The translations under genes were made by a program, and so were the position numbers. 64,000 bases of DNA from Xanthomonas sp. NCPPB 1128 (GTDB lineage Bacteria; Pseudomonadota; Gammaproteobacteria; Xanthomonadales; Xanthomonadaceae), in assembly GCF_001043115.1 (NCBI RefSeq), contig NZ_LFME01000022.1, positions 23,219-87,218 on the forward strand, in the 5' to 3' direction. Of this stretch, positions 1 through 64,000 are shown one piece after another. Every line of letters begins with the position of its first letter. The stretch's first letter is position 1. The notes beneath the pieces were generated by a model, which made no database searches, was not told the origin of the DNA, and saw only the letters and a program-made list of their open reading frames with translations.

Positions 1-173
1 GCCGCCACCTGGTGGTGCGCGGCCAGGGTCACGGCACCATGACCCTGGGCTGCATGCCCAAGCTGCTCGGCCAGTTCTTCGAGACCGCCGATGCCAAGCA
101 CCTCGATGCCACCTGCCTGGACGCGATGAGCGGCGTACCGGCCTTCACTTCATTCAACGGATGGGAACCATGA
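1..173 (+). CDS. C-terminal end of an alpha/beta hydrolase (TAP-like peptidase family), cut by window edge
   Basis: An open frame enters from the left edge and stops with TGA at 171-173, giving 56 visible residues. The run RGQGHGTM looks like the catalytic-histidine loop of alpha/beta hydrolases with a TAP-like C-terminal domain, and the ending FNGWEP is in keeping with secreted hydrolases of that group. No start or nucleophile can be seen. It lies 31 bp before the ABC transporter genes on the same strand, so it could be cotranscribed with them. The family call rests on a short tail only. Confidence 0.55.
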   Translation, partial: RHLVVRGQGHGTMTLGCMPKLLGQFFETADAKHLDATCLDAMSGVPAFTSFNGWEP

Positions 174-204
174 GCTGCGCAGCGTTCGACAGGGAGGGGC
201 ACGC

Positions 205-951
205 ATGATCGTCGCCGACAATCTGCACAAGGCATTCAAGACCCGCGCCGGCGCCGTGCAGGCGGTGCAAGGGGTCAGCTTCCAGGCCGCCGACGGCCAG
301 ATCACCGGCCTGCTCGGTCCCAACGGCGCCGGCAAGACCACCACCTTGCGCATGCTGTACACGCTGATGGCACCGGACCAGGGCCAGGTGCGCGTGGACG
401 GCGTCGACGTGGGCCAGGATCCGATGGCGGTGCGGCGCGCGCTGGGCGTGTTGCCGGACGCACGCGGCGTGTACAAGCGGTTGACCGCACGCGAGAACAT
501 CGCCTACTTCGGCGAGCTGCACGGGCTGTCGGCGGCGCGCATCGCCGAGCGCACCCGGTTGCTGTCGAAGGCGCTGGACATGGACGACATCCTCGACCGG
601 CAGACCGAAGGCTTCAGCCAGGGCCAGCGCACCAAGACCGCGATCGCCCGCGCGCTGGTCCACGACCCGCGCAACGTGATCCTGGACGAACCCACCAACG
701 GCCTGGACGTGATGACCACGCGGGCACTGCGCGGGTTCCTGCGCGAGCTGCGCGAGGAAGGGCGCTGCGTGATCTTCTCCAGCCACATCATGCAGGAGGT
801 GGCGGCGCTGTGCGATCGCATCGTCATCATCGCCAAGGGCACGGTGGTGGCCGCCGGCACCGCCGACGAACTGCGCGCCCTCACCGGCGAACCCAATCTG
901 GAAGACGCCTTCGTCAAGGCGATCGGCAGCGACGAGGGACTGCACGCATGA
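205..951 (+). CDS. natA: ABC transporter ATP-binding protein, NatA type
   Basis: This 248-residue protein is a single ABC ATPase domain. Walker A is GPNGAGKTT at about residues 39-47, the signature is the slightly unusual FSQGQRTK, and Walker B with the D-loop reads ILDEPTNGLD. Such subunits hydrolyse ATP on the cytoplasmic face to power a membrane partner. The partner is the next gene, whose ATG overlaps this stop codon (ATGA at 948-951), a sign of translational coupling. The pair resembles NatAB sodium exporters, but the substrate cannot be read from sequence, so drug or lipid export remains possible. Confidence 0.85.
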   Translation: MIVADNLHKAFKTRAGAVQAVQGVSFQAADGQITGLLGPNGAGKTTTLRMLYTLMAPDQGQVRVDGVDVGQDPMAVRRALGVLPDARGVYKRLTARENIAYFGELHGLSAARIAERTRLLSKALDMDDILDRQTEGFSQGQRTKTAIARALVHDPRNVILDEPTNGLDVMTTRALRGFLRELREEGRCVIFSSHIMQEVAALCDRIVIIAKGTVVAAGTADELRALTGEPNLEDAFVKAIGSDEGLHA

Positions 952-2129
952 GCCTGCTCCGTACCGTATTCACCGTGATGCGCAAGGAATTGCGCGACCT
1001 CTCGCGCGATCGCCGCACCCTGGCGCTGGCCTTGCTGCTGGGTCCGCTGCTGTACCCGGCGCTGATCCTGGGCATGGGCGCGCTGGCCGAGAGCCGCGTA
1101 CGCACCCAGATCGACAAGCCGCTGGACATTCCGGTGATCGGCCGCGAACGCGCGCCGAACCTGGTGGCCTTCCTCGCCGCACAGGGCTTGAACGCGGTCG
1201 CACCGCCGAAGGACCTCACCGGGGCGATCCGCAGTCAGGACGTGGACCTGGCGCTGAAGATCGACGAGGACTACGCCAACGCCTGGCACGAAGGGCGCCC
1301 GGCGCTGGTGGAGATCATCAAGGACAGCACCCGTCGTGATGCCGACATCCCGACCCAGCGAGTGCAGGCCGCGCTGAGCATGTACGGTCAGCAGGTCGGT
1401 GCCTTGCGCTTGTTGGCGCGTGGCATCGATTCGCAAGTGTCGCGGCCGCTGGACGTGGCGTTGCAGGACCTGGCCACGCCCGAGGCCAAGCGCGGCGCAT
1501 TGCTGGCGATGCTGCTGCCGGTGCTGCTGACCATCACCTCGTTCATCGGCGGCGCCTACCTGATCCTCGACGCCACCGCCGGCGAACGCGAGCGGCAATC
1601 GCTGGAGCCGCTGCTGGCCACCCCCGCCTCGCGCAGCGCCATCGTCAGCGGCAAGATCGCCGCGGCCTGCGTGGTCGGGCTGGTCTCGCTGCTGCTGACC
1701 CTGCTCGCGTTCAAGCTCAGCGCGCAGGTGGCCAGCGGCATCGGCCGCCAGCTCAACGTCAGCTTCGTGGCGATGCTGCAGATGCTGTTCGTGCTGTTGC
1801 CGATGCTGTTCATCGGCACCTCGCTGCTGACCTACCTGGCGGCCTCGGCCAAGAGCATGAAGGAGGCGCAGAGCCACATGACCTGGCTGATGCTGCTGCC
1901 GATGCTGCCTGGCTACGCGTTGATGGTGTATCCGCTGAAGACCACGCTGTGGCAGTTCGCGGTGCCGTTCCTGGCGCAGAACCAGATGCTGATGAAGATC
2001 ATCCGCCGCGAAACGATCGATCCGCAGATCTGGGCGGTGTACCTGCTCACCGGCTTCGGCCTGGCCGCGGTGCTGTGGCTGGCGGCGGTGCGCCGCTACC
2101 GGCAGGAGCAGTTGGCGATCTCCAGCTGA
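948..2129 (+). CDS. natB: ABC transporter permease, NatB type
   Basis: The 393-residue membrane subunit is coupled to the upstream ATPase by a 4-base overlap. It has the ABC-2/NatB layout: a membrane segment near residues 25-45, a large extracytoplasmic domain, and five to six hydrophobic helices in the second half, including the stretch around GALLAMLLPVLLTITSFIGG. The start MSLLRTVF was chosen because of the ATGA junction; an in-frame extension further upstream lies inside natA and is not needed. A GC-rich hairpin follows the stop, consistent with the end of a two-gene operon. Confidence 0.85.
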   Translation: MSLLRTVFTVMRKELRDLSRDRRTLALALLLGPLLYPALILGMGALAESRVRTQIDKPLDIPVIGRERAPNLVAFLAAQGLNAVAPPKDLTGAIRSQDVDLALKIDEDYANAWHEGRPALVEIIKDSTRRDADIPTQRVQAALSMYGQQVGALRLLARGIDSQVSRPLDVALQDLATPEAKRGALLAMLLPVLLTITSFIGGAYLILDATAGERERQSLEPLLATPASRSAIVSGKIAAACVVGLVSLLLTLLAFKLSAQVASGIGRQLNVSFVAMLQMLFVLLPMLFIGTSLLTYLAASAKSMKEAQSHMTWLMLLPMLPGYALMVYPLKTTLWQFAVPFLAQNQMLMKIIRRETIDPQIWAVYLLTGFGLAAVLWLAAVRRYRQEQLAISS

Positions 2130-2136
2130 GCAGGCG

Positions 2137-2165
2137 GCAGCGCGCGGGCGGGATCCGCGCGCTGC
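2137..2165 (+). terminator. Hairpin after natAB
   Basis: GCAGCGCGCGG (2137-2147) and CCGCGCGCTGC (2155-2165) form a perfect 11-bp stem with a 7-base loop, starting 8 bp after the natB stop. There is no T-tract, so termination is inferred from position and stem strength. Confidence 0.5.
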
Positions 2166-2273
2166 ACGCCCGTCGTCGCGGGGCCGCGCCGCGAATGCGA
2201 TCGTGATGCACACTCCCTGTGCGCGGCGGAAGCGTTCCGTCTTGCCGACTCCTCCTCCGCAGCGAGCCTTTGC

Positions 2274-3212
2274 ATGTCTCCGTATCCACACGATGCCCCA
2301 GCAGTGACGGCTGCCGGCGCTGGGCGCCTGCTGGTGCTGGGCGAGGCGCGCATCCTGCAGCCGGGAAGGGTGCGCTGGCTGCGGGCGGTGGCCTGGGCGA
2401 TCGCGTTGCTGGCGCTGATGGTGGTCGTGGCGACGGCGGTGCCGCTGCTGTGCGCCAGGCTGCTGCCGCCGGGCGCGGAGCGCGTCGCGCCGTATGCCAC
2501 GGCATTGACGGCCGCCATCCTCTACGCCGTCGCGGTCCGCCTCGGCGAGCGGCGCTGGCCGGCGGAACTCGCCTGGCGCACTGCGCCGTCGCAGTTGGCC
2601 CTTGGGCTATTGCTAGGCGCGGCGATGTTCGCGGCGGTGATGGCGCTCATGGCGGCGTTCGGCGTGTACACGATCCGCTGGGCCGGGCCGGCGCCGGCAT
2701 GGGGTGCGCTCGGCAAGGCGCTGCAGGCCGGCGTGGTCGAAGAACTGATGCTGCGCGCGATCCTGCTGCGCCTGCTGTGGCGTGCGTTCGGGCCGTGGTT
2801 GGCGTTCGCACTGTCGGCGGCGCTGTTCGGCCTGGCCCATCTCGGCAATCCGAACGCGAGCGTGTTCGCCGCGCTCTGCATCGCGGTGGAGGCGGGCGTC
2901 ATGCTGGGCGCCTTCTACGTGCTCACCGGCCGGCTCTGGATCTCCATCGGCGTGCATGCGGCCTGGAACTTCACCCAGGGCTATCTGTTCGGCGCGGCGG
3001 TGTCGGGGACCGACATGGGGCCCGCGCTCGCGCGCAGCGCCGCGCAGGCGGGGATGCCCGAGTGGCTGAGCGGCGGCGCGTTCGGGCCGGAGGCCTCCCT
3101 GCCCGGCCTGCTGGTGTGCACGGTGGTGGGCGCGATCGCGACCTGGGTGGCCTGGCGCAAGGGGCGCTTCGGCGCGACCGCTCGCAGCGCGGGCATGACA
3201 CCGACGCCCTGA
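2274..3212 (+). CDS. CPBP family intramembrane glutamic endopeptidase
   Basis: A 312-residue polytopic membrane protein. Three conserved CPBP/Abi motifs are visible: EELMLR at about residues 156-161 (the EExxxR glutamate pair), FGLAHL further on, and a final HAAWNF. These residues form the intramembrane active site of CAAX-protease-like enzymes. Bacterial members act in bacteriocin immunity or membrane-protein processing, but the substrate here is unknown. The gene stands alone, converges on the TonB-like gene downstream, and is separated from it by a strong hairpin. Confidence 0.85.
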   Translation: MSPYPHDAPAVTAAGAGRLLVLGEARILQPGRVRWLRAVAWAIALLALMVVVATAVPLLCARLLPPGAERVAPYATALTAAILYAVAVRLGERRWPAELAWRTAPSQLALGLLLGAAMFAAVMALMAAFGVYTIRWAGPAPAWGALGKALQAGVVEELMLRAILLRLLWRAFGPWLAFALSAALFGLAHLGNPNASVFAALCIAVEAGVMLGAFYVLTGRLWISIGVHAAWNFTQGYLFGAAVSGTDMGPALARSAAQAGMPEWLSGGAFGPEASLPGLLVCTVVGAIATWVAWRKGRFGATARSAGMTPTP

Positions 3213-3264
3213 TCGTTCTGGTCGACGTGTTTCCGTCGGCGCGGTGTCGCGCCTTGCGTTCGCT

Positions 3265-3290
3265 GCGCGCCCGGCGGCTGCCGGGCGCGC
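3265..3290. terminator. Hairpin between convergent genes
   Basis: GCGCGCCCGGC (3265-3275) pairs perfectly with GCCGGGCGCGC (3280-3290) across a 4-base loop. It lies between the convergent CPBP and TonB-like genes, where a bidirectional terminator is expected. Confidence 0.55.
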
Positions 3291-3307
3291 GCATGATGTT
3301 GCGCGGC

Positions 3308-4312
3308 TCAGCCGCCGGGATTGAAGGCCAGCGTGCGGCGGGTGGTCACCGGTGCCCCGACCGGCTCGAAGCGCCAGCGCTTGGTGGCGTTCAGCGCTTC
3401 GCGGTCGAACACCCGCGGCGGCGTGGAGCGCAGCACGCGGGCATTGGTGACCGCGCCGTCGGTGCCGACGGTGATCTCCACCAGCACTTCGCCAGCGGTG
3501 CCCGAGCGCAGCGCTTCGGGCGGGTAGCGCGGGGCCGGGGTGCTGATCGGGCGCAGGGTCTGTGCGGTGGCGGCCGGCGCGGCCGCGGGAGCCGCCGCCG
3601 GTGTGGGCGTCGGTTGCGCCGTGGCGGTGGGCGTGGCGGGGCGCGCGGCGGCCTGGCGTTCGGCTTCCTGACGTGCGCTCTCGCGGCGCGCGGCCTCCTG
3701 CTGCGCGGCGATCTGCTGCGCGGCCTGCGCTTCGCTGGCCTGCTGCTGCGCCTGCTTCTGCTGCTCTGCGGCCAGCTTGGCCTTCTGCTCTGCGTCCTTC
3801 TTGGCCTTGTCGGTCTCGTCCTGGCTGCGCTGGGCCACGGCCTCCATGCCCTTGCTCACGCCCTGCTTGAGCCGCGGCAGCGCCGGCGCCTGCGGGTCCA
3901 TCTTTTCGATCAGGCCGATCAGGCGCTGGGCTTCCGGGAAATCCTCGCGGTTGATGCTCTGTTCGGCAGCGATCAGCGTGTACGGCATCAGGTCGGTCAG
4001 CGCACTCTTGACCCCGGCGTCGTCCGGCTGCTTGTCGCGCAGCGCCAGGTAGTACTCGACCGCGTTGTTGCCGGCCGGCGCGTACATGCGGTTCTCGCGC
4101 AGCGCCTGGCTGGCCGAGTCGTGCAACTGTTCGGTACCCATCGACTGCACCTTGGCCGAGACCGCCGGCGGTGCCGGTGCGTTGGCCGCGGCGGTGGCCG
4201 GTGCAGCGCTAGGTGGTGCGGTCTCTTCCTGCTTGGAGCAGGCCGCCAGCGCGGCCAGCAACAGGACGGGCGCGACACGGCGCGCCTTGGCGAATGTGGT
4301 GAGTTGCGGCAT
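3308..4312 (-). CDS. TonB-like energy-transducer lipoprotein
   Basis: A 334-residue protein with a lipobox (LLLAALAAC) at about residues 17-25, then a helical domain, a long Ala/Gln/Lys/Glu-rich coiled-coil stretch at about 170-230, a Pro/Ala/Thr linker, and a C-terminal TonB domain (PRYPPEALRSGTAGEVLVEI and FDREALNATKRWRFEP). TonB C-terminal domains normally contact the plug of outer-membrane receptors. Here the domain sits on a putative lipoprotein rather than an inner-membrane anchor, so a scaffold or cell-envelope role is also possible. The start MPQLTTF was preferred because an AGGGGGA ribosome site precedes it; an in-frame ATG lies 33 bases upstream. Confidence 0.75.
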   Translation of the reverse strand: MPQLTTFAKARRVAPVLLLAALAACSKQEETAPPSAAPATAAANAPAPPAVSAKVQSMGTEQLHDSASQALRENRMYAPAGNNAVEYYLALRDKQPDDAGVKSALTDLMPYTLIAAEQSINREDFPEAQRLIGLIEKMDPQAPALPRLKQGVSKGMEAVAQRSQDETDKAKKDAEQKAKLAAEQQKQAQQQASEAQAAQQIAAQQEAARRESARQEAERQAAARPATPTATAQPTPTPAAAPAAAPAATAQTLRPISTPAPRYPPEALRSGTAGEVLVEITVGTDGAVTNARVLRSTPPRVFDREALNATKRWRFEPVGAPVTTRRTLAFNPGG

Positions 4313-4483
4313 GCGTCCCCCTGAGTCCCCGGTGTTGGCAATCAACGATGCGACGGCGGTGCGTTCGCGGTGCTGCGGCCCCCATGCCGCCAGCGCACCC
4401 CATCGGTCAATCTAGCATCCGCGGCCGCCGTGTGCGTGGCAGCCGCTGCCATGCGGCAAAAAGCGTGACGCTGCGCGCGTTGG

Positions 4484-5092
4484 TCAGTGCGCCGGCCGCG
4501 CCGGCGCGGACGCGGACATGATCCGGTCGGTCCAGGCGATGCCGATCGCCGACAGGATGAAGATGCCATGGATGATGGTCTGCCACAGCACGCCGGTGGC
4601 GGTCAGCGTCGCGCAGCTCTTCAGGTCCACCGTGCCCACGGCGCTGGCCAGTTGTTCCGGCGAGCACATCGGCATGCCGCCGAGCGCGCCGACCGCGATG
4701 AAGGTCTTGAGCAGGTGGATCGAGGAGATGCCGATGATCGACAGCGCCAGCTTGACCTTGAGCACGCTGGCGTTGACGTGGCTCAGCCATTCCGGCTGGT
4801 CCGGGTGGCCTTCCAGGCCCAGCCGCGACACGAAGGTCTCGTAGCCGCCGACGATCACCATCACCAGCAGATTGGAGATCATCACCACGTCGATCAGGCC
4901 GAGCACGATCAGCATGATCTGCTGTTCGCCCAGGCTCGGCGCCTCGTGGATCAGGTGCCACAACTCCTTGCCGAACAGGAAGACGTACACGCCCTGGGCC
5001 ACGATCAGTCCCAGGTACAGCGGCAACTGCAGCCAGCGCGAGGCGAAGATCAGGTTGGACAGGGGGTGCAGGCGGGGCCGCTCTGGAGTCAT
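4484..5092 (-). CDS. UPF0114 family (YqhA-like) membrane protein
   Basis: A 202-residue protein with about four hydrophobic helices that matches the UPF0114/TIGR00645 pattern: [19 protein letters not shown] near the N terminus, then [20 protein letters not shown] and [17 protein letters not shown]. The function of the family is not established. The start MTPERP lies 112 bp from the divergently transcribed GST gene, so the two share a promoter region. Confidence 0.85.
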
Positions 5093-5204
5093 GGCGTGGT
5101 CTGGAATGCTGCGTTGCGGGAGCGGCCAGGGTACTCGGCCGGCGATGACGCTGCCAAGCCGGGGGGCGCCGCTACACTCGGGGTCCCCTTCCAGGAGCGC
5201 TGCC

Positions 5205-8196
<2,992 letters not shown>

Positions 8197-8248
8197 GCGC
8201 GCCGGTCCGCTTCCACCTGCCCGTTTCCGCATGACAAGGAGTGACGCA

Positions 8249-8827
8249 ATGTCGAGTCCGCCGCCGCTACCCGGGACGCCCGGCCCGACCACTGCCACGG
8301 CACCGCGACCGGCCAGGCGCGGCTGGTGGGCGCGGCACTGGAAGTGGGCGGTGCCGCTGATCGTGCTGGTGCTCGGCGCCCTGCTGCTGGCGTCGATCGC
8401 GGTGTTCGTGCTTGGCCTCGCGCGCGTCACCAAGTCGTCCGAGCCGTATCGTGTCGGCGTGATGGCCGCACAACACGATCCACGCGTGGCGGCCGCGCTG
8501 GGCGCGCCGATCAAGGACGGCATCATGCCCAGCGGCAACAGCAGCACCAGCGGCGGTGGCAGTGGCAACGCCGAGCTGAGCGTGTCGCTGCACGGCAGCC
8601 GCGCCAACGGCACCCTGTACATCGAAGCCGAGCGCCACGCGGGCGAGTGGCACTACACCACCTTGCAGGTGCTGCCGGATGCGGGCGAGGCGATCCCGCT
8701 GCTCGACGCGCTCGGGCAGGACGCCGACGACGAGGAGGAGGCGGACGGGATGGCGGTCGAGGCGCCGCCGGTGCCCGCAATGGACGCAGACGACGCCATG
8801 CCGGCCGAGGCCGACGCGACGAAGTAA
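8249..8827 (+). CDS. Coa1/Tim21-like membrane-anchored protein
   Basis: A 192-residue protein with a Pro-rich N-terminal tail, one membrane helix at about residues 31-60, and a periplasmic domain in the style of cytochrome c oxidase assembly factor Coa1: a basic stretch, VAAALGAPIKDG, GNAELSVSLHGSRANGTLY and ERHAGEWHYTTLQV. The last 40 residues are highly acidic. Start ATG 8249 follows AAGGAGTGACGCA. The Coa1 assignment is a family-level impression; no oxidase genes are nearby. Confidence 0.65.
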   Translation: MSSPPPLPGTPGPTTATAPRPARRGWWARHWKWAVPLIVLVLGALLLASIAVFVLGLARVTKSSEPYRVGVMAAQHDPRVAAALGAPIKDGIMPSGNSSTSGGGSGNAELSVSLHGSRANGTLYIEAERHAGEWHYTTLQVLPDAGEAIPLLDALGQDADDEEEADGMAVEAPPVPAMDADDAMPAEADATK

Positions 8828-9084
8828 GCGGGCGGCGAACGTGCTGCCGCCCACCTCGTCGCGTGGTGCGTGGGTGGGGGGCTTCCATGGGCGTGCGACC
8901 AGCGCACCGCCCATCTGCAGTGATGCGTTCCGCGTTGCCGTCACGGTATGCGCCTTGCTTCGGCCGCGACGCGGGCCTGTTCGCATGCTGCACCCGCCGC
9001 GTGGTGGCAGCCATGACCTCCGGCAGATGGCCGATCCGGCACGTGCCGCGTACGGTCCTGACATCATTCTGCCGGAGCTGCGCC

Positions 9085-10890
9085 ATGAAGCCACGTGTCC
9101 TCGCCATCGCCCTGACCCTGGCGCTGGCAGCGCCTTCGCCGTTCCCGGCGCTGGCCGCAGCGGCCGCACCGGCGGCCGCTTCCGCCACGCGCACACCGGC
9201 CTGGGTGGAGCGCAGCAATGCGTTCGCGCAGATCCTGCTGCAGGCGCAGGCGCCGTTCCAGGCCGAGGAAGTCAGCTTCTTCGGCGTGCCTGGATTCGAT
9301 GACCAGGTCTCCGACTTCGGTCCCGACAACGCGCGGCGTTTCCGCGAAGCGACCGCTGCCGCGCGCCGCACGCTGCAGGAAAAACTGCAGGTGGAGCGCG
9401 ATCCCAACGTGCGCCAGGATCTGGCGATCCTGATCCACGCCGCTGACCAGTCCATCGAAGGCAGCACGCTCAACGAGCGCCTGTTGCTGCCATGGACCGA
9501 TGCGCCGCAGCACGTGTTCGGCGGCATCAACAACCTGTTGTCCGAGCAGGTGCCGGCGGCGCGCCGCGGCAAGGCGTTGCTGCGGCTGCAGCGCTACGTC
9601 GGCCTGGCGCCGGGCAGCACCTCGATCCTGCAGTTGGCGCGGCAGCGTTACGAGGAAAAGCGCGCCGACGGCAAGCTTCTGCAGCCGACCAAGCGCGAGG
9701 TCGAGCAGGCCTTGAGCAATGTCGACACCTACGCCAAGGGCATTCGCGCGCTGTTCGCCGAGTACAGGATCGCCGGCGCGGACGCAGCGCTGGCGGCGCT
9801 GGACAAGCAGTTCCAGGACTACGCCACCTGGACGCGCACGGTGGTGCTGCCGCAGGCGCGCGAGGATGCACGCCTGCCGCCCGAGCTGTACGCGTTCCAG
9901 CTCAAGCAGGTGGGCATCGACATCGCCCCGCAGGTGCTGATGCAGCGTGCGCAGCTGGAATTCATGGAAACCCGCGCGACGATGCAGCAGCTGGCGCCGC
10001 TGGTGGCCGCCGCCAAGGGCCTGCGCGGCGACGATGCGCGCGACTATCGCGCGGTGCTGCGCGCGCTCAAGCGCGACACCATCCCCGACGACAAGCTTGA
10101 GGCGCATTACCGCAGCGTCATCGACCGCATCGATCCGATCATCCGCCAGCAGCACATCGTCGACGTGCCGCAGCGGCCGATGCAGATGCGCCTGGGCTCG
10201 CCGGCCGAAAGCGCCGCGCAACCGGCGCCGCATTTCCGCCCGGCACCGCTGGTCGGCAACACCGGCGAGCAGGGCACCTTCGTGCTGCCGCTGGGCAATC
10301 CGGACAGCGCCGGCAAGGGCGAGCACTACGACGATTTCAACTTCGGCGCGGCGGCGTGGACGCTGAGCGCGCACGAGGGCCGGCCCGGCCACGAACTGCA
10401 GTTCACCGCCATGGTCGAGCGCGGCGTGTCGCTGGCGCGCAGCCTGTTCGCGTTCAATTCGGTCAACGTGGAAGGCTGGGCGCTGTACGCCGAGGCCGAG
10501 ATGGTGCCGTACGAACCGCTGGACGGGCAGTTGGTCGCCTTGCAGTTCCGCCTGCTGCGCGCGGCGCGGGCGATGCTCGACCCGATGCTCAACCTCGGCC
10601 TGATCGACCGCGAGCGCGCGCGCCTGGTGCTGGAGAACGAGGTCGGCCTGTCGCCGGCGATGGCCCGGCAGGAACTGGACCGCTACATGGTGCGCGCGCC
10701 CGGCCAGGCCGGCAGCTATTTCTACGGCTACAGCCGCATCCTGGAACTGCGCATGCGCACCGAACTGGCGCTGGGCGCAAAGTTCGACCGGCTGAAGTTC
10801 AACAATTTCCTGCTGGACCAGGGCCTGCTGCCGCCGAACCAGCTGGCCGCGGCGGTGGACGAGGTGTTCGTGCCGTCACAGCGCAGGTGA
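9085..10890 (+). CDS. DUF885 family secreted metallopeptidase-like protein
   Basis: The 601-residue product has a signal peptide (about 1-25) and the DUF885 hallmark HEGRPGH at residues 430-436, an HExxxGH zinc-site variant, followed by ENEVGLSPAMARQELDRYM. Members are thought to be zinc carboxypeptidase-like enzymes exported to the periplasm; the substrate is not known. The region 8828-9084 upstream is non-coding. A perfect 12-bp hairpin ends the transcript. Confidence 0.85.
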   Translation: MKPRVLAIALTLALAAPSPFPALAAAAAPAAASATRTPAWVERSNAFAQILLQAQAPFQAEEVSFFGVPGFDDQVSDFGPDNARRFREATAAARRTLQEKLQVERDPNVRQDLAILIHAADQSIEGSTLNERLLLPWTDAPQHVFGGINNLLSEQVPAARRGKALLRLQRYVGLAPGSTSILQLARQRYEEKRADGKLLQPTKREVEQALSNVDTYAKGIRALFAEYRIAGADAALAALDKQFQDYATWTRTVVLPQAREDARLPPELYAFQLKQVGIDIAPQVLMQRAQLEFMETRATMQQLAPLVAAAKGLRGDDARDYRAVLRALKRDTIPDDKLEAHYRSVIDRIDPIIRQQHIVDVPQRPMQMRLGSPAESAAQPAPHFRPAPLVGNTGEQGTFVLPLGNPDSAGKGEHYDDFNFGAAAWTLSAHEGRPGHELQFTAMVERGVSLARSLFAFNSVNVEGWALYAEAEMVPYEPLDGQLVALQFRLLRAARAMLDPMLNLGLIDRERARLVLENEVGLSPAMARQELDRYMVRAPGQAGSYFYGYSRILELRMRTELALGAKFDRLKFNNFLLDQGLLPPNQLAAAVDEVFVPSQRR

Positions 10891-10908
10891 GCGGAAGGTC
10901 AACTGGAC

Positions 10909-10939
10909 GCGCCACTGCGCTCAAAGGGCGCAGTGGCGC
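10909..10939. terminator. Perfect 12-bp hairpin between convergent genes
   Basis: GCGCCACTGCGC (10909-10920) pairs with GCGCAGTGGCGC (10928-10939) over a 7-base loop. It lies between the DUF885 gene and the convergent cysteine-rich gene and probably terminates both. Confidence 0.6.
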
Positions 10940-10951
10940 AGTCGCTGCGGA

Positions 10952-11323
10952 TCAATGATCCTTTGGAACCTTTTCGGGCCGTTGCCGTCCCGTCCAATCG
11001 CGGGCTTTGCCGCCGCCGATCGGGCATATATACATGTACTGATAGACCGCATCTACCGCTTTCTGCGTCCACGGTTTGAAGCATACGTTTCCGACGCAGC
11101 AAGGGCCGGTCGACGTCGGCCAAGGACAATAGCCAGGTACCGCGATCCATACGCCGGCTTGAGGAGTCACCGGCGTCCAGTTCTTGTCCCTGCCCTTGCA
11201 GCCTTGCGTGCACAAGACGAAGGGATCGTTGTCGCGACAGGCCAGATCCTCATAGACCTGCTGTGCGCCAGCGGCGCCCTGAAACCCCAGGAACGCAACC
11301 AGAATCCATAGCCACTGTTTCAT
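10952..11323 (-). CDS. Small cysteine-rich secreted protein, copy A
   Basis: A 123-residue protein with a signal peptide (about residues 1-19) and ten cysteines in the mature part. It shares the blocks CRDNDPFV, CTQGCKG, DKNW and a final RPExVP with the protein at 12219-12584, so the two are paralogues. The even number of cysteines suggests disulfides in the periplasm or outside the cell. I do not recognise a named family. The 270 bp between this start and the next gene holds no coding sequence I can support. Confidence 0.7.
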   Translation of the reverse strand: MKQWLWILVAFLGFQGAAGAQQVYEDLACRDNDPFVLCTQGCKGRDKNWTPVTPQAGVWIAVPGYCPWPTSTGPCCVGNVCFKPWTQKAVDAVYQYMYICPIGGGKARDWTGRQRPEKVPKDH

Positions 11324-11594
11324 CGCACTTCCCTCTGTCGAAAGCGGTCCATCCCAGACGTTCGGACCAAACGTGTCGTTGCATGGCGGGGGCACCCCGG
11401 ACCGGGACTCTGACGGGTCGCGCCAATCCTGCCCGCAAATAGCTTAGCAAGGGTTTCAGCGTGCGAGGGGGATGCCGTGCGCCATGGGCCCATCCGGCCC
11501 ATCCCGGCTGACAGGGGCGATTCGCTGCGGGGAAGTGCGCCAGCGGCGCACGTATCGGCCGGGCAGGGCAGGCAGGGCAGCAGGCTGACTGGAT

Positions 11595-12053
11595 TCAGCG
11601 AATGGGCGGTGGCGCAGGCTGCGGCGCCGCCGGCGCCGGTGTTCCCGGCGGCACCCAGATCGCCATGCCGGCGGCACGCTTCTGCGTGGTGGGGATGCCG
11701 ATGCCCAGGCCGCCGCCGACATGGCCGCCGTAGCTGCCCGCGCCGACCGACAGGCCGCCGCCGGAGCGTTGCGAGCCCACGCCCATCAGCACCACGCCGT
11801 TGGCGCCGAGCTTGGCCGCGTCGCGCTTGAGCCGGGCCACCGCCGCATCGGTCTGGCCCTGGGTGCCGAAACCGGCGGCGCTGGAGGATTCGAGCTGGGC
11901 GATATCCACCGCCCCCGGCGGCGGTGCCGAGTAGATCTGCACCAGCGCCGGATCGATCGGCGGCCGCGCCGCGCCGACCATCACCTTGGAGGAACTGGCG
12001 CAGCCAGCCAGGGCCAGCAGCAGCGCCAGCGGCAACAGCGGTCGGATGTTCAT
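11595..12053 (-). CDS. Small outer-membrane-type lipoprotein
   Basis: A 152-residue lipoprotein with lipobox LALAGC at about residues 13-18. The mature part contains AVARLKRDAAKLGANGVVLM, resembling short YbjQ/YdgH-like stress lipoproteins, then a Gly/Ser-rich stretch and a Pro-rich tail. The function is unknown. It sits between the two paralogous cysteine-rich genes on the same strand, with gaps of 165 and 271 bp, so a single operon is not obvious. Confidence 0.7.
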   Translation of the reverse strand: MNIRPLLPLALLLALAGCASSSKVMVGAARPPIDPALVQIYSAPPPGAVDIAQLESSSAAGFGTQGQTDAAVARLKRDAAKLGANGVVLMGVGSQRSGGGLSVGAGSYGGHVGGGLGIGIPTTQKRAAGMAIWVPPGTPAPAAPQPAPPPIR

Positions 12054-12218
12054 GGCCTTACCCCCGTGTTCGGATCTCACGCGATCATAGGCGGGCCGGG
12101 TGAATCGTGCCGAACCCGGCGCGGCCACCCTGGCAGGGCGGCCGTGATCCCCATGCCAAGACGTGGGGGCCGGGCTGTCGGGGGCAACACGCCGCTGCGT
12201 CGTGCAGCGGCATGAGCG

Positions 12219-12584
12219 TCAGTGCTCGTAGGGCACGTTTTCCGGACGCCGGCTCGGGTCCGTCCACTCGCCTTGGTTGACGGCGGCAGGACAGATGTCT
12301 TCGTACTGCTTCACGGCCACGATCGCGGTGGGCGTCCACGCGCCGCAGTGCCAACCGTGCTTGCAGCAGCGCACCGGACTGGGTCGCAAGCAATACCCGG
12401 GGTCTGCCTGCCAGGAGCCACTGGTTGGGTCCACGGGGCTCCAGTTCTTGTCGACACCCTTGCAGCCCTGGGTGCAGAACACGAAGGGGTCGTTGTCGCG
12501 GCACACGAGCTTCTTGTAGACGGGTGCGGCGAGGGCGGGGAGCGACAGTAGACAGAGGGCGAAAATCCATATCCAGCGCTTCAT
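12219..12584 (-). CDS. Small cysteine-rich secreted protein, copy B
   Basis: A 121-residue paralogue of the 10952-11323 product. It has a signal peptide ending near ALAAP, then KLVCRDNDPFVFCTQGCKG, DKNWSPV, a CC pair and an ending RRPENVPYEH. A good GAGG-type ribosome site precedes ATG 12584. The two copies differ most in the signal peptide and the middle loop. No family name is known to me. The 278 bp upstream (12585-12862) holds no supported gene. Confidence 0.7.
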   Translation of the reverse strand: MKRWIWIFALCLLSLPALAAPVYKKLVCRDNDPFVFCTQGCKGVDKNWSPVDPTSGSWQADPGYCLRPSPVRCCKHGWHCGAWTPTAIVAVKQYEDICPAAVNQGEWTDPSRRPENVPYEH

Positions 12585-12843
12585 GGGTTCCTCCTGGATG
12601 AAGACGGTGCAGCGTTCCCGTCCCGCAGTAAGACGATCCAATGCGCGTATCCCCTACCCGCTTCGCCCAGGTGTTCCGTTTGCGCCGTCACCGTGGATCG
12701 ACCGTCATCACCGGCCGCGCTGGAGTTTCCCGTTGGGTGCCGGCGACCAGCTCCGGCGTGGCCCCGAATGGATCCGCACCAGCGCCGGACCGATCAGCGG
12801 ACGCGCCGCGCCGGCCTTCGCAGTGCGCTATGGTGCAGGCTGA

Positions 12844-14310
<1,467 letters not shown>

Positions 14311-14340
14311 GCCGGCGCCTCTCTGTCTGTTGGAGACATT

Positions 14341-14494
14341 TCAGTCGCGACGGGGTCTTCGAAAAAGCGTCGCGACTGAAGTCGCTCCTACACAGGCAGC
14401 GATCTTGATATCCATCTGCGTGGATCTCGTAGGAGCGGCTGAAGCCGCGACCGGGCTTTCCCGTTGCGGCCCGGTCGCGGCTGAAGCCGCACCC
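14341..14494. repeat. Paired palindromic REP-like repeats
   Basis: Two inverted pairs lie after hemB. In the first, TCAGTCGCGACG (14341-14352) is mirrored by CGTCGCGACTGA and followed by AGTCGCTCCTAC. In the second, GTAGGAGCGGCTGAAGCCGC (14429-14448) faces an inverted relative at about 14471-14491. The same core returns near 20.2, 54.15 and 61.2-61.5 kb. Such elements can fold in RNA and are often mobilised by RAYT transposases; none is in this window. Confidence 0.75.
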
Positions 14495-14509
14495 GCGCAC
14501 GCGTCCGCG

Positions 14510-15499
14510 CTATGCCGATGGCGTCGCCGCCGGCAGACAGCCCAGCCCCAGCAGCGTCGCTTCCACCGCCGCATCCAGCGGCGTGTGCGGTTCTTCGCTG
14601 AGCAGGTCCAGCAATCGCGTGTTGCGCATGCGCAGCGGGTGCCGCCACAGCGGGCGCATCTCGTGCAGTTCGCGCGCCAGCGGCCAGAACGGCAGGGCCA
14701 GGGTCAGCAGCGGCCACGGGAAGCGGCGCGTGCGTGGCGGCGCCAGGCCATGGCGTTGCGCGACCCGCGCGATCGCCGCGGCCATCTGCGTGCCGTCGGC
14801 GTCCCAGTGCCCGTCCATGTGCAGGCGGGCAAAGGCCGGCAGGTGCGCGCGCCGCTGCAGCAGCGCCAGCATGGTCCGCGCCACGTCCGGCACATAGGCC
14901 CATTGGTGGCCCACGCCCGCATCGCCCGGCAGGGTCACCGTCGTGACCGGCCGTCCCGGCCGCACCAGCCCCTGCGCGAACCAGCTGTTGCCCACGCGCG
15001 GGCCGAAGAAATCGCCGGCGCGCACCACGATGGCGCGTGCGCCCTGCGTGGTTGCGGCCCGCAGGCGCCGCTCCAGTTCCACCCGGATCGCGCCCTTGCG
15101 CGTGACCGGGGCCTGCGCCGCGTCTTCGTCCGGGGCCGGATAGGCGTCCGGGCCGTAGTTGTAGACCGTGCCCGGCAGGACCACGGTGGCGCGCCCGGCG
15201 ATGGCCGCGGCGATGGTGTTGTCGATCATCGGCAGCACCAGCTCCGGCCAGCGCCGGTAGCCCGGCGGATTGACCGCATGCACGATCACCGCGCAGCCCT
15301 GCGCCGCCTGCAGCACGTCGGCCCGCAGCAGCGCATCGCCGCGGCGCCAGTGGATGCCGTCGCGGTCCTCGCTGGGGTGGGCGAGGCCGCGCTGCAGGGC
15401 GCGCACCTGCCAGCCGGCGTCGCGCAACTGCCGCGCCAGTTCGCCGCCGATGCCGCCGCGGGCGCCCAGCACCAGGGCGGTGGAAGAAGATGGGGACAT
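14510..15499 (-). CDS. NAD(P)-binding epimerase/reductase (extended SDR, NmrA-like)
   Basis: The 329-residue protein opens with a Rossmann motif, LVLGARGGIGGELARQL (GxxGxxG-like), and carries GTVYNYGPD with the catalytic-type Tyr and RAGDFFGPRVGNSW, as in atypical extended SDR proteins. The second half contains two hydrophobic stretches (FPWPLLTLALPFWPLA). Its reaction is unknown. The start at 15499 is 91 bp from the divergent LysR gene, the classic layout for a LysR protein controlling its neighbour. Confidence 0.75.
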   Translation of the reverse strand: MSPSSSTALVLGARGGIGGELARQLRDAGWQVRALQRGLAHPSEDRDGIHWRRGDALLRADVLQAAQGCAVIVHAVNPPGYRRWPELVLPMIDNTIAAAIAGRATVVLPGTVYNYGPDAYPAPDEDAAQAPVTRKGAIRVELERRLRAATTQGARAIVVRAGDFFGPRVGNSWFAQGLVRPGRPVTTVTLPGDAGVGHQWAYVPDVARTMLALLQRRAHLPAFARLHMDGHWDADGTQMAAAIARVAQRHGLAPPRTRRFPWPLLTLALPFWPLARELHEMRPLWRHPLRMRNTRLLDLLSEEPHTPLDAAVEATLLGLGCLPAATPSA

Positions 15500-15590
15500 G
15501 ACAGCGCTCCGTTGGGGTCGGCGCTCAGTGTCGATATCGGTGCCGCAGAAGAAAATTGGCGAAGACCACCAGGCGGCTATACATTTCTGT

Positions 15591-16478
15591 ATGGACAACA
15601 CGATCGGCTGGGAACTCTATCGGTCCTTCCTGGCGGTGCTGGAGGAGGGCTCGTTGTCGGCGGCGGCACGCGCGCTGGGGCTGACCCAGCCCACGGTCGG
15701 CCGGCACGTGGCGGCGCTGGAACAGGCGCTGGCGGTGCCGCTGTTCGTGCGCTCGCAGACCGGCCTGCTGCCCACCGATGCCGCCCTGGCCTTGCACGGG
15801 CATGCGCAGGCGATGGCCAGCCTGGCCGCGTCGCTGCAGCGCGCGGCGGGCCGCCACGGCGATGCGGTGCGCGGCACGGTGCGCATCGCCGCCAGCGAGG
15901 TGATCGGCGCGGAAGTGCTGCCGCCGGTGCTCGCGGCCCTGCGCCGCGCGCATCCGCAACTGCGGCTGGAACTGGTGCTGAGCAACCGGGTACAGGACCT
16001 GCTGCACCGCGAAGCCGACGTGGCGGTACGCATGACCCGGCCCACCCAGGACGTGCTGGTCGCGCGTCACGTCGGTGCGGTGACGGTGGCGCTGTTCGCG
16101 CACCAGGACTACGTGGACCGGCACGGCCTGCCGCAGACGCTGGAGGAACTGCCGCAGCACGCGCTGATCGGCTTCGATGCGGAGACGCCGTTCCTGCGTG
16201 CCGCGCGCAGCGGCCTGCCGCTGTGGCGGCGCGAGGCGTTCGCGTTGCGCGCCGACAGCGACTTGGCGCAACTGGCATTGTTGCGCGCCGGCTGCGGCAT
16301 CGGCTTCTGCCAGGTCGCGTTGGCGCGGCGCACGCCGGCGCTGGTGCCGGTGCTGCCGCAGCAGGTGCGCGTCGGCCTGGAGAGCTGGATCGTGATGCAC
16401 CAGGACGTGCGCGGCAGTGCCGCCTGCAGCGTGGTGTTCGCGGCGCTGGCCGAGGCGATGACGGCGCACACCGCCTGA
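15591..16478 (+). CDS. LysR-family transcriptional regulator
   Basis: A 295-residue protein with an N-terminal winged helix-turn-helix (FLAVLEEGSLSAAARALGLT then QPTVGRHVAALEQAL at about 13-48) and a LysR substrate-binding domain from about residue 92. It is transcribed divergently from the reductase gene at 14510-15499 and probably regulates that gene and itself from the 91-bp shared region. The inducer is unknown. Confidence 0.88.
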   Translation: MDNTIGWELYRSFLAVLEEGSLSAAARALGLTQPTVGRHVAALEQALAVPLFVRSQTGLLPTDAALALHGHAQAMASLAASLQRAAGRHGDAVRGTVRIAASEVIGAEVLPPVLAALRRAHPQLRLELVLSNRVQDLLHREADVAVRMTRPTQDVLVARHVGAVTVALFAHQDYVDRHGLPQTLEELPQHALIGFDAETPFLRAARSGLPLWRREAFALRADSDLAQLALLRAGCGIGFCQVALARRTPALVPVLPQQVRVGLESWIVMHQDVRGSAACSVVFAALAEAMTAHTA

Positions 16479-16561
16479 CGGGCGCGCGCATGCGATGGCG
16501 GCCGGCTGGCGCACACGCGCCTCCGGCCGCCCCCAATCCGGGCAGGGAGTCAGGACGCTTC

Positions 16562-16594
16562 TACGAATCCCAAATCCCGAACCCCCAATCCCCG
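16562..16594. repeat. Short ATCCC-type direct repeats
   Basis: The stretch holds successive variants of the heptamer AATCCCR just beyond the stop of the endonuclease gene. I recall similar AATCCC runs in xanthomonad intergenic regions. No function is inferred. Confidence 0.5.
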
Positions 16595-16595
16595 C

Positions 16596-17351
16596 TTACG
16601 GCAGCGTCAGCGCGATCGGATTGGCCTTCATGCTGGCGCTGATCGCCGGGAACGGATCCACGCCGGACATGGTGATGACGTCGTTGATCGACACCACGTC
16701 GCAGTTGATGGTGCTGTCGTTGACGCACATGTAAGCGGCCGCGCCGTTGCCCGGCTCGTACACCGCCTTCCACACGTAGTTCGGGATCTGCACGTTGTCG
16801 GCGCCGATGCTGCTGCGCGTGCCGCTGTCGAAGGCCGGGCCGGTGACCACGTAGACCTCGCCGCGCTGCTTGGCCAGCTGGCGCACCTGCTCCTCGATTC
16901 GCGCCCACTCGCCGGTGTTGAGCTTGTGGTCCTGTGGGACCACGTTGGCCATCGAGAAGGTTTCCTTCTCCGAGCTGGTGGTCGAGGCGTCGCCGGCCGG
17001 GGTCATGTGGCCGCGGTCGAAGCCGGAGTTGGTGTAGTCCGAGGTATGCGAGCGGTCGGCGGCCGGGATGCCGGTCTCGTCGTGGAAGGAGCCGACGCGG
17101 CCGATCGATTCGGCGCCGGCGACCTGCTGGTCGGTGATGTGCTCGGCCGAGTACAGCGGACCCTTGGTCACGCCGGAGGCCATCAGCACGTATTCGGTAT
17201 GGCAGACCTCGGTGGTGCGGCTGGTGATCGACGCGTCGAGCGTCGGCGCCTTGCCGCCGGCGTAGAGCGTGGGACAGCTGGTGGCGGCGCTTGCCGCCTG
17301 GGCGGCGAACAGCGCAAGCAGGGCAAGACAACCGCGCAGGGAGACGGACAT
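16596..17351 (-). CDS. Secreted DNA/RNA non-specific endonuclease
   Basis: A 251-residue protein with a signal peptide (about 1-23) and the beta-beta-alpha-Me nuclease motif DRGHMTPAGD, with the catalytic His at about residue 115, followed by FSMANVVPQDHKLNTGEW, where the metal-binding Asn is expected. Such enzymes degrade DNA and RNA outside the cytoplasm for nutrient recovery or competition. It stands alone, divergent from the PepSY reductase gene. Confidence 0.9.
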   Translation of the reverse strand: MSVSLRGCLALLALFAAQAASAATSCPTLYAGGKAPTLDASITSRTTEVCHTEYVLMASGVTKGPLYSAEHITDQQVAGAESIGRVGSFHDETGIPAADRSHTSDYTNSGFDRGHMTPAGDASTTSSEKETFSMANVVPQDHKLNTGEWARIEEQVRQLAKQRGEVYVVTGPAFDSGTRSSIGADNVQIPNYVWKAVYEPGNGAAAYMCVNDSTINCDVVSINDVITMSGVDPFPAISASMKANPIALTLP

Positions 17352-17498
17352 TGCAGGAACCTCGGCTGGTCAGGGGAGGTGAAGAAACTGGCGAGATTCG
17401 ATGTCCGTCCGGTGACCGCTGGATGTGTCGCAAATGGCAACTGCGCTGTTGGTCACGCTTGGTGGTAGACGCCGCGCGGCGGCCAATCAATCGCATGC

Positions 17499-17517
17499 GA
17501 TAAGCGTTCTCATTTAC
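17499..17517. promoter_or_regulatory. Putative Fur box
   Basis: GATAAGCGTTCTCATTTAC matches 12 of 19 positions of the Fur consensus GATAATGATAATCATTATC, with both outer half-sites kept. It lies 32 bp before the GTG start of the flavoprotein gene, so iron-dependent repression is likely. Confidence 0.65.
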
Positions 17518-17549
17518 AATGCGCGACCGCCCCGTCCTGCGTCTCCACC

Positions 17550-20057
17550 GTGATCAAGTCCTTGTTGTTCCAGTTGCACTGGCTGCTCGGCATCAGCGCC
17601 GGGCTGGTGCTGTCGGTGATGGGGCTGAGCGGGGCCACGCTCGCCTTCGAGGACGAGATCGTGCGCCTGGCCAATCCGCCGCTGGCGGCCATCGCCGCGC
17701 GCCATACCGCCGGCGAGCAGCCGCTGTCGCTGGCCGAGCTGGCGCGGCGCCTGGACCTGGACGGCGCGCATCGCAGCAACCGGTTGCTGATCGATCCCAC
17801 CGGCACACGGCCGTCCGTGGTGCGCCTGCCCGGCCGCGACGGCGGCCGCCTGTACTTCGACCCCTACACCGGTGCGGTATTGCCGGCACCGCGGCTGGAC
17901 GGGTTCTTCTCCTTCGTCGAAGACCTGCACCGGCGCCTGGCCGCGGGCGAGCGTGGCAAGGCGGTCACCGGCGTTTGCGCCTTCGTGCTGATCTTCTTCT
18001 GTCTGTCCGGGCTCTACCTGCGCTGGCCGCGGCGCTGGTGGAGCTGGCGCGCCTGGTGGGCGGTGGAGTGGAACCGGCAGGGACGCAGCTTCCTGTGGAG
18101 CCTGCATTCGGTGATCGGCACCTGGTGTCTGCTGGTGTACCTGCTGATCGCCGCGACCGGGTTGTACTGGTCCTACGACTGGTACCGGCAGGGGCTGGTG
18201 GCGGTGCTCGGCGGCGATGCCACGCCCAAGGAGAAGGAGGGCGGGCGCGGCGGCAAGCCACCGGCAGTGGACTACGCACGGCTGCAGGCGGCCCTGGCGA
18301 CCGTGCCGGCCGCGCAGCGCGCCTACCTGGACCTGCGCCTGCCCGGCCGCAGCGGCCAGCCGATCGTGGCCCGCTACCTGCCGCCCGACCCGGCGCACGA
18401 CCGCGCCTACGACAGCGTGGAGGTCGATCCGGCCAGCGGCCGCATCCTGCGCCGCCTCGACTACCGCGCGCAGCCGTTGGGCCGGCGCCTGCTGACCAGC
18501 ATGTTCGCGCTGCACAGCGGCAGCTTCTTCGGGCTGCCCGGGCGCGTGGCGATGCTGCTGGCGAGCCTGTGCATGTCGTTGTTCTTCGTCACCGGCTGGA
18601 TGCTGTACCTGGATCGCCGGCGCAAGAAGCGCGCCTTGCGCGCCGCGCGGCGTGCGCTGCCGGGATTGGTCGGCGATGCCGCTGGCGCCTGGCTGTTGGG
18701 CTTCGCCAGCCAGAGCGGCTTGGCCGAGCGCCTGGCCTGGCAGACCGCCGCGCAATTGCAGGCGGCCGGGCTGGCGGTGGAGGTGCGCCCGCTGGCGCAA
18801 CTGGATCTGGCGCACCTGCGCGGCGCCCAGCGTGTGCTGTTCGTGGTCAGCACCTTCGGCGATGGCGAACCGCCGGATGCGGCGCGCGGCTTCGTCCGGC
18901 GCGTGCTGCGCCAGGCGCAGGCCCTGCCGGAGCTGCGCTACGCGCTGCTCGGCCTGGGCGATCGCCAGTATCCGCAGTACTGCGGCTTCTCGCGGGAACT
19001 GCAGCACTGGCTGGACGCGCAGGGCGCGCAGGCCATGTTCCCGCCGCTGGAAGTGGACAACGCCGATCCGCAGGCGCTGGCGCAGTGGCAATGGCAACTG
19101 TCCGCGCTCACCGGCGTGGCGGCGTCGGCGCCGGTGTTGCAGGCGCCGGAACCGCTGGACTGGCGCCTGGCCGGCCGCATCCTGCTCAATCCCGGCAGCG
19201 CCGGCGCGCCGGTGTGGCGCATCGACCTGGCGCCGCCACCGCAGGCGCACTGGCATGCCGGCGACATCCTGGAAGTGCAGCCCTGCCACGCCGACGAGAC
19301 GGTCCACGCCTGGCTCGCCGCGCAGGCGCTGGACGCCGAGCAGACGGTGCAGGCCGATGGCCTGCGGCAACCCTTGTGGCAGGCGCTGGCGTCACGCGCG
19401 CTGACGCCGCCGACGCCAGGCGACGACCTGCAGGCCTGGGTGGATGCGCTGCCGAACCTGCCGCTGCGCGAATACTCGATCGCCTCGGTGCCGGCCGACG
19501 GCCTGCTGCAGCTGGTGGTGCGCCTGACCCTGCGCGACGACGGCAGTCCCGGCCTGGGCGCCGGCTGGCTGTGCCGGCACGCGCCGCTGGGTGCGGTGCT
19601 GCGCGCGCAGGTGCGGGCCAACCCCGGATTCCGCCGGCATGGCGATGCGCCGATGCTGCTGATCGGCAACGGCACCGGCATCGCCGGCCTGCGCAGCCTG
19701 CTGCGCGAGGCCGAGCAGGCCGGCGCGCAGGGGCACTGGCTGCTGTTCGGCGAACGCAACGCCGCGCACGATGCGCTGTTCGGCGACGAACTGCAGGCGT
19801 GGCAGGCCGACGGCCATCTGCAGCGCCTGGATCTGCTGTTCTCGCGCGACCAGGCGCACAAGCGATACGTGCAGGACGGGCTGCGCGAGTCCGCCGACGC
19901 GGTCCGCGACTGGGTGGCGCGCGGCGCCACCGTGTACGTCTGTGGCAGCCTCGCGGGCATGGCGCGCGGCGTGGACGCGGCATTGCGCGAGATCCTCGGC
20001 GAGGACGCGCTGGATGCGCTCAGCGCCGAGGGGCGCTATCGGCGTGACGTGTATTGA
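17550..20057 (+). CDS. PepSY-domain / flavodoxin / FNR fusion reductase
   Basis: An 835-residue multi-domain protein. The N-terminal part (about 1-380) is a PepSY_TM module with four helices and conserved histidines (LHWLLGISAGL, LHRRLAAG, LHSVIGTW). A flavodoxin domain follows, with FASQSGLAERLAWQ and VVSTFGDGEPPDA, then a ferredoxin-NADP reductase-like domain with LREYSIASVPADG, LLIGNGTGIAGL and VYVCGSLAGMARGVD. Electrons would pass from NADPH through FAD and FMN to a membrane or periplasmic acceptor. The Fur box suggests a part in ferric-siderophore reduction; annotation pipelines may call it a sulfite reductase flavoprotein. Confidence 0.82.
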   Translation: MIKSLLFQLHWLLGISAGLVLSVMGLSGATLAFEDEIVRLANPPLAAIAARHTAGEQPLSLAELARRLDLDGAHRSNRLLIDPTGTRPSVVRLPGRDGGRLYFDPYTGAVLPAPRLDGFFSFVEDLHRRLAAGERGKAVTGVCAFVLIFFCLSGLYLRWPRRWWSWRAWWAVEWNRQGRSFLWSLHSVIGTWCLLVYLLIAATGLYWSYDWYRQGLVAVLGGDATPKEKEGGRGGKPPAVDYARLQAALATVPAAQRAYLDLRLPGRSGQPIVARYLPPDPAHDRAYDSVEVDPASGRILRRLDYRAQPLGRRLLTSMFALHSGSFFGLPGRVAMLLASLCMSLFFVTGWMLYLDRRRKKRALRAARRALPGLVGDAAGAWLLGFASQSGLAERLAWQTAAQLQAAGLAVEVRPLAQLDLAHLRGAQRVLFVVSTFGDGEPPDAARGFVRRVLRQAQALPELRYALLGLGDRQYPQYCGFSRELQHWLDAQGAQAMFPPLEVDNADPQALAQWQWQLSALTGVAASAPVLQAPEPLDWRLAGRILLNPGSAGAPVWRIDLAPPPQAHWHAGDILEVQPCHADETVHAWLAAQALDAEQTVQADGLRQPLWQALASRALTPPTPGDDLQAWVDALPNLPLREYSIASVPADGLLQLVVRLTLRDDGSPGLGAGWLCRHAPLGAVLRAQVRANPGFRRHGDAPMLLIGNGTGIAGLRSLLREAEQAGAQGHWLLFGERNAAHDALFGDELQAWQADGHLQRLDLLFSRDQAHKRYVQDGLRESADAVRDWVARGATVYVCGSLAGMARGVDAALREILGEDALDALSAEGRYRRDVY

Positions 20058-20566
20058 GGCGATGCGCGGATAGCGGCGAGATCAGCTGCCCCGCATGCTT
20101 GCGTCGATCGCCGCTGCACGTCATGTGCCGGCCGCAGATGTGACTTCAGGGCGCCTCCAGCCGTTCTGCGTCGGCCATGGATCAACCGGATGCGCTGTGC
20201 TTCGTAGGAGCGGCTTCAGCCGCGACCGGTACCCGGCAAGGCACGTCGCGGCTGTTCCTGCAAGAAGGGCGAAACGTGCTCCTGCACGACGACACGTCTC
20301 ACTGAACTGCTGTAGAGCAAGCTACTGGAAGGAGAGCTTGGGTCGCGACAGGCGAACAGGCGGTGCGTCCAGGTGCCGCGCGTCGGGACTGAAGTCCCTC
20401 CCACAGCGGTCTTCTGAGGTCCGTTTGCCGGGTGTGCCGGCATGCCAGCAGCCGGTCTCTCGAAAACGCCCGGTCGCGGTTGCAGGATGGCGTGCCTGCT
20501 CATGCAACCGCATGCCTCGGCAACCCTGCGCGACTGCCACTGTGCTTCGCGTCGCCGCCGAATCGC
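20058..20566. other. Non-coding stretch with REP-like repeats
   Basis: No open frame here looks genuine. It contains GTAGGAGCGGCTTCAGCCGC at 20204-20223 and GTCGGGACTGAAGTCCCTCC at 20382-20401, both members of the palindromic families also seen at 14.4, 54.15 and 61.2-61.5 kb. Confidence 0.7.
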
Positions 20567-21455
20567 TTACAGGCAATCGCCGCTGCCCGTCGCCACCGGC
20601 GCCTTGATCCGGTACAGGTCGCGCTTGCCGGCCTTCGGCGCGCGGGCGCTGCCGGACAGCAGCAGTTCGCCGGGTTTGGACGCATCCAGCACGGCGCCGG
20701 CGGTGTGGCCGTCGCTGTTGTTGAACGACAGGGCCAGCGGCTGCGGATCCGCGTAGCGGCCGCCGGCGCACTGCGCCAGCAGCACCTGGCTGCTCGTGCC
20801 GCCATGGGCACGCGCGAACAGCAGCGCGCGGCCGTCGCCCAGCCACGCCGCATCGGTCTCGTCGTCGGCGCTGTTGACCGCGGCCAGCGCCTGCGGTGCC
20901 GCGAACGTCTGGCCCTGCAGCCGCGCCACGAACAGGTCCAGGCCGCCGGCGCCGCCATGGCCGTCGCTGGCGAACAGCAGCCGGGTGCCGTCCAGCGACA
21001 GGGCTGGCGCGCGCTCGTTGCCTGGCGAATTCACCGCCGCGCCCAGGTTCTGTGGCGCGCCGTAGCCGCCGTCGGCCAGTACCGGCGCGGTACAGGTCGC
21101 TGCCGCCGTGGCCGCCGGGGCGATCGGAGGCGAAGTACAGCCAGCGGCCGTCGGCGCTGAAGAACGGGTCGCTGTCCAGGCTCGGCGAGTTCACAGGTGC
21201 CCGCAGCGGTTGCGGGTCGCGCCAGCGGCCGTCGCGCAGCACCGCCTGCCACAGGTCGCCGCCACCCGGCCCGCCGGCGCGGTCGGGACTGGCCCAGACG
21301 ATGCGCTGGCCGTCGGGCGCGACGCTGGCGCGGGTCTCGTCCGCGGCGGTCGAGACCACGCCCATGCCCTCGATGCCGAACTCGGAAAGCGCGAACGCAC
21401 ACGGCGCGCAGAGTAAACTCGCGGCCAGCGCGAGCGGCAGGACAGGGGTCCGCAT
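20567..21455 (-). pseudogene. Frameshifted secreted PD40/WD40-like beta-propeller protein
   Basis: The 5' part (start 21455, signal peptide [13 protein letters not shown]) encodes propeller repeats with [18 protein letters not shown] and [10 protein letters not shown]. At about 21082-21085 the frame is lost. The next frame continues the same protein with [18 protein letters not shown] and [19 protein letters not shown], to a stop at 20567. Removing one base from the CCGG there would restore about 295 residues. It is either a recent single-base mutation or a sequencing error. TolB-like propellers of this kind usually sit in the periplasm; the function is unknown. Confidence 0.7.
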
Positions 21456-21507
21456 GTGGGAGTCCATGGAATGTCGCCGCCAGTCTAAAACAACCAACGA
21501 GCGCTCC

Positions 21508-22356
21508 ATGCCCAACTCCCGTTTTGCCGTGTTCGGCCATCCCGTCGCCCATTCGCTGTCGCCGCGCATCCACGCCGCCTTCGCCAAGCAGACCGGCATC
21601 GCCCTGCAGTACGAGGCGATCGACGTCCAGGCCGAGGGGTTCGCCGCGGCGCTGGCCGCCTTCGCCGCGGCCGGTGGCGTCGGTGCCAACGTGACCCTGC
21701 CGCTGAAGGAAGCCGCGTTCGCCCTCAGCGTGGTGCACAGCGCCCGCGCGCAGTCGGCCGGTGCGGTCAACACCCTCAGCTTCCGCGACGGCCAGTGGCA
21801 CGGCGACAACACCGACGGTGCCGGCCTGGTGCGCGACCTGACCGGCCGCAACGGCCTGGACCTGCGCGGCCGCCGCGCGCTGCTGCTGGGCGCCGGCGGC
21901 GCTGCGCGGGGCGTGGCGCCGGCGCTGCTGGAGGCCGGCGTGCAGCAATTGGTGGTGGTCAACCGGGCGCCGGAACGCGCCGATGCGCTGGTCGATGCGC
22001 TGGGCGAGCCGGCGCGGGCGATCTCGCGCTACTGGGAAGACCTGCGCGAGTTGGGCGATTTCGAACTGATCGTCAACGCCACCACCATCGGCCGCGACCC
22101 GGCCGCCAGCTTCACCCTGCCGCTGTCGCTGATCAACAGCATGACCTTGGCCGTGGACCTGAATTACGGCGAGGTCGCGATCGCGTTCCTGGCCTGGGCG
22201 CGTGCGGCGCACTGCCGCGACACCGTGGATGGCCTGGGCATGCTGGTGGAACAGGCCGCCGAGAGTTTCGAGACGTGGCATGGCGTGCGTCCGGACACCG
22301 ATCCGGTCTATGCCGCGCTGCGCGAGCGCGACGCAGTGCTGGTCAGCGCCGACTGA
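21508..22356 (+). CDS. aroE: Shikimate dehydrogenase
   Basis: A 282-residue AroE, which reduces 3-dehydroshikimate to shikimate with NADPH in aromatic amino-acid synthesis. Visible motifs are [17 protein letters not shown] (substrate site), [13 protein letters not shown] with the catalytic Lys, NTDGAGL, the dinucleotide loop [12 protein letters not shown], and NRAPERA, whose Arg prefers NADP. It is divergent from the broken propeller gene and heads a run of same-strand genes. Confidence 0.95.
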
Positions 22357-22393
22357 AAGACGTCGCTCCCACCATCTACCAGGGTACAGAGAC

Positions 22394-22741
22394 ATGGACG
22401 ATTCGTTGATGCTGCAAGTGCTGACGCGACTGCTCACGCAGTTGCCGCTCGCGCTGGTCTATGTGGTCGGGCTGGCGCTGCTGTTCACGCGCCATCCTGG
22501 CCGTGCGCGCACCCTGGGCATCTGCGGGCTGGCGCTGCTGCTGTTTGCCTTGGGCCTGGGAACGGCGTTGTCGTTCGTGCCGATGTGGTTGGTTTCCCAA
22601 GGCCATAGTTACGCTTCGATCTCGAGCATGCTTGGCATCGTGAGCTTCGTCGTCGGGTTGATCGTCGCGGTGGGCATGCTGCTGGTGGTGATGGCGCTGC
22701 GCTTCGCCATGCCGCCGCGCGTGGCAAAACCGCACGGATGA
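22394..22741 (+). CDS. Small membrane protein, tandem family member 1
   Basis: A 115-residue protein with three hydrophobic helices. The block LPLALVYVVGLALLFTRHPG followed by RARTL recurs in recognisable form in the next two genes, so the three form a local tandem family. It begins 37 bp after aroE. The function is unknown. Confidence 0.7.
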   Translation: MDDSLMLQVLTRLLTQLPLALVYVVGLALLFTRHPGRARTLGICGLALLLFALGLGTALSFVPMWLVSQGHSYASISSMLGIVSFVVGLIVAVGMLLVVMALRFAMPPRVAKPHG

Positions 22742-22868
22742 CGTCGCGGCGACCCGCGTCCAGGGAGATCGTGCTGCGAGGATTGCCGTTACGCCAGGGC
22801 CGCGCGCACGGCGCGGTTCCGGGCTGTGCCGACCGCCTCTTTCGCTGCCCATCAAGAGGAGGAGCGGC

Positions 22869-23213
22869 GTGGACGCTGTCTTCGTGACCCAGCTGTTGGC
22901 CGCCGCGCTGTTCCAGTTGCCGGTCCTGGTGATGTATGCGGTCGGGTTGGGATTGCTGGCCACGCGCCGCCCTGGCCGGCCGCGCACGCTGGCCCTGTGG
23001 GGATTGGGGTTGCTGGTGCTGGTGGTGGTACTGGCGACGGGCCTGTCGTTGTTGCCGGCGTGGCTGATGTCGCGTGCCGCCGACGCGACCGAGTCCAACC
23101 TGTGGATCGTCGTGTCGCAGGCGATCGTCGCGTTGCTGTCGGCGGTGGGCGCGCTGTTGCTGGTGCTGGCGTTGTGGTTCGCTCTGCCGGCGCGGGGCGC
23201 GCCGTCGCACTGA
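22869..23213 (+). CDS. Small membrane protein, tandem family member 2
   Basis: A 114-residue protein with three helices and LPVLVMYAVGLGLLATRRPG then RPRTL, the same architecture as member 1. GTG start at 22869, with an AGGAGGAG ribosome site 5-12 bases upstream. A second half with SQAIVALLSAVGALLLVLAL matches the third helix of member 1. The function is unknown. Confidence 0.7.
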   Translation: MDAVFVTQLLAAALFQLPVLVMYAVGLGLLATRRPGRPRTLALWGLGLLVLVVVLATGLSLLPAWLMSRAADATESNLWIVVSQAIVALLSAVGALLLVLALWFALPARGAPSH

Positions 23214-23247
23214 AGAACAAGGACGTGCGTCGTCCGGGGAGGAGAGG

Positions 23248-23613
23248 ATGTTGGCGATGGGAGTGCACCCGCTACTGGACATGAGCGCGTTGACCGGCAC
23301 GCTCGGCCTGCTGGCGCGCCTGCTGCTGCCACTGATCGCCTTGCTGCTGCTCCCACGGCTGGCACCGGGCCACGCCCGCACCCTGGCACGGTTCGGACTG
23401 ACGGTGTTGCTAATGGGCGCGATCGTGCCGCGGCTGTTGAACGCGGTGCTGGGCTGGGTGGACCTGATGACGCCCCGGTTCCGCGCCCTGCATCCGGATG
23501 CCTATGCGCTGGTGCGTCTGCTGGACGATGCGCTGTACGTGGTCGGGCTGGGGCTGCTGCTGCGCGCGCTGTGGCTGGCGCTACCGCGCAAGGCCGCGCC
23601 GCCGCTGCCGTAA
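23248..23613 (+). CDS. Small membrane protein, tandem family member 3
   Basis: A 121-residue protein with LLLPLIALLLLPRLAPGHAR then TLARFGL, related in layout to members 1 and 2 but more diverged. A strong GGGAGGAG precedes ATG 23248. It lies 34 bp after member 2, so the two are probably cotranscribed. The function is unknown. Confidence 0.7.
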   Translation: MLAMGVHPLLDMSALTGTLGLLARLLLPLIALLLLPRLAPGHARTLARFGLTVLLMGAIVPRLLNAVLGWVDLMTPRFRALHPDAYALVRLLDDALYVVGLGLLLRALWLALPRKAAPPLP

Positions 23614-23680
23614 CGCGGCGCGCAACGCCGTTCAGTTCTCGCGTTTCAGTCCTTGCGACGGGACGTGAGAAAATGCGGGG

Positions 23681-25819
23681 ATGACCGATTCCCCTTCGCC
23701 GTCGACGCCGCCCGCGTCCGGCTCGCCCCCGCGCCAGCTCACCGAACCGGTCAAGCTGGCGATCCGCGATGCCTACACCAAGCTGCAGGCCAACACGCCG
23801 GGCTTTCGCGTGCGCCGCGCGCAGAGCCAGATGATCGGCGTGGTCTCGCGCGCGCTGGGCACCTCCGGCGGCGTGGGCGTGGCCGAGGCGCCCACCGGCG
23901 TCGGCAAGAGCCTGGGCTATCTGACCGCCGGCGTGCCGATCGCCCTGGCCAGCAAGAAGAAGCTGGTGATCAGCACCGGCACGGTGGCGCTGCAGTCGCA
24001 GCTGGTCGAGCGCGACATCCCGGCCTTCCTCAAGGCCACCGGGCTGGAGGCCACGGTGGCGCTGGCCAAGGGCCGCACCCGTTACCTGTGCACGCGCAAC
24101 GTCGCCGAGCTGCACGGCGAGGCCGCGCAGGACAGCATGTTCGAGGACGAGGCGCCGTTGTACGACCGTCCGCTGAGTCCGGCCGAGGCCGAGCAGGCGC
24201 GGGCGCTGGCCAAGGCTTACGCCGACAGGACCTGGAACGGCGACCTGGATGCGGCGCCGGAACCGGTGCCGCCATCGCTGCGCGCGCGCATCACCACCAA
24301 TGCCGCCGGTTGCGCCGGGCGCCGCTGTTCGTTCGCGGTGCAGTGCCCGGTGCTGAAGGCGCGCAGCGAGGTGCGCGATGCGCAGATCGTGGTCACCAAT
24401 CACGCGCTGCTGCTTTCGGCGCTGTCGCTGGGCGACAGCGACAACGGCCAGCCGCTGATCGCGCCGCCATCGGACATGCTGCTGGTGCTCGACGAGGGCC
24501 ACCACATCGCCGGCGTCGCCATCGACCAGGGCGCGGCGAACCTGCCGCTGGACGAGATGGCGCGGCGCACCGGCCGCCTGCAGGCCCTGGTCGGCGCCGC
24601 CTACCGGCTCGCCGACAAGGACCGCATCGGCAATCAGCTGCCCAACGAGGCGGTCGAACTGGCCGCGCAGGTGACCAAGGGCCTGAAGGCGTTCCGCGCC
24701 GAGATCGAACGGGTGTGGGTGCCGGAGCCGGGCCAGGACGAGCCGATGTGGCGCGCGCCCAACGGCCGCCTGCCCGAGGACTGGAAGCCGCTGATCGACG
24801 CGCAGGCGCAGGACACCGGCGCGCTGCTGAACTGGGTGCAGGCCGCGCACCAGATGGCGGCCAAGTCCAAGCAGGAGGATGCGGCCAAGGAGCGCCTGCA
24901 GCGCAACCTGGGCATGGCCCTGGAGATGGTCGAGCAGCAGTACGCGCTGTGGCTGGGCTGGCGCCGCGAGGACCAGGACGGGCAGCCGCCGATGGCGCGC
25001 TGGATCACCGCCTCGCGCGATGCCGATCTGATCTGCCATTGCTCGCCGGTGTCGGCCGCGCAGGTGCTGCGCTCGCTGCTGTGGAGCGAAGTGGACGCGG
25101 CGGTGCTGACCTCGGCCACGCTCACCGGCGGCGGCGATTTCCAGGCGCTGGCGATCGACAACGGCCTGCCCGCGCATGCCGAGATGGTGTCGCTGTCCTC
25201 GCCGTTCGACCTGCCCAACCAGGCCGAGCTGATCGTGCCGGCGTTCCCGGTGGCGCCGGACGACCGCGAGGGCCATCCGCGCGAAGTGGCGCGCTACCTG
25301 GTGCGCGAACTGGAATGGGGCAAGGGCTCGATCGTGCTGTTCACCTCGCGCTGGAAGATGCTCAAGGTGGCCGACCTGCTGCCGATCGCGCAGCGCAACC
25401 GCGTGCTGGTGCAGGGCGACGGTTCCAAGTCGCAGATGATCGGCGAGCACATGCGCCGCATCGCCGCCGGCGAAGGCTCGGTGCTGTTCGGCCTCAACTC
25501 CTTCGGCGAGGGCCTGGACCTGCCCGGTGAGGCCTGCACCACGGTGGTCATCACCCAGGTGCCGTTCGCCGTGCCGACCGATCCGCAGACCGCCACGCTC
25601 GGCGAATGGTTCGAGAGCCGCGGCCTCAACGCCTTCAACCTGATCGCAGTGCCGCACGCGCTGCGCACCCTGACCCAGTTCGCCGGCCGCCTGATCCGCA
25701 CCGGCGACGACCACGGCCGGGTGATCATTCTCGACTCGCGACTGCTGACCAAGCGCTACGGCAAGCGCATCATCGATGCGTTGCCGCCGTTCAAGCGGGT
25801 GATCGGCCAGCAGATGTGA
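23681..25819 (+). CDS. dinG: ATP-dependent DNA helicase DinG
   Basis: A 712-residue XPD-like superfamily 2 helicase. Walker A is EAPTGVGKS at about 69-77, the DEAH-type box is DEGHH near 270, and four cysteines for an Fe-S cluster lie between them (RYLC, then AAGCAGRRCSFAVQCPV). C-terminal motifs include LFGLNSFGEGLDLPGE and QFAGRLIRTGDDHG. It unwinds DNA 5' to 3' and resolves R-loops during repair. Its length is normal for the family. Confidence 0.94.
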   Translation: MTDSPSPSTPPASGSPPRQLTEPVKLAIRDAYTKLQANTPGFRVRRAQSQMIGVVSRALGTSGGVGVAEAPTGVGKSLGYLTAGVPIALASKKKLVISTGTVALQSQLVERDIPAFLKATGLEATVALAKGRTRYLCTRNVAELHGEAAQDSMFEDEAPLYDRPLSPAEAEQARALAKAYADRTWNGDLDAAPEPVPPSLRARITTNAAGCAGRRCSFAVQCPVLKARSEVRDAQIVVTNHALLLSALSLGDSDNGQPLIAPPSDMLLVLDEGHHIAGVAIDQGAANLPLDEMARRTGRLQALVGAAYRLADKDRIGNQLPNEAVELAAQVTKGLKAFRAEIERVWVPEPGQDEPMWRAPNGRLPEDWKPLIDAQAQDTGALLNWVQAAHQMAAKSKQEDAAKERLQRNLGMALEMVEQQYALWLGWRREDQDGQPPMARWITASRDADLICHCSPVSAAQVLRSLLWSEVDAAVLTSATLTGGGDFQALAIDNGLPAHAEMVSLSSPFDLPNQAELIVPAFPVAPDDREGHPREVARYLVRELEWGKGSIVLFTSRWKMLKVADLLPIAQRNRVLVQGDGSKSQMIGEHMRRIAAGEGSVLFGLNSFGEGLDLPGEACTTVVITQVPFAVPTDPQTATLGEWFESRGLNAFNLIAVPHALRTLTQFAGRLIRTGDDHGRVIILDSRLLTKRYGKRIIDALPPFKRVIGQQM

Positions 25820-25943
25820 CGCCTGTTGGAATGACGATGTGACGCCGTGCACCAAGCTGGTATCGCATGGCCGCGAACCCGGATGAGCGCGGACAGGCCG
25901 TTCGCGCTGGTCTAGTATCGCGGGCGACAGGGGGAACATCATC

Positions 25944-26441
25944 ATGCGAATCGCCACACGTTGGGCGTTCGGAGCGGCGTTGTGCGTGCTGACCGGCATC
26001 GCCGCGGCGCAGCCGACCGGTGCACCGACAGAAGACGCTGCTGCGGCAGCGCCGGCCAATCCGGCATATCGCACGCAACTGTTGCAATTGATCAGCGACG
26101 ACGCGCAGGCCCGCGCCGACCTCAAGCGTGACTACTCGCCGCAGCGGCTGCAGCACGACACCGTCTCGCTGCGCGCGTACGCACGCGAGGTGCGGATGGC
26201 ACAGAAGCAAAGCCAGGAGCGCCTGACCGATCTGATCCGGCGCCAGGGCTTTCCCGATGCGCAGGCGGTCGGCGCCGACACGGCACACGCAGTGTTCCTG
26301 ATCGCCCAGCGCATCACCGAGCCGGGATTCCGCGCCGACTTCCAGCGCGGCATCGACGCGGCCGTGCAGCGCGAGGCCTACAGTCACGCCGATCAGACGC
26401 TGTTCGCCGATCGCAGCCGCGCGCTGAGCGCGAAGCGCTAG
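25944..26441 (+). CDS. Exported protein of unknown function (DUF6624-like)
   Basis: A 165-residue protein with a signal peptide (about 1-22). The mature part contains RLTDLIRRQGFPDAQAVGAD then TAHAVFLIAQRI and YSHADQTLFADR. This spacing resembles the DUF6624 pattern (a 'GWP..VG' region followed by an alpha-helical 'LIAQH' block and a terminal DR), but I am not certain. No operon partner. Confidence 0.6.
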   Translation: MRIATRWAFGAALCVLTGIAAAQPTGAPTEDAAAAAPANPAYRTQLLQLISDDAQARADLKRDYSPQRLQHDTVSLRAYAREVRMAQKQSQERLTDLIRRQGFPDAQAVGADTAHAVFLIAQRITEPGFRADFQRGIDAAVQREAYSHADQTLFADRSRALSAKR

Positions 26442-26986
26442 CGTCCCTCATCGCGGCAAAGCCCGGGAGGGCTGTCTGCTCCACCGGCCTTCTCGCGCAC
26501 GACGCGCTTGCCCAAGGATGGCGCGCTTCGCAGGTGCCGCCACTTCGATCGTGTGCCGAAGCGTCGGCCGCGTCCTGATGCATGCGGTGCGTGGTCGGCA
26601 ACGTCCCTTGCCGCGGCGTTGCGGTGTGGCATTGCAATCGGCGGACGCGTTGCGCATGCAGAAGCTGCAACCTTGCCTCTTCGCTTTTTCGGCGCGCCTC
26701 TTCCGATGCGTGCGGCGCTCGGCTGTCGCTGCCCGCGCATTCCAACACGCACCGCTACCGCCGATAACCAGGCGCGCGTCTACATTTTGCGGCCATCTGC
26801 GCCGCTCCGATCGTCGATTGACGCTGCGCCGGCACTTCAGCTGCAACGCATTGCGCGCTCCCCCAATGTTCCCGGTCACAGTGCGTACGCACGATTGGTT
26901 GCGTCGATGGCATCGATTGCAAGGAACGAATGTTCTGCGCGCGGCACTGCCGCCATGCTGCAGCTCCCTTCACACGAGCCGACGCC
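26442..26986. other. Upstream region of the catalase gene, no gene seen
   Basis: Open frames here have no convincing start or family features. It probably carries the catalase promoter. I could not identify a clear OxyR site by eye. Confidence 0.5.
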
Positions 26987-28510
26987 ATGCGCCCTGGATC
27001 CTTGTTGTTGCTTGCCCTGTTGTCGCCCTCCCTGATCCTGTCGGCCAGCGCCGCGCAGTCCACGCTCACTCGCGACAACGGCGCGCCGGTGGGCGACAAC
27101 CAGAACTCGCAGACCGCCGGGCCCAACGGCCCGACCCTGCTGCAGGACGTGCAACTGATCCAGAAGCTGCAGCGCTTCGACCGCGAGCGCATCCCCGAGC
27201 GCGTGGTGCACGCGCGCGGCACCGGCGTACATGGCGAGTTCACCGCCACTGCCGACATCTCCGACTTGAGCAAGGCCAAGGTGTTCGCGCCGGGCACGAC
27301 CACGCCGGTGTTCGTGCGCTTCTCCTCGGTGGTGCACGGCAACCATTCGCCGGAAACGCTGCGCGATCCGCACGGCTTTGCCACCAAGTTCTACACCAGC
27401 GAAGGCAACTGGGACCTGGTCGGCAACAACTTCCCGACCTTCTTTATCCGCGATGCGATCAAGTTCCCGGACATGGTGCATGCGTTCAAGCCGGACCCGC
27501 GCACCAACCTCGACGACGATGCGCGCCGCTTCGATTTCTTCTCGCACGTGCCCGAGGCCACCCGCACCCTCACCCTGCTGTACTCCAACGAAGGCACGCC
27601 GGCCGGCTACCGCTTCATGGACGGCAATGGCGTGCATGCCTACAAGCTGGTCAACGCGCAGGGCCAGGTGCACTACGTGAAGTTCCACTGGAAGAGCCTG
27701 CAGGGCCTCAAGAACCTGGATCCGCAGCAGGTGGTGGCGGTGCAGGGCAAGGACTACAGCCACCTGACCAACGACCTGGTCGGCGCGATCAAGCGCGGCG
27801 ACTACCCGAAGTGGGACCTGTACATCCAGGTGCTCGCGCCCGAGGACCTGGCCAAGTTCGACTTCGATCCGCTGGATGCCACCAAGATCTGGCCGGGCGT
27901 GCCGGAGCGCAAGATCGGGCAGATGGTGCTGAACAAGAACGTGGACAACTTCTTCCAGGAAACCGAAGGGGTGGCGATGGCGCCGGCCAACCTGGTACCG
28001 GGCATCGAACCGTCGGAAGACCGCCTGCTGCAGGGGCGCATCTTTTCCTACGCCGACACCCAGCTGTACCGCGTCGGCACCAACGGCCTGAGCCTGCCGG
28101 TGAACCGGCCGCGCGTGGCGGTGAACAACGGCAACCAGGACGGTGCGATGAATGCCGGCAGCACCAGCAGCGGCGTGAACTACGAGCCGAGCCGGCTCAG
28201 CCCGCGGCCGCAGGATCCGAACGCGCGCTACAGCCAGCTGCCGCTGTCCGGCACCACCCAGCAGGCCAAGATCACCCGCGAACAGAACTTCAAGCAGGCC
28301 GGCGAACTGTTCCGTAGTTACAGCAAGAAGGAGCAGCAGGACCTGATCCAGAGCTTCGGCGAATCGTTGGCCGGCACCGACGACGAGAGCAAGCACCTCA
28401 TGCTCTCGTTCCTGTACAAGGCCGACCCGGCCTACGGCAGCGGCGTGGCGCGGGTGGCCAAGGGCGACCTGGCGCGGGTCAAGCAACTGGCCGCGCAGCT
28501 GCAGGATTGA
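26987..28510 (+). CDS. katB: Periplasmic monofunctional catalase
   Basis: A 507-residue small-subunit haem catalase with a signal peptide (MRPGSLLLLALLSPSL...), so it should be exported. The active-site His region is RVVHARGTGVHGEF and the haem-ligand Tyr lies in RIFSYADTQLYRVG. It converts hydrogen peroxide to water and oxygen. The following ankyrin gene reproduces the katB-ankB arrangement known in Pseudomonas, where the ankyrin protein supports catalase activity. The start was set at the ATG that opens the signal peptide; an upstream in-frame start adds 19 unlikely residues. Confidence 0.93.
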   Translation: MRPGSLLLLALLSPSLILSASAAQSTLTRDNGAPVGDNQNSQTAGPNGPTLLQDVQLIQKLQRFDRERIPERVVHARGTGVHGEFTATADISDLSKAKVFAPGTTTPVFVRFSSVVHGNHSPETLRDPHGFATKFYTSEGNWDLVGNNFPTFFIRDAIKFPDMVHAFKPDPRTNLDDDARRFDFFSHVPEATRTLTLLYSNEGTPAGYRFMDGNGVHAYKLVNAQGQVHYVKFHWKSLQGLKNLDPQQVVAVQGKDYSHLTNDLVGAIKRGDYPKWDLYIQVLAPEDLAKFDFDPLDATKIWPGVPERKIGQMVLNKNVDNFFQETEGVAMAPANLVPGIEPSEDRLLQGRIFSYADTQLYRVGTNGLSLPVNRPRVAVNNGNQDGAMNAGSTSSGVNYEPSRLSPRPQDPNARYSQLPLSGTTQQAKITREQNFKQAGELFRSYSKKEQQDLIQSFGESLAGTDDESKHLMLSFLYKADPAYGSGVARVAKGDLARVKQLAAQLQD

Positions 28511-28575
28511 GCCGTCCCACGCGCGGCCCGGCGGCGGTAGCGCCGCGCCGCGCACCTTTCTTGCGGAGACCCCCC

Positions 28576-29142
28576 ATGCGTCGTGTTGTCCTTTTTGTTC
28601 TCGGCCTCGCCGTGAGCGCTACGGCCGCCGCCGCACCGGCCGCACCGGCCGCGCCTGCGGCGCCCGATCCGGCCGCGGTGCAGGCGCAATTGCGCAGCTA
28701 TTTCTTCGATGCCGCGCGGCAGGGCCGCCAGGACATGCTGGCCGAGTTCATCCGCGCCCATTACGACCTCGATACCCGCGACGACAAGGGCTACACCGCG
28801 CTGATCCTGGCCGCCTACCACGGCCAGCAGGCAGCGGTGGAGCAGTTGCTGCGCGCCGGGGCCGACCCCTGCGCGCAGGACAAGCGCGGCAACACCGCGC
28901 TGATGGGTGCGATCTTCAAGGGAGAATTGAGCATCGCCAAGCGGCTGATGCAGGCCGATTGCGCGCCGGACCAGCGCAACAACGCCGGGCAGACCGCGGC
29001 GATGTACGCGGCGCTGTTCCAGCGCACCGAGGTGCTGAAGGAACTCGCCGCCAAGGGCGCCGACCTGCAGGCCAAGGATGCGCAAGGCAACGACGTGGCT
29101 AAGCTGCAGCGCGGCGAGTTCGCGACGGCACCAGTGCGCTGA
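28576..29142 (+). CDS. Exported ankyrin-repeat protein, AnkB-like
   Basis: A 188-residue protein with a signal peptide (about 1-20), an Ala/Pro linker and about four ankyrin repeats: DDKGYTALILAAYHGQQAAV, DKRGNTALMGAIFKGELSI, NNAGQTAAMYAALFQRTEVL and a final partial repeat. It starts 65 bp after the catalase stop with a GCGGAGA ribosome site. Pairing with a periplasmic catalase suggests an AnkB-like role at the inner membrane or periplasm in peroxide defence. Confidence 0.88.
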   Translation: MRRVVLFVLGLAVSATAAAAPAAPAAPAAPDPAAVQAQLRSYFFDAARQGRQDMLAEFIRAHYDLDTRDDKGYTALILAAYHGQQAAVEQLLRAGADPCAQDKRGNTALMGAIFKGELSIAKRLMQADCAPDQRNNAGQTAAMYAALFQRTEVLKELAAKGADLQAKDAQGNDVAKLQRGEFATAPVR

Positions 29143-29375
29143 GTGGTCCCGGCCCGCCTCCGGGACGGGTGCCGGGTCCGGCCATCGCACGGCGCGTGGA
29201 TCGCAGGCCCCGGATCGGCGAAAATGCGCGGATGGCCGGTTCCTCCGGCCTGCCGCGGCCCGTGCCGCCGCCGTTCCCGCTTCGGCGGGCGGTGGCGCAT
29301 CCGGGCCGCGTGCTGCCCTGTCGGCATCGTGCCGGCGCTCTGCCGCGGCTCGCCGTCGCCCATCCCGGATCTGTC

Positions 29376-30947
29376 TTGAACGCCACTGCCCCCGTTTCGC
29401 CCGACGACCTGCCCCAGGCCGAGCGCCTGCGCATCGCCCTGGACCTGCTCGAGAGCATCGCCGCCGACCGGCGCGTGCTCGATACCCTGCCCGAGTCCGA
29501 GCGGGTGCGCCTGCTGCAGGTGGTCGCCCAGGTCTTCAACCCCGAGCCCAAGGCGCGGCGCAAGCTGCTCAAGGAGCAGGCGCGCGAGCGCCACCAGGAG
29601 AAGGTGCGCAAGGCCGAGGAACTGCTGGCGCAGACCGGCATCCGCGCGCTGCGGCGCAAGCCGGTGTTCAGCACGCCGAACTATTTCCCGCCGCACACGC
29701 CGGCCGCGTTGGCGCATGCGCAAACCGTGGCCGAGACGCCCGCGACGCACTCGCCCGAACTGCGCCACTGCTACGTGTGCAAGCAGAAGTACACCGAGCT
29801 GCACCACTTCTACGACCAGATGTGCCCGCCCTGCGCCGAGTTGAACTACTTCAAGCGCACCGAGACCGCGGACCTGCGCGGGCGCGTGGCGCTGCTCACC
29901 GGCGGCCGGGTCAAGATCGGCTACCAGGCCGGACTCAAGCTGCTGCGCGCCGGTGCCGAGCTGATCGTGACCACGCGTTTCCCGCGCGACTCGGCAGCGC
30001 GCTACGCGGAGGAGCCGGATTTCGCCGAGTGGGGCCACCGCCTGCAGGTGTACGGGCTGGACCTGCGCCACACGCCCAGCGTCGAGGCGTTCTGCAGCGA
30101 ACTGCTGGCGACCCGCACACGCCTGGATTTCATCGTCAACAACGCCTGCCAGACCGTGCGCCGGCCGCCGCAGTTCTACGCGCACATGCTGGCCGGCGAG
30201 ACCGCCGCGCTGCACGACCTGCCCGAGCACGTGCGCCGGCTGGTGGGCCAGTACGAAGGCCTGCGCGGTCCCGACCTGCTGCCGGCCGGGGGCAATACGC
30301 TGCCGGCCGGGGCGGGCCAGGCGCGCAGCGGTGCCGACGGCCTGCTGCGCGCCGCGGAGCTGTCGCAGGTGCCGCTGCTGGCCGACGACCTGCTCGCCCA
30401 GCAGCACCTGTTCCCGGAAGGGCGCCTGGACCAGGACCTGCAGCAGGTGGACCTGCGCGGGCGCAACTCCTGGCGCCTGCTGCTGGACGAAGTGTCCTCG
30501 GTGGAACTGCTGGAGACGCAACTGGTCAACGCGGTCGCGCCGTTCGTGCTCAACGCGCGGCTCAAGCCGCTGATGCTGCGCACGCCCGAGCGCGACAAGC
30601 ACATCGTCAACGTGTCGGCGATGGAGGGGCAGTTCTACCGCAACTTCAAGACCACCCGGCATCCGCACACCAACATGGCCAAGGCCGCGTTGAACATGAT
30701 GACCCGCACCTCGGCGGCGGATTACCAGAACGACGGCATCCACATGAACAGCGTGGATACCGGTTGGGTCACCGACGAGGATCCGGCCGAGATCGCCGCG
30801 CGCAAGGTGGAGGAAGAGCGCTTCCATCCGCCGCTGGACATCGTCGACGGCGCCGCGCGTATCGTCGATCCGATCATCCACGGCTTCAACACCGGCGAGC
30901 ACGTGTGGGGCCAGTTCCTCAAGGACTACGCGCCGACGGATTGGTGA
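29376..30947 (+). CDS. Long SDR-family oxidoreductase with N-terminal helical and Cys-rich region
   Basis: A protein of about 523 residues. The N-terminal 150 residues are helical and charged, then come HCYVCKQKY and MCPPCAELNYFKR (two CxxC pairs, possibly metal-binding), then a Rossmann/SDR domain: VALLTGGRVKIGYQAGLKL, DFIVNNACQTVRR, NVSAMEGQFYR and HTNMAKAALNMMTRT with the YxxxK position altered to HTNMAK. An altered catalytic Tyr is notable. The TTG at 29376 was chosen because upstream residues look random; ATG 29232 is the alternative. Confidence 0.7.
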   Translation: MNATAPVSPDDLPQAERLRIALDLLESIAADRRVLDTLPESERVRLLQVVAQVFNPEPKARRKLLKEQARERHQEKVRKAEELLAQTGIRALRRKPVFSTPNYFPPHTPAALAHAQTVAETPATHSPELRHCYVCKQKYTELHHFYDQMCPPCAELNYFKRTETADLRGRVALLTGGRVKIGYQAGLKLLRAGAELIVTTRFPRDSAARYAEEPDFAEWGHRLQVYGLDLRHTPSVEAFCSELLATRTRLDFIVNNACQTVRRPPQFYAHMLAGETAALHDLPEHVRRLVGQYEGLRGPDLLPAGGNTLPAGAGQARSGADGLLRAAELSQVPLLADDLLAQQHLFPEGRLDQDLQQVDLRGRNSWRLLLDEVSSVELLETQLVNAVAPFVLNARLKPLMLRTPERDKHIVNVSAMEGQFYRNFKTTRHPHTNMAKAALNMMTRTSAADYQNDGIHMNSVDTGWVTDEDPAEIAARKVEEERFHPPLDIVDGAARIVDPIIHGFNTGEHVWGQFLKDYAPTDW

Positions 30948-30952
30948 GAGAC

Positions 30953-30983
30953 GGCGCGCGTGGGCGGGCTGCGCCCGCGCGCC
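30953..30983. terminator. GC-rich hairpin between convergent genes
   Basis: GGCGCGC and GGGCG (30953-30966, 2-base bulge) pair with CGCCCGCGCGCC (30972-30983). It follows the SDR stop by 5 bp and faces the convergent lipoprotein gene. Confidence 0.45.
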
Positions 30984-31043
30984 CGCGTCCATGTTCCGAC
31001 GATCGCCGCGGCCATGCCGGCGGCGTTGTCGTGCTTTCGGATG

Positions 31044-31574
31044 TCAGTCGCCGGCGGCCGCACGCTTCATGGTGCCGCTGTAGCCCCAGGCGAATTGATG
31101 CCACTGATCGGTCGGGGGAACGTCGAGATTGTTCACCGTGCGCTGCCAGTAGACGATCATCTCGTCGCTGGAGGTCCGCGCGAGCGTGAACGACGACGAC
31201 TCGACCCAGACGCCATCCTCATCGCGACCCGAGGTGGTGCTGTAAATGAGCGCATGCGGGCCGGAATTGCGCATGCGGAACTGGCCCGGCTTCATTTCCT
31301 GCCACGCGCCACTGACCAGGTTGTAGACGCGCACGTGCCAGCGCGAAACCACGAAGCGAAAATGCATGGGAAAGCCTGCGCTATCCACGTAGTGCGGCGC
31401 GTCGAAGCCGTCGAGCACGCCTTCCCAGCTGCCTTGAAAGTCGAAGCTGGCATCGCTAGGGTGGGCCAGGACGGGGCGTGGCCGATACGAGTAGAGCGGC
31501 GCGGTGATGGTGGCGCAGGCGCTCGTCAGCAGACACAACGCAAGCGCAACGGCCCAGGGTCTACATGCTTTCAT
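31044..31574 (-). CDS. Putative lipoprotein of unknown function
   Basis: A 176-residue protein with a lipobox-like ALCLLTSAC at about residues 12-20. The mature sequence SFDFQGSWEGVLDGFDAPHY suggests a beta-rich, lipocalin-like or DUF-type domain, but no family is recognised. Start ATG 31574. It is followed by the gene at 31689-32111 on the same strand upstream, with a 114-bp gap. Confidence 0.65.
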   Translation of the reverse strand: MKACRPWAVALALCLLTSACATITAPLYSYRPRPVLAHPSDASFDFQGSWEGVLDGFDAPHYVDSAGFPMHFRFVVSRWHVRVYNLVSGAWQEMKPGQFRMRNSGPHALIYSTTSGRDEDGVWVESSSFTLARTSSDEMIVYWQRTVNNLDVPPTDQWHQFAWGYSGTMKRAAAGD

Positions 31575-31688
31575 GGCACATGGCATCCGATGCGATCGGC
31601 CGGCAGCCGGTTCGACATGGTTGGTTCGTAAAAGGCGCATCCGGAGCGGAAAGATCGGACGATGCGCTCGAGGCTTGCCCGACGCCGC

Positions 31689-32111
31689 TCAACGCGATGG
31701 ATCGGAGGTGGCCGTCGCCTCGCCTTGGTCGCGTTCGCGGCCCCAGAACTCCACCAGGATGGTCATCATCGTCCACACGATCAGCGTCGGCTGCACCTTG
31801 TCCGGCAGCAGGTCGTGGCCCTTGAGCATCACGTCGATCATCTTCGGCAGCGCCAGCGCCATCAGCAGCGTGTAGATCGCGTAGGCCAGCCGGTGCCGGC
31901 TGCTGGAAATGAACAGGATCGAGGTAACCAGGCTGGCGAGCATCCCCAGGACCACGCCGAACTGCCAGACATTGAGGCGTTCGGTGCCGGTGAGCACCAG
32001 GCCCAGGACGGCGCCGAAGAACATGTTCAGGCCGTTGAGATTGGCCGGGTACTCGTCCTTGGTCATGCGGCCGAGGCCGACCTTGCCGAACACGTTCCAT
32101 CCCTTGCGCAT
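31689..32111 (-). CDS. Four-helix membrane protein of unknown function
   Basis: A 140-residue protein with helices at about 29-44, 47-66, 75-95 and 105-125. It begins MRKGWNVFGKVGLGRMTKDE, with GGGGGAG upstream of ATG 32111. I do not recognise the family. Confidence 0.7.
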   Translation of the reverse strand: MRKGWNVFGKVGLGRMTKDEYPANLNGLNMFFGAVLGLVLTGTERLNVWQFGVVLGMLASLVTSILFISSSRHRLAYAIYTLLMALALPKMIDVMLKGHDLLPDKVQPTLIVWTMMTILVEFWGRERDQGEATATSDPSR

Positions 32112-32250
32112 GCTTGCTCCCCCTTCGCATCGTCGCATCCTGGCGTCGCCACGCCTTCCGCTGGCCGCACGCCTCCCCGCGGCCACTGTAGCGAAGATCG
32201 CACGCGTTCGTCGCCTGCCTGCCGCAAGCAGGGGAAACCGGGCGCCTGCG

Positions 32251-32718
32251 CTAGCCCAGGGTCTGCAATTCGCCGCGCGGACCGGTCGGCGTCAGATACA
32301 GATGGCCGAGGCTGATCGGCAGGCGGAAGCGGCGCGGCCCGGCGCTGCCGGGATTGAGGTAGAGCACGCCGTCGCGGGTCTGCAGCGACGGCATGTGCGA
32401 GTGGCCGCTGATCACCACGTCCACGCCGTCGGCGACGCGCGCCAGGGTCTTCAGGTCGTGGCGCACGTGCACACGCACGCCGTCGATGTCCAGGTCCAGG
32501 GTGTCGGGCAGCGCCTGCGCCCATGGCGCGGTATCGATGTTGCCGCGGATCGCGTGCAGCGGCGCCAGTTCCCGCAGCGCGTCCAATACGTCCGGTTTGC
32601 CGATGTCGCCGGCATGCACGATCGCGGCGCAGCCGCGCAAGGCCGCCAGCGCCTCGGGGCGCAGCAGACCATGGGTGTCGGCGATCACGCCGAGATGCAG
32701 CGGTCGAACGGGACGCAT
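32251..32718 (-). CDS. YfcE/MJ0936-type metallophosphoesterase
   Basis: A 155-residue calcineurin-like phosphoesterase with the full motif set: GVIADTHG at about residues 10-17, VHAGDIGK, RGNID and SGHSHMP, with a final NPGSAGPRR. These residues hold a two-metal centre that cleaves phosphodiesters. The length fits the minimal YfcE/YsnB group. The physiological substrate is unknown. Start 32718 is the ATG just ahead of the first beta strand. Confidence 0.88.
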   Translation of the reverse strand: MRPVRPLHLGVIADTHGLLRPEALAALRGCAAIVHAGDIGKPDVLDALRELAPLHAIRGNIDTAPWAQALPDTLDLDIDGVRVHVRHDLKTLARVADGVDVVISGHSHMPSLQTRDGVLYLNPGSAGPRRFRLPISLGHLYLTPTGPRGELQTLG

Positions 32719-33089
32719 CGGTGGCGCTTCCTGGTGCGTGACCAGCGTGCAGGCTACCTGCTCGGGCGTGGTGGCACCGTCGCGAGCTGCGCGTGCTGGC
32801 TGTTTCGAAGGCGCCTGCGCCAGCGCGCCGAGTGCGGACGCACTCGGTGGATCGACACTGATATCGGCGCCTGGCCACATCAGCGACAGGCGTCGCGGTG
32901 CATTCCGGTGGCACCACCGGCCGCGCCGAGCCGCGGCCTCGGACCGCCGTGCATTAACCCGCACGTAGCGGCGCGCAGTTCCATGGCGGCATCCGCACCC
33001 CACGTGTTGTACCGTTGCCACGCGCGCCGCCCCCGATGTCGCACCACATCGCAAGGCGGCGCCTTTTCTTCTCCAGCAGACTTCGATCG
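32719..33089. other. Divergent promoter region, no gene seen
   Basis: The 371 bp between the phosphoesterase and MFS genes holds no supported coding sequence. A short hairpin AAGGC-GGC-GCCTT followed by TTCTT lies at about 33053-33070, only 20 bp before the MFS start, and could act as an attenuator; this is weak. Confidence 0.4.
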
Positions 33090-34397
33090 ATGACCGCTTC
33101 CGCTACGCCCCCAGCTGCCGCCGATGCCGCGCCGCACGGCGCCGCCGCCGTGTTTCGCGTGGTCACCGGCAACTTCCTCGAGATGTACGACTTCATGGTC
33201 TATGGCTTCTATGCCACGGCCATCGGCCATGCGTTCTTCCCGTCGCACAGCGCCTTCGCCTCGCTGATGCTGTCGCTGGCCACGTTCGGCGCCGGCTTCC
33301 TGATGCGGCCGATCGGCGCACTGGTGCTGGGCGGCTACATCGACCGGCACGGGCGCCGCAAGGGCCTGATCCTGACCCTGGGGCTGATGTCGGCGGGCGT
33401 GCTGCTGATCGCCTTCGTCCCCGGCTACGGCACCATCGGCGTGCTGGCACCGTTGCTGGTGCTGCTCGGCCGCCTGCTGCAGGGCTTCTCCGCAGGCGCC
33501 GAGCTGGGTGGCGTGTCGGTGTATCTGGCCGAGATCGCCACGCCGGGCCGGCGCGGCTTCTACGTGGCTTGGCAGTCGGCCAGCCAGCAGGTGGCGGTGG
33601 TGTTCGCCGCTGCGCTCGGCGTGGCCCTGCATGCGCTGCTGTCCGACAGCGTGATGGACAGCTGGGGCTGGCGCGTACCGTTCGCCATCGGCAGCCTGAT
33701 CGTGCCGCTGATCTTCCTGATCCGCCGCTCGCTGCAGGAAACCCCCGAGTTCGCCGCGCGCCAGGCGCCGGACCTGGCCGGCATCGCACGCTCGCTGCGC
33801 GCCAATGTCGGGCTGATCCTGGCCGGCGTGGGCATGGTGATGATGACCACCGTGTCGTTCTACCTGATCACCGCCTACATGCCGACCTACGGCCGCACCG
33901 AGCTGCACCTGAGCGAGCTGGACAGCCTGGTGGTGACCGGCTGCATCGGCCTGTCCAATTTCGTGTGGCTGCCGGTGATGGGCGCGCTGAGCGACCGCAT
34001 CGGCCGCAAGCCGCTGCTGGTGTTCGCCAGCGTGGCCATGTTGCTGACGGTGTGGCCGGCGCTGCAATGGCTGGTCGACGCGCCCTCGTTCGCGCGGCTG
34101 CTGCTGGCCGGCGAGTGGCTGTCGCTGCTGTACGGCGCCTACAACGGCGCGATGGTGGTGGCGCTGACCGAGGTGATGCCGGCGGAGGTCCGCACCACCG
34201 GTTTCTCGCTGGCCTACAGCCTGGCTACCGCGACGATGGGCGGCTTCACCCCGGCGGTGTCCACCTGGCTGATCCACGTCACCCATAGCCGCGCGGCGCC
34301 GGCGCTGTGGCTGTCGCTGGCAGCGCTGATCGGCCTGGCCTGCACCTTCTTGCTGTTCCGTCGCCAGCGCGGCACCGGCACGTTCCAGGCCGACTGA
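33090..34397 (+). CDS. MFS metabolite:H+ symporter (citrate/tricarballylate type)
   Basis: A 435-residue, twelve-helix transporter. [19 protein letters not shown] opens the first helix, and MFS loop motifs [13 protein letters not shown] and [12 protein letters not shown] are clear, together with [13 protein letters not shown]. This pattern is that of the metabolite:proton symporter family (CitA/TcuC/ProP-like), probably importing a carboxylate such as citrate. ATG 33090 was preferred over an upstream ATG at 33015 because it begins at the usual short cytoplasmic tail. Confidence 0.85.
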
Positions 34398-34418
34398 TCT
34401 CGCGTTGCGTCGAGGCGG

Positions 34419-34448
34419 GCAGGGCGACGGCAGTCCGTCGCGCCCTGC
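34419..34448. terminator. Hairpin between convergent genes
   Basis: GCAGGGCGACGG (34419-34430) pairs with CCGTCGCGCCCTGC (34435-34448) with a 2-base bulge. It lies between the MFS and phosphatase stops. Confidence 0.5.
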
Positions 34449-34493
34449 GCGCAGGCCGGGCGGCAGGAGCGCGGTCTGCGCAACGGGCGCGGT

Positions 34494-36206
34494 CTAACCC
34501 AGATCCAGCGCGGCCGTGAGGTCGCCCGGCACCACGCCGCTGGCCGCGTGCATCGCGCGTTCGCGTTCGATCAGGCCCGGCAACGGCGCCAGGCCGAAGC
34601 GGCGGGTGATGAAGCGCAGGATCGAGCCGGTGTCGTAGACGCTGTGGTCGACGTGGCCGCGCTTGGCGTGCGGCGACACCACCAGTGCCGGGATGCGCGA
34701 GCCCGGGCCCCAGCGGTCGGCCTTGGGCGGCGCCACGTGATCCCACCAGCCGCCGTTCTCGTCGAAGGTGATGAACACGACGGTCTTGTCCCACAGCGGG
34801 CTGTTGCGCAGCGCGTCCACCACCATCGCGATGTGGCGATCGCCGGCGGCCACGTCGGAATAGCCGGCGTGCATGTTGAGGTTGCCCTGCGGCTTGTAGA
34901 ACGTCACCGGCGGCAGCGTGCCGGCCTGCACGTCGGCGAGGAAACGGTTCTCCGGGGCGCTGTCGCCCAGGCCGCCGTCGCGCAGCCGGCGCGCCCGCGC
35001 CGGCGTGCCGGGGGCGAGGTTGGCGAAGTAGTTGAACGGCTGGTGGTGGATCTGGAAGTTGGGGCTGCCCGGGAACTCGCTGGTGTCGCCGGTGTCGCCC
35101 TTGCCCTGCACCGCCAGCGCCCAGCCGCCGGCGTACCAGGCCCAGTCCACACCCTTGGCGTCGAGCGCGTCGCCGATGTGGCGGTGGGTCTGCGCCGGCA
35201 GCGTGTTGGGGCTGTTGGGGTCGGCGTAGTCCGGGCGCGTCGGGTCCTGGCTGGTACTGGGCTGGAACGGCGGGCTCAGGGTATTGATCGCCCAGAAGTC
35301 CGGGGTCAGCGCGCCGTTGCGCACGAAGCGCGGCCGGCCGTTGAGCGCGGTGCCCGGCGAATCGTCCTGCACCGCCAGGCGGATCTCGTCGGCGCGGTCG
35401 CTGGCCAGCACGCTGATCTGCGTCCGCCCCGGGCTGCTGTCGGCCTTGGGGTAGTACGGCGCCTGCGCGGCGATCAGGTACTGATGGTTGAGGAACGAGC
35501 CGCCGAACGCGCCCATGAAGAAGTTGTCGCACAGTGTGTAGTCGCGGGCCAGGCTCCACAGCCGCAGCGTGGCCGGCGCATCGGCGTAGTGGCCCATCAC
35601 CAGGCCGCCGGCGTCGCTCCACGCGGCGAAGCCGTCGTTGCGGCCGCCGTTGATCTGCATCTGGTTCTCGTAGAAGCGATGCACCAGATCGCGGGTCACG
35701 ATGCCGTGCGGCAGCAGTTGGCCATCGGGCGTGCGCAGCGCGAACGGCGCGTTGGGCAGCGGCCCGATCGCGTCCTCGCCGATCTTGTAGCGGCGGTGCG
35801 CCACCACCTGTTCGTCCGGCGCCAGCCCGCCCCAGATCGGCGGCAGGATGTCGAGCACGCTGCCGTCGCGGTCCACCTGCCGCGCCTGCGCCGGCGTCAC
35901 CTTGGACAGCGGCTGCTGCAGCCCGGGGAACTCGGGGAACAGGTTGTTGAAGCTGCGGTTCTCGGCGTAGATCACCACCACGTGCTCGATCTTCTGTCGC
36001 AGTTGCCGATCCAGTTCCGTCGGCGACAGCGCACGCGCCGGCGCGCGCTTGGCGCTCTCGGCGTGGGCCTCGGCGGGGCCGCCGAGCGCCAGGGCGCTGC
36101 CGGCCAGCGCCAGGCCGCCGAGCAGGCGCCGGCGTTGCGGGTTTTCGGGGGTGGTGTCGGTGTCGGCGGGCGTGGTGGACGCGGGATCCTGGGGCGGCTT
36201 CTTCAC
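34494..36206 (-). CDS. TAT-exported acid phosphatase / phospholipase C-superfamily protein (AcpA-like)
   Basis: A 570-residue protein. A twin-arginine signal (PQRRRLLGGLALAGSALAL) at about residues 24-43 indicates folded export. The catalytic nucleophile region VVVIYAENRSFNNLFPEFPG and the metal motifs HAGYSDVAAGDRHI and VVFITFDENGGWWDHV match AcpA-type acid phosphatases of the phosphoesterase family. It would release phosphate from organic esters in the periplasm. No in-frame ATG fits the start, so GTG 36206 was chosen just before the signal. Confidence 0.85.
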   Translation of the reverse strand: MKKPPQDPASTTPADTDTTPENPQRRRLLGGLALAGSALALGGPAEAHAESAKRAPARALSPTELDRQLRQKIEHVVVIYAENRSFNNLFPEFPGLQQPLSKVTPAQARQVDRDGSVLDILPPIWGGLAPDEQVVAHRRYKIGEDAIGPLPNAPFALRTPDGQLLPHGIVTRDLVHRFYENQMQINGGRNDGFAAWSDAGGLVMGHYADAPATLRLWSLARDYTLCDNFFMGAFGGSFLNHQYLIAAQAPYYPKADSSPGRTQISVLASDRADEIRLAVQDDSPGTALNGRPRFVRNGALTPDFWAINTLSPPFQPSTSQDPTRPDYADPNSPNTLPAQTHRHIGDALDAKGVDWAWYAGGWALAVQGKGDTGDTSEFPGSPNFQIHHQPFNYFANLAPGTPARARRLRDGGLGDSAPENRFLADVQAGTLPPVTFYKPQGNLNMHAGYSDVAAGDRHIAMVVDALRNSPLWDKTVVFITFDENGGWWDHVAPPKADRWGPGSRIPALVVSPHAKRGHVDHSVYDTGSILRFITRRFGLAPLPGLIERERAMHAASGVVPGDLTAALDLG

Positions 36207-36369
36207 GGGGTCATCGGGTGAGGGAAAGGCACCCGCCAGTGTGGGCCGCGTGAATGACAAGTCAAAGCCAGCCGGTCCCGATGCCGGGCCGGCGTTCAGC
36301 GGCCGTATCGCAGGCGATGCTGCTGGGATTCTGGAAGACGATGCGGCCGGCGGCGCCCGAAGCGACCTC

Positions 36370-36660
36370 TCAGCGGCGCACCCGCGTGCTGCCGAATAGC
36401 TGCTCGCACAACGCCACATAGACGCCCGAGCCATCGCACGCGGCCGCGCCGCTGGCGATGGCGGCGCTCAGCGCCGGGCCGAGCCGCGCCTCGCCCAGGC
36501 GCGCGGCCAGTTCCGTCAGTTGCGTCTGGAACCGCTGCTGCATGTCGGCGATCTGCTGGGCGTCGTGCCCGAGCCAGGCGTAGCCCTTGTCGTTGTACGC
36601 GGCGGCACCGTGCAAGGTCTCGGCCAAGTCGGTTTGCGGGTCCTGCGGATCGGTGGGCAT
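36370..36660 (-). CDS. Small protein of unknown function
   Basis: A 96-residue, mostly helical protein beginning MPTDPQDPQTDLAETLHGAA. It lies between the AcpA-like gene and the AI-2E transporter gene on the same strand, 38 bp after the latter's stop. No family recognised and no signal peptide. Confidence 0.55.
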   Translation of the reverse strand: MPTDPQDPQTDLAETLHGAAAYNDKGYAWLGHDAQQIADMQQRFQTQLTELAARLGEARLGPALSAAIASGAAACDGSGVYVALCEQLFGSTRVRR

Positions 36661-36698
36661 CGCGGCGCGCGGGTCGGGGTGGGATCACACGCCGCAGG

Positions 36699-37763
36699 TC
36701 AGGCGGCGGGCTTTCCAGCTCCATCCGCGCCCTCGGCATCGCCCAGCGCGTGCTGCACGTACAGGCGCTTGACCAGCACGTAGAGCACCACGGTGAGCGG
36801 CGCCGCCAGCACCACGCCCATCGGCCCGAACAGCACGCCGATGCCGAACAGCGAGAACAGCAGCAGCGCCGGCGGCAGGTCCACCGCACGCGCCTGGATC
36901 AGCGGCTGCAGGACATGGCCCTCGAGTTGCTGCAGCACCACGAACAGCAGCAGCGCGCCCAGCGCCACCTGCGGGCTGACGGTGAAGCCCAGCAGGATCG
37001 CCGGGACCGCGGCCACGATCGGGCCGACGATGGGGATGAAGTCGAGCAGCGCGGTCAACAGGCCGATGCCCAGCGCCACCGGCACGCCCAGCAGCCACAG
37101 ACCGATGCCGGTCAGGGTGCCGATCACCGCCATCGCCAGCAACTGCCCGGTCAACCACGCACGCAGCGCCTGGCCGCTGGCGGTCAGCGCCTCGTCGGCG
37201 ACGCCGCGGCGGTCGCGCGGCAGCAGGTGCAGCAGGCCCTGCCGATACAGCCGCGGCTGTGCGGCCAGATACAGCCCTCCGACCATCATCAGCACCGCAT
37301 CGGTGACGCCGCCGCCGGCCGACAGCACGATGGCGCCGGCGTGCGTGGCCAGGGTCGAGGCGCCGTCGCGCAACTGGTCGGGGATGCGCTCGATCTGCGG
37401 CCCCAGCGGGCCGGACTGCAGCCAGGCATGGAACTTGTTCCAGGCCGCCGGCAAGGTGGCGCGGAAGGTGTCGATCTGCGCGGCGACCTCGGCACCGAAC
37501 AGCAGCACGATCGCCGCCAGCGCCAGCACCAGCACCAGGATCACCAGCGCCAGCGCTGCCCACTCCGGCAGCGGCAACCACTTGCGCAACAGCGTGGCCA
37601 GCCCGTGCAGCAGCACGCCCACCACCACCGCGCCGAACACGATCAGCAGCAGCTCCGACAACTGCCAGGCCAGCAGCGCCAGCGCGCCCAGCGCCATGAC
37701 GACCAGCACCCGCGCCGCGAAGGGACGCAGGGGCGAGGGGGAACTCGGGAGGGAGGCATTCAT
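36699..37763 (-). CDS. AI-2E family transporter (UPF0118)
   Basis: A 354-residue membrane protein with about seven helices and the family C-terminal block LLTALLDFIPIVGPIVAAVP, then QQLEGHVLQPLIQ and FGPMGVVLAAPLTVVLYV. Members export autoinducer-2 or exchange Na+/H+; the role cannot be decided from sequence. The following small gene at 36370-36660 may be cotranscribed. Confidence 0.9.
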   Translation of the reverse strand: MNASLPSSPSPLRPFAARVLVVMALGALALLAWQLSELLLIVFGAVVVGVLLHGLATLLRKWLPLPEWAALALVILVLVLALAAIVLLFGAEVAAQIDTFRATLPAAWNKFHAWLQSGPLGPQIERIPDQLRDGASTLATHAGAIVLSAGGGVTDAVLMMVGGLYLAAQPRLYRQGLLHLLPRDRRGVADEALTASGQALRAWLTGQLLAMAVIGTLTGIGLWLLGVPVALGIGLLTALLDFIPIVGPIVAAVPAILLGFTVSPQVALGALLLFVVLQQLEGHVLQPLIQARAVDLPPALLLFSLFGIGVLFGPMGVVLAAPLTVVLYVLVKRLYVQHALGDAEGADGAGKPAA

Positions 37764-37956
37764 CGGTGGCGCGGATCCCGATCAGGACAATGAGCGCGGA
37801 CAGTAGTGATAGGGCAGTGCAGGGCGAGCGAAGATCGTGTGCCGCTGGTCGGTGGCGCGCCTCCTCCGGTCGACACCCACGAGCGATGCCGGCGGGCGCC
37901 GCGTGCTGGGCGGTTTCGACGCCCTTTGGTCGGGCGTCCAGCGGTACCGGCCGGCG

Positions 37957-38346
37957 CTACTGCCCGGCGGGCGGCTGCCAGAGCTCCACCTTGTTGCCTT
38001 CCGGATCGATGACCCAGGCGAAGGCGCCGTATTCGGATTCGTCGATGCGGTCCAGCACGTGGCAGCCTTCCTCGCGCAGTGCCGCGACCAGCGCATGCAG
38101 ATCGTGCACCCGGTAATTGATCATGAAGGGCGCCGTGCCGGGCGAGAAGTGCGGCTCCTCTGCCGCCGCGCCGATCGACCAGACGGTGGAGCCGATCACC
38201 GGCACGCCGCTGTCGTCGTTCCAGGCGAAGGCGGTGCCGCCCCAGGCCTGCACGTCGATGCCGAGATGCCGCTGATACCAGGCCTGCAGCGCGGCCGGAT
38301 CCTGTGCCTTGAAGAAGATGCCGCCAATCCCGGTGACGCGCTTCAT
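37957..38346 (-). CDS. VOC family protein (glyoxalase/bleomycin-resistance fold)
   Basis: A 129-residue vicinal-oxygen-chelate protein: GIGGIFFKAQDPAALQAWYQ, a repeat beta-alpha-beta unit, and AWVIDPEGNKVELWQPP with the metal-ligand Glu. The start overlaps the stop of the preceding gene (ATGA, 38343-38346), so the two are translated together. The substrate is unknown. Confidence 0.87.
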   Translation of the reverse strand: MKRVTGIGGIFFKAQDPAALQAWYQRHLGIDVQAWGGTAFAWNDDSGVPVIGSTVWSIGAAAEEPHFSPGTAPFMINYRVHDLHALVAALREEGCHVLDRIDESEYGAFAWVIDPEGNKVELWQPPAGQ

Positions 38347-38681
38347 GGAGCCTCCGCTGGTCCGATGGTGGGCTGCCCGGGCAGTGGCTCGTAACCGTCG
38401 CCGCGGCCGCTCAGCCAGCGCAGTCTACGCTTGCCGGCCTCGGCCAGGTACGCCGCGGCGGCCAGCAGCAGCGGATGGCGCAGGTCAGCGTCGATCATCA
38501 ATCGCACGTGTCCGTCCACTTCGATGTTCAGGAAATGCGCCTGATCCGCCTCGTCGTCGTAGCTGCGCGCCAGCAACCGATCGCGGCCGTCACTGAAGCG
38601 ATAGAGGGTATAGACGTAGGAGTAGCCGTACTCGTCGTCGGGCTCGCTGGCATCCACGTGGTGGGTGATCTCGACGTGCAT
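38343..38681 (-). CDS. Conserved protein of unknown function coupled to VOC gene
   Basis: A 112-residue cytoplasmic protein beginning MHVEITHHVDASEPDDEYGY. It ends in a 4-base ATGA overlap with the VOC gene, forming a two-gene unit. Sequence such as ARSYDDEADQAHFLNIEVDG looks like a compact alpha/beta fold. Family not recognised. Confidence 0.65.
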   Translation of the reverse strand: MHVEITHHVDASEPDDEYGYSYVYTLYRFSDGRDRLLARSYDDEADQAHFLNIEVDGHVRLMIDADLRHPLLLAAAAYLAEAGKRRLRWLSGRGDGYEPLPGQPTIGPAEAP

Positions 38682-38712
38682 GGGAGGATTCTTTGTGGGT
38701 TCCCAGTGCTAG

Positions 38713-39006
38713 TCAGGCCGTGCCCGAGACCACGTGGCTTGTCCCCTCGTTGCCGTTCGCCCAGAGCGTGAAATCAGCGCCTGCCGGGAAACATGCAATT
38801 GCCTCAGGCATCAACAGCTGTACCGCTGCCCGGAACGTATCGCAGGGCGACGGGCTGCCGGTGAAGGTGAGGCGGGCCAACCACCGTTGCTGACCGATGC
38901 AGAGAATGGCGCACCACTGGCCGGAGACGAGTGCAGTCGCCTTGCTTCCTGGCTGCGCAGGATGCAGCTGCAGATCGGCCAGGAAGTGATGCGACAGGTC
39001 ATGCAT
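38713..39006 (-). CDS. Small protein of unknown function
   Basis: A 97-residue protein starting MHDLSHHFLADLQLHP. No signal peptide or known motif. It is the first of a long run of small minus-strand genes reaching to ilvD, and is 15 bp downstream of the DUF2695 gene, so probably in the same transcript. Confidence 0.5.
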   Translation of the reverse strand: MHDLSHHFLADLQLHPAQPGSKATALVSGQWCAILCIGQQRWLARLTFTGSPSPCDTFRAAVQLLMPEAIACFPAGADFTLWANGNEGTSHVVSGTA

Positions 39007-39021
39007 CAGGCAGATGTCCGT

Positions 39022-39318
39022 TCACAGTTTGCCCCAGCGCTCCTCGACATTGAAAAGCACCTCACAATCGCAGAAGCCGCCGTGCGCACCGAGCCACGGA
39101 ATGACCGCCTCCGGAACGACATCGCGAGAAGCGAGGAATTGCGTGGTGAGCCGCAAGGAATGATCGCAGCCATCGGCGAGCGCCTCGTTCAAGTAATCAA
39201 ACAACGCCCAGAGCGTTTCCTTGGGGAGCGGAAGGGCTGCCTCTTTAGAAGCGCGCTGCTCGGGCTTCGCCGTCGCGTGGAGCGCTTTGCGACGATGGGA
39301 TTTCGGGTCTTCTGTCAT
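39022..39318 (-). CDS. DUF2695 domain-containing protein
   Basis: A protein of about 98 residues with the DUF2695 core LWALFDYLNEALADGCDHSL, TTQFLASRDV and GGFCDCEVLFNVEERW. The start MTEDPKSHRRK was preferred; an ATG at 39363 overlaps the stop of the receiver-like gene upstream (ATGA) and could instead be used by coupling. The function of the family is unknown. Confidence 0.75.
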   Translation of the reverse strand: MTEDPKSHRRKALHATAKPEQRASKEAALPLPKETLWALFDYLNEALADGCDHSLRLTTQFLASRDVVPEAVIPWLGAHGGFCDCEVLFNVEERWGKL

Positions 39319-39359
39319 TGTCGCTGTCGCTGGGAGAAAACAATGGCGCGGAACAAAAA

Positions 39360-39728
39360 TCAAGGGGCGCGAAGCGTGCCGCCTGAGGTGCCGGGATCCT
39401 GCACGTCGATTGCATCGCGACTGGCCAGGCGCCTGTTCTCAGTCGCCATTCGCTCGATCGACGCGATGCCAAGGCGCATCTTATCTCTCGCCGAAGTGTT
39501 TGCAGAATGGACGTGCATCCTTGGCGGAACGAAGGACCGAAGTGCCACCGCCTGCTCGATCCAGAGCACCACGTCATACCCTGTTCCGCGCGAATCGTCG
39601 CCTAGATCGTGGTCAAGGCTAAGTTCTTTCACCCTTCCAGTCTTCAATAGCGCAATAACCTCATCCGGCCAGTACGCTCTGGTCCAGCCTGCGGGTGTTT
39701 CTCGCTCGTCATCCAGGAATACCCGCAT
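39360..39728 (-). CDS. Cyclic-phosphate-processing receiver (cREC) domain protein
   Basis: A 122-residue protein: MRVFLDDERETPAGW, then KELSLDHDLGDDSRGTGYDV and RMHVHSANTSARDKM. These match the cREC domain, a receiver fold whose acidic and histidine residues are predicted to process cyclic phosphates. The C-terminal tail after about residue 100 looks unrelated. It ends overlapping a possible start of the DUF2695 gene. Confidence 0.75.
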   Translation of the reverse strand: MRVFLDDERETPAGWTRAYWPDEVIALLKTGRVKELSLDHDLGDDSRGTGYDVVLWIEQAVALRSFVPPRMHVHSANTSARDKMRLGIASIERMATENRRLASRDAIDVQDPGTSGGTLRAP

Positions 39729-40010
39729 CGCGATTGCGCCATTTCAGATGTGGTGGGTCTGCCTCTCGACCCGAATACAATGAACCTACTACATCGAAGC
39801 GCGCAGTGCGCGGCTGGTTCTCGCCGCACTTGGTCTCTGCTTGGTCCCATGTCGCGTCGGTCATGCCGGAGCGAGGCGGCCGCGATACGCGGTGGCGTGC
39901 GCTGGCAATGCCGGTGGGGCGCGTCGGCCGATGGCCTGGCATTGCTTGTGCAGTGCGCTTGGCACGAGCAGCAAGACCACATCGATTCCCAGACAGACCA
40001 CGTCGGACGG

Positions 40011-40313
40011 TCAGTAGCGCTTGATGCAGGCCTTGATGGCCAGGGTGACACGCTTTCGGGTCTCGGCATCCGCCTTGCGAACCAGATACGGGGACCGATT
40101 GCCCAATACTCCCGGCGCGGTCGACTGCACGCGCTCGGCGAGCTGCGCGATGAAATCACGCCCGAGCGCGCGGTACTGCGCAACTTCCTGGGCTGTCAGC
40201 GCCATTGTCCACGTATAACCGACCGGGCCATGGCTACAGTTGACGTCGAGTAGCAGCGTGTCGCCGTCGCGCAGGAGGAACCAGGCATGAGGCGCGTGAT
40301 CCACTACCTGCAT
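40011..40313 (-). CDS. Small protein of unknown function
   Basis: A 100-residue protein that begins MQVVDHAPHAWFLLRDGDTL and contains VNCSHGPVGYTWTMALT. It has no signal peptide. The 282 bp between its stop and the cREC start hold nothing I can support. Confidence 0.6.
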   Translation of the reverse strand: MQVVDHAPHAWFLLRDGDTLLLDVNCSHGPVGYTWTMALTAQEVAQYRALGRDFIAQLAERVQSTAPGVLGNRSPYLVRKADAETRKRVTLAIKACIKRY

Positions 40314-40386
40314 GGCACGCTCCTTCGACGCGCGAGGACAATGCCTCGCGTCCACGTTGCATGCATGACGTAACAGCTCCTGTCGC

Positions 40387-40620
40387 TTACGTCGACGGCT
40401 TGTTCTTGCTGTACACGATCTTCTTGCGTCCCGCCTCACAACTGCCAATGACCTTGCGGTCCTTGACATCGGCGTTGTCGACCACGTCCAGCGTGTAGTC
40501 CTTGACGCCGTGGGCATCGAGTTTCGCGGTGAGCTCTGCCTTCAACTCATCGCAGTTCTTGCCGGCAAGCGCCGGCGACGAAACGAGGGCAAGCAACAGG
40601 AAGGCGATTGCGTATTTCAT
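40387..40620 (-). CDS. DUF1161 family exported protein
   Basis: A 77-residue protein with a signal peptide (about 1-19), then KNCDELKAELTAKLDAHGVK, YTLDVVDNADV and GSCEAGRKKIVY, the DUF1161 pattern with two conserved cysteines. It is probably periplasmic, with function unknown. GACGTAA/TTACGTC repeats flank the stop codon. The 244 bp upstream (40621-40864) contain no supported gene. Confidence 0.8.
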   Translation of the reverse strand: MKYAIAFLLLALVSSPALAGKNCDELKAELTAKLDAHGVKDYTLDVVDNADVKDRKVIGSCEAGRKKIVYSKNKPST

Positions 40621-40864
40621 GATGGGACCGATAATTGACTGAAGGAAGGGACCTTTCGGCGAAAGCAAACGGCGGCACTGGGACTTGGCGGCGAAACCGA
40701 ATATTTGCCTGCGATGAGCGATTGGTGAGACATGGGCACCCGCTTGGAGTGTAGCAAGTTGCTCGTAGCATCAATCGCGAGGGGCGTCGAACTCTCTGGC
40801 GATCCACACACCAGCCCACCAAACGACGCGCTGGCGAGGTGGAGCGAGCCACGCTGCATCGCAT

Positions 40865-41401
40865 TCAGGGGTCGGCCCAGACGCCTGAGTCGTACATCAG
40901 CCGCATTGTGTAATTGAGCTGTAGCGTCTGGTTGGGGCCGCACGCGATTTCCGTGTCCTTGCCCGACGTTTCCAATTGCGAGACAAGAATCGACGAGCCT
41001 GACCTGAGTGGATCGAACAAGCTGTAGCGGTAGCCGCCGTTACTGAATTCGATCGATGCATTGCCGTTCAAGAACGAACGGTAGGTAAACAGCCCCGTGG
41101 GCGGCTTCTTCTCGGCAGGGTACTGCAGCACCAGCTTGCCGCCCTCCGAGGCCCGATACTGCAGGTAGCCCGAGGTCCGGTTGACCGCCTTCGACGAGCA
41201 CAGCGAAAACACACGCTTCCGTGTCTGGCACGTCCACAGGGTGAGTTCTTCCTTGCCGCAGAGCGGGCTGTGTTGGTACTCGCTCTCGGAGTCCTGCAGG
41301 GTTGCTTGGGTGATGGATGGCACTGGCTCAGACGCCGGTGCTGCGAGCGGCAGGCTCGCCAGGGTCGCTGTCATCGCGATACATGCCAGGGTCTTCTTCA
41401 T
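40865..41401 (-). CDS. Exported protein of unknown function
   Basis: A 178-residue protein with a signal peptide (MKKTLACIAMTATLASLPLA). Four cysteines lie in the mature part (SPLCGKEELTLWTCQTRKRV, FSLCSSKAV, EIACGPNQT), which suggests disulfides. The start at 41401 was chosen for the signal peptide. Family not recognised. Confidence 0.65.
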   Translation of the reverse strand: MKKTLACIAMTATLASLPLAAPASEPVPSITQATLQDSESEYQHSPLCGKEELTLWTCQTRKRVFSLCSSKAVNRTSGYLQYRASEGGKLVLQYPAEKKPPTGLFTYRSFLNGNASIEFSNGGYRYSLFDPLRSGSSILVSQLETSGKDTEIACGPNQTLQLNYTMRLMYDSGVWADP

Positions 41402-41491
41402 TCCTTGTGCCAATCCCGTTGGGGAGGATCCTGTCAGAGGGATATCGGCGCGGATACCGATGGCGTCGCCTTCCTGCGACATCTTGGAAGG

Positions 41492-42031
41492 CTAACGCGG
41501 ATGCTGGGACTTCACCAGTAGCGCCCGAGCGCGCTGGTCCAGCCTGTTGCGGTCTCTCAAGTAGAGCGTAGGGGCATGGGTGATTGCAACGGTAGTCGCC
41601 GCCTGCATTGGTGAGAGCTGACTGAGCGGCTTGCCGAACTCTCGATTGGCAAAGCTACTCAGTCCCTGGTTCAGACCATTGTAAGAAAGGCTGCAGTAAA
41701 TGCCGTACATCTGCGACCTGTCGATGTGCATCGGCAACAGCATGCGCCAAAGCGTTTCGTGCATCTGCGATTGTCCTTGCGTCAGATCCGACGAAACGAG
41801 GGACGTCACCAGGCGGACCGCATGCGGAGACGGCGAGCCCACATTCGCGTCGATCAGTCTGCGGATCGCTTCGGGAGGATAAGCGTCTTCTGGATCGGCC
41901 TGGGAGAGCAGAGCGCGAATTCGAGCCAGATGTGGACGGACGGCGAGCACATCGTAGGCGATCAATGCCAGGAGCATCGCCAGGATGAGGATCGCTACCC
42001 CTCTTCTAAGATAGTGGACGATCTTGACCAT
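41492..42031 (-). CDS. Membrane-anchored protein with a degenerate transglycosylase-like domain
   Basis: A 179-residue protein with one N-terminal helix (about 8-28). The C-terminal part reads FGKPLSQLSPMQAATTVAIT, then RDRNRLDQRARALL, which resembles the end of the GT51 peptidoglycan transglycosylase domain ('LS..QAA.L......P..Y.P...P..A..R...VL'). The catalytic Glu region of GT51 is not visible, so activity is doubtful. An ATG 6 bases upstream is also possible. Confidence 0.5.
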   Translation of the reverse strand: MVKIVHYLRRGVAILILAMLLALIAYDVLAVRPHLARIRALLSQADPEDAYPPEAIRRLIDANVGSPSPHAVRLVTSLVSSDLTQGQSQMHETLWRMLLPMHIDRSQMYGIYCSLSYNGLNQGLSSFANREFGKPLSQLSPMQAATTVAITHAPTLYLRDRNRLDQRARALLVKSQHPR

Positions 42032-42072
42032 GAGCACTCACCCGCCATCGAGTGGCATTGAAATGCATACGC

Positions 42073-42447
42073 CTACAGTAGCTGGCGTTGCTCGGGCCTG
42101 CGCTGGAACAGCCAGCCAACGAACAAGCCGAGGCCGGCGGAAGCGAGCAATTGCACCCATTCGAGAATGACAAACAGGGTCGGTTCGTCCGTCATGTCTG
42201 GCGGCAACAGCGCTGCGACCACGTCGGCGAAGCCGGCGTAGATGACCAGGATGAGGCAGGCATGCGCGAGGCGGTGCTGCGTCACTCGTCGCGACATGTG
42301 TGCGAACAGCGCGGCGCCTAGCAGGAACGAGAGAAGGTTCCAGGCATTGATCCATTCAAGAGGGTCGAAGAACCCGCTGGCAATGCCAGTGCCGCACTGA
42401 AAAAGGAACAGCAGTGCGGTGTAGGCAAGGATCGCTTTCCAGTTCAT
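42073..42447 (-). CDS. Four-helix membrane protein of unknown function
   Basis: A 124-residue protein with helices at about 6-25, 33-52, 62-82 and 92-113. Start MNWKAILAYTALLF. Family not recognised. It lies 35 bp after the next upstream gene's stop. Confidence 0.6.
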   Translation of the reverse strand: MNWKAILAYTALLFLFQCGTGIASGFFDPLEWINAWNLLSFLLGAALFAHMSRRVTQHRLAHACLILVIYAGFADVVAALLPPDMTDEPTLFVILEWVQLLASAGLGLFVGWLFQRRPEQRQLL

Positions 42448-42482
42448 GCGGGCATGTGCGAGGTGCGTGGTGGAAGTGGAGT

Positions 42483-42836
42483 TCAACGACTGTCCGCCGC
42501 AGCCCGGTGGACGGTCGATACGGCTCCGGTATCGATCCTGGTGATCTTGAACGGGCTTTGGCGGTTCGGAAACGCGGCGGGTGGATAGTAGGCGACCATG
42601 TAGCTCGCCTCCCCTCGGCAGGTATCCATGCGCCACCGTTCCTGGCGCAAGCCATTATTGCCGCTGACGGTGCCGTCCACGGCCAGCTTCTCTGCATGGC
42701 AGGACGGGGGAAGCGTCTTGCGGATCAGGGACAGCCAAGCCTGCTCCAACTCCGCCGACGCATGCGCTGACGGCATGGTTGCAATCAGGATGCTCGCGCT
42801 CATTGCCAGACGCAGTGCAAAGCTCACCGATTGCAT
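42483..42836 (-). CDS. Exported protein of unknown function
   Basis: A protein of about 117 residues with a signal peptide (MQSVSFALRLAMSASILIAT) and two mature cysteines (PPSCHAEKL, MDTCRGEASYMV). Upstream in-frame ATGs at 42869 and 42872 are alternatives; no clear ribosome site decides between them. Function unknown. Confidence 0.55.
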   Translation of the reverse strand: MQSVSFALRLAMSASILIATMPSAHASAELEQAWLSLIRKTLPPSCHAEKLAVDGTVSGNNGLRQERWRMDTCRGEASYMVAYYPPAAFPNRQSPFKITRIDTGAVSTVHRAAADSR

Positions 42837-42895
42837 TGGAGCATGTGTTGATAGGAGGGGATGCGACATCATGCCACGAGCGACTGTCGCCTGGC

Positions 42896-43237
42896 TCATG
42901 GCCCGAACCGCGCAATCACGGACTGGCAGGCACACAGGGCCATCGGCCTGGCCCAGGCGTCTGCGCGAAGCAGTTCAGGGGCCAATTCCGCCAGGGCGTC
43001 GGGCGCCCATTCCTTGCGGATCGGCCCGATGGGGAGCGCATCCGTTTCCGACTCGATCAGCGAGAACATCCGAAAGTCAGGGTCATCGTCGGAAACACCG
43101 ACGCGATGGCCAAGGGCGGCCAGGCGGCGGCAGCCATCCAGCAGCGGAATCGAGCCGGCCACGATACCGGCGGCGAGTTCCACTGCCTGCGTCCGGCAGG
43201 CTTGCACATTGTCATGATGGGGCGGATGTGTCTGCAT
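42896..43237 (-). CDS. Cytoplasmic protein of unknown function
   Basis: A 113-residue helical protein with ACRTQAVELAAGIVAGSIPL, GCRRLAALGHRVGVSDDDPD and FRMFSLIESETDALPIG. The design is of a small soluble alpha-helical protein. I have seen similar proteins in proteobacterial genomic islands but cannot name the family. Confidence 0.6.
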   Translation of the reverse strand: MQTHPPHHDNVQACRTQAVELAAGIVAGSIPLLDGCRRLAALGHRVGVSDDDPDFRMFSLIESETDALPIGPIRKEWAPDALAELAPELLRADAWARPMALCACQSVIARFGP

Positions 43238-43313
43238 GGGGGACGTTCGGTGGAAGATGGCTGGGGATGGAATGCGCGAGCGGAGACGCCCGTCTGGCAG
43301 GCTATGATGCTGC

Positions 43314-43535
43314 TCAAGGCGGTCGATCGCGTTTTGCCGCATTGCAAAATATCAATACAAGAACCGAGCTCATCAGCAGTGGGCAGCACAGCACGAACGC
43401 AGCGCCACCGATCCACATCAGCAGATGCAGCGCTGCCGCCAGAGTGCGAAATCCGAACGCCGCTGCTGCCCACGCCGACACGCCGGAAGCTGCCACCACG
43501 CACCAGGATGCCAGGCAGGCATGCTTGAACCGCAT
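43314..43535 (-). CDS. Small two-helix membrane protein
   Basis: A 73-residue protein starting MRFKHACLASWCVVAASGVS, with hydrophobic helices at about 8-28 and 38-64. Function unknown. Confidence 0.5.
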   Translation of the reverse strand: MRFKHACLASWCVVAASGVSAWAAAAFGFRTLAAALHLLMWIGGAAFVLCCPLLMSSVLVLIFCNAAKRDRPP

Positions 43536-43634
43536 GAGTAACCTCGCATCCGTTTCCGTGATCCTCCGCATTAGGGCACTACTCCGATTGGGTCGTGTGC
43601 CGGACCGACTTCCTTTGCCGCTAGAACGTCTTCG

Positions 43635-43653
43635 GAGCCAAGCGGTTTGGCTC
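43635..43653. other. Hairpin, possible terminator or attC relic
   Basis: GAGCCAA (43635-43641) pairs with TTGGCTC (43647-43653). The surrounding sequence, GAACG before and GAGGGCG after, is faintly like a worn attC, and it lies downstream of a three-gene unit. Confidence 0.3.
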
Positions 43654-43749
43654 GACGCAATGAGGGCGTGAATCGGCTTGGGTGCATGGTCGACCGGATC
43701 GCTTTCATCGATGCGCCGGCCTAGCCCACTGCCGAATCGCGCGAGTGCT

Positions 43750-44073
43750 TCAATTCGCCGGGATATGATGTCGCGCCTTTGCCTGGGCATAGCAGTCGAC
43801 GCAGACCAGCGTCATGTCGTTGAACGCTCTGAAGGCCTCGGTCATGTCACCTTCGGCCATGAACATCTCCTCGCAGGCATGGCACCATGCCTGAAGGTCG
43901 TTGGGATCGCTGCGGTTCTCGATGAATCCTGCGGGAGCCGACTGGCCGTTGAGCAGATGTCGGCAGACCACGCTGGCGATCCGTTCGCCATGGGGGCCAC
44001 AGCTCACCAGCAGTGGTTCACCTGCTTCAAGATCACCCGGTGGGCAGTCGATCGAATCCTTGGTTGCCATCAT
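43750..44073 (-). CDS. Cysteine-rich (zinc-ribbon-like) small protein
   Basis: A 107-residue protein with CxxC-type pairs WCHACEEMF and VCVDCY, plus CGPHGERIASVVCRHLL. It may bind zinc. The start overlaps the stop of the preceding gene by 4 bases (44070-44073), indicating translational coupling. Family not recognised. Confidence 0.65.
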   Translation of the reverse strand: MMATKDSIDCPPGDLEAGEPLLVSCGPHGERIASVVCRHLLNGQSAPAGFIENRSDPNDLQAWCHACEEMFMAEGDMTEAFRAFNDMTLVCVDCYAQAKARHHIPAN

Positions 44074-44432
44074 GCGTGCCCGTTGAAGACGACATTCAGG
44101 AAGATCTTCTCGGCAGGATCCCAGCGTGCAGTGAAGTAGCATGGCCCGCCATCGAAGACCACGACCATGTCGGTGGCAGCCGTCGCGGGTGGAGTGCTAC
44201 AGAACGCATTGATCAGGATGACCTTGTCACCACGAAACGTCTGGCCCTGGTATTGGAAGGTATAACTGCTCCAGTCGGGAAGCCGCATCTTGCCGATGGA
44301 CGCTTGGCGCGTCACATACGGCTCGAGTTGCTGCCTGGCTGCGGCGACATCCTCAGTATTCGGCGTCCATGAGCCGCCGGGGAGCGAAAGCCAACTGCCG
44401 ACGGCGATTGCAAGGACGAGGATAGAGTTCAT
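44070..44432 (-). CDS. Exported protein of unknown function
   Basis: A 120-residue protein with a hydrophobic N terminus (MNSILVLAIAVGSWLSLPG). It contains TFQYQGQTFRGDKVILINAF and VVVFDGGPCYFTARWDP. Both ends overlap neighbours by 4 bases (ATGA), so it is the middle gene of a coupled three-gene unit. Family not recognised. Confidence 0.65.
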   Translation of the reverse strand: MNSILVLAIAVGSWLSLPGGSWTPNTEDVAAARQQLEPYVTRQASIGKMRLPDWSSYTFQYQGQTFRGDKVILINAFCSTPPATAATDMVVVFDGGPCYFTARWDPAEKIFLNVVFNGHA

Positions 44433-44864
44433 GTGGCAGGTTCCCGTTTGATTTCTCGCAAGGACAGTATCCCATGCTGCACGTCGGAGCTGGCTTGTGC
44501 GACCCTGCGGGATGCATCTGCAGGGGCTAGGGTTGCGTCCACCAAGCGAATCACTTCCGACGCGTAAGCAACTGCGCTCCAAGGCAGTGCGACATACCGC
44601 CTGATGTGGATCGTCCCATGCAGGTCGGATGGCAGGTCATAGGGTCTTGACCAGGAACGGGCCTGCGATGGACGCGGCCACATCCTCGCGCGTCGGAACG
44701 ACCTTGTTGCCGAGTATGTCGCGGCCACTGACGCCTTTGCTTCTTGCTTCCCGAAAGCTCGTATCCGCGCATGTGGCCAGCGACAACCACGCGGTAAGGT
44801 AGCCGGTCGCCAGGAAGAACAAGGGCAGCATGCTGATTCCGATGCAGATGCTTCGTCGTTTCAT
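44429..44864 (-). pseudogene. Frameshifted membrane-anchored protein, first gene of a coupled trio
   Basis: The N-terminal half starts at 44864 (MKRRSICIGISMLPLFFLAT) and stops at 44637. In another frame the protein continues with PYDLPSDLHGTIHIRRYVAL, then SEVIRLVDATLAPADASRRV, to a TGA at 44429-44431 that overlaps the next start in ATGA fashion. Dropping one base from the GGG at 44642-44644 (CCC on the coding strand) rejoins the two halves into about 145 residues. The perfect coupling of the second half to the next gene argues that the longer form was real. Confidence 0.65.
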
Positions 44865-44942
44865 CGATCATCGCCATCAAATGAAAACTCGACTCCACCG
44901 CCTGACAGCATGTCTGTGAAGTACGGCATTGTTTGGTGTGCT

Positions 44943-45000
44943 GCCTAAACTGCGTTAAGCCAAGGAGTGGATCAACATCGGCTTGAACCGCTTGCTAGGG
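44943..45000 (-). repeat. Degenerate attC, distal end of the array
   Basis: Begins GCCTAAA and ends GCTAGGG, with an interior GTTAAGCC facing GGCTTGAA. The stop TAG of the gene at 44995-45516 lies inside the site, as usual for cassettes. Confidence 0.65.
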
Positions 45001-45516
45001 AGAAGCCTGGTCATAGTTGACCGTGACCATGTAGTACGTCACGCCCTCATGCGTCAAGGCGTTGAATGAACTAAAGACGAACGTGCCAACCGGTTGTGAG
45101 ACTGGGGCCATTTGAGCCTTGCCACCATGGGCAACGACGGCTTCGGCAGACGCCGCGAGCGCTTCCAGCGTTTCGCCAGAAAGGTCAGGCGTTTCCAGCG
45201 GGCCGTGTAGTGTCTTCAAGGTGGTGTGTGTCTGTGCCCAGACGCGAGTGGCCTTGGAAAGATCGGTTCCTTCATACACGCGGAGGGCGACTCGCCAGAG
45301 GTGGCCTTCCTTGAGGTAGAACTGGGCGTTCTGACGCGTCCCGCCAAAGTCGGCGTTGTAAGTCTCCAGATCGCCATTGGAGAATTCGCGATATGGACCG
45401 TTACTTTCGACTGCTCGAATTTCTTCCGCCGACATGCCGAAGCGCCACGGGCCAAAACCCGCGGCATCAGCCGAAAAAGCCGCGAACAACAATAACGCAG
45501 GTATCAAAAATCTCAT
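44995..45516 (-). CDS. Cassette gene: exported protein of unknown function
   Basis: A 173-residue protein with a signal peptide (MRFLIPALLLFAAFSADA) followed by GFGPWRFGMSAEEIRAVESN and later WRVALRVYEGTDLSKATRVW. The opening resembles periplasmic proteins whose 'GPWRFGMS..EI' segment binds to envelope partners, but no family is sure. The stop falls inside the attC. Confidence 0.7.
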   Translation of the reverse strand: MRFLIPALLLFAAFSADAAGFGPWRFGMSAEEIRAVESNGPYREFSNGDLETYNADFGGTRQNAQFYLKEGHLWRVALRVYEGTDLSKATRVWAQTHTTLKTLHGPLETPDLSGETLEALAASAEAVVAHGGKAQMAPVSQPVGTFVFSSFNALTHEGVTYYMVTVNYDQASP

Positions 45517-45520
45517 TTAT

Positions 45521-45581
45521 TTCCCCCTGGTGAAAAGACAGAGCCCGGCCGAAGTGACTTCGGCCCAAGCAACTGTTGGCC
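45521..45581 (-). repeat. Degenerate attC
   Basis: Ends GTTGGCC (45575-45581), with the interior GGCCGAAGTGACTTCGGCC keeping the central stem. The outer left core is worn, so the left edge is approximate. Confidence 0.6.
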
Positions 45582-45586
45582 GCTGT

Positions 45587-46114
45587 TCAATTCATGCGAT
45601 GAACCCAGCCAGTCCTCAGAATGGCGATGAGGATCATGCCTGCAACAAGCCCCGTCAAGGAGTGTTCCATCAGCGCGTACTGCCTGAATCACGTCCGGCC
45701 GCGAAGTGAGCCCGGCCTGGACAAGTCGCCAGGGCCTACTCCACACGATTGGTGCGTTGCGATCGAAACAACAACGCCGGTCATCACGGCTGCGAGTCCC
45801 GACCTCGCGTTGAAACAAAGCAGCACGACGCCGGGGACGACGCCGATGACTGCGGCCGTGGCATATGACGCACGTCCAGCTCGCAAGAGCAAGGCATATG
45901 CAGGCGCGGCGAAGATGACCAGGACCGGAAGCGCCACAACGAGTCCGTAAAACACGACGACTCCGGAGATGGTCAGTAGCAGCAGCCAGTCCGTTCGCGG
46001 CCAGGTCGAGACGGTACCCCACACCACGAATCCTGCGAACCAAACGAGAGCGCAGGCAACCAGTGCGATGAGACTCGCGAGAAGGACATCACTGAAACCG
46101 CGAACTCGCTTCAT
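45587..46114 (-). pseudogene. Cassette gene for a membrane protein, with in-frame TGA
   Basis: The open part (46114 to 45689) encodes 141 residues with about four helices: MKRVRGFSDVLLASLIALVA, SGVVVFYGLVVALPVLVIFA and ATAAVIGVVPGVVLLCF. After the TGA at 45689-45691 the same frame continues for 33 codons as a plausible last helix (MEHSLTGLVAGMILIAIL) and stops at 45587, six bases before the attC. The stop next to attC shows that the longer frame is ancestral. A CGA-to-TGA change would explain it. Confidence 0.65.
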
Positions 46115-46431
46115 CTGTGCCCTGATCTTTGAATTAAACCGCGAAGGGGCGTGAAGGAGGGGCGGGCCGGGAAGTGACGAAGCACGGGCCAGGCGTCGTA
46201 GCACGCCGCCGAGAGCCGAGCATGCCACATATCCCAGCGTCGATGCGCAAGGAGGTTGCTGGTTGCCGGACGGACCCGAAGTGTAGGCAACGAGCAGACC
46301 GGAGCAACGACGCTGGTGGACAAGGCAGCCGGCGATCCGATGGTGGATAAGGGAAGCTCCGTCCCGGAGCAGCACCTCGAAGCACCACGCGGCTTGCCGA
46401 TCACGGACGCCGCGACGCACGCTGAGGCCTG
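46115..46431. other. Cassette leader, no gene seen
   Basis: These 317 bp lie between the attC at 46432 and the start of the next cassette gene. Reading frames here lack family features, so a decayed gene or long untranslated leader is possible. Confidence 0.4.
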
Positions 46432-46480
46432 GCCCTAAGCCGCCACACGAAGCGGCTTCGGCCTGGATATGCTGTCAGAT
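46432..46480 (-). repeat. Degenerate attC
   Basis: Begins GCCCTAAG and ends GTCAGAT, with the interior ACGAAGCGGCTTCGGCC. It follows the stop of the gene at 46487 by 6 bases. Confidence 0.65.
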
Positions 46481-46486
46481 GGGCGC

Positions 46487-46855
46487 CTATAGCCAGTCGT
46501 GGGAGATCGCCATGGATGCAACAAAGAACGAGAGCAGCGCGCCCGCGAGCGATAGTGCATGGACGATGCCTAGCCAGCGGCGCCGCAGAGCCCACGTTGA
46601 GGGGACGAACAACGCCAGGGTCAACAACAGACTGAAGAGCGGAAGGTAATCGACTAGCGTCCAGTTCTCCACGTGCGGCAGGCCAGCAGCCAAGCAGCAG
46701 GCGGCGAAACCGGCCAAGGCAAACAGGCATGGAGCGCAGGCAATGACTCTGCGACCCGGTGACGCCGCTAGCGCAAGAACAATAAGTGCCACCGTGAGCG
46801 GAAAGATCCCGAGAAGCCCTTGCTCCGCTGTAAAGAACGAATAGCGCCAGTCCAC
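46487..46855 (-). CDS. Cassette gene: four-helix membrane protein
   Basis: A 122-residue protein with helices at about 15-30, 37-56, 68-85 and 95-115. It starts MDWRYSFFTAEQGLLGIFPL. Function unknown. It is placed directly before its attC as expected for a cassette. Confidence 0.7.
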   Translation of the reverse strand: MDWRYSFFTAEQGLLGIFPLTVALIVLALAASPGRRVIACAPCLFALAGFAACCLAAGLPHVENWTLVDYLPLFSLLLTLALFVPSTWALRRRWLGIVHALSLAGALLSFFVASMAISHDWL

Positions 46856-46871
46856 GTCCTGTTCCTCTACG

Positions 46872-46924
46872 GCCTAAGTTCAGTCGCACTGCGAAGCGCC
46901 ATCGGATCGAATGAACGGTTGGGG
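46872..46924 (-). repeat. attC site
   Basis: GCCTAAG at 46872-46878 and GTTGGGG at 46918-46924 flank the interior CTGCGAAGCGCCATCGGATC. The stop of the gene at 46926 is two bases away. Confidence 0.75.
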
Positions 46925-46925
46925 A

Positions 46926-47264
46926 TCACTTCTTTGCGCTGCACACATCAGTGCCAGGCGGGAGGTCAAACATTTCCCCATAGTTGCACATATGGTCGCA
47001 ACCGCCTCCGATGTGATCCCACTCACCGCTGATTTGGCATATGAATTGGCAAGAGTCGGTCCTGTTGCAGCGCTTCGCAACAATGCGTGCGATGCATATC
47101 CGAGGCGAGTCCTCGCCGAACTTCGCAGCGTAGGCCTTGATATCGCAGACAGGTGGCTCCGCGAGATACGGATTGTCTGCCGCGGTCCGAACCGGCTTGT
47201 GAGCGGAGCAAGCAGCCAGCGCGAACAATGCAGATGCGAAAACTAATGTCGTGAACTGCCTCAT
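46926..47264 (-). CDS. Cassette gene: cysteine-rich lipoprotein
   Basis: A 112-residue protein with lipobox ALFALAAC at about 12-19 and eight further cysteines (VCDIKAY, RICIARI, KRCNRTDSCQFICQIS, GGCDHMCNYG, DVCSAKK). It is probably disulfide-rich and anchored in the envelope. Family not recognised. Only 17 bp separate its start from the stop of the upstream gene, without an attC between them. Confidence 0.7.
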   Translation of the reverse strand: MRQFTTLVFASALFALAACSAHKPVRTAADNPYLAEPPVCDIKAYAAKFGEDSPRICIARIVAKRCNRTDSCQFICQISGEWDHIGGGCDHMCNYGEMFDLPPGTDVCSAKK

Positions 47265-47281
47265 GGGGGCTTGTACCAAAT

Positions 47282-47596
47282 TTAGGGCGCGGCCCCGCGA
47301 AGAACCAGTGCGATGATGCTGATGGCCAGCAATCCGACTAGCGCTTGATGGACGCGGCAGTGCAGACGGATTGCAAGGTACTCCGGATCCGAAGAATCAT
47401 TGGAGGTGGGTATTTTCCATAAATGGAGGAGGTTAAGGGCAATCCCGAGAGGCGAGCCGCCGGAGCGAAAGCGCTCGAAGCCGGCGAGCTTTAACCGCTC
47501 TGAATCCAAGGCGTTGCGAATCCTCCTGGTCAGCAACCAATCGCTTGCCATGACGGCAGCGAAAAGCACCAGAGGCAAATAACTCATTAATGGCAT
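47282..47596 (-). CDS. Cassette gene: two-helix membrane protein
   Basis: A 104-residue protein with helices at about 4-20 and 84-101, and SGGSPLGIALNLLHLW in between. Its stop lies beside a TTTAGGGC, a likely remnant of an attC outer core that has been lost, so it now shares one cassette with the lipoprotein gene. Start could also be the ATG 9 bases downstream. Confidence 0.65.
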   Translation of the reverse strand: MPLMSYLPLVLFAAVMASDWLLTRRIRNALDSERLKLAGFERFRSGGSPLGIALNLLHLWKIPTSNDSSDPEYLAIRLHCRVHQALVGLLAISIIALVLRGAAP

Positions 47597-47665
47597 GACT
47601 TTCCCGAGAGGCCTTGCGTTGCTAGAGACTTCGAGTTTGGAGGAAGCATTCGCGACAGACTCGGC

Positions 47666-47713
47666 ACCTAAGCTGCGCTGCGAAGCGACGGCGGCTGGAA
47701 TGAACTGTTAGTA
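47666..47713 (-). repeat. attC site
   Basis: ACCTAAG (47666-47672) to GTTAGTA (47707-47713), with the interior GCGCTGCGAAGCGACGGCGG. It follows the OmpA-like gene by 16 bases. Confidence 0.75.
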
Positions 47714-47729
47714 GTCAGGGTAAAGCTCA

Positions 47730-48170
47730 TCACGGCTCAATGTCCACGTTTAGTTCGGCCCGCTGATTACGCCAGCTATCCACAGGCTTGCCCGCGATCG
47801 GACGCGTAGATCCGTATTCGGTTAGCGCAATGACGCATAGAGGATCTACACCAGCAGCAAGCAGGAACCTGTACAGAAACAGCGCCCGCCGTTGAGCCAG
47901 AGCGTGACATTCCTGGCCGGAGCACTCGGACTGATCCGTATGGCCCGCAATCTCGAACCTAACCGACGGGTAGCGCTTGATAAGATCGACAGAGCGATTC
48001 ACGTTGGCGATTTGATCCGCGTCGGTCACAGCCTCTTCGATCGTCTCACCCTTGAGAGGATGGCCGGATTTGAAAAAGACGCCATAGAGGTCGAGAGAGG
48101 AGCCAAGTGCCGTGGTCGAATGCCCTGCAAGCAGGGCCGCCAATGGCAGGAGGCAGATGAATCTGAGCAT
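47730..48170 (-). CDS. Cassette gene: OmpA-like domain protein
   Basis: A 146-residue protein with a signal peptide (MLRFICLLPLAALLAGHSTT) and a C-terminal OmpA/MotB-like domain: SVRFEIAGHTDQSECSGQEC, AQRRALFLYRFLLAAGVDP and LTEYGSTRPIAGKPVDSWRN then QRAELNVDI. Such domains bind peptidoglycan. An OmpA-like gene within an integron cassette is uncommon. ATG 48182 is an alternative start. Confidence 0.78.
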   Translation of the reverse strand: MLRFICLLPLAALLAGHSTTALGSSLDLYGVFFKSGHPLKGETIEEAVTDADQIANVNRSVDLIKRYPSVRFEIAGHTDQSECSGQECHALAQRRALFLYRFLLAAGVDPLCVIALTEYGSTRPIAGKPVDSWRNQRAELNVDIEP

Positions 48171-48184
48171 GGGGCCGATCACGT

Positions 48185-48230
48185 GAGTTAAGCTGCGCCG
48201 AGTCGTCGAGCGGGTTTTTACGTATCGTGA
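48185..48230 (-). repeat. Very worn attC candidate
   Basis: Sits where an attC is expected, just after the stop at 48240, and keeps GAGTTAAGCTGCGCCGAG on the left side. The right core is not conserved. Confidence 0.35.
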
Positions 48231-48239
48231 AAAGCAGAG

Positions 48240-48626
48240 CTACTTCGCTGTGCAGCCCGCACTTTGCTCGGTGCCGGCGCGAACGTAGTACGCCACATTG
48301 CCGGTTCGCTCGCTCTTGAATTTTAGGCGGCTGTGGTCCGGCGGCACGCTAAGGCGCACAGTGATCAGATCGCCTCGTGCGTTCACCGCGAGCAGGACCT
48401 GCCCGTTGGACTCCTTATACAGGACGGGCGCCATTACGGCAGAGGGCCGCCGGCTAAAGCCATAGCCTTCGGTAAAGAATTCGAGCGAGTCTTTCGGGGC
48501 GCCATCCGGGTCCTCGCAGAGCACCCAGGTGCTAACAAGGGGACTGGTGGGCGCTGTAGCCGCGAACGCGACGCCGCAACCCAACGCACAGCCGGAAAGG
48601 ATGGTAGAGAGCAGCAGATGTCTCAT
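48240..48626 (-). CDS. Cassette gene: exported protein of unknown function
   Basis: A 128-residue protein with a signal peptide (MRHLLLSTILSGCALGCGVA). The mature part contains WVLCEDPDGAPKDSLEFFTE and GNVAYYVRAGTEQSAGC, a pattern of small beta-sheet proteins. The upstream gene stops one base before its ATG (TAACATG), with no attC in between. Confidence 0.68.
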   Translation of the reverse strand: MRHLLLSTILSGCALGCGVAFAATAPTSPLVSTWVLCEDPDGAPKDSLEFFTEGYGFSRRPSAVMAPVLYKESNGQVLLAVNARGDLITVRLSVPPDHSRLKFKSERTGNVAYYVRAGTEQSAGCTAK

Positions 48627-48627
48627 G

Positions 48628-48981
48628 TTAACGCTCAACGCCAGAGTTACGCCCGGCCAGACGTGGCGGTTGGGGCGATCCGTCAGCCTTGCGGCCCGTG
48701 TTGAAGAACAATGTGTACACGAACGCGACTGGCCAGAGGAACAGGCAGGCTAAGAACCAACGCCAGCTGCCGGCAAGATGTGCGCGATACAGCCCCAGCA
48801 GCCACGTTGCGGTACCGCCACCAGCCAAGACAAAGGACATGATGATCTCATGCGGGTACATCTCATCTTCGCTGAGGCCCCAATCCATTGCGCGCTCCTG
48901 ACCAAGAAGCACAAGCACAGCCAAGTACGCAGTGAAGAACAAGAACATCAGAAGTGTCAGTTTCGGTATTCGGTTGGACAT
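48628..48981 (-). CDS. Cassette gene: membrane protein of unknown function
   Basis: A 117-residue protein with helices at about 8-27, 45-62 and 72-92. It ends with TAAC that runs straight into the ATG of the next gene, so the two are a coupled pair in one cassette. Start MSNRIPKL was preferred to an ATG 45 bases upstream inside the attC. Confidence 0.65.
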   Translation of the reverse strand: MSNRIPKLTLLMFLFFTAYLAVLVLLGQERAMDWGLSEDEMYPHEIIMSFVLAGGGTATWLLGLYRAHLAGSWRWFLACLFLWPVAFVYTLFFNTGRKADGSPQPPRLAGRNSGVER

Positions 48982-49030
48982 TGCGGTAAGGCCAAGCGTG
49001 TGCGTTATGTAGCGGGGCAGGGCCAATCTG

Positions 49031-49096
49031 ACCTAAGTGAATTACTGGGCGACAAGGGCGAACAGCTGGCAGCGCTGCCGGGGGGGGGCGTTGGCG
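49031..49096 (-). repeat. Degenerate attC
   Basis: ACCTAAG (49031-49037) to GTTGGCG (49090-49096), with an expanded interior that includes a run of nine Gs. Slightly longer than the others. Confidence 0.55.
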
Positions 49097-49114
49097 CGCT
49101 CGCATGGCCACTCT

Positions 49115-49600
49115 TCAGGTAGCGACGTAGTAGCCGGCCGCACGCAACCGCAAGACCATTCCACCCATCTCTTCATCTATCTCATGGCTTACGGTGATGT
49201 TGGCGCCGCGGCTGTCCGTGCCGTATTGAAGAGACAGCGCACCTTGCTCCAGGTGAACATGCTTTCTCCAGTGATTGCTTGGGACAAGGCGCGTCACCAC
49301 GCGCTCTGCGTTCGTGTTCGAAAATTCAACGGCGCCATGATCCATGAGAGCCTGGCAGGCTGGTTTGGCTGGGCCGTAACCCTGATGCAGGCAGTTCTTG
49401 GCGGAGATCGCAGTTTCGTTCTCGGTTTTGAAATTGCTACCCCAGTACGTGTGGAAAGCGAGCTCGTGGATCTCGCCCGCACTCACGGAAGCGACGAATT
49501 GCTTCACTGGTAAGCAGAGAGGATCTGGCTCGCCCGCAGTGGCGGTACCGTTAACAAGCATTGCGAGAAGCAGGTTGCCTGCAGCAATGGGAACTTTCAT
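49115..49600 (-). CDS. Cassette gene: exported protein of unknown function
   Basis: A 161-residue protein with a signal peptide (MKVPIAAGNLLLAMLVNGTA). It contains LCLPVKQFVASVSAGEIHEL, ISAKNCLHQGYGPAKPACQA and HLEQGALSLQYGTDSRG, with three mature cysteines. Family not recognised. It is followed by an attC. Confidence 0.7.
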   Translation of the reverse strand: MKVPIAAGNLLLAMLVNGTATAGEPDPLCLPVKQFVASVSAGEIHELAFHTYWGSNFKTENETAISAKNCLHQGYGPAKPACQALMDHGAVEFSNTNAERVVTRLVPSNHWRKHVHLEQGALSLQYGTDSRGANITVSHEIDEEMGGMVLRLRAAGYYVAT

Positions 49601-49612
49601 CTTCTATTGAAT

Positions 49613-49663
49613 ACCTATCAAGACGCGCCACCGAGAGGCGTCAGCTTGAATGTGTGGTCGGTC
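49613..49663 (-). repeat. Degenerate attC
   Basis: ACCTATC (49613-49619) to GTCGGTC (49657-49663), with the typical right-arm AGCTTGAATG kept. Confidence 0.55.
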
Positions 49664-49713
49664 GATGGTGCCAGAAGGTGGTGAAGCTTTGGCCGCACTC
49701 CCCAGCGCGGCCG

Positions 49714-50091
49714 TCAGGTATGCAGCATGCCACAGGTCGAGGCCTTGGGTCTTGGCTCCCCATCAGGGTATGCCATGGTCATGATGTCCTTGAAGGAGAG
49801 TCCATTCAACTCCTTACGACATGAGGCCAAGTCCGCTTGCCCACCCAGAATCTCTTTGATCAATGGCTGGCTGGCAGACGATTTCGAGGTGAGGCATCCC
49901 TTGCGTGATAGGACGATCAGCTCTGCCAGAGAGAATCGCATCCGATCTTCAGGGGAGAGCGATGCAACGACAGCCGCGTGACTGCGCTCGAACGCATCAT
50001 GAGACCCGCCAGCTATCCTTGGAGTAGTGCTGCAAGATGGACTAGCCATTGTAGTCATGGCAATCAACCCAAACGACGCGAATTTGTTCAT
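49714..50091 (-). CDS. Cassette gene: lipoprotein (DUF6694-like)
   Basis: A 125-residue protein with a lipobox-like TTMASPSC at about 13-20, then GGSHDAFERSHAAVVASLSP and DRMRFSLAELIVLSRKG. This 'SxxAFExSxxxVxxxLxxxxRxxFxxAL' arrangement recalls DUF6694 lipoproteins; the match is from memory and tentative. An ATG 24 bases upstream is less likely. Confidence 0.6.
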   Translation of the reverse strand: MNKFASFGLIAMTTMASPSCSTTPRIAGGSHDAFERSHAAVVASLSPEDRMRFSLAELIVLSRKGCLTSKSSASQPLIKEILGGQADLASCRKELNGLSFKDIMTMAYPDGEPRPKASTCGMLHT

Positions 50092-50263
50092 GGTTAAAGT
50101 GCGAAATCCCACCATTGAGTGTGCAACGCCAAGGAGCGCTGAAGGTTATCCCGTCCGGAATGGAAGTAGGGATGTCTGTGCCAGCGTCACGCATGCGATC
50201 AACGGCGCCACGGACGGCGCCATTCTAGTCGCAAATTAAAGGGGCGACATTGCAGTTCATGCA

Positions 50264-50323
50264 GCCCAAACCCTGCGCTAGGCCAAGTCGCGAGGCGTTG
50301 TCGGCTTGACTGGATTATTCGGT
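50264..50323 (-). repeat. Degenerate attC
   Basis: GCCCAAAC (50264-50271) to ATTCGGT (50317-50323), with the right-arm CGGCTTGACTGGAT. The stop TAA of the gene at 50315 is inside. Confidence 0.5.
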
Positions 50324-50761
50324 GACAAGCAGATCGCCCGGCACCATGATGGATCTGCCAAATACTACGCCGGAGACTTGGGTCGCTGCAGCCAGGGTGC
50401 GTAGCGACTCGGGCAGATCGGACAGGTGCAGTGGTGTCTTCGGGAGGCTTTGCAGTTCATATCCGCCCAAGGCTTGCCGAGCGATGCGATGGATGTCCGA
50501 CCAGTCGTAGGCAAAGACGCCGCGCTTGGAAAATGCAATGAAGTCGTCTGGCCGAGGAAGCGTGACGCGCAGTTCCACGCGTGACGTTTCCGGCAATGCC
50601 AGGATCAGCTCCTCGGCAGTCTCTAGTGAGGCGAGGGCTGTAGCCGGGATCGGTCCCTCACCCGCTGTCGTAAAAAGTGCGACGTGGCCGACGGCGTCAA
50701 TGGCAAGCCATGCGGCATCAACGCCTTGAAGATCGCAGGAAGTCAGCATGCCACCTAGCAT
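50315..50761 (-). CDS. Cassette gene: cytoplasmic protein of unknown function
   Basis: A 148-residue soluble protein: VDAAWLAIDAVGHVALFTTA, FIAFSKRGVFAYDWSDIHR and YELQSLPKTPLHLSDLPES. The 'AWLAIDxxGHVAxFTTAGxGPIP' opening is common among small proteins in proteobacterial islands and toxin-neighbour genes, but I have no family name for it. Confidence 0.65.
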   Translation of the reverse strand: MLGGMLTSCDLQGVDAAWLAIDAVGHVALFTTAGEGPIPATALASLETAEELILALPETSRVELRVTLPRPDDFIAFSKRGVFAYDWSDIHRIARQALGGYELQSLPKTPLHLSDLPESLRTLAAATQVSGVVFGRSIMVPGDLLVTE

Positions 50762-50896
50762 GAGAGTCGCGGGATGCTACGAAGCGGCGCCGGCTGGGGG
50801 AGTTGTTTCAGGATCGGCCGGCTGCCATGTCTCGGTAGGATCATGGTTCGAGCAATCTTGCGCCTTGAGTTGCAGCTTCATAGGTCCCTGATACAT

Positions 50897-50941
50897 GCCT
50901 GAGTCGCGCCATAACGCCGCATCGGGATGAGCGAGTCATGA
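50897..50941 (-). repeat. Degenerate attC
   Basis: GCCTGAG on the left and GTCATGA on the right (50935-50941) enclose CGCGCCATAACGCCGC. Short and worn. Confidence 0.45.
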
Positions 50942-51400
50942 TGCGTCATCGGGGAACAACGAAGCATAAGTTGGATCCGCGTACTCCCACTGGGTGTCGT
51001 GCTGGATAAGGTATGAGCGCACCGCCTGCAAATCGATGGTGGGTGGTATGTTGAGCGAGAAGTACTTGGAATTCGCGCCCTCATAGCTGCAACCGAGCGC
51101 TACCAGACCCCGGAGCACTTGGTCAGAGTGATTGCCAGGCGCAACGGGTGGATCCAGGATGATTCGTATAGTGCGATTACCGGACTTCGCCATCACCGCA
51201 TGGAACGTGGGCATGTCCTCTTGGGGATCAATGGGCGCAAAGACCGTGTCCTGCCAAGAGACGCCGTAAGCATAGAAGGGCGAGTTGTCCAGCTTATATC
51301 GGTCATCGCCGAGCGGAAAGGCCCAAAGCGTCTCAATCGTGACCCCGCCCTCACCGTCTGGGACACGAAACAACACCTTGGCAGTCGGATCAGTGCTCAT
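50936..51400 (-). CDS. Cassette gene: DUF4265 domain protein
   Basis: A 154-residue soluble protein with KVLFRVPDGEGGVTIETLWA, DDRYKLDNSPFYAYGVSWQD, AVMAKSGNRTIRIIL and LGCSYEGANSKYFSLNIPP, the DUF4265 pattern. Domain function is unknown, but it recurs in accessory regions. Start ATG 51400 lies four bases from the preceding attC. Confidence 0.8.
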   Translation of the reverse strand: MSTDPTAKVLFRVPDGEGGVTIETLWAFPLGDDRYKLDNSPFYAYGVSWQDTVFAPIDPQEDMPTFHAVMAKSGNRTIRIILDPPVAPGNHSDQVLRGLVALGCSYEGANSKYFSLNIPPTIDLQAVRSYLIQHDTQWEYADPTYASLFPDDAS

Positions 51401-51403
51401 GAG

Positions 51404-51463
51404 GCTTGACTCCTGGATTGAACCGGACCGGGAAGTGATTTCGGCTCGAATGCATCGTCAGAG
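51404..51463 (-). repeat. Degenerate attC
   Basis: Left core near GCTTGAC (51404-51410), right core GTCAGAG (51457-51463), interior GGGAAGTGATTTCGGCTCGA. Confidence 0.6.
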
Positions 51464-51472
51464 CGTCCATGG

Positions 51473-51808
51473 TTAGTCGAAACACATGCCAGCCACAACC
51501 GTTCCGGCCTTGACCTCGTTGTAGCAGCCATAGACATCGTGCGTATCTGCTTGGCATGTTCCACTGGCCTTGGCTCCAAGCTTGGCACCCGGTGACGCCT
51601 TGCACACCCCCTTGCATTCCCGGCTGTCCTGGCACTCCATTCCGCCATCCGAAAAGGGGACGACGCAGGCCGGCGTAGCGAACAGGCCGACGCCCTGTAT
51701 GCGTCCGCCCTGAGCTTTGCAGTGCGCTGCGTCAACCCTCGGTTGCGAGGCGCAGGACGTGCAGATCAAAATGACTGCGAGTAGCGTCAGAGGGTAGCGC
51801 CTCAACAT
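51473..51808 (-). CDS. Cassette gene: cysteine-rich lipoprotein
   Basis: A 111-residue protein with lipobox AVILICTSC at about 11-19 and about eight mature cysteines (AHCKAQGGRI, ATPACVVPF, MECQDSRECKGVCKASPG, GTCQADTHDVYGCYN, GMCFD). Probably disulfide-rich in the envelope. It resembles the other Cys-rich lipoprotein of the array in style only. Start 51808 follows from the signal; ATG 51835 is possible. Confidence 0.7.
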   Translation of the reverse strand: MLRRYPLTLLAVILICTSCASQPRVDAAHCKAQGGRIQGVGLFATPACVVPFSDGGMECQDSRECKGVCKASPGAKLGAKASGTCQADTHDVYGCYNEVKAGTVVAGMCFD

Positions 51809-51836
51809 GGCTTTCGCTGTCGTGATGTCTGCCATT

Positions 51837-51898
51837 GGCGCTCAATCCTTATGTGGTCCTCGCCCCAAAGCGGCGCCGTCTCGATTAGCTTGTTGGGC
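51837..51898 (-). repeat. attC site
   Basis: Right core GTTGGGC (51892-51898) is intact; the left core is GCGCTCAAT-like. The interior contains AAAGCGGCGCCGTC. Confidence 0.65.
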
Positions 51899-52315
51899 GC
51901 CAACCCGGCCACCATGCCACATGTCCAAGAGCGCATTTGCCGCCTGCGCAGGCATCACGCCGCTGTCATGGAGATGCCAGACGAGATGGATGGCCAGCAA
52001 CTGCAGGTAGCCATGCTGAACTGGGTCGAATCCTCGAGTATCGGCCGCGATATCCCAGGCAGCCATGCCGGAGAGGACGGAATCATCGGAACTGACATTG
52101 GGCTCAAAGGACACATTTGCAGCCGCACAAAGCAACTGGACTGCGAGTGTCGCGCTCGGGCTATCACTCACAATCTCCAAGATCGCGGTATCTGCAGAAA
52201 CGCGGGTTCTCAACACCTTGACGTCCATGACCAAGCCAAGCAAGCCGCGAACGTCACTGACAAGTTGATCGAATGGAGGCATGTGCTGCGGTAATCGGCG
52301 TTTGTTGGAGGGCAA
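51842..52315 (-). CDS. Cassette gene: soluble protein reading through its attC
   Basis: A 157-residue protein with an N-terminal PFDQLVSDVRGLLGLVMDVK, then LEIVSDSPSATLAVQLLCAA and QLLAIHLVWHLHDSGVMPAQ. The last 25 or so residues (from about GAQQANRDGAALGRG) are encoded by the attC itself and are probably not part of the ancestral protein. Family not recognised. Confidence 0.6.
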   Translation of the reverse strand: MPSNKRRLPQHMPPFDQLVSDVRGLLGLVMDVKVLRTRVSADTAILEIVSDSPSATLAVQLLCAAANVSFEPNVSSDDSVLSGMAAWDIAADTRGFDPVQHGYLQLLAIHLVWHLHDSGVMPAQAANALLDMWHGGRVGAQQANRDGAALGRGPHKD

Positions 52316-52367
52316 GCGTTAGCCTGTCGCGGCAAGTGGTGCGGAAGATTTGCATCGATTGTTAGGC
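52308..52367 (-). repeat. attC site
   Basis: Right core GTTAGGC (52361-52367) is perfect; left side is worn. The stop TAA of the gene at 52362 lies inside the core. Confidence 0.65.
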
Positions 52368-52730
52368 GTCCTTCGCCGGCGCTGAACCAGGCCCGGCGTC
52401 CAAACCCGATGGATCCGATCCAAGCAGGTCCTCAAAAAGCATGGCCGCGTCATCTGGTTTGATCCCTGGATCCGCCATTTTATAGAGCGTGTCGAATACG
52501 GCCTCATAGGATGCCATGCGATAAAGGAGGGACAGGTCGCGTCTCGATGCTCCCAAAGAAAGCAATCGTTCCAGGGCAGGGCCGACGTCCCCGAATGGAC
52601 CATTGGGATGATTCTGCGATGTATTAATTGAATTATCGATCCAGGATTCCTGCATCGACGAATTGATGATTTCGCTCCACAGTAAATCTAGGAATTCTTC
52701 GCGGCTTGAGTACTCTTCAGAATCATCCAT
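52362..52730 (-). CDS. Cassette gene: acidic soluble protein of unknown function
   Basis: A 122-residue acidic helical protein: MDDSEEYSSREEFLDLLWSE, ALERLLSLGASRRDLSLLYR and DDAAMLFEDLLGSDPSG. No signal peptide. The helical 'LERLLxLGAxxxDLxxLxRxxxYxxxFxxLY' run is reminiscent of small immunity-like proteins, but this is only an impression. Confidence 0.65.
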   Translation of the reverse strand: MDDSEEYSSREEFLDLLWSEIINSSMQESWIDNSINTSQNHPNGPFGDVGPALERLLSLGASRRDLSLLYRMASYEAVFDTLYKMADPGIKPDDAAMLFEDLLGSDPSGLDAGPGSAPAKDA

Positions 52731-52767
52731 GTTGTAGTGGTCTCATACGCCTAGGATTGAACTTCGT

Positions 52768-52827
52768 ATCTAACGCCTCAGTCATGCCGCGCCGCGAAGC
52801 GGCTTTGGCTCGAATGAATTGTTGGGC
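52768..52827 (-). repeat. Canonical attC site
   Basis: ATCTAAC (52768-52774) and GTTGGGC (52821-52827) both fit RYYYAAC/GTTRRRY. Interior stem GCCGCGCCGCGAAGCGGC. 60 bp. Confidence 0.88.
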
Positions 52828-52843
52828 TGTTTGCCGGTACAGC

Positions 52844-53122
52844 TCACTTGCCACTCCTGACCTGCTGCAGCCCTTTCCGTGCAGCCTTGTAGCAAAGCAA
52901 GCAAATAAGTAGCGCAAAGGCTGACATGACCAGCGACAAGAGGAAATAGTTGGCATGGCCAATGACGTTACCGCCGCGATCATGGACAGGGAGCACGCTA
53001 AGGCCATGGCGATAGAGAACGTAGCCAGGAAATGCGGCTGTTCCAATCATAAACACGAGCGAGCCGATACGTTGGAGCAGTAGAAGAAAGACCCAAGTGT
53101 CGCGTGCAGTTTTTTCTGTCAT
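52844..53122 (-). CDS. Cassette gene: two-helix membrane protein
   Basis: A 92-residue protein with helices at about 10-35 and 58-78 (MSAFALLICLLCYKAARKG). Start MTEKTARDTW is 26 bp from the preceding attC; an in-frame ATG within that attC was rejected. Function unknown. Confidence 0.7.
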   Translation of the reverse strand: MTEKTARDTWVFLLLLQRIGSLVFMIGTAAFPGYVLYRHGLSVLPVHDRGGNVIGHANYFLLSLVMSAFALLICLLCYKAARKGLQQVRSGK

Positions 53123-53148
53123 TGAGTGGCCTTGGTGGCTCTTGAGCA

Positions 53149-53208
53149 GCCTAACGTCTGAATTGAGCCGAGCTGCGAAGCGGCTTCGCATTGAACGACT
53201 TGTTAGGT
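53149..53208 (-). repeat. Canonical attC site
   Basis: GCCTAAC (53149-53155) and GTTAGGT (53202-53208), interior GAGCCGAGCTGCGAAGCGGC. 60 bp, the best-preserved site. The stop of the next gene is two bases away. Confidence 0.9.
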
Positions 53209-53209
53209 G

Positions 53210-53584
53210 TCAATGCATCACCAGCTTATGCCAATAAGGCGCGAACGGAGGCTTGGGGAAGACCAGTCCCAGATACGTTACTCGCCAGCATTGAGAGCGC
53301 GCATTCTCTCGATCGGTGTAATAGCCAGCTACCTTCCCAGTGGCGTCGATCTCCAGAACTTGAGTTAACTCACCTTGCGCCTTGAAGTAGCAGCCATCGC
53401 GCTCGTCGAGGTGCTGTGCGTTGTTGAAGGCGGCCCAGGCGTCAGCGTACTTCGAGGTTTCATCATGTCGACGCTTCCACTGCGCATCCGCGAGCGCATT
53501 GGCCTGGGCGAAATCAGAAGCGGACTGTGCCATTGCCGGTAGCGCGATGAACAGAAAGATTGAGGCTAAAAAGACTTTGATCAT
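53210..53584 (-). CDS. Cassette gene: exported protein of unknown function
   Basis: A 124-residue protein with a clear signal peptide (MIKVFLASIFLFIALPAMAQ). The mature part contains YADAWAAFNNAQHLDERDGC, LTQVLEIDATGKVAGYYTD and CWRVTYLGLVFPKPPFAPYW. The 'VLEIDATGKVxxxxxDxxNxxxxCWRxTYLGLxFPxPPFAPYxxxLxM' end is typical of a secreted protein family with a TonB-box-like strand, but I cannot name it. Confidence 0.75.
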   Translation of the reverse strand: MIKVFLASIFLFIALPAMAQSASDFAQANALADAQWKRRHDETSKYADAWAAFNNAQHLDERDGCYFKAQGELTQVLEIDATGKVAGYYTDRENARSQCWRVTYLGLVFPKPPFAPYWHKLVMH

Positions 53585-53591
53585 TCTTGAG

Positions 53592-53640
53592 TCCTAATGC
53601 TTTAATTAAGCCGGGTTGCGAATTGAATGAATTGTTAGGC
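53592..53640 (-). repeat. attC site with shortened centre
   Basis: TCCTAAT (53592-53598) to GTTAGGC (53634-53640). At 49 bp it lacks most of the central stem seen in its neighbours. Confidence 0.75.
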
Positions 53641-53708
53641 CACACTGCGGCCCAGCGTGGCTGTGGTCAGTTCTGTATTATCTCGACGTGTTCGGTTGTT
53701 TCCATATG
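53641..53708 (-). other. Mini-cassette with at most a 12-residue ORF
   Basis: Only 68 bp lie between two attC sites. On the cassette strand an ATG at 53705 opens a 12-codon frame (METTEHVEIIQN) that stops at 53667. It may be a gene-less cassette, a remnant, or carry a regulatory element. Confidence 0.6.
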
Positions 53709-53768
53709 TCCTAACATTTGAACTGAGCCGAGCCGCTAAGTGGCTCCGGCTTGATTTAACTGCTAGGC
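53709..53768 (-). repeat. attC site
   Basis: TCCTAAC (53709-53715) and GCTAGGC (53762-53768), interior GAGCCGAGCCGCTAAGTGGC. 60 bp. Confidence 0.82.
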
Positions 53769-53780
53769 CGGCAAGGGAGA

Positions 53781-53983
53781 TTAGCGGAGTATGGATTGAA
53801 TGTATGGTGATCTGGAGCCATCCCAGCCGCAGATGACGCAGTGCCCTGAAATGAATTCATGTGAGCACTTTGGAGGCGCCATATAAGACATGAGAGCACT
53901 CTGGACAGAGCAACGTCATACTTGAAGCCGTACACAACGTATTGGCCCCCGCATTCATCACATTTTGTCAAACTTCTGTCCAC
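53781..53983 (-). pseudogene. First cassette gene: zinc-ribbon protein broken over three frames
   Basis: On the minus strand the first frame gives TKCDECGGQYVVYGFKYDVA, the next LCPECSHVLYGA, and the third KCSHEFISGHCVICGWDG, followed by RSPYIQSILR and TAA at 53781. Each segment carries a Cys pair, and the segments follow each other without gaps, so a single protein of about 66 residues with two CxxC zinc knuckles plus a CxxC-like SH..GHCVIC element was present. Two separate single-base insertions explain the breaks. A GTG at 53983 is the apparent start. Confidence 0.7.
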
Positions 53984-53987
53984 TGCG

Positions 53988-53994
53988 ACCTAAC
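53988..53994 (-). other. attI-like core site at the head of the array
   Basis: The minus strand reads GTTAGGT immediately before the first cassette gene, and no matching inverse core lies within 70 bp on the ilvD side, so this is not a normal attC. The position is that of the integron attI recombination point. Confidence 0.55.
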
Positions 53995-54227
53995 TACTAT
54001 TGATTGCTTAAAAGCGATGATGCACCAGGTTTCTATACGCCTATGCGTGGGGCGTGGGACGTCTGGCATACGCAGTCAGCTAGATAGGCTGGGAGCGGCG
54101 CCAGTATCAAGAAGAGCAACCCAGTGCTAGGCGTTTGCGGTCACGCGTCGGGACTGAAGTCCCTCCCACAGTGCGATGCCAAAGCGCCATGGAGACCGTG
54201 GAGCCGCGCGGTCCCCATGACAACACC
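53995..54227. other. Gap between array head and ilvD, no integrase
   Basis: The 233 bp are too short for an integrase of about 320 residues, and no frame on either strand shows tyrosine-recombinase motifs. A GTCGGGACTGAAGTCCCTCC repeat lies at 54148-54167. Confidence 0.75.
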
Positions 54228-56066
54228 TCACCCATCCAGCATCGCCTTGTCCCGCACCGCCCCCTTGTCCGCACTCGTTGCCAGCAGCGCATACGCCTTC
54301 AACGCCGTACTGACCTTACGCGGGCGCACCTCCACCGGTTTCCAGCCCTGCGCGTCCTGCGCGGCGCGGCGCGTGGCCAATTCCGCGTCCGAGGCCAACA
54401 GGTCGATGCGGCGCTGAGGAATGTCGATACGAATGCGGTCGCCGTCGCGGACCAGGCCGATGGCGCCACCGGCGGCGGCTTCTGGCGAGGCGTGGCCGAT
54501 CGACAGGCCGGAGGTGCCGCCGGAGAAACGGCCGTCGGTGAGCAGGGCGCATTGCTTGCCCAGGCCCTTGGACTTCAGGTACGAGGTGGGGTAAAGCATT
54601 TCCTGCATGCCGGGGCCGCCCTTGGGGCCTTCGTAGCGGATCACCACCACGTCGCCCGCTTTCACTTCGTCGGCGAGGATGCCCTTGACCGCGGCGTCCT
54701 GGCTTTCGAACACCTTGGCGGTGCCCTCGAACACGTGGATGGACTCGTCCACGCCCGCGGTCTTCACCACGCAGCCGTCTTCGGCGATGTTGCCGTAGAG
54801 CACCGCCAGGCCGCCTTCCTGCGAGTAGGCGTGGGCGACGTCGCGGATGCAGCCGGTGGCGCGGTCGGCATCCAGGCTCGGCCAGCGCGTGGCCTGGCTG
54901 AAGGCGACCTGGGTGGGGATGCCGGCCGGCCCGGCCTGGTAGAAGGTCCGCACGGCGGGGTCGTCGCTCTGGGTGATGTCCCACTGCGCGATGGCCTCGG
55001 CCAGGCTGCGGCTGTGCACGGTGGCCTGGTCGGTATGCAGCAGGCCGCCGCGCGCCAGTTCGCCGAGAATGGCGACGATGCCGCCGGCGCGGTGTACGTC
55101 CTCGATGTGGTACTTCTGCGTGTTCGGCGCCACCTTGCACAGCTGCGGCACGCGCTTGGACAGGCGGTCGATGTCGCGCAGGGTGAACGGCACTTCGGCT
55201 TCCTGCGCGGCGGCGAGCAGGTGCAGGATGGTGTTGGTGGAGCCACCCATCGCGATGTCCAGGGTCATCGCGTTCTCGAACGCCTCGAAGGTGGCGATGC
55301 CGCGCGGCAACGCGCGCGGGTCTTCGGCGCCGTACCAGCGGTGGCACAGTTCCACCGCGGTGCGGCCGGCCTTGAGGAACAGTTGCTCGCGGTCGGCGTG
55401 GGTGGCGACCACGGTGCCGTTGCCGGGCAGGGCCAGGCCCAGCGCTTCGGTCAGGCAGTTCATCGAGTTGGCGGTGAACATGCCCGAGCAGGAGCCGCAG
55501 GTGGGGCAGGCGCTGCGCTCGAAGGCGGCGACCTTCTCGTCGGAGGCGGTGGGATCGGCGGCGATCACCATCGCGTCGATCAGGTCCAGGTTGTGGTCGG
55601 CGAGCTTGGTCTTGCCGGCTTCCATCGGCCCGCCGGAGACGAACACGGTGGGAATGTTGAGGCGCAGCGCGGCCATCAGCATGCCGGGGGTGATCTTGTC
55701 GCAGTTGGAGATGCACACCAGCGCGTCGGCACAGTGCGCGTTGACCATGTACTCGACCGAGTCGGCGATGATCTCGCGGCTGGGCAGCGAGTACAGCATG
55801 CCGTCGTGGCCCATGGCGATGCCGTCGTCCACGGCGATGGTGTCGAACTCCTTGGCCACGCCGCCGACGCGCTCGATCTCGCGTGCGACCAGCTGCCCGA
55901 GATCCTTCAGGTGCACGTGGCCGGGCACGAACTGGGTGAAGGAATTGGCGATGGCGATGATCGGCTTGTGGAAGTCGGCGTCCTGCATGCCGGTGGCGCG
56001 CCACAGCGCGCGGGCGCCGGCCATGTTGCGGCCGTGGGTGGAGGTCTTGGAGCGATAGTCGGGCAT
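54228..56066 (-). CDS. ilvD: Dihydroxy-acid dehydratase
   Basis: A 612-residue IlvD, which dehydrates dihydroxy-acids in branched-chain amino-acid synthesis. The iron-sulfur cysteines lie in [12 protein letters not shown] and [17 protein letters not shown], and the catalytic C-terminal region has [18 protein letters not shown]. The start [14 protein letters not shown] is the family's usual beginning. It is the known anchor gene of the Xanthomonas integron, which lies at its 3' side here. Its stop is 61 bp from the nearest palindromic repeat. Confidence 0.96.
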
Positions 56067-56311
56067 GGGAGCAGCGAACGTGCGGGCGGGGAGGCTGGCG
56101 ATGGTGGCGCGATCGGATCGTTGCTGCTGCAACCGTCCTGGGCGCCCAACCGGTGGGCCGACCACGTTAGCACGCAGGCTGGTGCCGCCGCGCGCCGGCC
56201 GGGAGTGCGAAGCGGGTCGCAGACCCGCCCGCGTGCGCTTGGCAGACTGCGGTGGCCGGTGCGTCAGGGGGCGTAGGCCCGGCTCGCCCATCATGACCAC
56301 AGGAGGTGTCC

Positions 56312-57673
56312 ATGCTCCGGCATGTGCGTTCGTCGTCTTCCGCTGTTTCCTCTCCCACCCCGTCCCTTGCCTCCACTCCGGCCGATCCGGGCCGCCGCAG
56401 CGTGCTGCGTGCCGGCGTCGGCATCGCCGCCGGCGCCGCGCTGTGGGGCCTCGGCGGCCAGGCCCGCGCCGCGGGCACGCTGCCGTTCGCCGGCCTCAAC
56501 CTGTCCGGGCTGGCGTCCAACAACTTCGTCGACAACGCCATCATCGACAGGAACTACCGCGACATCAGCGACCAGCACATCGCCGCCGCCGGCGCCTGCC
56601 CGCTGTTCCGCCTGCCGACCACTGCCGCACGCTTCAGCACCGGCCAGGGCATGCCGCTCAACGCCACGTACTGCGACCAGGTCGAGAAAGTGCTGAATCG
56701 GCTCGCGCAGCGCGGCAAGGTGGCGATTCTGGAGTTGCACGACTACATGCGCCTGCCGATCAAGGTGGCGAGCAAGTCCGGCTATCGGCGCGATGGGTCC
56801 GGCCAGCTGATCGGGCCGGACGGCCGCGCGGTCACCGATCCGGCCGACCAATCGGTGTGGAACGGGACCTACCGCAAGGGCAGGTTCCTGTACCTGGCCT
56901 ACTTCGATCCTGCCGACAACCTGCTCAAGCTCTACGAGTACCGCGTGATCGGCACGCCGGGCTGCACGCTGTACAACGCCGCCGGCCTGCCGGATCTGTG
57001 GAGCCGCATCGTGCAGCGCTTCCGCGCGCATCCGGCGATCTTCGGCTGGGGCCTGATGAACGAACCCTACGAGGGGCCGGAATATAACGCCGACGGCAGC
57101 AAGCTGGTGATGGCCGACCACTGGCTGCGCACCGCCACCGCCACCGCGGCGCGCATCTTCGATTTCGACCGGTCGCATTACGTGTTCGTCTGCGGCAACG
57201 AGTACGCCAGCGCGCGCCTGTGGGACCAGGTGTCCAACAACCTCGACACGATCCCCGACCCGTACGACCGCATCGTCTACGAGGCGCACAACTATCTGGA
57301 CAACGAGGGCCGCGGAGGCGGTGCCTGGGCGAATCCCAATGAATCCGTTGCGCCGGACACCGGTATCGACATGGTCACGCCGTTCATCGACTGGCTGGCA
57401 CACAGAGGCAAGCGCGGCTTTCTCGGCGAGCACGGCTATCCGGCCGGCAACGCCAGCGCGGAATTGGCGACCAGGCGCATGCTCGCGCACCTGCAGGCCA
57501 ATAACATCCCGAGCACGCAATGGTGCTTCGGGCCTGGCTGGCCGGACAACGACGTGCTGGGCATGGGCCGGGACGTGGGCATGGACATCCAGGTCAAGTC
57601 CAACATCGCCGCGGTGCAGCCATACTTCGACGCGCGCCTGTCCAGCTACGTGCCGCCGCCGCCGACGAGCTGA
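56312..57673 (+). CDS. Secreted glycoside hydrolase family 5 cellulase
   Basis: A 453-residue enzyme with a TAT-type signal ([19 protein letters not shown]) and a GH5 barrel. The acid/base Glu251 is in GLMNEPYEG and the nucleophile Glu373 in GFLGEHGYP. It should cut beta-1,4-glucan outside the cell, a common plant-cell-wall activity of xanthomonads. There is no cellulose-binding module; the protein ends in PPPPTS. ATG 56312 follows AGGAGG. The ilvD and GH5 promoters share the 245-bp gap. Confidence 0.92.
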
Positions 57674-57689
57674 TCCACGCGTGGGTGCC

Positions 57690-57727
57690 GGTTCCGCCGG
57701 CCGCGGGTTTCCGCGGCCGGCGGAACC
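57690..57727 (+). terminator. Perfect 17-bp hairpin after the cellulase gene
   Basis: GGTTCCGCCGGCCGCGG (57690-57706) is exactly mirrored by CCGCGGCCGGCGGAACC (57711-57727) across GTTT. It lies 17 bp after the stop and 36 bp before the next gene. Confidence 0.65.
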
Positions 57728-57763
57728 GGGCATCATCGTGGCTGGACTCAGGAAGACGTTGCC

Positions 57764-58321
57764 ATGAAAAGGTCGAAGACGACCGCCTTGTTGTTGATGA
57801 GTGCCGCGCCGCTGCTGTTCACCGCCTGCGGGCGCGAGCCGGAAGCGAAGGCACAGGAAGGCCTGTACACCTCGGTGGATGCCTGCGTGGCGCAGACCCA
57901 CGACATCGCCACCTGCCGCGAGGCCTTCGCGCAGGCGCAGAAGCAGGCGGCGGAACAGGGGCCCAAGTACGCCAGCCGCGAGCAGTGCGCGCAGGACTAT
58001 GCGCAGGATCGTTGCGTGGAGCAGCGCGACAGCCATGGCCATTCCTTCATCGGGCCGATGATGACCGGCTTCTTCCTGTCGCAGATGCTCAACAACAACC
58101 GCGCCGCCGGGTTCAATGCTGCGCCGGCCTACCAGGACCGGCAGAACCAATGGCAGCGGCCGGCGTCCTATTCCGGCGGCGCCGGTGCGGCCGCCGCAAG
58201 CGGCACGATGCTGCGCGGCAACCAGACCATGACCCACATCGGCGCCACGCCGAACCGTGCGGTCACCGTCAGCCGCGGCGGTTTCGGCGAATCCGCCGGT
58301 GGACGCAGCTTCGGTAGCTGA
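57764..58321 (+). CDS. DUF1190 family lipoprotein (YgiB-like)
   Basis: A 185-residue lipoprotein with lipobox APLLFTAC at about 15-22, then YTSVDACVAQTHDIATCREA, SREQCAQDYAQDRCVEQRDS and a Gly/Ser/Gln-rich tail. The pattern of spaced cysteines and 'F.PMMTGFFLSQML' matches DUF1190/YgiB. The next gene is a YgiC-like ligase, as in E. coli, so the pair probably works together in the envelope; function not established. Confidence 0.88.
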   Translation: MKRSKTTALLLMSAAPLLFTACGREPEAKAQEGLYTSVDACVAQTHDIATCREAFAQAQKQAAEQGPKYASREQCAQDYAQDRCVEQRDSHGHSFIGPMMTGFFLSQMLNNNRAAGFNAAPAYQDRQNQWQRPASYSGGAGAAAASGTMLRGNQTMTHIGATPNRAVTVSRGGFGESAGGRSFGS

Positions 58322-58355
58322 GTACCGCTTTTTCTCTCATCGCACGAGACCCCGC

Positions 58356-59537
58356 ATGAAACGCATCGCGATCGTCGAGCGCGGCGACTGGCGCGTCCAG
58401 GCCGCGGAGTACGGTTTCCGCTTCCACACCATCGATGGTCAGCGCTATTGGGACGAACGCGCCTACTACGCGTTCAGCCTGCGCCAGATCGAACGCGACC
58501 TGGAAGACCCCAGCGCCGAACTGCACGCGATGGCGATGGGCCTGCTCGACGAGATCGTCGCCAGCGAGGCGCTGATGCAGCGGCTGGCGATCCCGCCGGC
58601 GTTCCGCGACTGGATCGCCGAGAGCTGGCGGCGCCGCGAGCCGCATCTGTACGGGCGCCTGGACCTGGCCTACGACGGCCGCGGCCCGGCCAAGCTGTAC
58701 GAACTGAACTACGACACGCCGACCTCGCTGTTCGAATCGGCGTTCTTCCAGTGGCAGTGGCTGGAGGACCAGCGCGCGCAGGGCCGCCTGCCGGACGACG
58801 CCGACCAGTTCAACTCCATCCACGAAGCCTTGCTGGAGCGCTTCGCCGCGCTCGCCGGCGGGTTGCCGCCGCCGCTGTACTTCGCCGCGGTGCGCGATTC
58901 GGAAGAGGATCAAGGCACGGTCGCCTACCTGCGCGACTGCGCCGCGCAGGCCGGCGTCGGCGGCGAGCTGATCGCGATCGAGGACATCGGCCTGTCCAGC
59001 GACGGCCGCTACACCGATCTGGACGACACAGTGATCGGCGCGCTGTTCAAGCTGTATCCGCTGGAGGACATGTTCGCCGAGCGCTTCGGCCAGGCGCTGC
59101 CGGGCTCGGGCCTGCGCCTGCTGGAGCCGCCGTGGAAGGCGCTGCTCAGCAACAAGGGCATCCTGCCGCTGCTGTGGGAGCGCCATCGCGGCCATCCCAA
59201 CCTGCTGCCGGCCGCGTTCGACGATGGCAGCGCGTTGCCGCCGGGCTGGGTGCGCAAGCCGCTGCACTCGCGCGAGGGCGCCAACATCGTGCTGCACCTG
59301 GACGATGGCCGGGTGCTGGAGAGCGATGGCCCCTATGCCGGGCCCTACATCCGCCAGCAGGCGCATCCGCTGCCGGCGTTCGAGGGGCGCTATCCGATGG
59401 TCGGCAGCTGGATCGTCAGCGACCGCGCCTGCGGCATCGGCATCCGCGAGGACGACGGCCCGATCACCCGCGACAGTGCGCGGTTCCTGCCGCACGCCAT
59501 CGTCGAGGACGCGCGGCCGGGTGTGCTGTATGCCTGA
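58356..59537 (+). CDS. Glutathionylspermidine synthase-like ATP-grasp ligase (YgiC-like)
   Basis: A 393-residue ATP-grasp protein: YWDERAYYAFSLRQIERDL, AKLYELNYDTPTSLFESAFF, LEPPWKALLSNKGILPLL, VRKPLHSREGANIV and GPYIRQQAHPLPAFEGRYPM match the glutathionylspermidine synthase C-terminal domain. It lacks the amidase half of the E. coli Gss enzyme. The substrate is unknown. It is cotranscribed with the DUF1190 gene. Confidence 0.9.
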   Translation: MKRIAIVERGDWRVQAAEYGFRFHTIDGQRYWDERAYYAFSLRQIERDLEDPSAELHAMAMGLLDEIVASEALMQRLAIPPAFRDWIAESWRRREPHLYGRLDLAYDGRGPAKLYELNYDTPTSLFESAFFQWQWLEDQRAQGRLPDDADQFNSIHEALLERFAALAGGLPPPLYFAAVRDSEEDQGTVAYLRDCAAQAGVGGELIAIEDIGLSSDGRYTDLDDTVIGALFKLYPLEDMFAERFGQALPGSGLRLLEPPWKALLSNKGILPLLWERHRGHPNLLPAAFDDGSALPPGWVRKPLHSREGANIVLHLDDGRVLESDGPYAGPYIRQQAHPLPAFEGRYPMVGSWIVSDRACGIGIREDDGPITRDSARFLPHAIVEDARPGVLYA

Positions 59538-60204
59538 GTCTGTGCCGCGCGCCTACGTGGCGTCGCCTGGCGCGCCGCGTCGGCATCGCAACGACGGAAC
59601 GCCTTTGGGCGCCTATGCGGACCAAGTGGCGGTGCGCTGCCATCGCTGCGGCGCGCCGGGCTGGGTGTTGGCGCAGTGGGAGCCCTATCGGTGGCAGGCC
59701 CGATTCCGTTGCGGTCAGTGCGCTGCGGGGCTGGACAGCGCTGCCGACGACTGGGTGGGCGCGGTGCAGCTGGAAGGTCATCGTGCTTGCGGCCATTGCG
59801 GGCACAAGTGGGTGCGAATCCGAGCGACATCGACCGGCTCAGCCCCTTCGCCGGCGACCTTGACCGGGCGTTGCGCGCAGTGTGGGAAAAGCAGCGCGGT
59901 GGCCATCACCACGTACCGCGTGCGCGACGGATCGCCCAGCGATCCGCATTTCGGCATGCCGCTGGCGCTGGTCGCGCCGACCCGCGCCGGCCTGCTGTGG
60001 GCCTACAACCCGCGCCATCTGCAGGAGTTGCAGGACTACGTAGGGGCGACGCTGCGCGAGCGGCGCGGCCTGTTCGGTCGCTCGATGGTGGCGCGGTTGC
60101 CGGCGTGGATGAAGCTGGCGCGGCACCGGCCGCTGATGTTGCGCACGCTGCAGCGCCTGCAGCAGGCCAGCGTGCAGTTGCCGCCGCTGCCCGCGGCGAC
60201 GTGA
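59530..60204 (+). CDS. Zinc-ribbon protein with four CxxC pairs
   Basis: A 224-residue protein whose first half has CHRCG, CGQCA, CGHCG and CAQCG, so it probably binds two zinc ions. The second half is helical, with MPLALVAPTRAGLLWAYNPR. It overlaps the preceding ligase gene by 8 bases. Family not recognised; similar predicted proteins are often membrane-associated regulators in bacteria. Confidence 0.75.
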   Translation: MPESVPRAYVASPGAPRRHRNDGTPLGAYADQVAVRCHRCGAPGWVLAQWEPYRWQARFRCGQCAAGLDSAADDWVGAVQLEGHRACGHCGHKWVRIRATSTGSAPSPATLTGRCAQCGKSSAVAITTYRVRDGSPSDPHFGMPLALVAPTRAGLLWAYNPRHLQELQDYVGATLRERRGLFGRSMVARLPAWMKLARHRPLMLRTLQRLQQASVQLPPLPAAT

Positions 60205-60433
60205 GCGGCCACGGGGCGCGGAATGCCGCAGCCGTCGCCGTGCGAGCGCAGGGCGAGGATTTGACCGATTCGCCGCGGTTGGCGCGCTTTGCAGCAACGA
60301 CGACGCGATGTTGGTGGGAAGACTGGACTTCCGGACGTGATGCGGCGAGGGTCAGCATGCCGGGGTGTGGAGCGCAGCTGGCATCCACGGCGTTGCGCAT
60401 CGTTCGGAACGGTGTGCGAGTGGTGCACTGACC

Positions 60434-61099
60434 ATGACCAATCAGACCAAGGATGGCGTCCTCCAGCAGATCGCCGACGTCGTCGGCCCGCTACTCGAAC
60501 GCCAGGGCTTCGTGCGTCGGCGGCATCGTTTCGAAGCGGCCGATGACAGCGGCAACCTCCGTGGCTATGAGATGTCTCTGTCCAGCAGCAAGGCACATTT
60601 TGCGTTGCACCTGCGGCTGACGCTGTCCAATCTCGCGTTGATGACGCGCGTCAATGCGGTGCTGAAGGAGGCCTTGCTGGATGCAGACGCGGCGTATCCA
60701 GCGAACTGGGACGCCGCCACCATCGGCAAGGCGATACAGGCCCGCACGCGCGATCCCACCGTCGCGATGCTGACCGATTGGCGCTGCTTCAAGGCGGCGG
60801 AGGAATCTCTGGAGGCGTTCCGAACGCGTTTCTCGATCTGGACGTGCGTGTTCGATGCGATCGAGGAAGTGGACGACTGGCAGGCGCAGCTCGTGCAGAG
60901 TGTCGTGTTTGCGCACGACTGGTTTTCGAGCGTGGGATCGGAGCAGTGGATCATCGATAACACCCTCTATCCGGCGCTGTATCTGCTGCACGCGCATGGG
61001 CGGCATGCCGAGCTGGAACGCAAGTACGAAGAGGTGTTGTTCAAGAGCAGATCGAAGAACGAAGTGGCGTTGTTCTTCAAGCATCTGACGATGCACTGA
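60434..61099 (+). CDS. Soluble protein of unknown function (DUF4304-like N terminus)
   Basis: A 221-residue protein. The beginning VLQQIADVVGPLLERQGFVR, then RRHRFEAADDSGNLRGYEMS, recalls DUF4304-type proteins ('LKPxGFKRxxxxF'), followed by a helical half with ALYLLHAHGRHAELERKY. Start ATG 60434. The 229 bp upstream hold no supported gene. Confidence 0.6.
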   Translation: MTNQTKDGVLQQIADVVGPLLERQGFVRRRHRFEAADDSGNLRGYEMSLSSSKAHFALHLRLTLSNLALMTRVNAVLKEALLDADAAYPANWDAATIGKAIQARTRDPTVAMLTDWRCFKAAEESLEAFRTRFSIWTCVFDAIEEVDDWQAQLVQSVVFAHDWFSSVGSEQWIIDNTLYPALYLLHAHGRHAELERKYEEVLFKSRSKNEVALFFKHLTMH

Positions 61100-61200
61100 C
61101 GCGCGCGCAGCGCAGCCCGGCATGCGCGTTTCTGGCATGTTGCGGTTGCTGCGCGTTGCCGACATGGGAGTGGCTTCGGTCGCGAAGCACGATGGCGTGA

Positions 61201-61508
61201 GCGTCGGTCGTCTTCGGACGCTGTCGGGCCTGAAGTCTCCCCCACACCACAGTGCACCGACCATGCTCGCCGTGTCCTTGTGGGAGCGGCTTAAGCCGCG
61301 ACGCGCGGTGGTATGCGCGTCGGTCGTCTTCGGACGTCGTCGGGACTGAAGTCCCTCCCACAGTGCACCGACCATGCTGGCCGTGTCCTCGTAGGAGCGG
61401 CTTCAGCCGCGACGGGCGTTCCCGGTAGAGCTTGTCGCGGCTGAAGCCGCTCCTACAACGGGACTCCTTGGTGATTCGAGGTCCCCTGAAGTCCCTCCCA
61501 CAGTGCAC
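61201..61508. repeat. Cluster of REP-like palindromes in a tandem repeat of about 116 bp
   Basis: A unit beginning GCGTCGGTCGTCTTCGGACG occurs at 61201 and 61317, and each carries one GTCGGG(A/C)CTGAAGTC palindrome followed by GTGCACCGACCATGCT and a GGAGCGGCTTMAGCCGC palindrome. A third, partial unit ends at about 61508. An inverted GCGGCTGAAGCCGCTCCTAC lies at 61437-61456. Confidence 0.75.
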
Positions 61509-61615
61509 CCATCACCCCAGCCTTGTTGTCGTCAGGAGCGGCTGGGGCGATGCAGCCGCCAGGTGCTGGCCATGCCGCGGGCGGCATGCCACCGCACTGC
61601 ATCGACAGCGTCGCG

Positions 61616-61907
61616 CTACAGCAACCCATCGCGCTTCACCGCCAGGTGGCGCTCGATCAGCGCGACGGGCAGGTCCTCGCCGGTGACGTCGAGCACCATC
61701 ACGCCGTGGCTGCGCAGCGTGTCGTGCGCGGCGCTGCGTTGCTGCAGGTAGCGCGCCACCGCGCCGGCCTGCACCGTCTACTGCAGGTCGCGTACATCTT
61801 CGCTCAGCGCCAGGTCCAGTTCGCGCTCAAGCAGGCTGGCCACGCACACCAGGTGGCGGCGCTGCAGCAGGCGCGGCGGTCAGCAGGTCCTCGATCGCCG
61901 AGTCGCT
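61616..61907 (-). pseudogene. Truncated duplicate of the DUF58 gene tail
   Basis: This stretch is nearly the same as 62696-62987, the last ~97 codons of the DUF58 gene, and ends with the same TAG. It has a premature TAG (in CTGCAGTAGACG on the coding strand), a 2-base deletion near 61875 and many substitutions. It lacks the first 335 codons and any start. Confidence 0.85.
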
Positions 61908-61938
61908 TGTCACTGACTGCACGGCGACTCTCATGCGA

Positions 61939-61999
61939 GCCTTGACGCCTGAACTAAGCCGCGCCGCAAAGCGACTTCGGCTTGAATGCATCGCTAGGC
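61939..61999 (-). repeat. Isolated attC site outside the main array
   Basis: GCCTTGAC on the left and GCTAGGC (61993-61999) on the right enclose ACTAAGCCGCGCCGCAAAGC and a GGCTTGAATGCATC right arm. Its interior aligns closely with the canonical array sites. Confidence 0.82.
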
Positions 62000-62000
62000 C

Positions 62001-62312
62001 TCAGCAGGCAAGCGTTGAAATTGCGTTGAGCTTCCATTTGTAAATCACCCAAAGAAGCGCCAAGGAAAATGCACAGAGAGCGCTAATCGCCTTGCTCAAG
62101 CGCGAATCCTCGCGCATTCCGATCAGGAGCTCAGTAACGCAGCCAGTCCCCAAGGTTACGGAGACCGGAAGAATCCACATAAAAATTGCCTGCCTCTCGA
62201 TGGAAGCGCAGTTGGGTACTTGGCCAACGTTCAGCGCAAAGAAGATCCCAGCTACGGCAAACGCCGTGACGGCGAGTTCTGTTAGAACGATAGGTAGGGA
62301 TTTGTCGCTCAT
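62001..62312 (-). CDS. Solitary cassette gene: three-helix membrane protein
   Basis: A 103-residue protein with helices at about 7-26, 46-66 and 79-96 (MSDKSLPIVLTELAVTAFAV at the start). Its stop lies one base before the attC, and a GTTAGGC core (minus strand, 62321-62327) is 8 bases before the ATG, so the whole unit has cassette boundaries. Function unknown. A longer frame to 62489 would cross the core and was rejected. Confidence 0.72.
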   Translation of the reverse strand: MSDKSLPIVLTELAVTAFAVAGIFFALNVGQVPNCASIERQAIFMWILPVSVTLGTGCVTELLIGMREDSRLSKAISALCAFSLALLWVIYKWKLNAISTLAC

Positions 62313-62320
62313 CACCTGAG

Positions 62321-62519
62321 GCCTAACTAACTCTTGGACCGCGTAAAAGCGGTGTTGCACCCAGTATCGACCAAGGCTGGAGGTCTGAGAAGAAGGAACT
62401 CCTACTCCGCAACTCATGACTTGCCGGATGGCACCGCGGAGCTCTGGCCTTGATACTGCCTGCGTTATTCGACGATTGAGCAGGCGCATGAGTTAAACCT
62501 GTGACGATGCAGGCCTAAC
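62321..62519 (-). other. Two core sites bordering a 185-bp segment upstream of the solitary cassette
   Basis: GCCTAAC occurs at 62321-62327 and again at 62513-62519. The segment between has no supported gene and no complete attC stem. It could be a second cassette whose attC has been lost or a decayed flank. Confidence 0.45.
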
Positions 62520-62695
62520 GGCTTACCTGGCCACCATGCTGCTGGGTCAGGTCCGTGACCGGCTGCGGCTTCGCCATTACAGCCTCCTTACCGAGCAGGC
62601 GTCTGTGCGCCGGAGATGGCGCTCATTCGGGCCAACCGTAAGCGGCATCCCGTGCAAAGGGGATCGGCAGCGACGCCATGGGCCGCAGCGTCGCG

Positions 62696-63994
62696 CTACA
62701 GCAACCCATCGCGCTTCACCGCCAGGTAGCGCTCGATCAGCGCGGCGGGCAGTTCCTCGCCGGTGACGTCGAGTACCATCACGCCGTGGCTGCGCAGCGC
62801 CTCGTGTGCGGCGCTGCGTTGCTGCAGGTAGCGCGCCACCGCGCCGGCCTGCACGGCCTGCGGCAGGTCGTGCACGTCTTCGGCCAGCGCCTGGTCCAAT
62901 TCGCGCTCGCGCAGGCTGGCCACGCACACCAAGTGGCGGCGTTGCAGCAGGCGTACCGCGGCCAGCAGGTCTTCGATGTCCTCGTCGCGCACGTTGCTGA
63001 CCAGCATCACCAGCGCGCGGCGGCGCTGGCGCAGCGACAGTTCGGTGGCCGCGGCCAGGTAGTCGGTGGCGACCGGTTGCGGCTGCAGGTCGTAGCTGGC
63101 ACGCAGCAGCACGTCGACCGTGGCCATGCCGCGCTGCGGCGCCACCCAGCGCGCGTCGCCGCCGCTGGCCATCATGCCCACCGCATCGCCCTGGCGCAGC
63201 GCCAGGTACGACACCACCAGCGCGGCGTTGAGCACGTGGTCGAAATGCGACAGACCGCGCTCGCTGGCCAGCATCCGCCGCCCGGTGTCGATCAGCATCA
63301 GCAACTGCTGGTTCTTCTCGTCCTGGTACTCGCGCGAGATCAGCTTGCGCGCGCGCGAGGTCGCCTTCCAGTCGATCTGGCGCAGGCTGTCGCCGACGCG
63401 GTACTCGCGCATCTGATGGAAGTCGGTGCCTTCGCCGCGGCGCCGCTTCAGGTGCGCGCCGACCAGGCGCGAGGCCTGTTCGGCGCTGAACAGGGCGAAG
63501 CGCGTCAGCGGCGCGAAGTTCGGATACACACGCACGGTCCGCGCTTGCCCGGCCAGGCGTTGCTGCCACCACAGACGCCAGGGCGCATGCAGGCGCAGGT
63601 GGGTGCCGTCGAAGACGAAGCGGCCGCGCGCGGTCGGGCGCAGTTGGTAGCGCACCTGGGTCTGGTGCGCGGCGGGCAGGGTCATGCATTGCGGCAGGCC
63701 CTGCAGCTCCCAGCCGCTGGGGACCAGGTCGAACAGGTCCACGCGCTGGCGCTGTGCGCTGTCCAGATGCAGCACCACCTCGCGCTGCACGCCCAGCGGC
63801 AGCGCTTCGGGCAGGTCGCGGCGCACCTGTGGCGTGGGCCGGCGCCACAGCCGCCACGCATCGAGCGCGGCGATCAGGCCGATGCCGGCGCCGAGCGCCT
63901 GCCAGCTCCACAGCGGCAGCCAGCCCAGCGCCACGGCCAAGCCGTACAGCGCCCACAGCGCGAGCAGGGCCAGCAGGAGCGGGGCGGGTCTCAT
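62696..63994 (-). CDS. DUF58 domain-containing protein
   Basis: A 432-residue protein with two N-terminal helices (about 5-22 and 28-45), a beta-rich middle, and the DUF58 signature FHQMREYRVGDSLRQIDWKA near residue 190, followed by a von Willebrand A-like fold (LLMLIDTGRRML). DUF58 genes normally neighbour MoxR ATPases; that gene would be beyond the right edge. A copy of the last ~97 codons lies 1,080 bp downstream. Confidence 0.92.
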   Translation of the reverse strand: MRPAPLLLALLALWALYGLAVALGWLPLWSWQALGAGIGLIAALDAWRLWRRPTPQVRRDLPEALPLGVQREVVLHLDSAQRQRVDLFDLVPSGWELQGLPQCMTLPAAHQTQVRYQLRPTARGRFVFDGTHLRLHAPWRLWWQQRLAGQARTVRVYPNFAPLTRFALFSAEQASRLVGAHLKRRRGEGTDFHQMREYRVGDSLRQIDWKATSRARKLISREYQDEKNQQLLMLIDTGRRMLASERGLSHFDHVLNAALVVSYLALRQGDAVGMMASGGDARWVAPQRGMATVDVLLRASYDLQPQPVATDYLAAATELSLRQRRRALVMLVSNVRDEDIEDLLAAVRLLQRRHLVCVASLRERELDQALAEDVHDLPQAVQAGAVARYLQQRSAAHEALRSHGVMVLDVTGEELPAALIERYLAVKRDGLL

Positions 63995-64000
63995 CGGGGG

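What the first reader, a model, noticed from the sequence alone, without database searches (positions are those of the whole stretch)
44943..53994. Integron cassette array beside ilvD, with at least sixteen cassettes of unknown small proteins
Small minus-strand genes alternate with 45-66 bp imperfect palindromes carrying RYYYAAC/GTTRRRY cores and a shared interior. Most genes stop in or just before such a site. The position next to ilvD matches what is known of xanthomonad chromosomal integrons. Nearly all products are exported, lipid-anchored or membrane proteins without known families, so the array is a pool of undescribed genes.
Basis: partly seen in the sequence, partly recalled or inferred. 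Interest (0 to 1): 0.85.

Follow-up and report, generated by a model that had tools for sequence, protein, structure and literature searches.

The report
Integron plus integrase-free satellite docking site
This chromosome (likely a Xanthomonas) carries, next to ilvD, a row of gene cassettes whose integron has lost its integrase gene, and 8 kb away a second, integrase-free predicted docking site with its own cassette; related species hold more such sites at other fixed places, likely stocked in the past by one integrase acting at a distance.

Summary
The array is real. An attC covariance model built only from relatives' sites finds 12 minus-strand sites in the window at E<=0.011: 11 within 44943-53768, one at 61939-61999. 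It is the ilvD chromosomal integron of xanthomonads, a known kind (PMC12444791), here without integrase; stubs of intI and attI remain at 54092-53988. attC sites decay away from ilvD and six ORFs show purifying selection. Its truncated junction recurs in 6 of 20 genus genomes, yet cassettes differ and homology stops at the attI crossover. Of 19 off-ilvD loci examined, 13 (13 of 16 relatives', 0 of 3 own) are headed by attI-like sites; 15 of 19 off-ilvD exact attI motifs precede attC sites; 61 of 88 orthologous pairs break within 15 bp of the crossover. Many Xanthomonas "CALINs" thus look like attI-headed satellite platforms, probably served by IntI in trans. Array: known. Satellite attI platforms: new variant of a known kind.

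The parts
54228..56066 (-). ilvD (dihydroxy-acid dehydratase), the conserved anchor gene
   Evidence: ORF; Pfam PF00920, PF24877; 92-99% identical in 19 genus genomes
54034..54092 (+). fossil of the intI 3' end (about the last 20 codons, frameshifted)
   Evidence: DNA homology to the intI 3' end of relatives (matches to 54032; alignment)
53988..54033 (-). fossil of the attI 3' end, ending in the crossover GTTAGGT (53994-53988)
   Evidence: GGTGCATCATCGCTTTTAAGCAATCAATAGTAGTTAGGT aligns to complete attI of relatives
44943..53993 (-). cassette array of the ilvD integron, estimated 16-19 cassettes, attC quality falling with distance from ilvD
   Evidence: bits against rank rho -0.72, p 0.013, n=11
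53709..53768 (-). attC 1
   Evidence: 47.0 bits, E 1e-10
53592..53640 (-). attC 2
   Evidence: 34.6 bits
53149..53208 (-). attC 3, best conserved
   Evidence: 63.8 bits, E 2e-15
52768..52827 (-). attC 4
   Evidence: 47.6 bits
51404..51463 (-). attC
   Evidence: 41.0 bits
50264..50323 (-). attC, eroded
   Evidence: 25.8 bits, E 7e-5
49613..49663 (-). attC, eroded
   Evidence: 17.9 bits, E 0.011
47665..47707 (-). attC, eroded
   Evidence: 20.9 bits
46872..46915 (-). attC, eroded
   Evidence: 21.0 bits
46427..46480 (-). attC, eroded
   Evidence: 21.6 bits
44943..45000 (-). most distal detectable attC
   Evidence: 24.3 bits, E 2e-4
53210..53584 (-). cassette ORF, 124 aa, signal-peptide-like N-terminus
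   Evidence: no Pfam or PADLOC match
52844..53122 (-). cassette ORF (start at ATG of MTEKTARDTW), membrane-like
   Evidence: weak DUF998 below cut-off
52362..52730 (-). cassette ORF, 122 aa; dN/dS 0.22-0.43 against G006, G007, G010
51473..51835 (-). cassette ORF, 120 aa, lipoprotein-like
50936..51400 (-). cassette ORF, 154 aa, DUF4265
   Evidence: PF14085 E 8e-30
50315..50761 (-). cassette ORF, 148 aa; dN/dS 0.18 against G003
47730..48170 (-). cassette ORF, 146 aa, OmpA domain; dN/dS 0.13-0.15 against G007, G008, G010
   Evidence: PF00691 E 6e-7
47282..47596 (-). cassette ORF, 104 aa; homologue lies in a satellite array (L161); dN/dS 0.21
45689..46114 (-). cassette ORF, 141 aa, membrane-like; dN/dS 0.28 against G018
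44995..45516 (-). cassette ORF, 173 aa, signal-peptide-like
62696..63994 (-). DUF58 gene, anchor of the second platform
   Evidence: PF01882 E 2e-28
62530..62640 (+). truncated intI 5' end (N-terminal codons only)
   Evidence: tblastn to G003 IntI residues 1-23; DNA alignment of the shared junction
62321..62600 (-). complete second attI; crossover GTTAGGC at 62327-62321
   Evidence: 90-92% identical to G007 and G010, 75-82% to most other attI copies found
61940..62326 (-). single cassette of the second platform (ORF 62001-62312, 103 aa, membrane-like; dN/dS 0.07-0.10)
61939..61999 (-). attC of the second platform
   Evidence: 50.5 bits, E 1e-11
61606..61906 (-). partial duplicate of the DUF58 3' end, flanking the second platform
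   Evidence: 90% identical to 62686-62988

Best explanation
The window holds an integrase-less remnant of the ilvD chromosomal integron (likely of a Xanthomonas) and, 8 kb away, a second attI site with a truncated intI and its own cassette, and both cassette sets were likely inserted by a full-length IntI, for the second site probably encoded elsewhere in the cell (in trans). Shown: attC sites; the intI and attI fossils; no IntI match in this genome; the DUF58::truncated-intI::attI junction shared by six species with different cassettes beyond it, and homology ending at the attI crossover; in relatives, near-identical cassettes shared between ilvD arrays and one attI-headed satellite (S1, L160). 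Inferred: recombination in trans by the ilvD IntI; age order (new cassettes enter at attI, so distal attC sites have drifted longest); later loss of intI by deletion, after which this array became a fixed gene cluster whose genes are, where testable, still kept by selection.
For: attC model without window sequences: 12 sites, 11 in the array. intI 3' end plus attI 3' end beside ilvD. No IntI in the genome: TIGR02249 best single match 73 bits against a cut-off of 265; five recombinases of the phage-integrase family, two presumed XerC/D and three phage-type (these names are my reading). Among 20 genus genomes 7 have a strong intI match, all 7 beside ilvD. Second attI with the same truncated junction in G000, G002, G007, G008, G010 and G018. 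G000, G007 and G010 share one cassette there; G002, G018 and G008 diverge from them and from each other within 7 bp of the crossover. Satellite heads: 13 of 16 relatives' loci, no reversed-control hit at the same thresholds. Exact attI 15-mer: 43 sites in 55 genomes, control 0; 15 of the 19 off-ilvD copies fetched precede attC sites. 61 of 88 orthologous pairs end within 15 bp of the crossover in both partners. Cassettes shared between ilvD arrays and satellite L160: G002 ilvD 4 = L160 7 (99% over 334 bp); G002 ilvD 12 = L160 13 (95%, 442 bp); G003 ilvD 11 = L160 10 (94%, 275 bp); G014 ilvD 18 = L160 1 (90%, 482 bp). Purifying selection: dN/dS 0.07-0.43 in all 11 gap-free, stop-free comparisons, covering six ORFs.
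Against: No recombination was assayed; 'in trans' is inference. 27 of 88 orthologous pairs do not end within 15 bp: 3 share the first cassette or more, 14 lie at one site (S4: L162, L166, L181, L192 with L197/L199), 9 involve L201, and one overshoots by 25 bp. Three of 16 relatives' satellites and all three minor attC loci of this genome show no attI head. A looser scan allowing indels gave 46 reversed-control hits at 8-10 edits, so weak heads need the stricter scan. Four of 19 off-ilvD attI copies have no attC downstream. The attI tree does not settle whether the DUF58 attIs are one clade (support 50/65). DUF58-platform cassettes match ilvD-array cassettes only at 75-76%. I chose satellites from the listed part, which favours strong attC sites.
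Confidence: 0.8

Rival explanations
1. Each satellite is simply a former complete integron that received its cassettes from its own intI before losing it; no action in trans was needed.
For: Some satellites retain intI 5' pieces: DUF58, and the secD site with intI cut near residue 82-84 or 35. [quoted passage not shown]
Against: At DUF58 the same intI truncation is shared by species whose cassettes differ, so cassettes changed after the truncation. The same holds at the secD site: L178, L184 and L190 share 1.6-1.7 kb through the truncated intI to the crossover. Sites S1 to S3 give no intI match by tblastn (S1 may keep the first dozen codons by the DNA alignment) and still differ at the crossover.
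Confidence: 0.15
2. The off-ilvD cassettes were inserted at non-specific genomic sites (attG type), without any attI.
For: attG insertion is described for other hosts (recalled; mentioned in the PMC12444791 text read). Three of 16 relatives' satellites and three minor loci here show no head.
Against: 13 of 16 relatives' satellites are headed by an attI-like site on the same strand; no reversed-control hit at those thresholds.
Confidence: 0.08
3. Cassette differences between orthologous satellites come from ordinary homologous recombination between arrays, not site-specific recombination.
For: The window's platform is flanked by a 300-bp DUF58 duplicate, which suggests a homologous-recombination import of the whole platform.
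Against: 61 of 88 pairs break within 15 bp of the crossover, most of these within 5 bp; homologous recombination is not expected to give such precision.
Confidence: 0.07
4. The ilvD array is a chance run of small genes with palindromes, not an integron.
For: Many distal sites are too eroded to be recognised one by one.
Against: attC model hits, intI and attI fossils, cassette mosaics in relatives.
Confidence: 0.01

Closest known systems
Xanthomonas chromosomal integron beside ilvD (Gillings 2005, recalled and as described in PMC12444791; Colombi 2025, PMC12444791)
   Same: Location downstream of ilvD, frequent intI inactivation, mostly unknown cassette genes, CALINs at conserved places elsewhere (it names secF/secD among others)
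   Different: intI is reduced here to a 3' stub fused to attI; the text read (parts 1-4 of 8, plus the attI and CALIN passages shown) does not mention attI at the off-ilvD CALINs
[quoted passage not shown]
   Same: attC array without intI; at least two attC
   Different: 13 of the 16 relatives' loci examined here are headed by their own attI-like site, and several sit at the same place in several species
deltaattI-type cassettes of mobile integrons (PMC12901181, abstract and outline seen)
   Same: attI sequences away from their usual place take part in IntI recombination
   Different: There the deltaattI is part of resistance cassettes studied with IntI1; here attI heads chromosomal arrays at fixed loci

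Membership tests
Xanthomonas ilvD chromosomal integron | array immediately downstream of ilvD | tested here: met
   ilvD ends at 54228, first cassette from 53994
Xanthomonas ilvD chromosomal integron | attC sites of the type found in relatives' ilvD arrays | tested here: met
   model from relatives only, 11 hits at E<=0.011
Xanthomonas ilvD chromosomal integron | attI | tested here: met
   only the last ~45 bp remain, 54033-53988
Xanthomonas ilvD chromosomal integron | intI gene | tested here: not met
   about 20 codons of the 3' end remain; no match over cut-off in the genome
CALIN | two or more attC sites, no intI | tested here: met
Second platform as a working integron | attI with crossover followed by cassette plus attC | tested here: met
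   62600-61939
Second platform as a working integron | own intI | tested here: not met
   tblastn shows residues 1-42 (G002), 1-37 (G018), 1-43 (G008), 1-23 (G010, G000) and none in G007; shared junction by DNA
Second platform as a working integron | recombination by IntI supplied in trans | not testable with these tools
   inferred from crossover-exact differences
attG-type out-of-integron insertion | cassette at a site without attI homology | tested here: not met
   DUF58 platform has a full attI; open for loci without a head

The most novel reading that the evidence does not exclude
Xanthomonas chromosomes carry an archipelago of attI docking sites (ilvD, DUF58, secD and at least three more), normally with at most one intact integrase; the integrase-free sites persist for long periods and are restocked in trans, so what has been filed as CALIN debris is a distributed, multi-site integron.
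Probability: 0.65. Interest if true: 0.78.

Novelty: new variant of a known kind. Interest (0 to 1): 0.62.

Why it matters
Integrons are pictured as one integrase, one attI, one array. If one IntI serves several dispersed attI sites, each perhaps with its own promoter (not tested), the cell has several first-cassette positions, so more cassettes can be expressed and kept at once, and a cassette can survive decay of the main locus. It would also explain why CALINs sit at the same places in different species, a point the genus-wide study (PMC12444791) attributes to ancestral integron activity. Because IntegronFinder does not look for attI outside class 1 (PMC9024848 passage), such heads may have been missed elsewhere. 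Where CALINs come from becomes directly testable.

Tried and rejected
Rfam scan of the window: no family at gathering score. Plasmid collection: no match. PADLOC on 20 ORFs (19 on the array side plus the second-platform ORF): one marginal MotB/ZorB hit (E 0.0034) to the OmpA-like ORF, taken as the shared OmpA fold, not defence. Pfam on 20 array-side ORFs: two above cut-off, DUF4265 and OmpA; none for the second-platform ORF. For a few ORFs the stretch I gave did not begin at the start codon. A first fuzzy search for the attI core skipped sites and had 46 control hits at 8-10 edits; it was replaced by a plain mismatch scan, which in turn misses the window's own ilvD fossil and G010's DUF58 attI because of indels. 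attI tree as a test of one origin for the DUF58 attIs: not decisive. I first took the S4 flank gene for a LamG protein by eye; Pfam gave no family for it, so the label is dropped. In the same call the secD-site flank (L190) is SecD and the S3 flank (L164) a family 35 glycosyl hydrolase; no family for the S1 and S2 flank ORFs tried. For the attC model I gave 44 of 46 distinct sites, leaving out two of 69 and 78 nt; the 46 came from 47 sites left after I dropped six likely spurious ones from 53 relatives' candidates. attC decay in the window: p 0.07 with the sequence-only model, p 0.013 (11 sites) and 0.02 (17 sites) with the covariance model; of 12 other arrays or parts with at least 8 sites 11 have negative rho, 6 of them at p<0.05 (G002, G003, G014, G016, G018, L161), G010 shows none. 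The pre-filtered count of 61 of 72 alignments was replaced by the unfiltered 61 of 88 pairs. dN/dS: 9 of 21 ORFs had a homologue in the fetched loci, 6 of them a clean comparison. Species: not named by any tool; Xanthomonas group 1 is inferred from ilvD (92% to named Xanthomonas) and genus-mates.
Full report
WHAT IS THERE. The window lies in an unnamed 4.95-Mb genome (G000, contig C22). ilvD occupies 54228-56066 on the minus strand. Reading from ilvD on the minus strand, about 230 bp follow, then small ORFs separated by attC-like sites down to 44943. I built a covariance model from 44 attC sites of relatives (none from the window). With filters off it finds 12 minus-strand sites in the 64 kb at E<=0.011: 11 between 44943 and 53768 and one at 61939-61999. 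Six weaker hits (E 0.39-9.6) lie at ends of array ORFs, but equally weak hits occur elsewhere in the window. Exact cores at both ends survive at only two sites of the array. Over the 11 supported array sites, score falls with distance from ilvD (rho -0.72, p 0.013; over 17 including weak ones rho -0.56, p 0.02). Arrays of several relatives fall too (G003 -0.80, G018 -0.89, G002 -0.65); G010 does not. This fits insertion at attI with ageing towards the far end (inference).

THE FOSSIL PLATFORM BESIDE ilvD. In relatives intI lies tail-to-tail with ilvD and attI follows. Seven of 20 genus genomes have a strong IntI match, all beside ilvD. By tblastn with G003's IntI, 14 relatives keep intI or pieces of it within 2.2 kb of ilvD; G003 itself is uninterrupted, G017 has a divergent near-complete frame (60%), and the rest range from one internal stop (G002) to N-terminal (G007, G009, G010) or C-terminal (G018) stubs. 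In the window about 59 bp of the intI 3' end (54092-54034) run straight into the last ~45 bp of attI (54033-53988), ending in GTTAGGT. The joint lies at TAGA, present at the matching place of relatives' intI and of G009's attI, so a short-homology deletion is possible (inference). No IntI match over cut-off exists in G000 (best single match 73 bits against 265).

CASSETTES MOVED. Against 19 relatives, window homology comes in cassette-sized blocks in changed order. The OmpA-like cassette 47669-48198 stands first to third after ilvD in G008, G007 and G010 but mid-array here; 52349-52827 recurs in G006, G007 and G010, keeping its downstream neighbour in G010 and partly in G007. Of 21 ORFs, 9 have a homologue in the fetched loci; the 11 comparisons without gaps or stops (6 ORFs) give dN/dS 0.07-0.43: OmpA-like 0.13-0.15, 122-aa ORF 0.22-0.43, 148-aa ORF 0.18, 104-aa ORF 0.21, 141-aa ORF 0.28, second-platform ORF 0.07-0.10. 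Against this, the 142-aa ORF's homologues carry a stop and gaps, the 173-aa ORF matches a copy with two stops, and the 161-aa ORF's only homologue is saturated. Pfam names two of 20 array-side ORFs above cut-off, DUF4265 and OmpA. Twelve of 18 array ORFs look exported or membrane by a crude count.

THE SECOND PLATFORM. At 62640-61939, downstream of a DUF58 gene (62696-63994), the minus strand carries the first codons of intI (antisense), a complete attI (crossover 62327-62321), one cassette (103-aa membrane-like ORF) and an attC. The DUF58 3' end is duplicated beyond it (61606-61906, 90%); the sequence after the duplicate resembles the unoccupied locus of G009, so import of the platform by recombination at DUF58 is likely (inference). 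The same DUF58-intI junction occurs in six of 20 genus genomes: G000, G002, G007, G010, G018 and, about 30 kb from ilvD, G008. G000, G007 and G010 share the first cassette at 93-95%. G002, G018 and G008 carry others, and homology between genomes with different cassettes stops within 7 bp of the crossover. Since one alignment runs unbroken from DUF58 through the truncated intI to the crossover (for example 1678 bp between window and G002), intI was already cut when the cassettes diverged, so they changed without a local integrase. By inspection the window's two attIs are of different types: the 45-bp ilvD fossil resembles attI of G008, G009, G011 and G016, the DUF58 one groups with G002, G003, G004 and G014.

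OTHER SATELLITES. The attC model finds sites in 17 of 20 genus genomes at E<=0.01. I fetched 16 relatives' off-ilvD loci chosen from the listed matches (one, L159, is G008's DUF58 site), plus three minor loci of G000. Thirteen of the 16 have an attI-like core on the same strand 280-675 bp before the first attC (two loci have a second head further in); none of the three own loci do; the reversed control over 0.9 Mb gives none at these thresholds. The heads fall in at least three sequence families, most ending in AATAGTAGTTAG. A second test used the exact 15-mer TCSAATAGTAGTTAG: 16 sites in 10 of 20 genus genomes and 27 in 19 of 35 genomes of a sister genus, controls 0. Contig lengths identify three of the latter genomes as X. 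melonis, X. phaseoli and X. populi. All 27 plus two new genus sites were fetched: 10 adjoin ilvD, 19 do not, and 15 of those 19 have attC downstream on the same strand. Eight off-ilvD loci carry intI cut near residue 82-84 (L178, L180, L184, L190, L201) or 35 (L185, L188, L203); L190 lies beside secD, a place where PMC12444791 reports CALINs, and L201 and L203 share its flank through 6.2-6.4 kb matches. Among 88 pairs sharing an upstream flank, 61 lose homology within 15 bp of the crossover in both partners; the 27 exceptions are 3 sharing the first cassette or more, 14 at site S4, 9 with L201 and one overshoot of 25 bp. Pairs are not independent; they represent about six sites. Four cassettes are shared between ilvD arrays and satellite L160 at 90-99%; other two-member cross-platform matches are 70-86%.

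HOW IT WORKS. Most likely IntI from ilvD recombined attC cassettes into any attI in the cell, including integrase-free copies. Loss of intI then froze the arrays. In this strain nothing should move them unless an IntI is supplied (prediction). How attI copies came to new places is unknown; segmental copying with a truncated intI fits DUF58 and the secD site.

KNOWN OR NEW. ilvD integrons, intI decay and CALINs at conserved places in about half of genomes are published (PMC12444791; text parts 1-4 of 8 and term passages read). That text speaks of attI only in general terms, in earlier PCR work and in methods, in the passages shown. IntegronFinder does not detect attI outside class 1 (passage in PMC9024848). 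Searches for a second, orphan or additional attI and for CALIN with attI (listings only) showed no title or abstract describing attI-headed satellites. The library lacks most subscription papers and all preprints, so this is not proof of novelty.

Noticed in passing
window 61939-62640: Second attI platform with a truncated intI, one cassette and attC, downstream of a DUF58 gene
   Followed up: yes
window 61606-61906 and 62686-62988: 300-bp partial duplicate of the DUF58 3' end flanking the second platform, suggesting import by recombination
   Followed up: partly
window 46442-44950; L156; many relatives: Recurrent ~345-bp cassette: a 22-member single-linkage cluster in the loci examined, five copies in G014's array; perhaps the 'empty' cassette mentioned in PMC12444791; function unknown
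   Followed up: partly
L181 (G239:C6): Broken intI pieces at site S4 rather than at ilvD
   Followed up: no
window 61165-61543 and about 54150-54180: Repeated GTGGGAGGGACTTCAGTCCCGACG-type elements near both platforms
   Followed up: no
G000 C2:113830-114315 and 151100-151585: Two phage-type integrases with identical scores, possibly a duplicated element
   Followed up: no
G005 L125, oriented 6915-7352 and 1138-1379: Two separate intI fragments in one ilvD region
   Followed up: no
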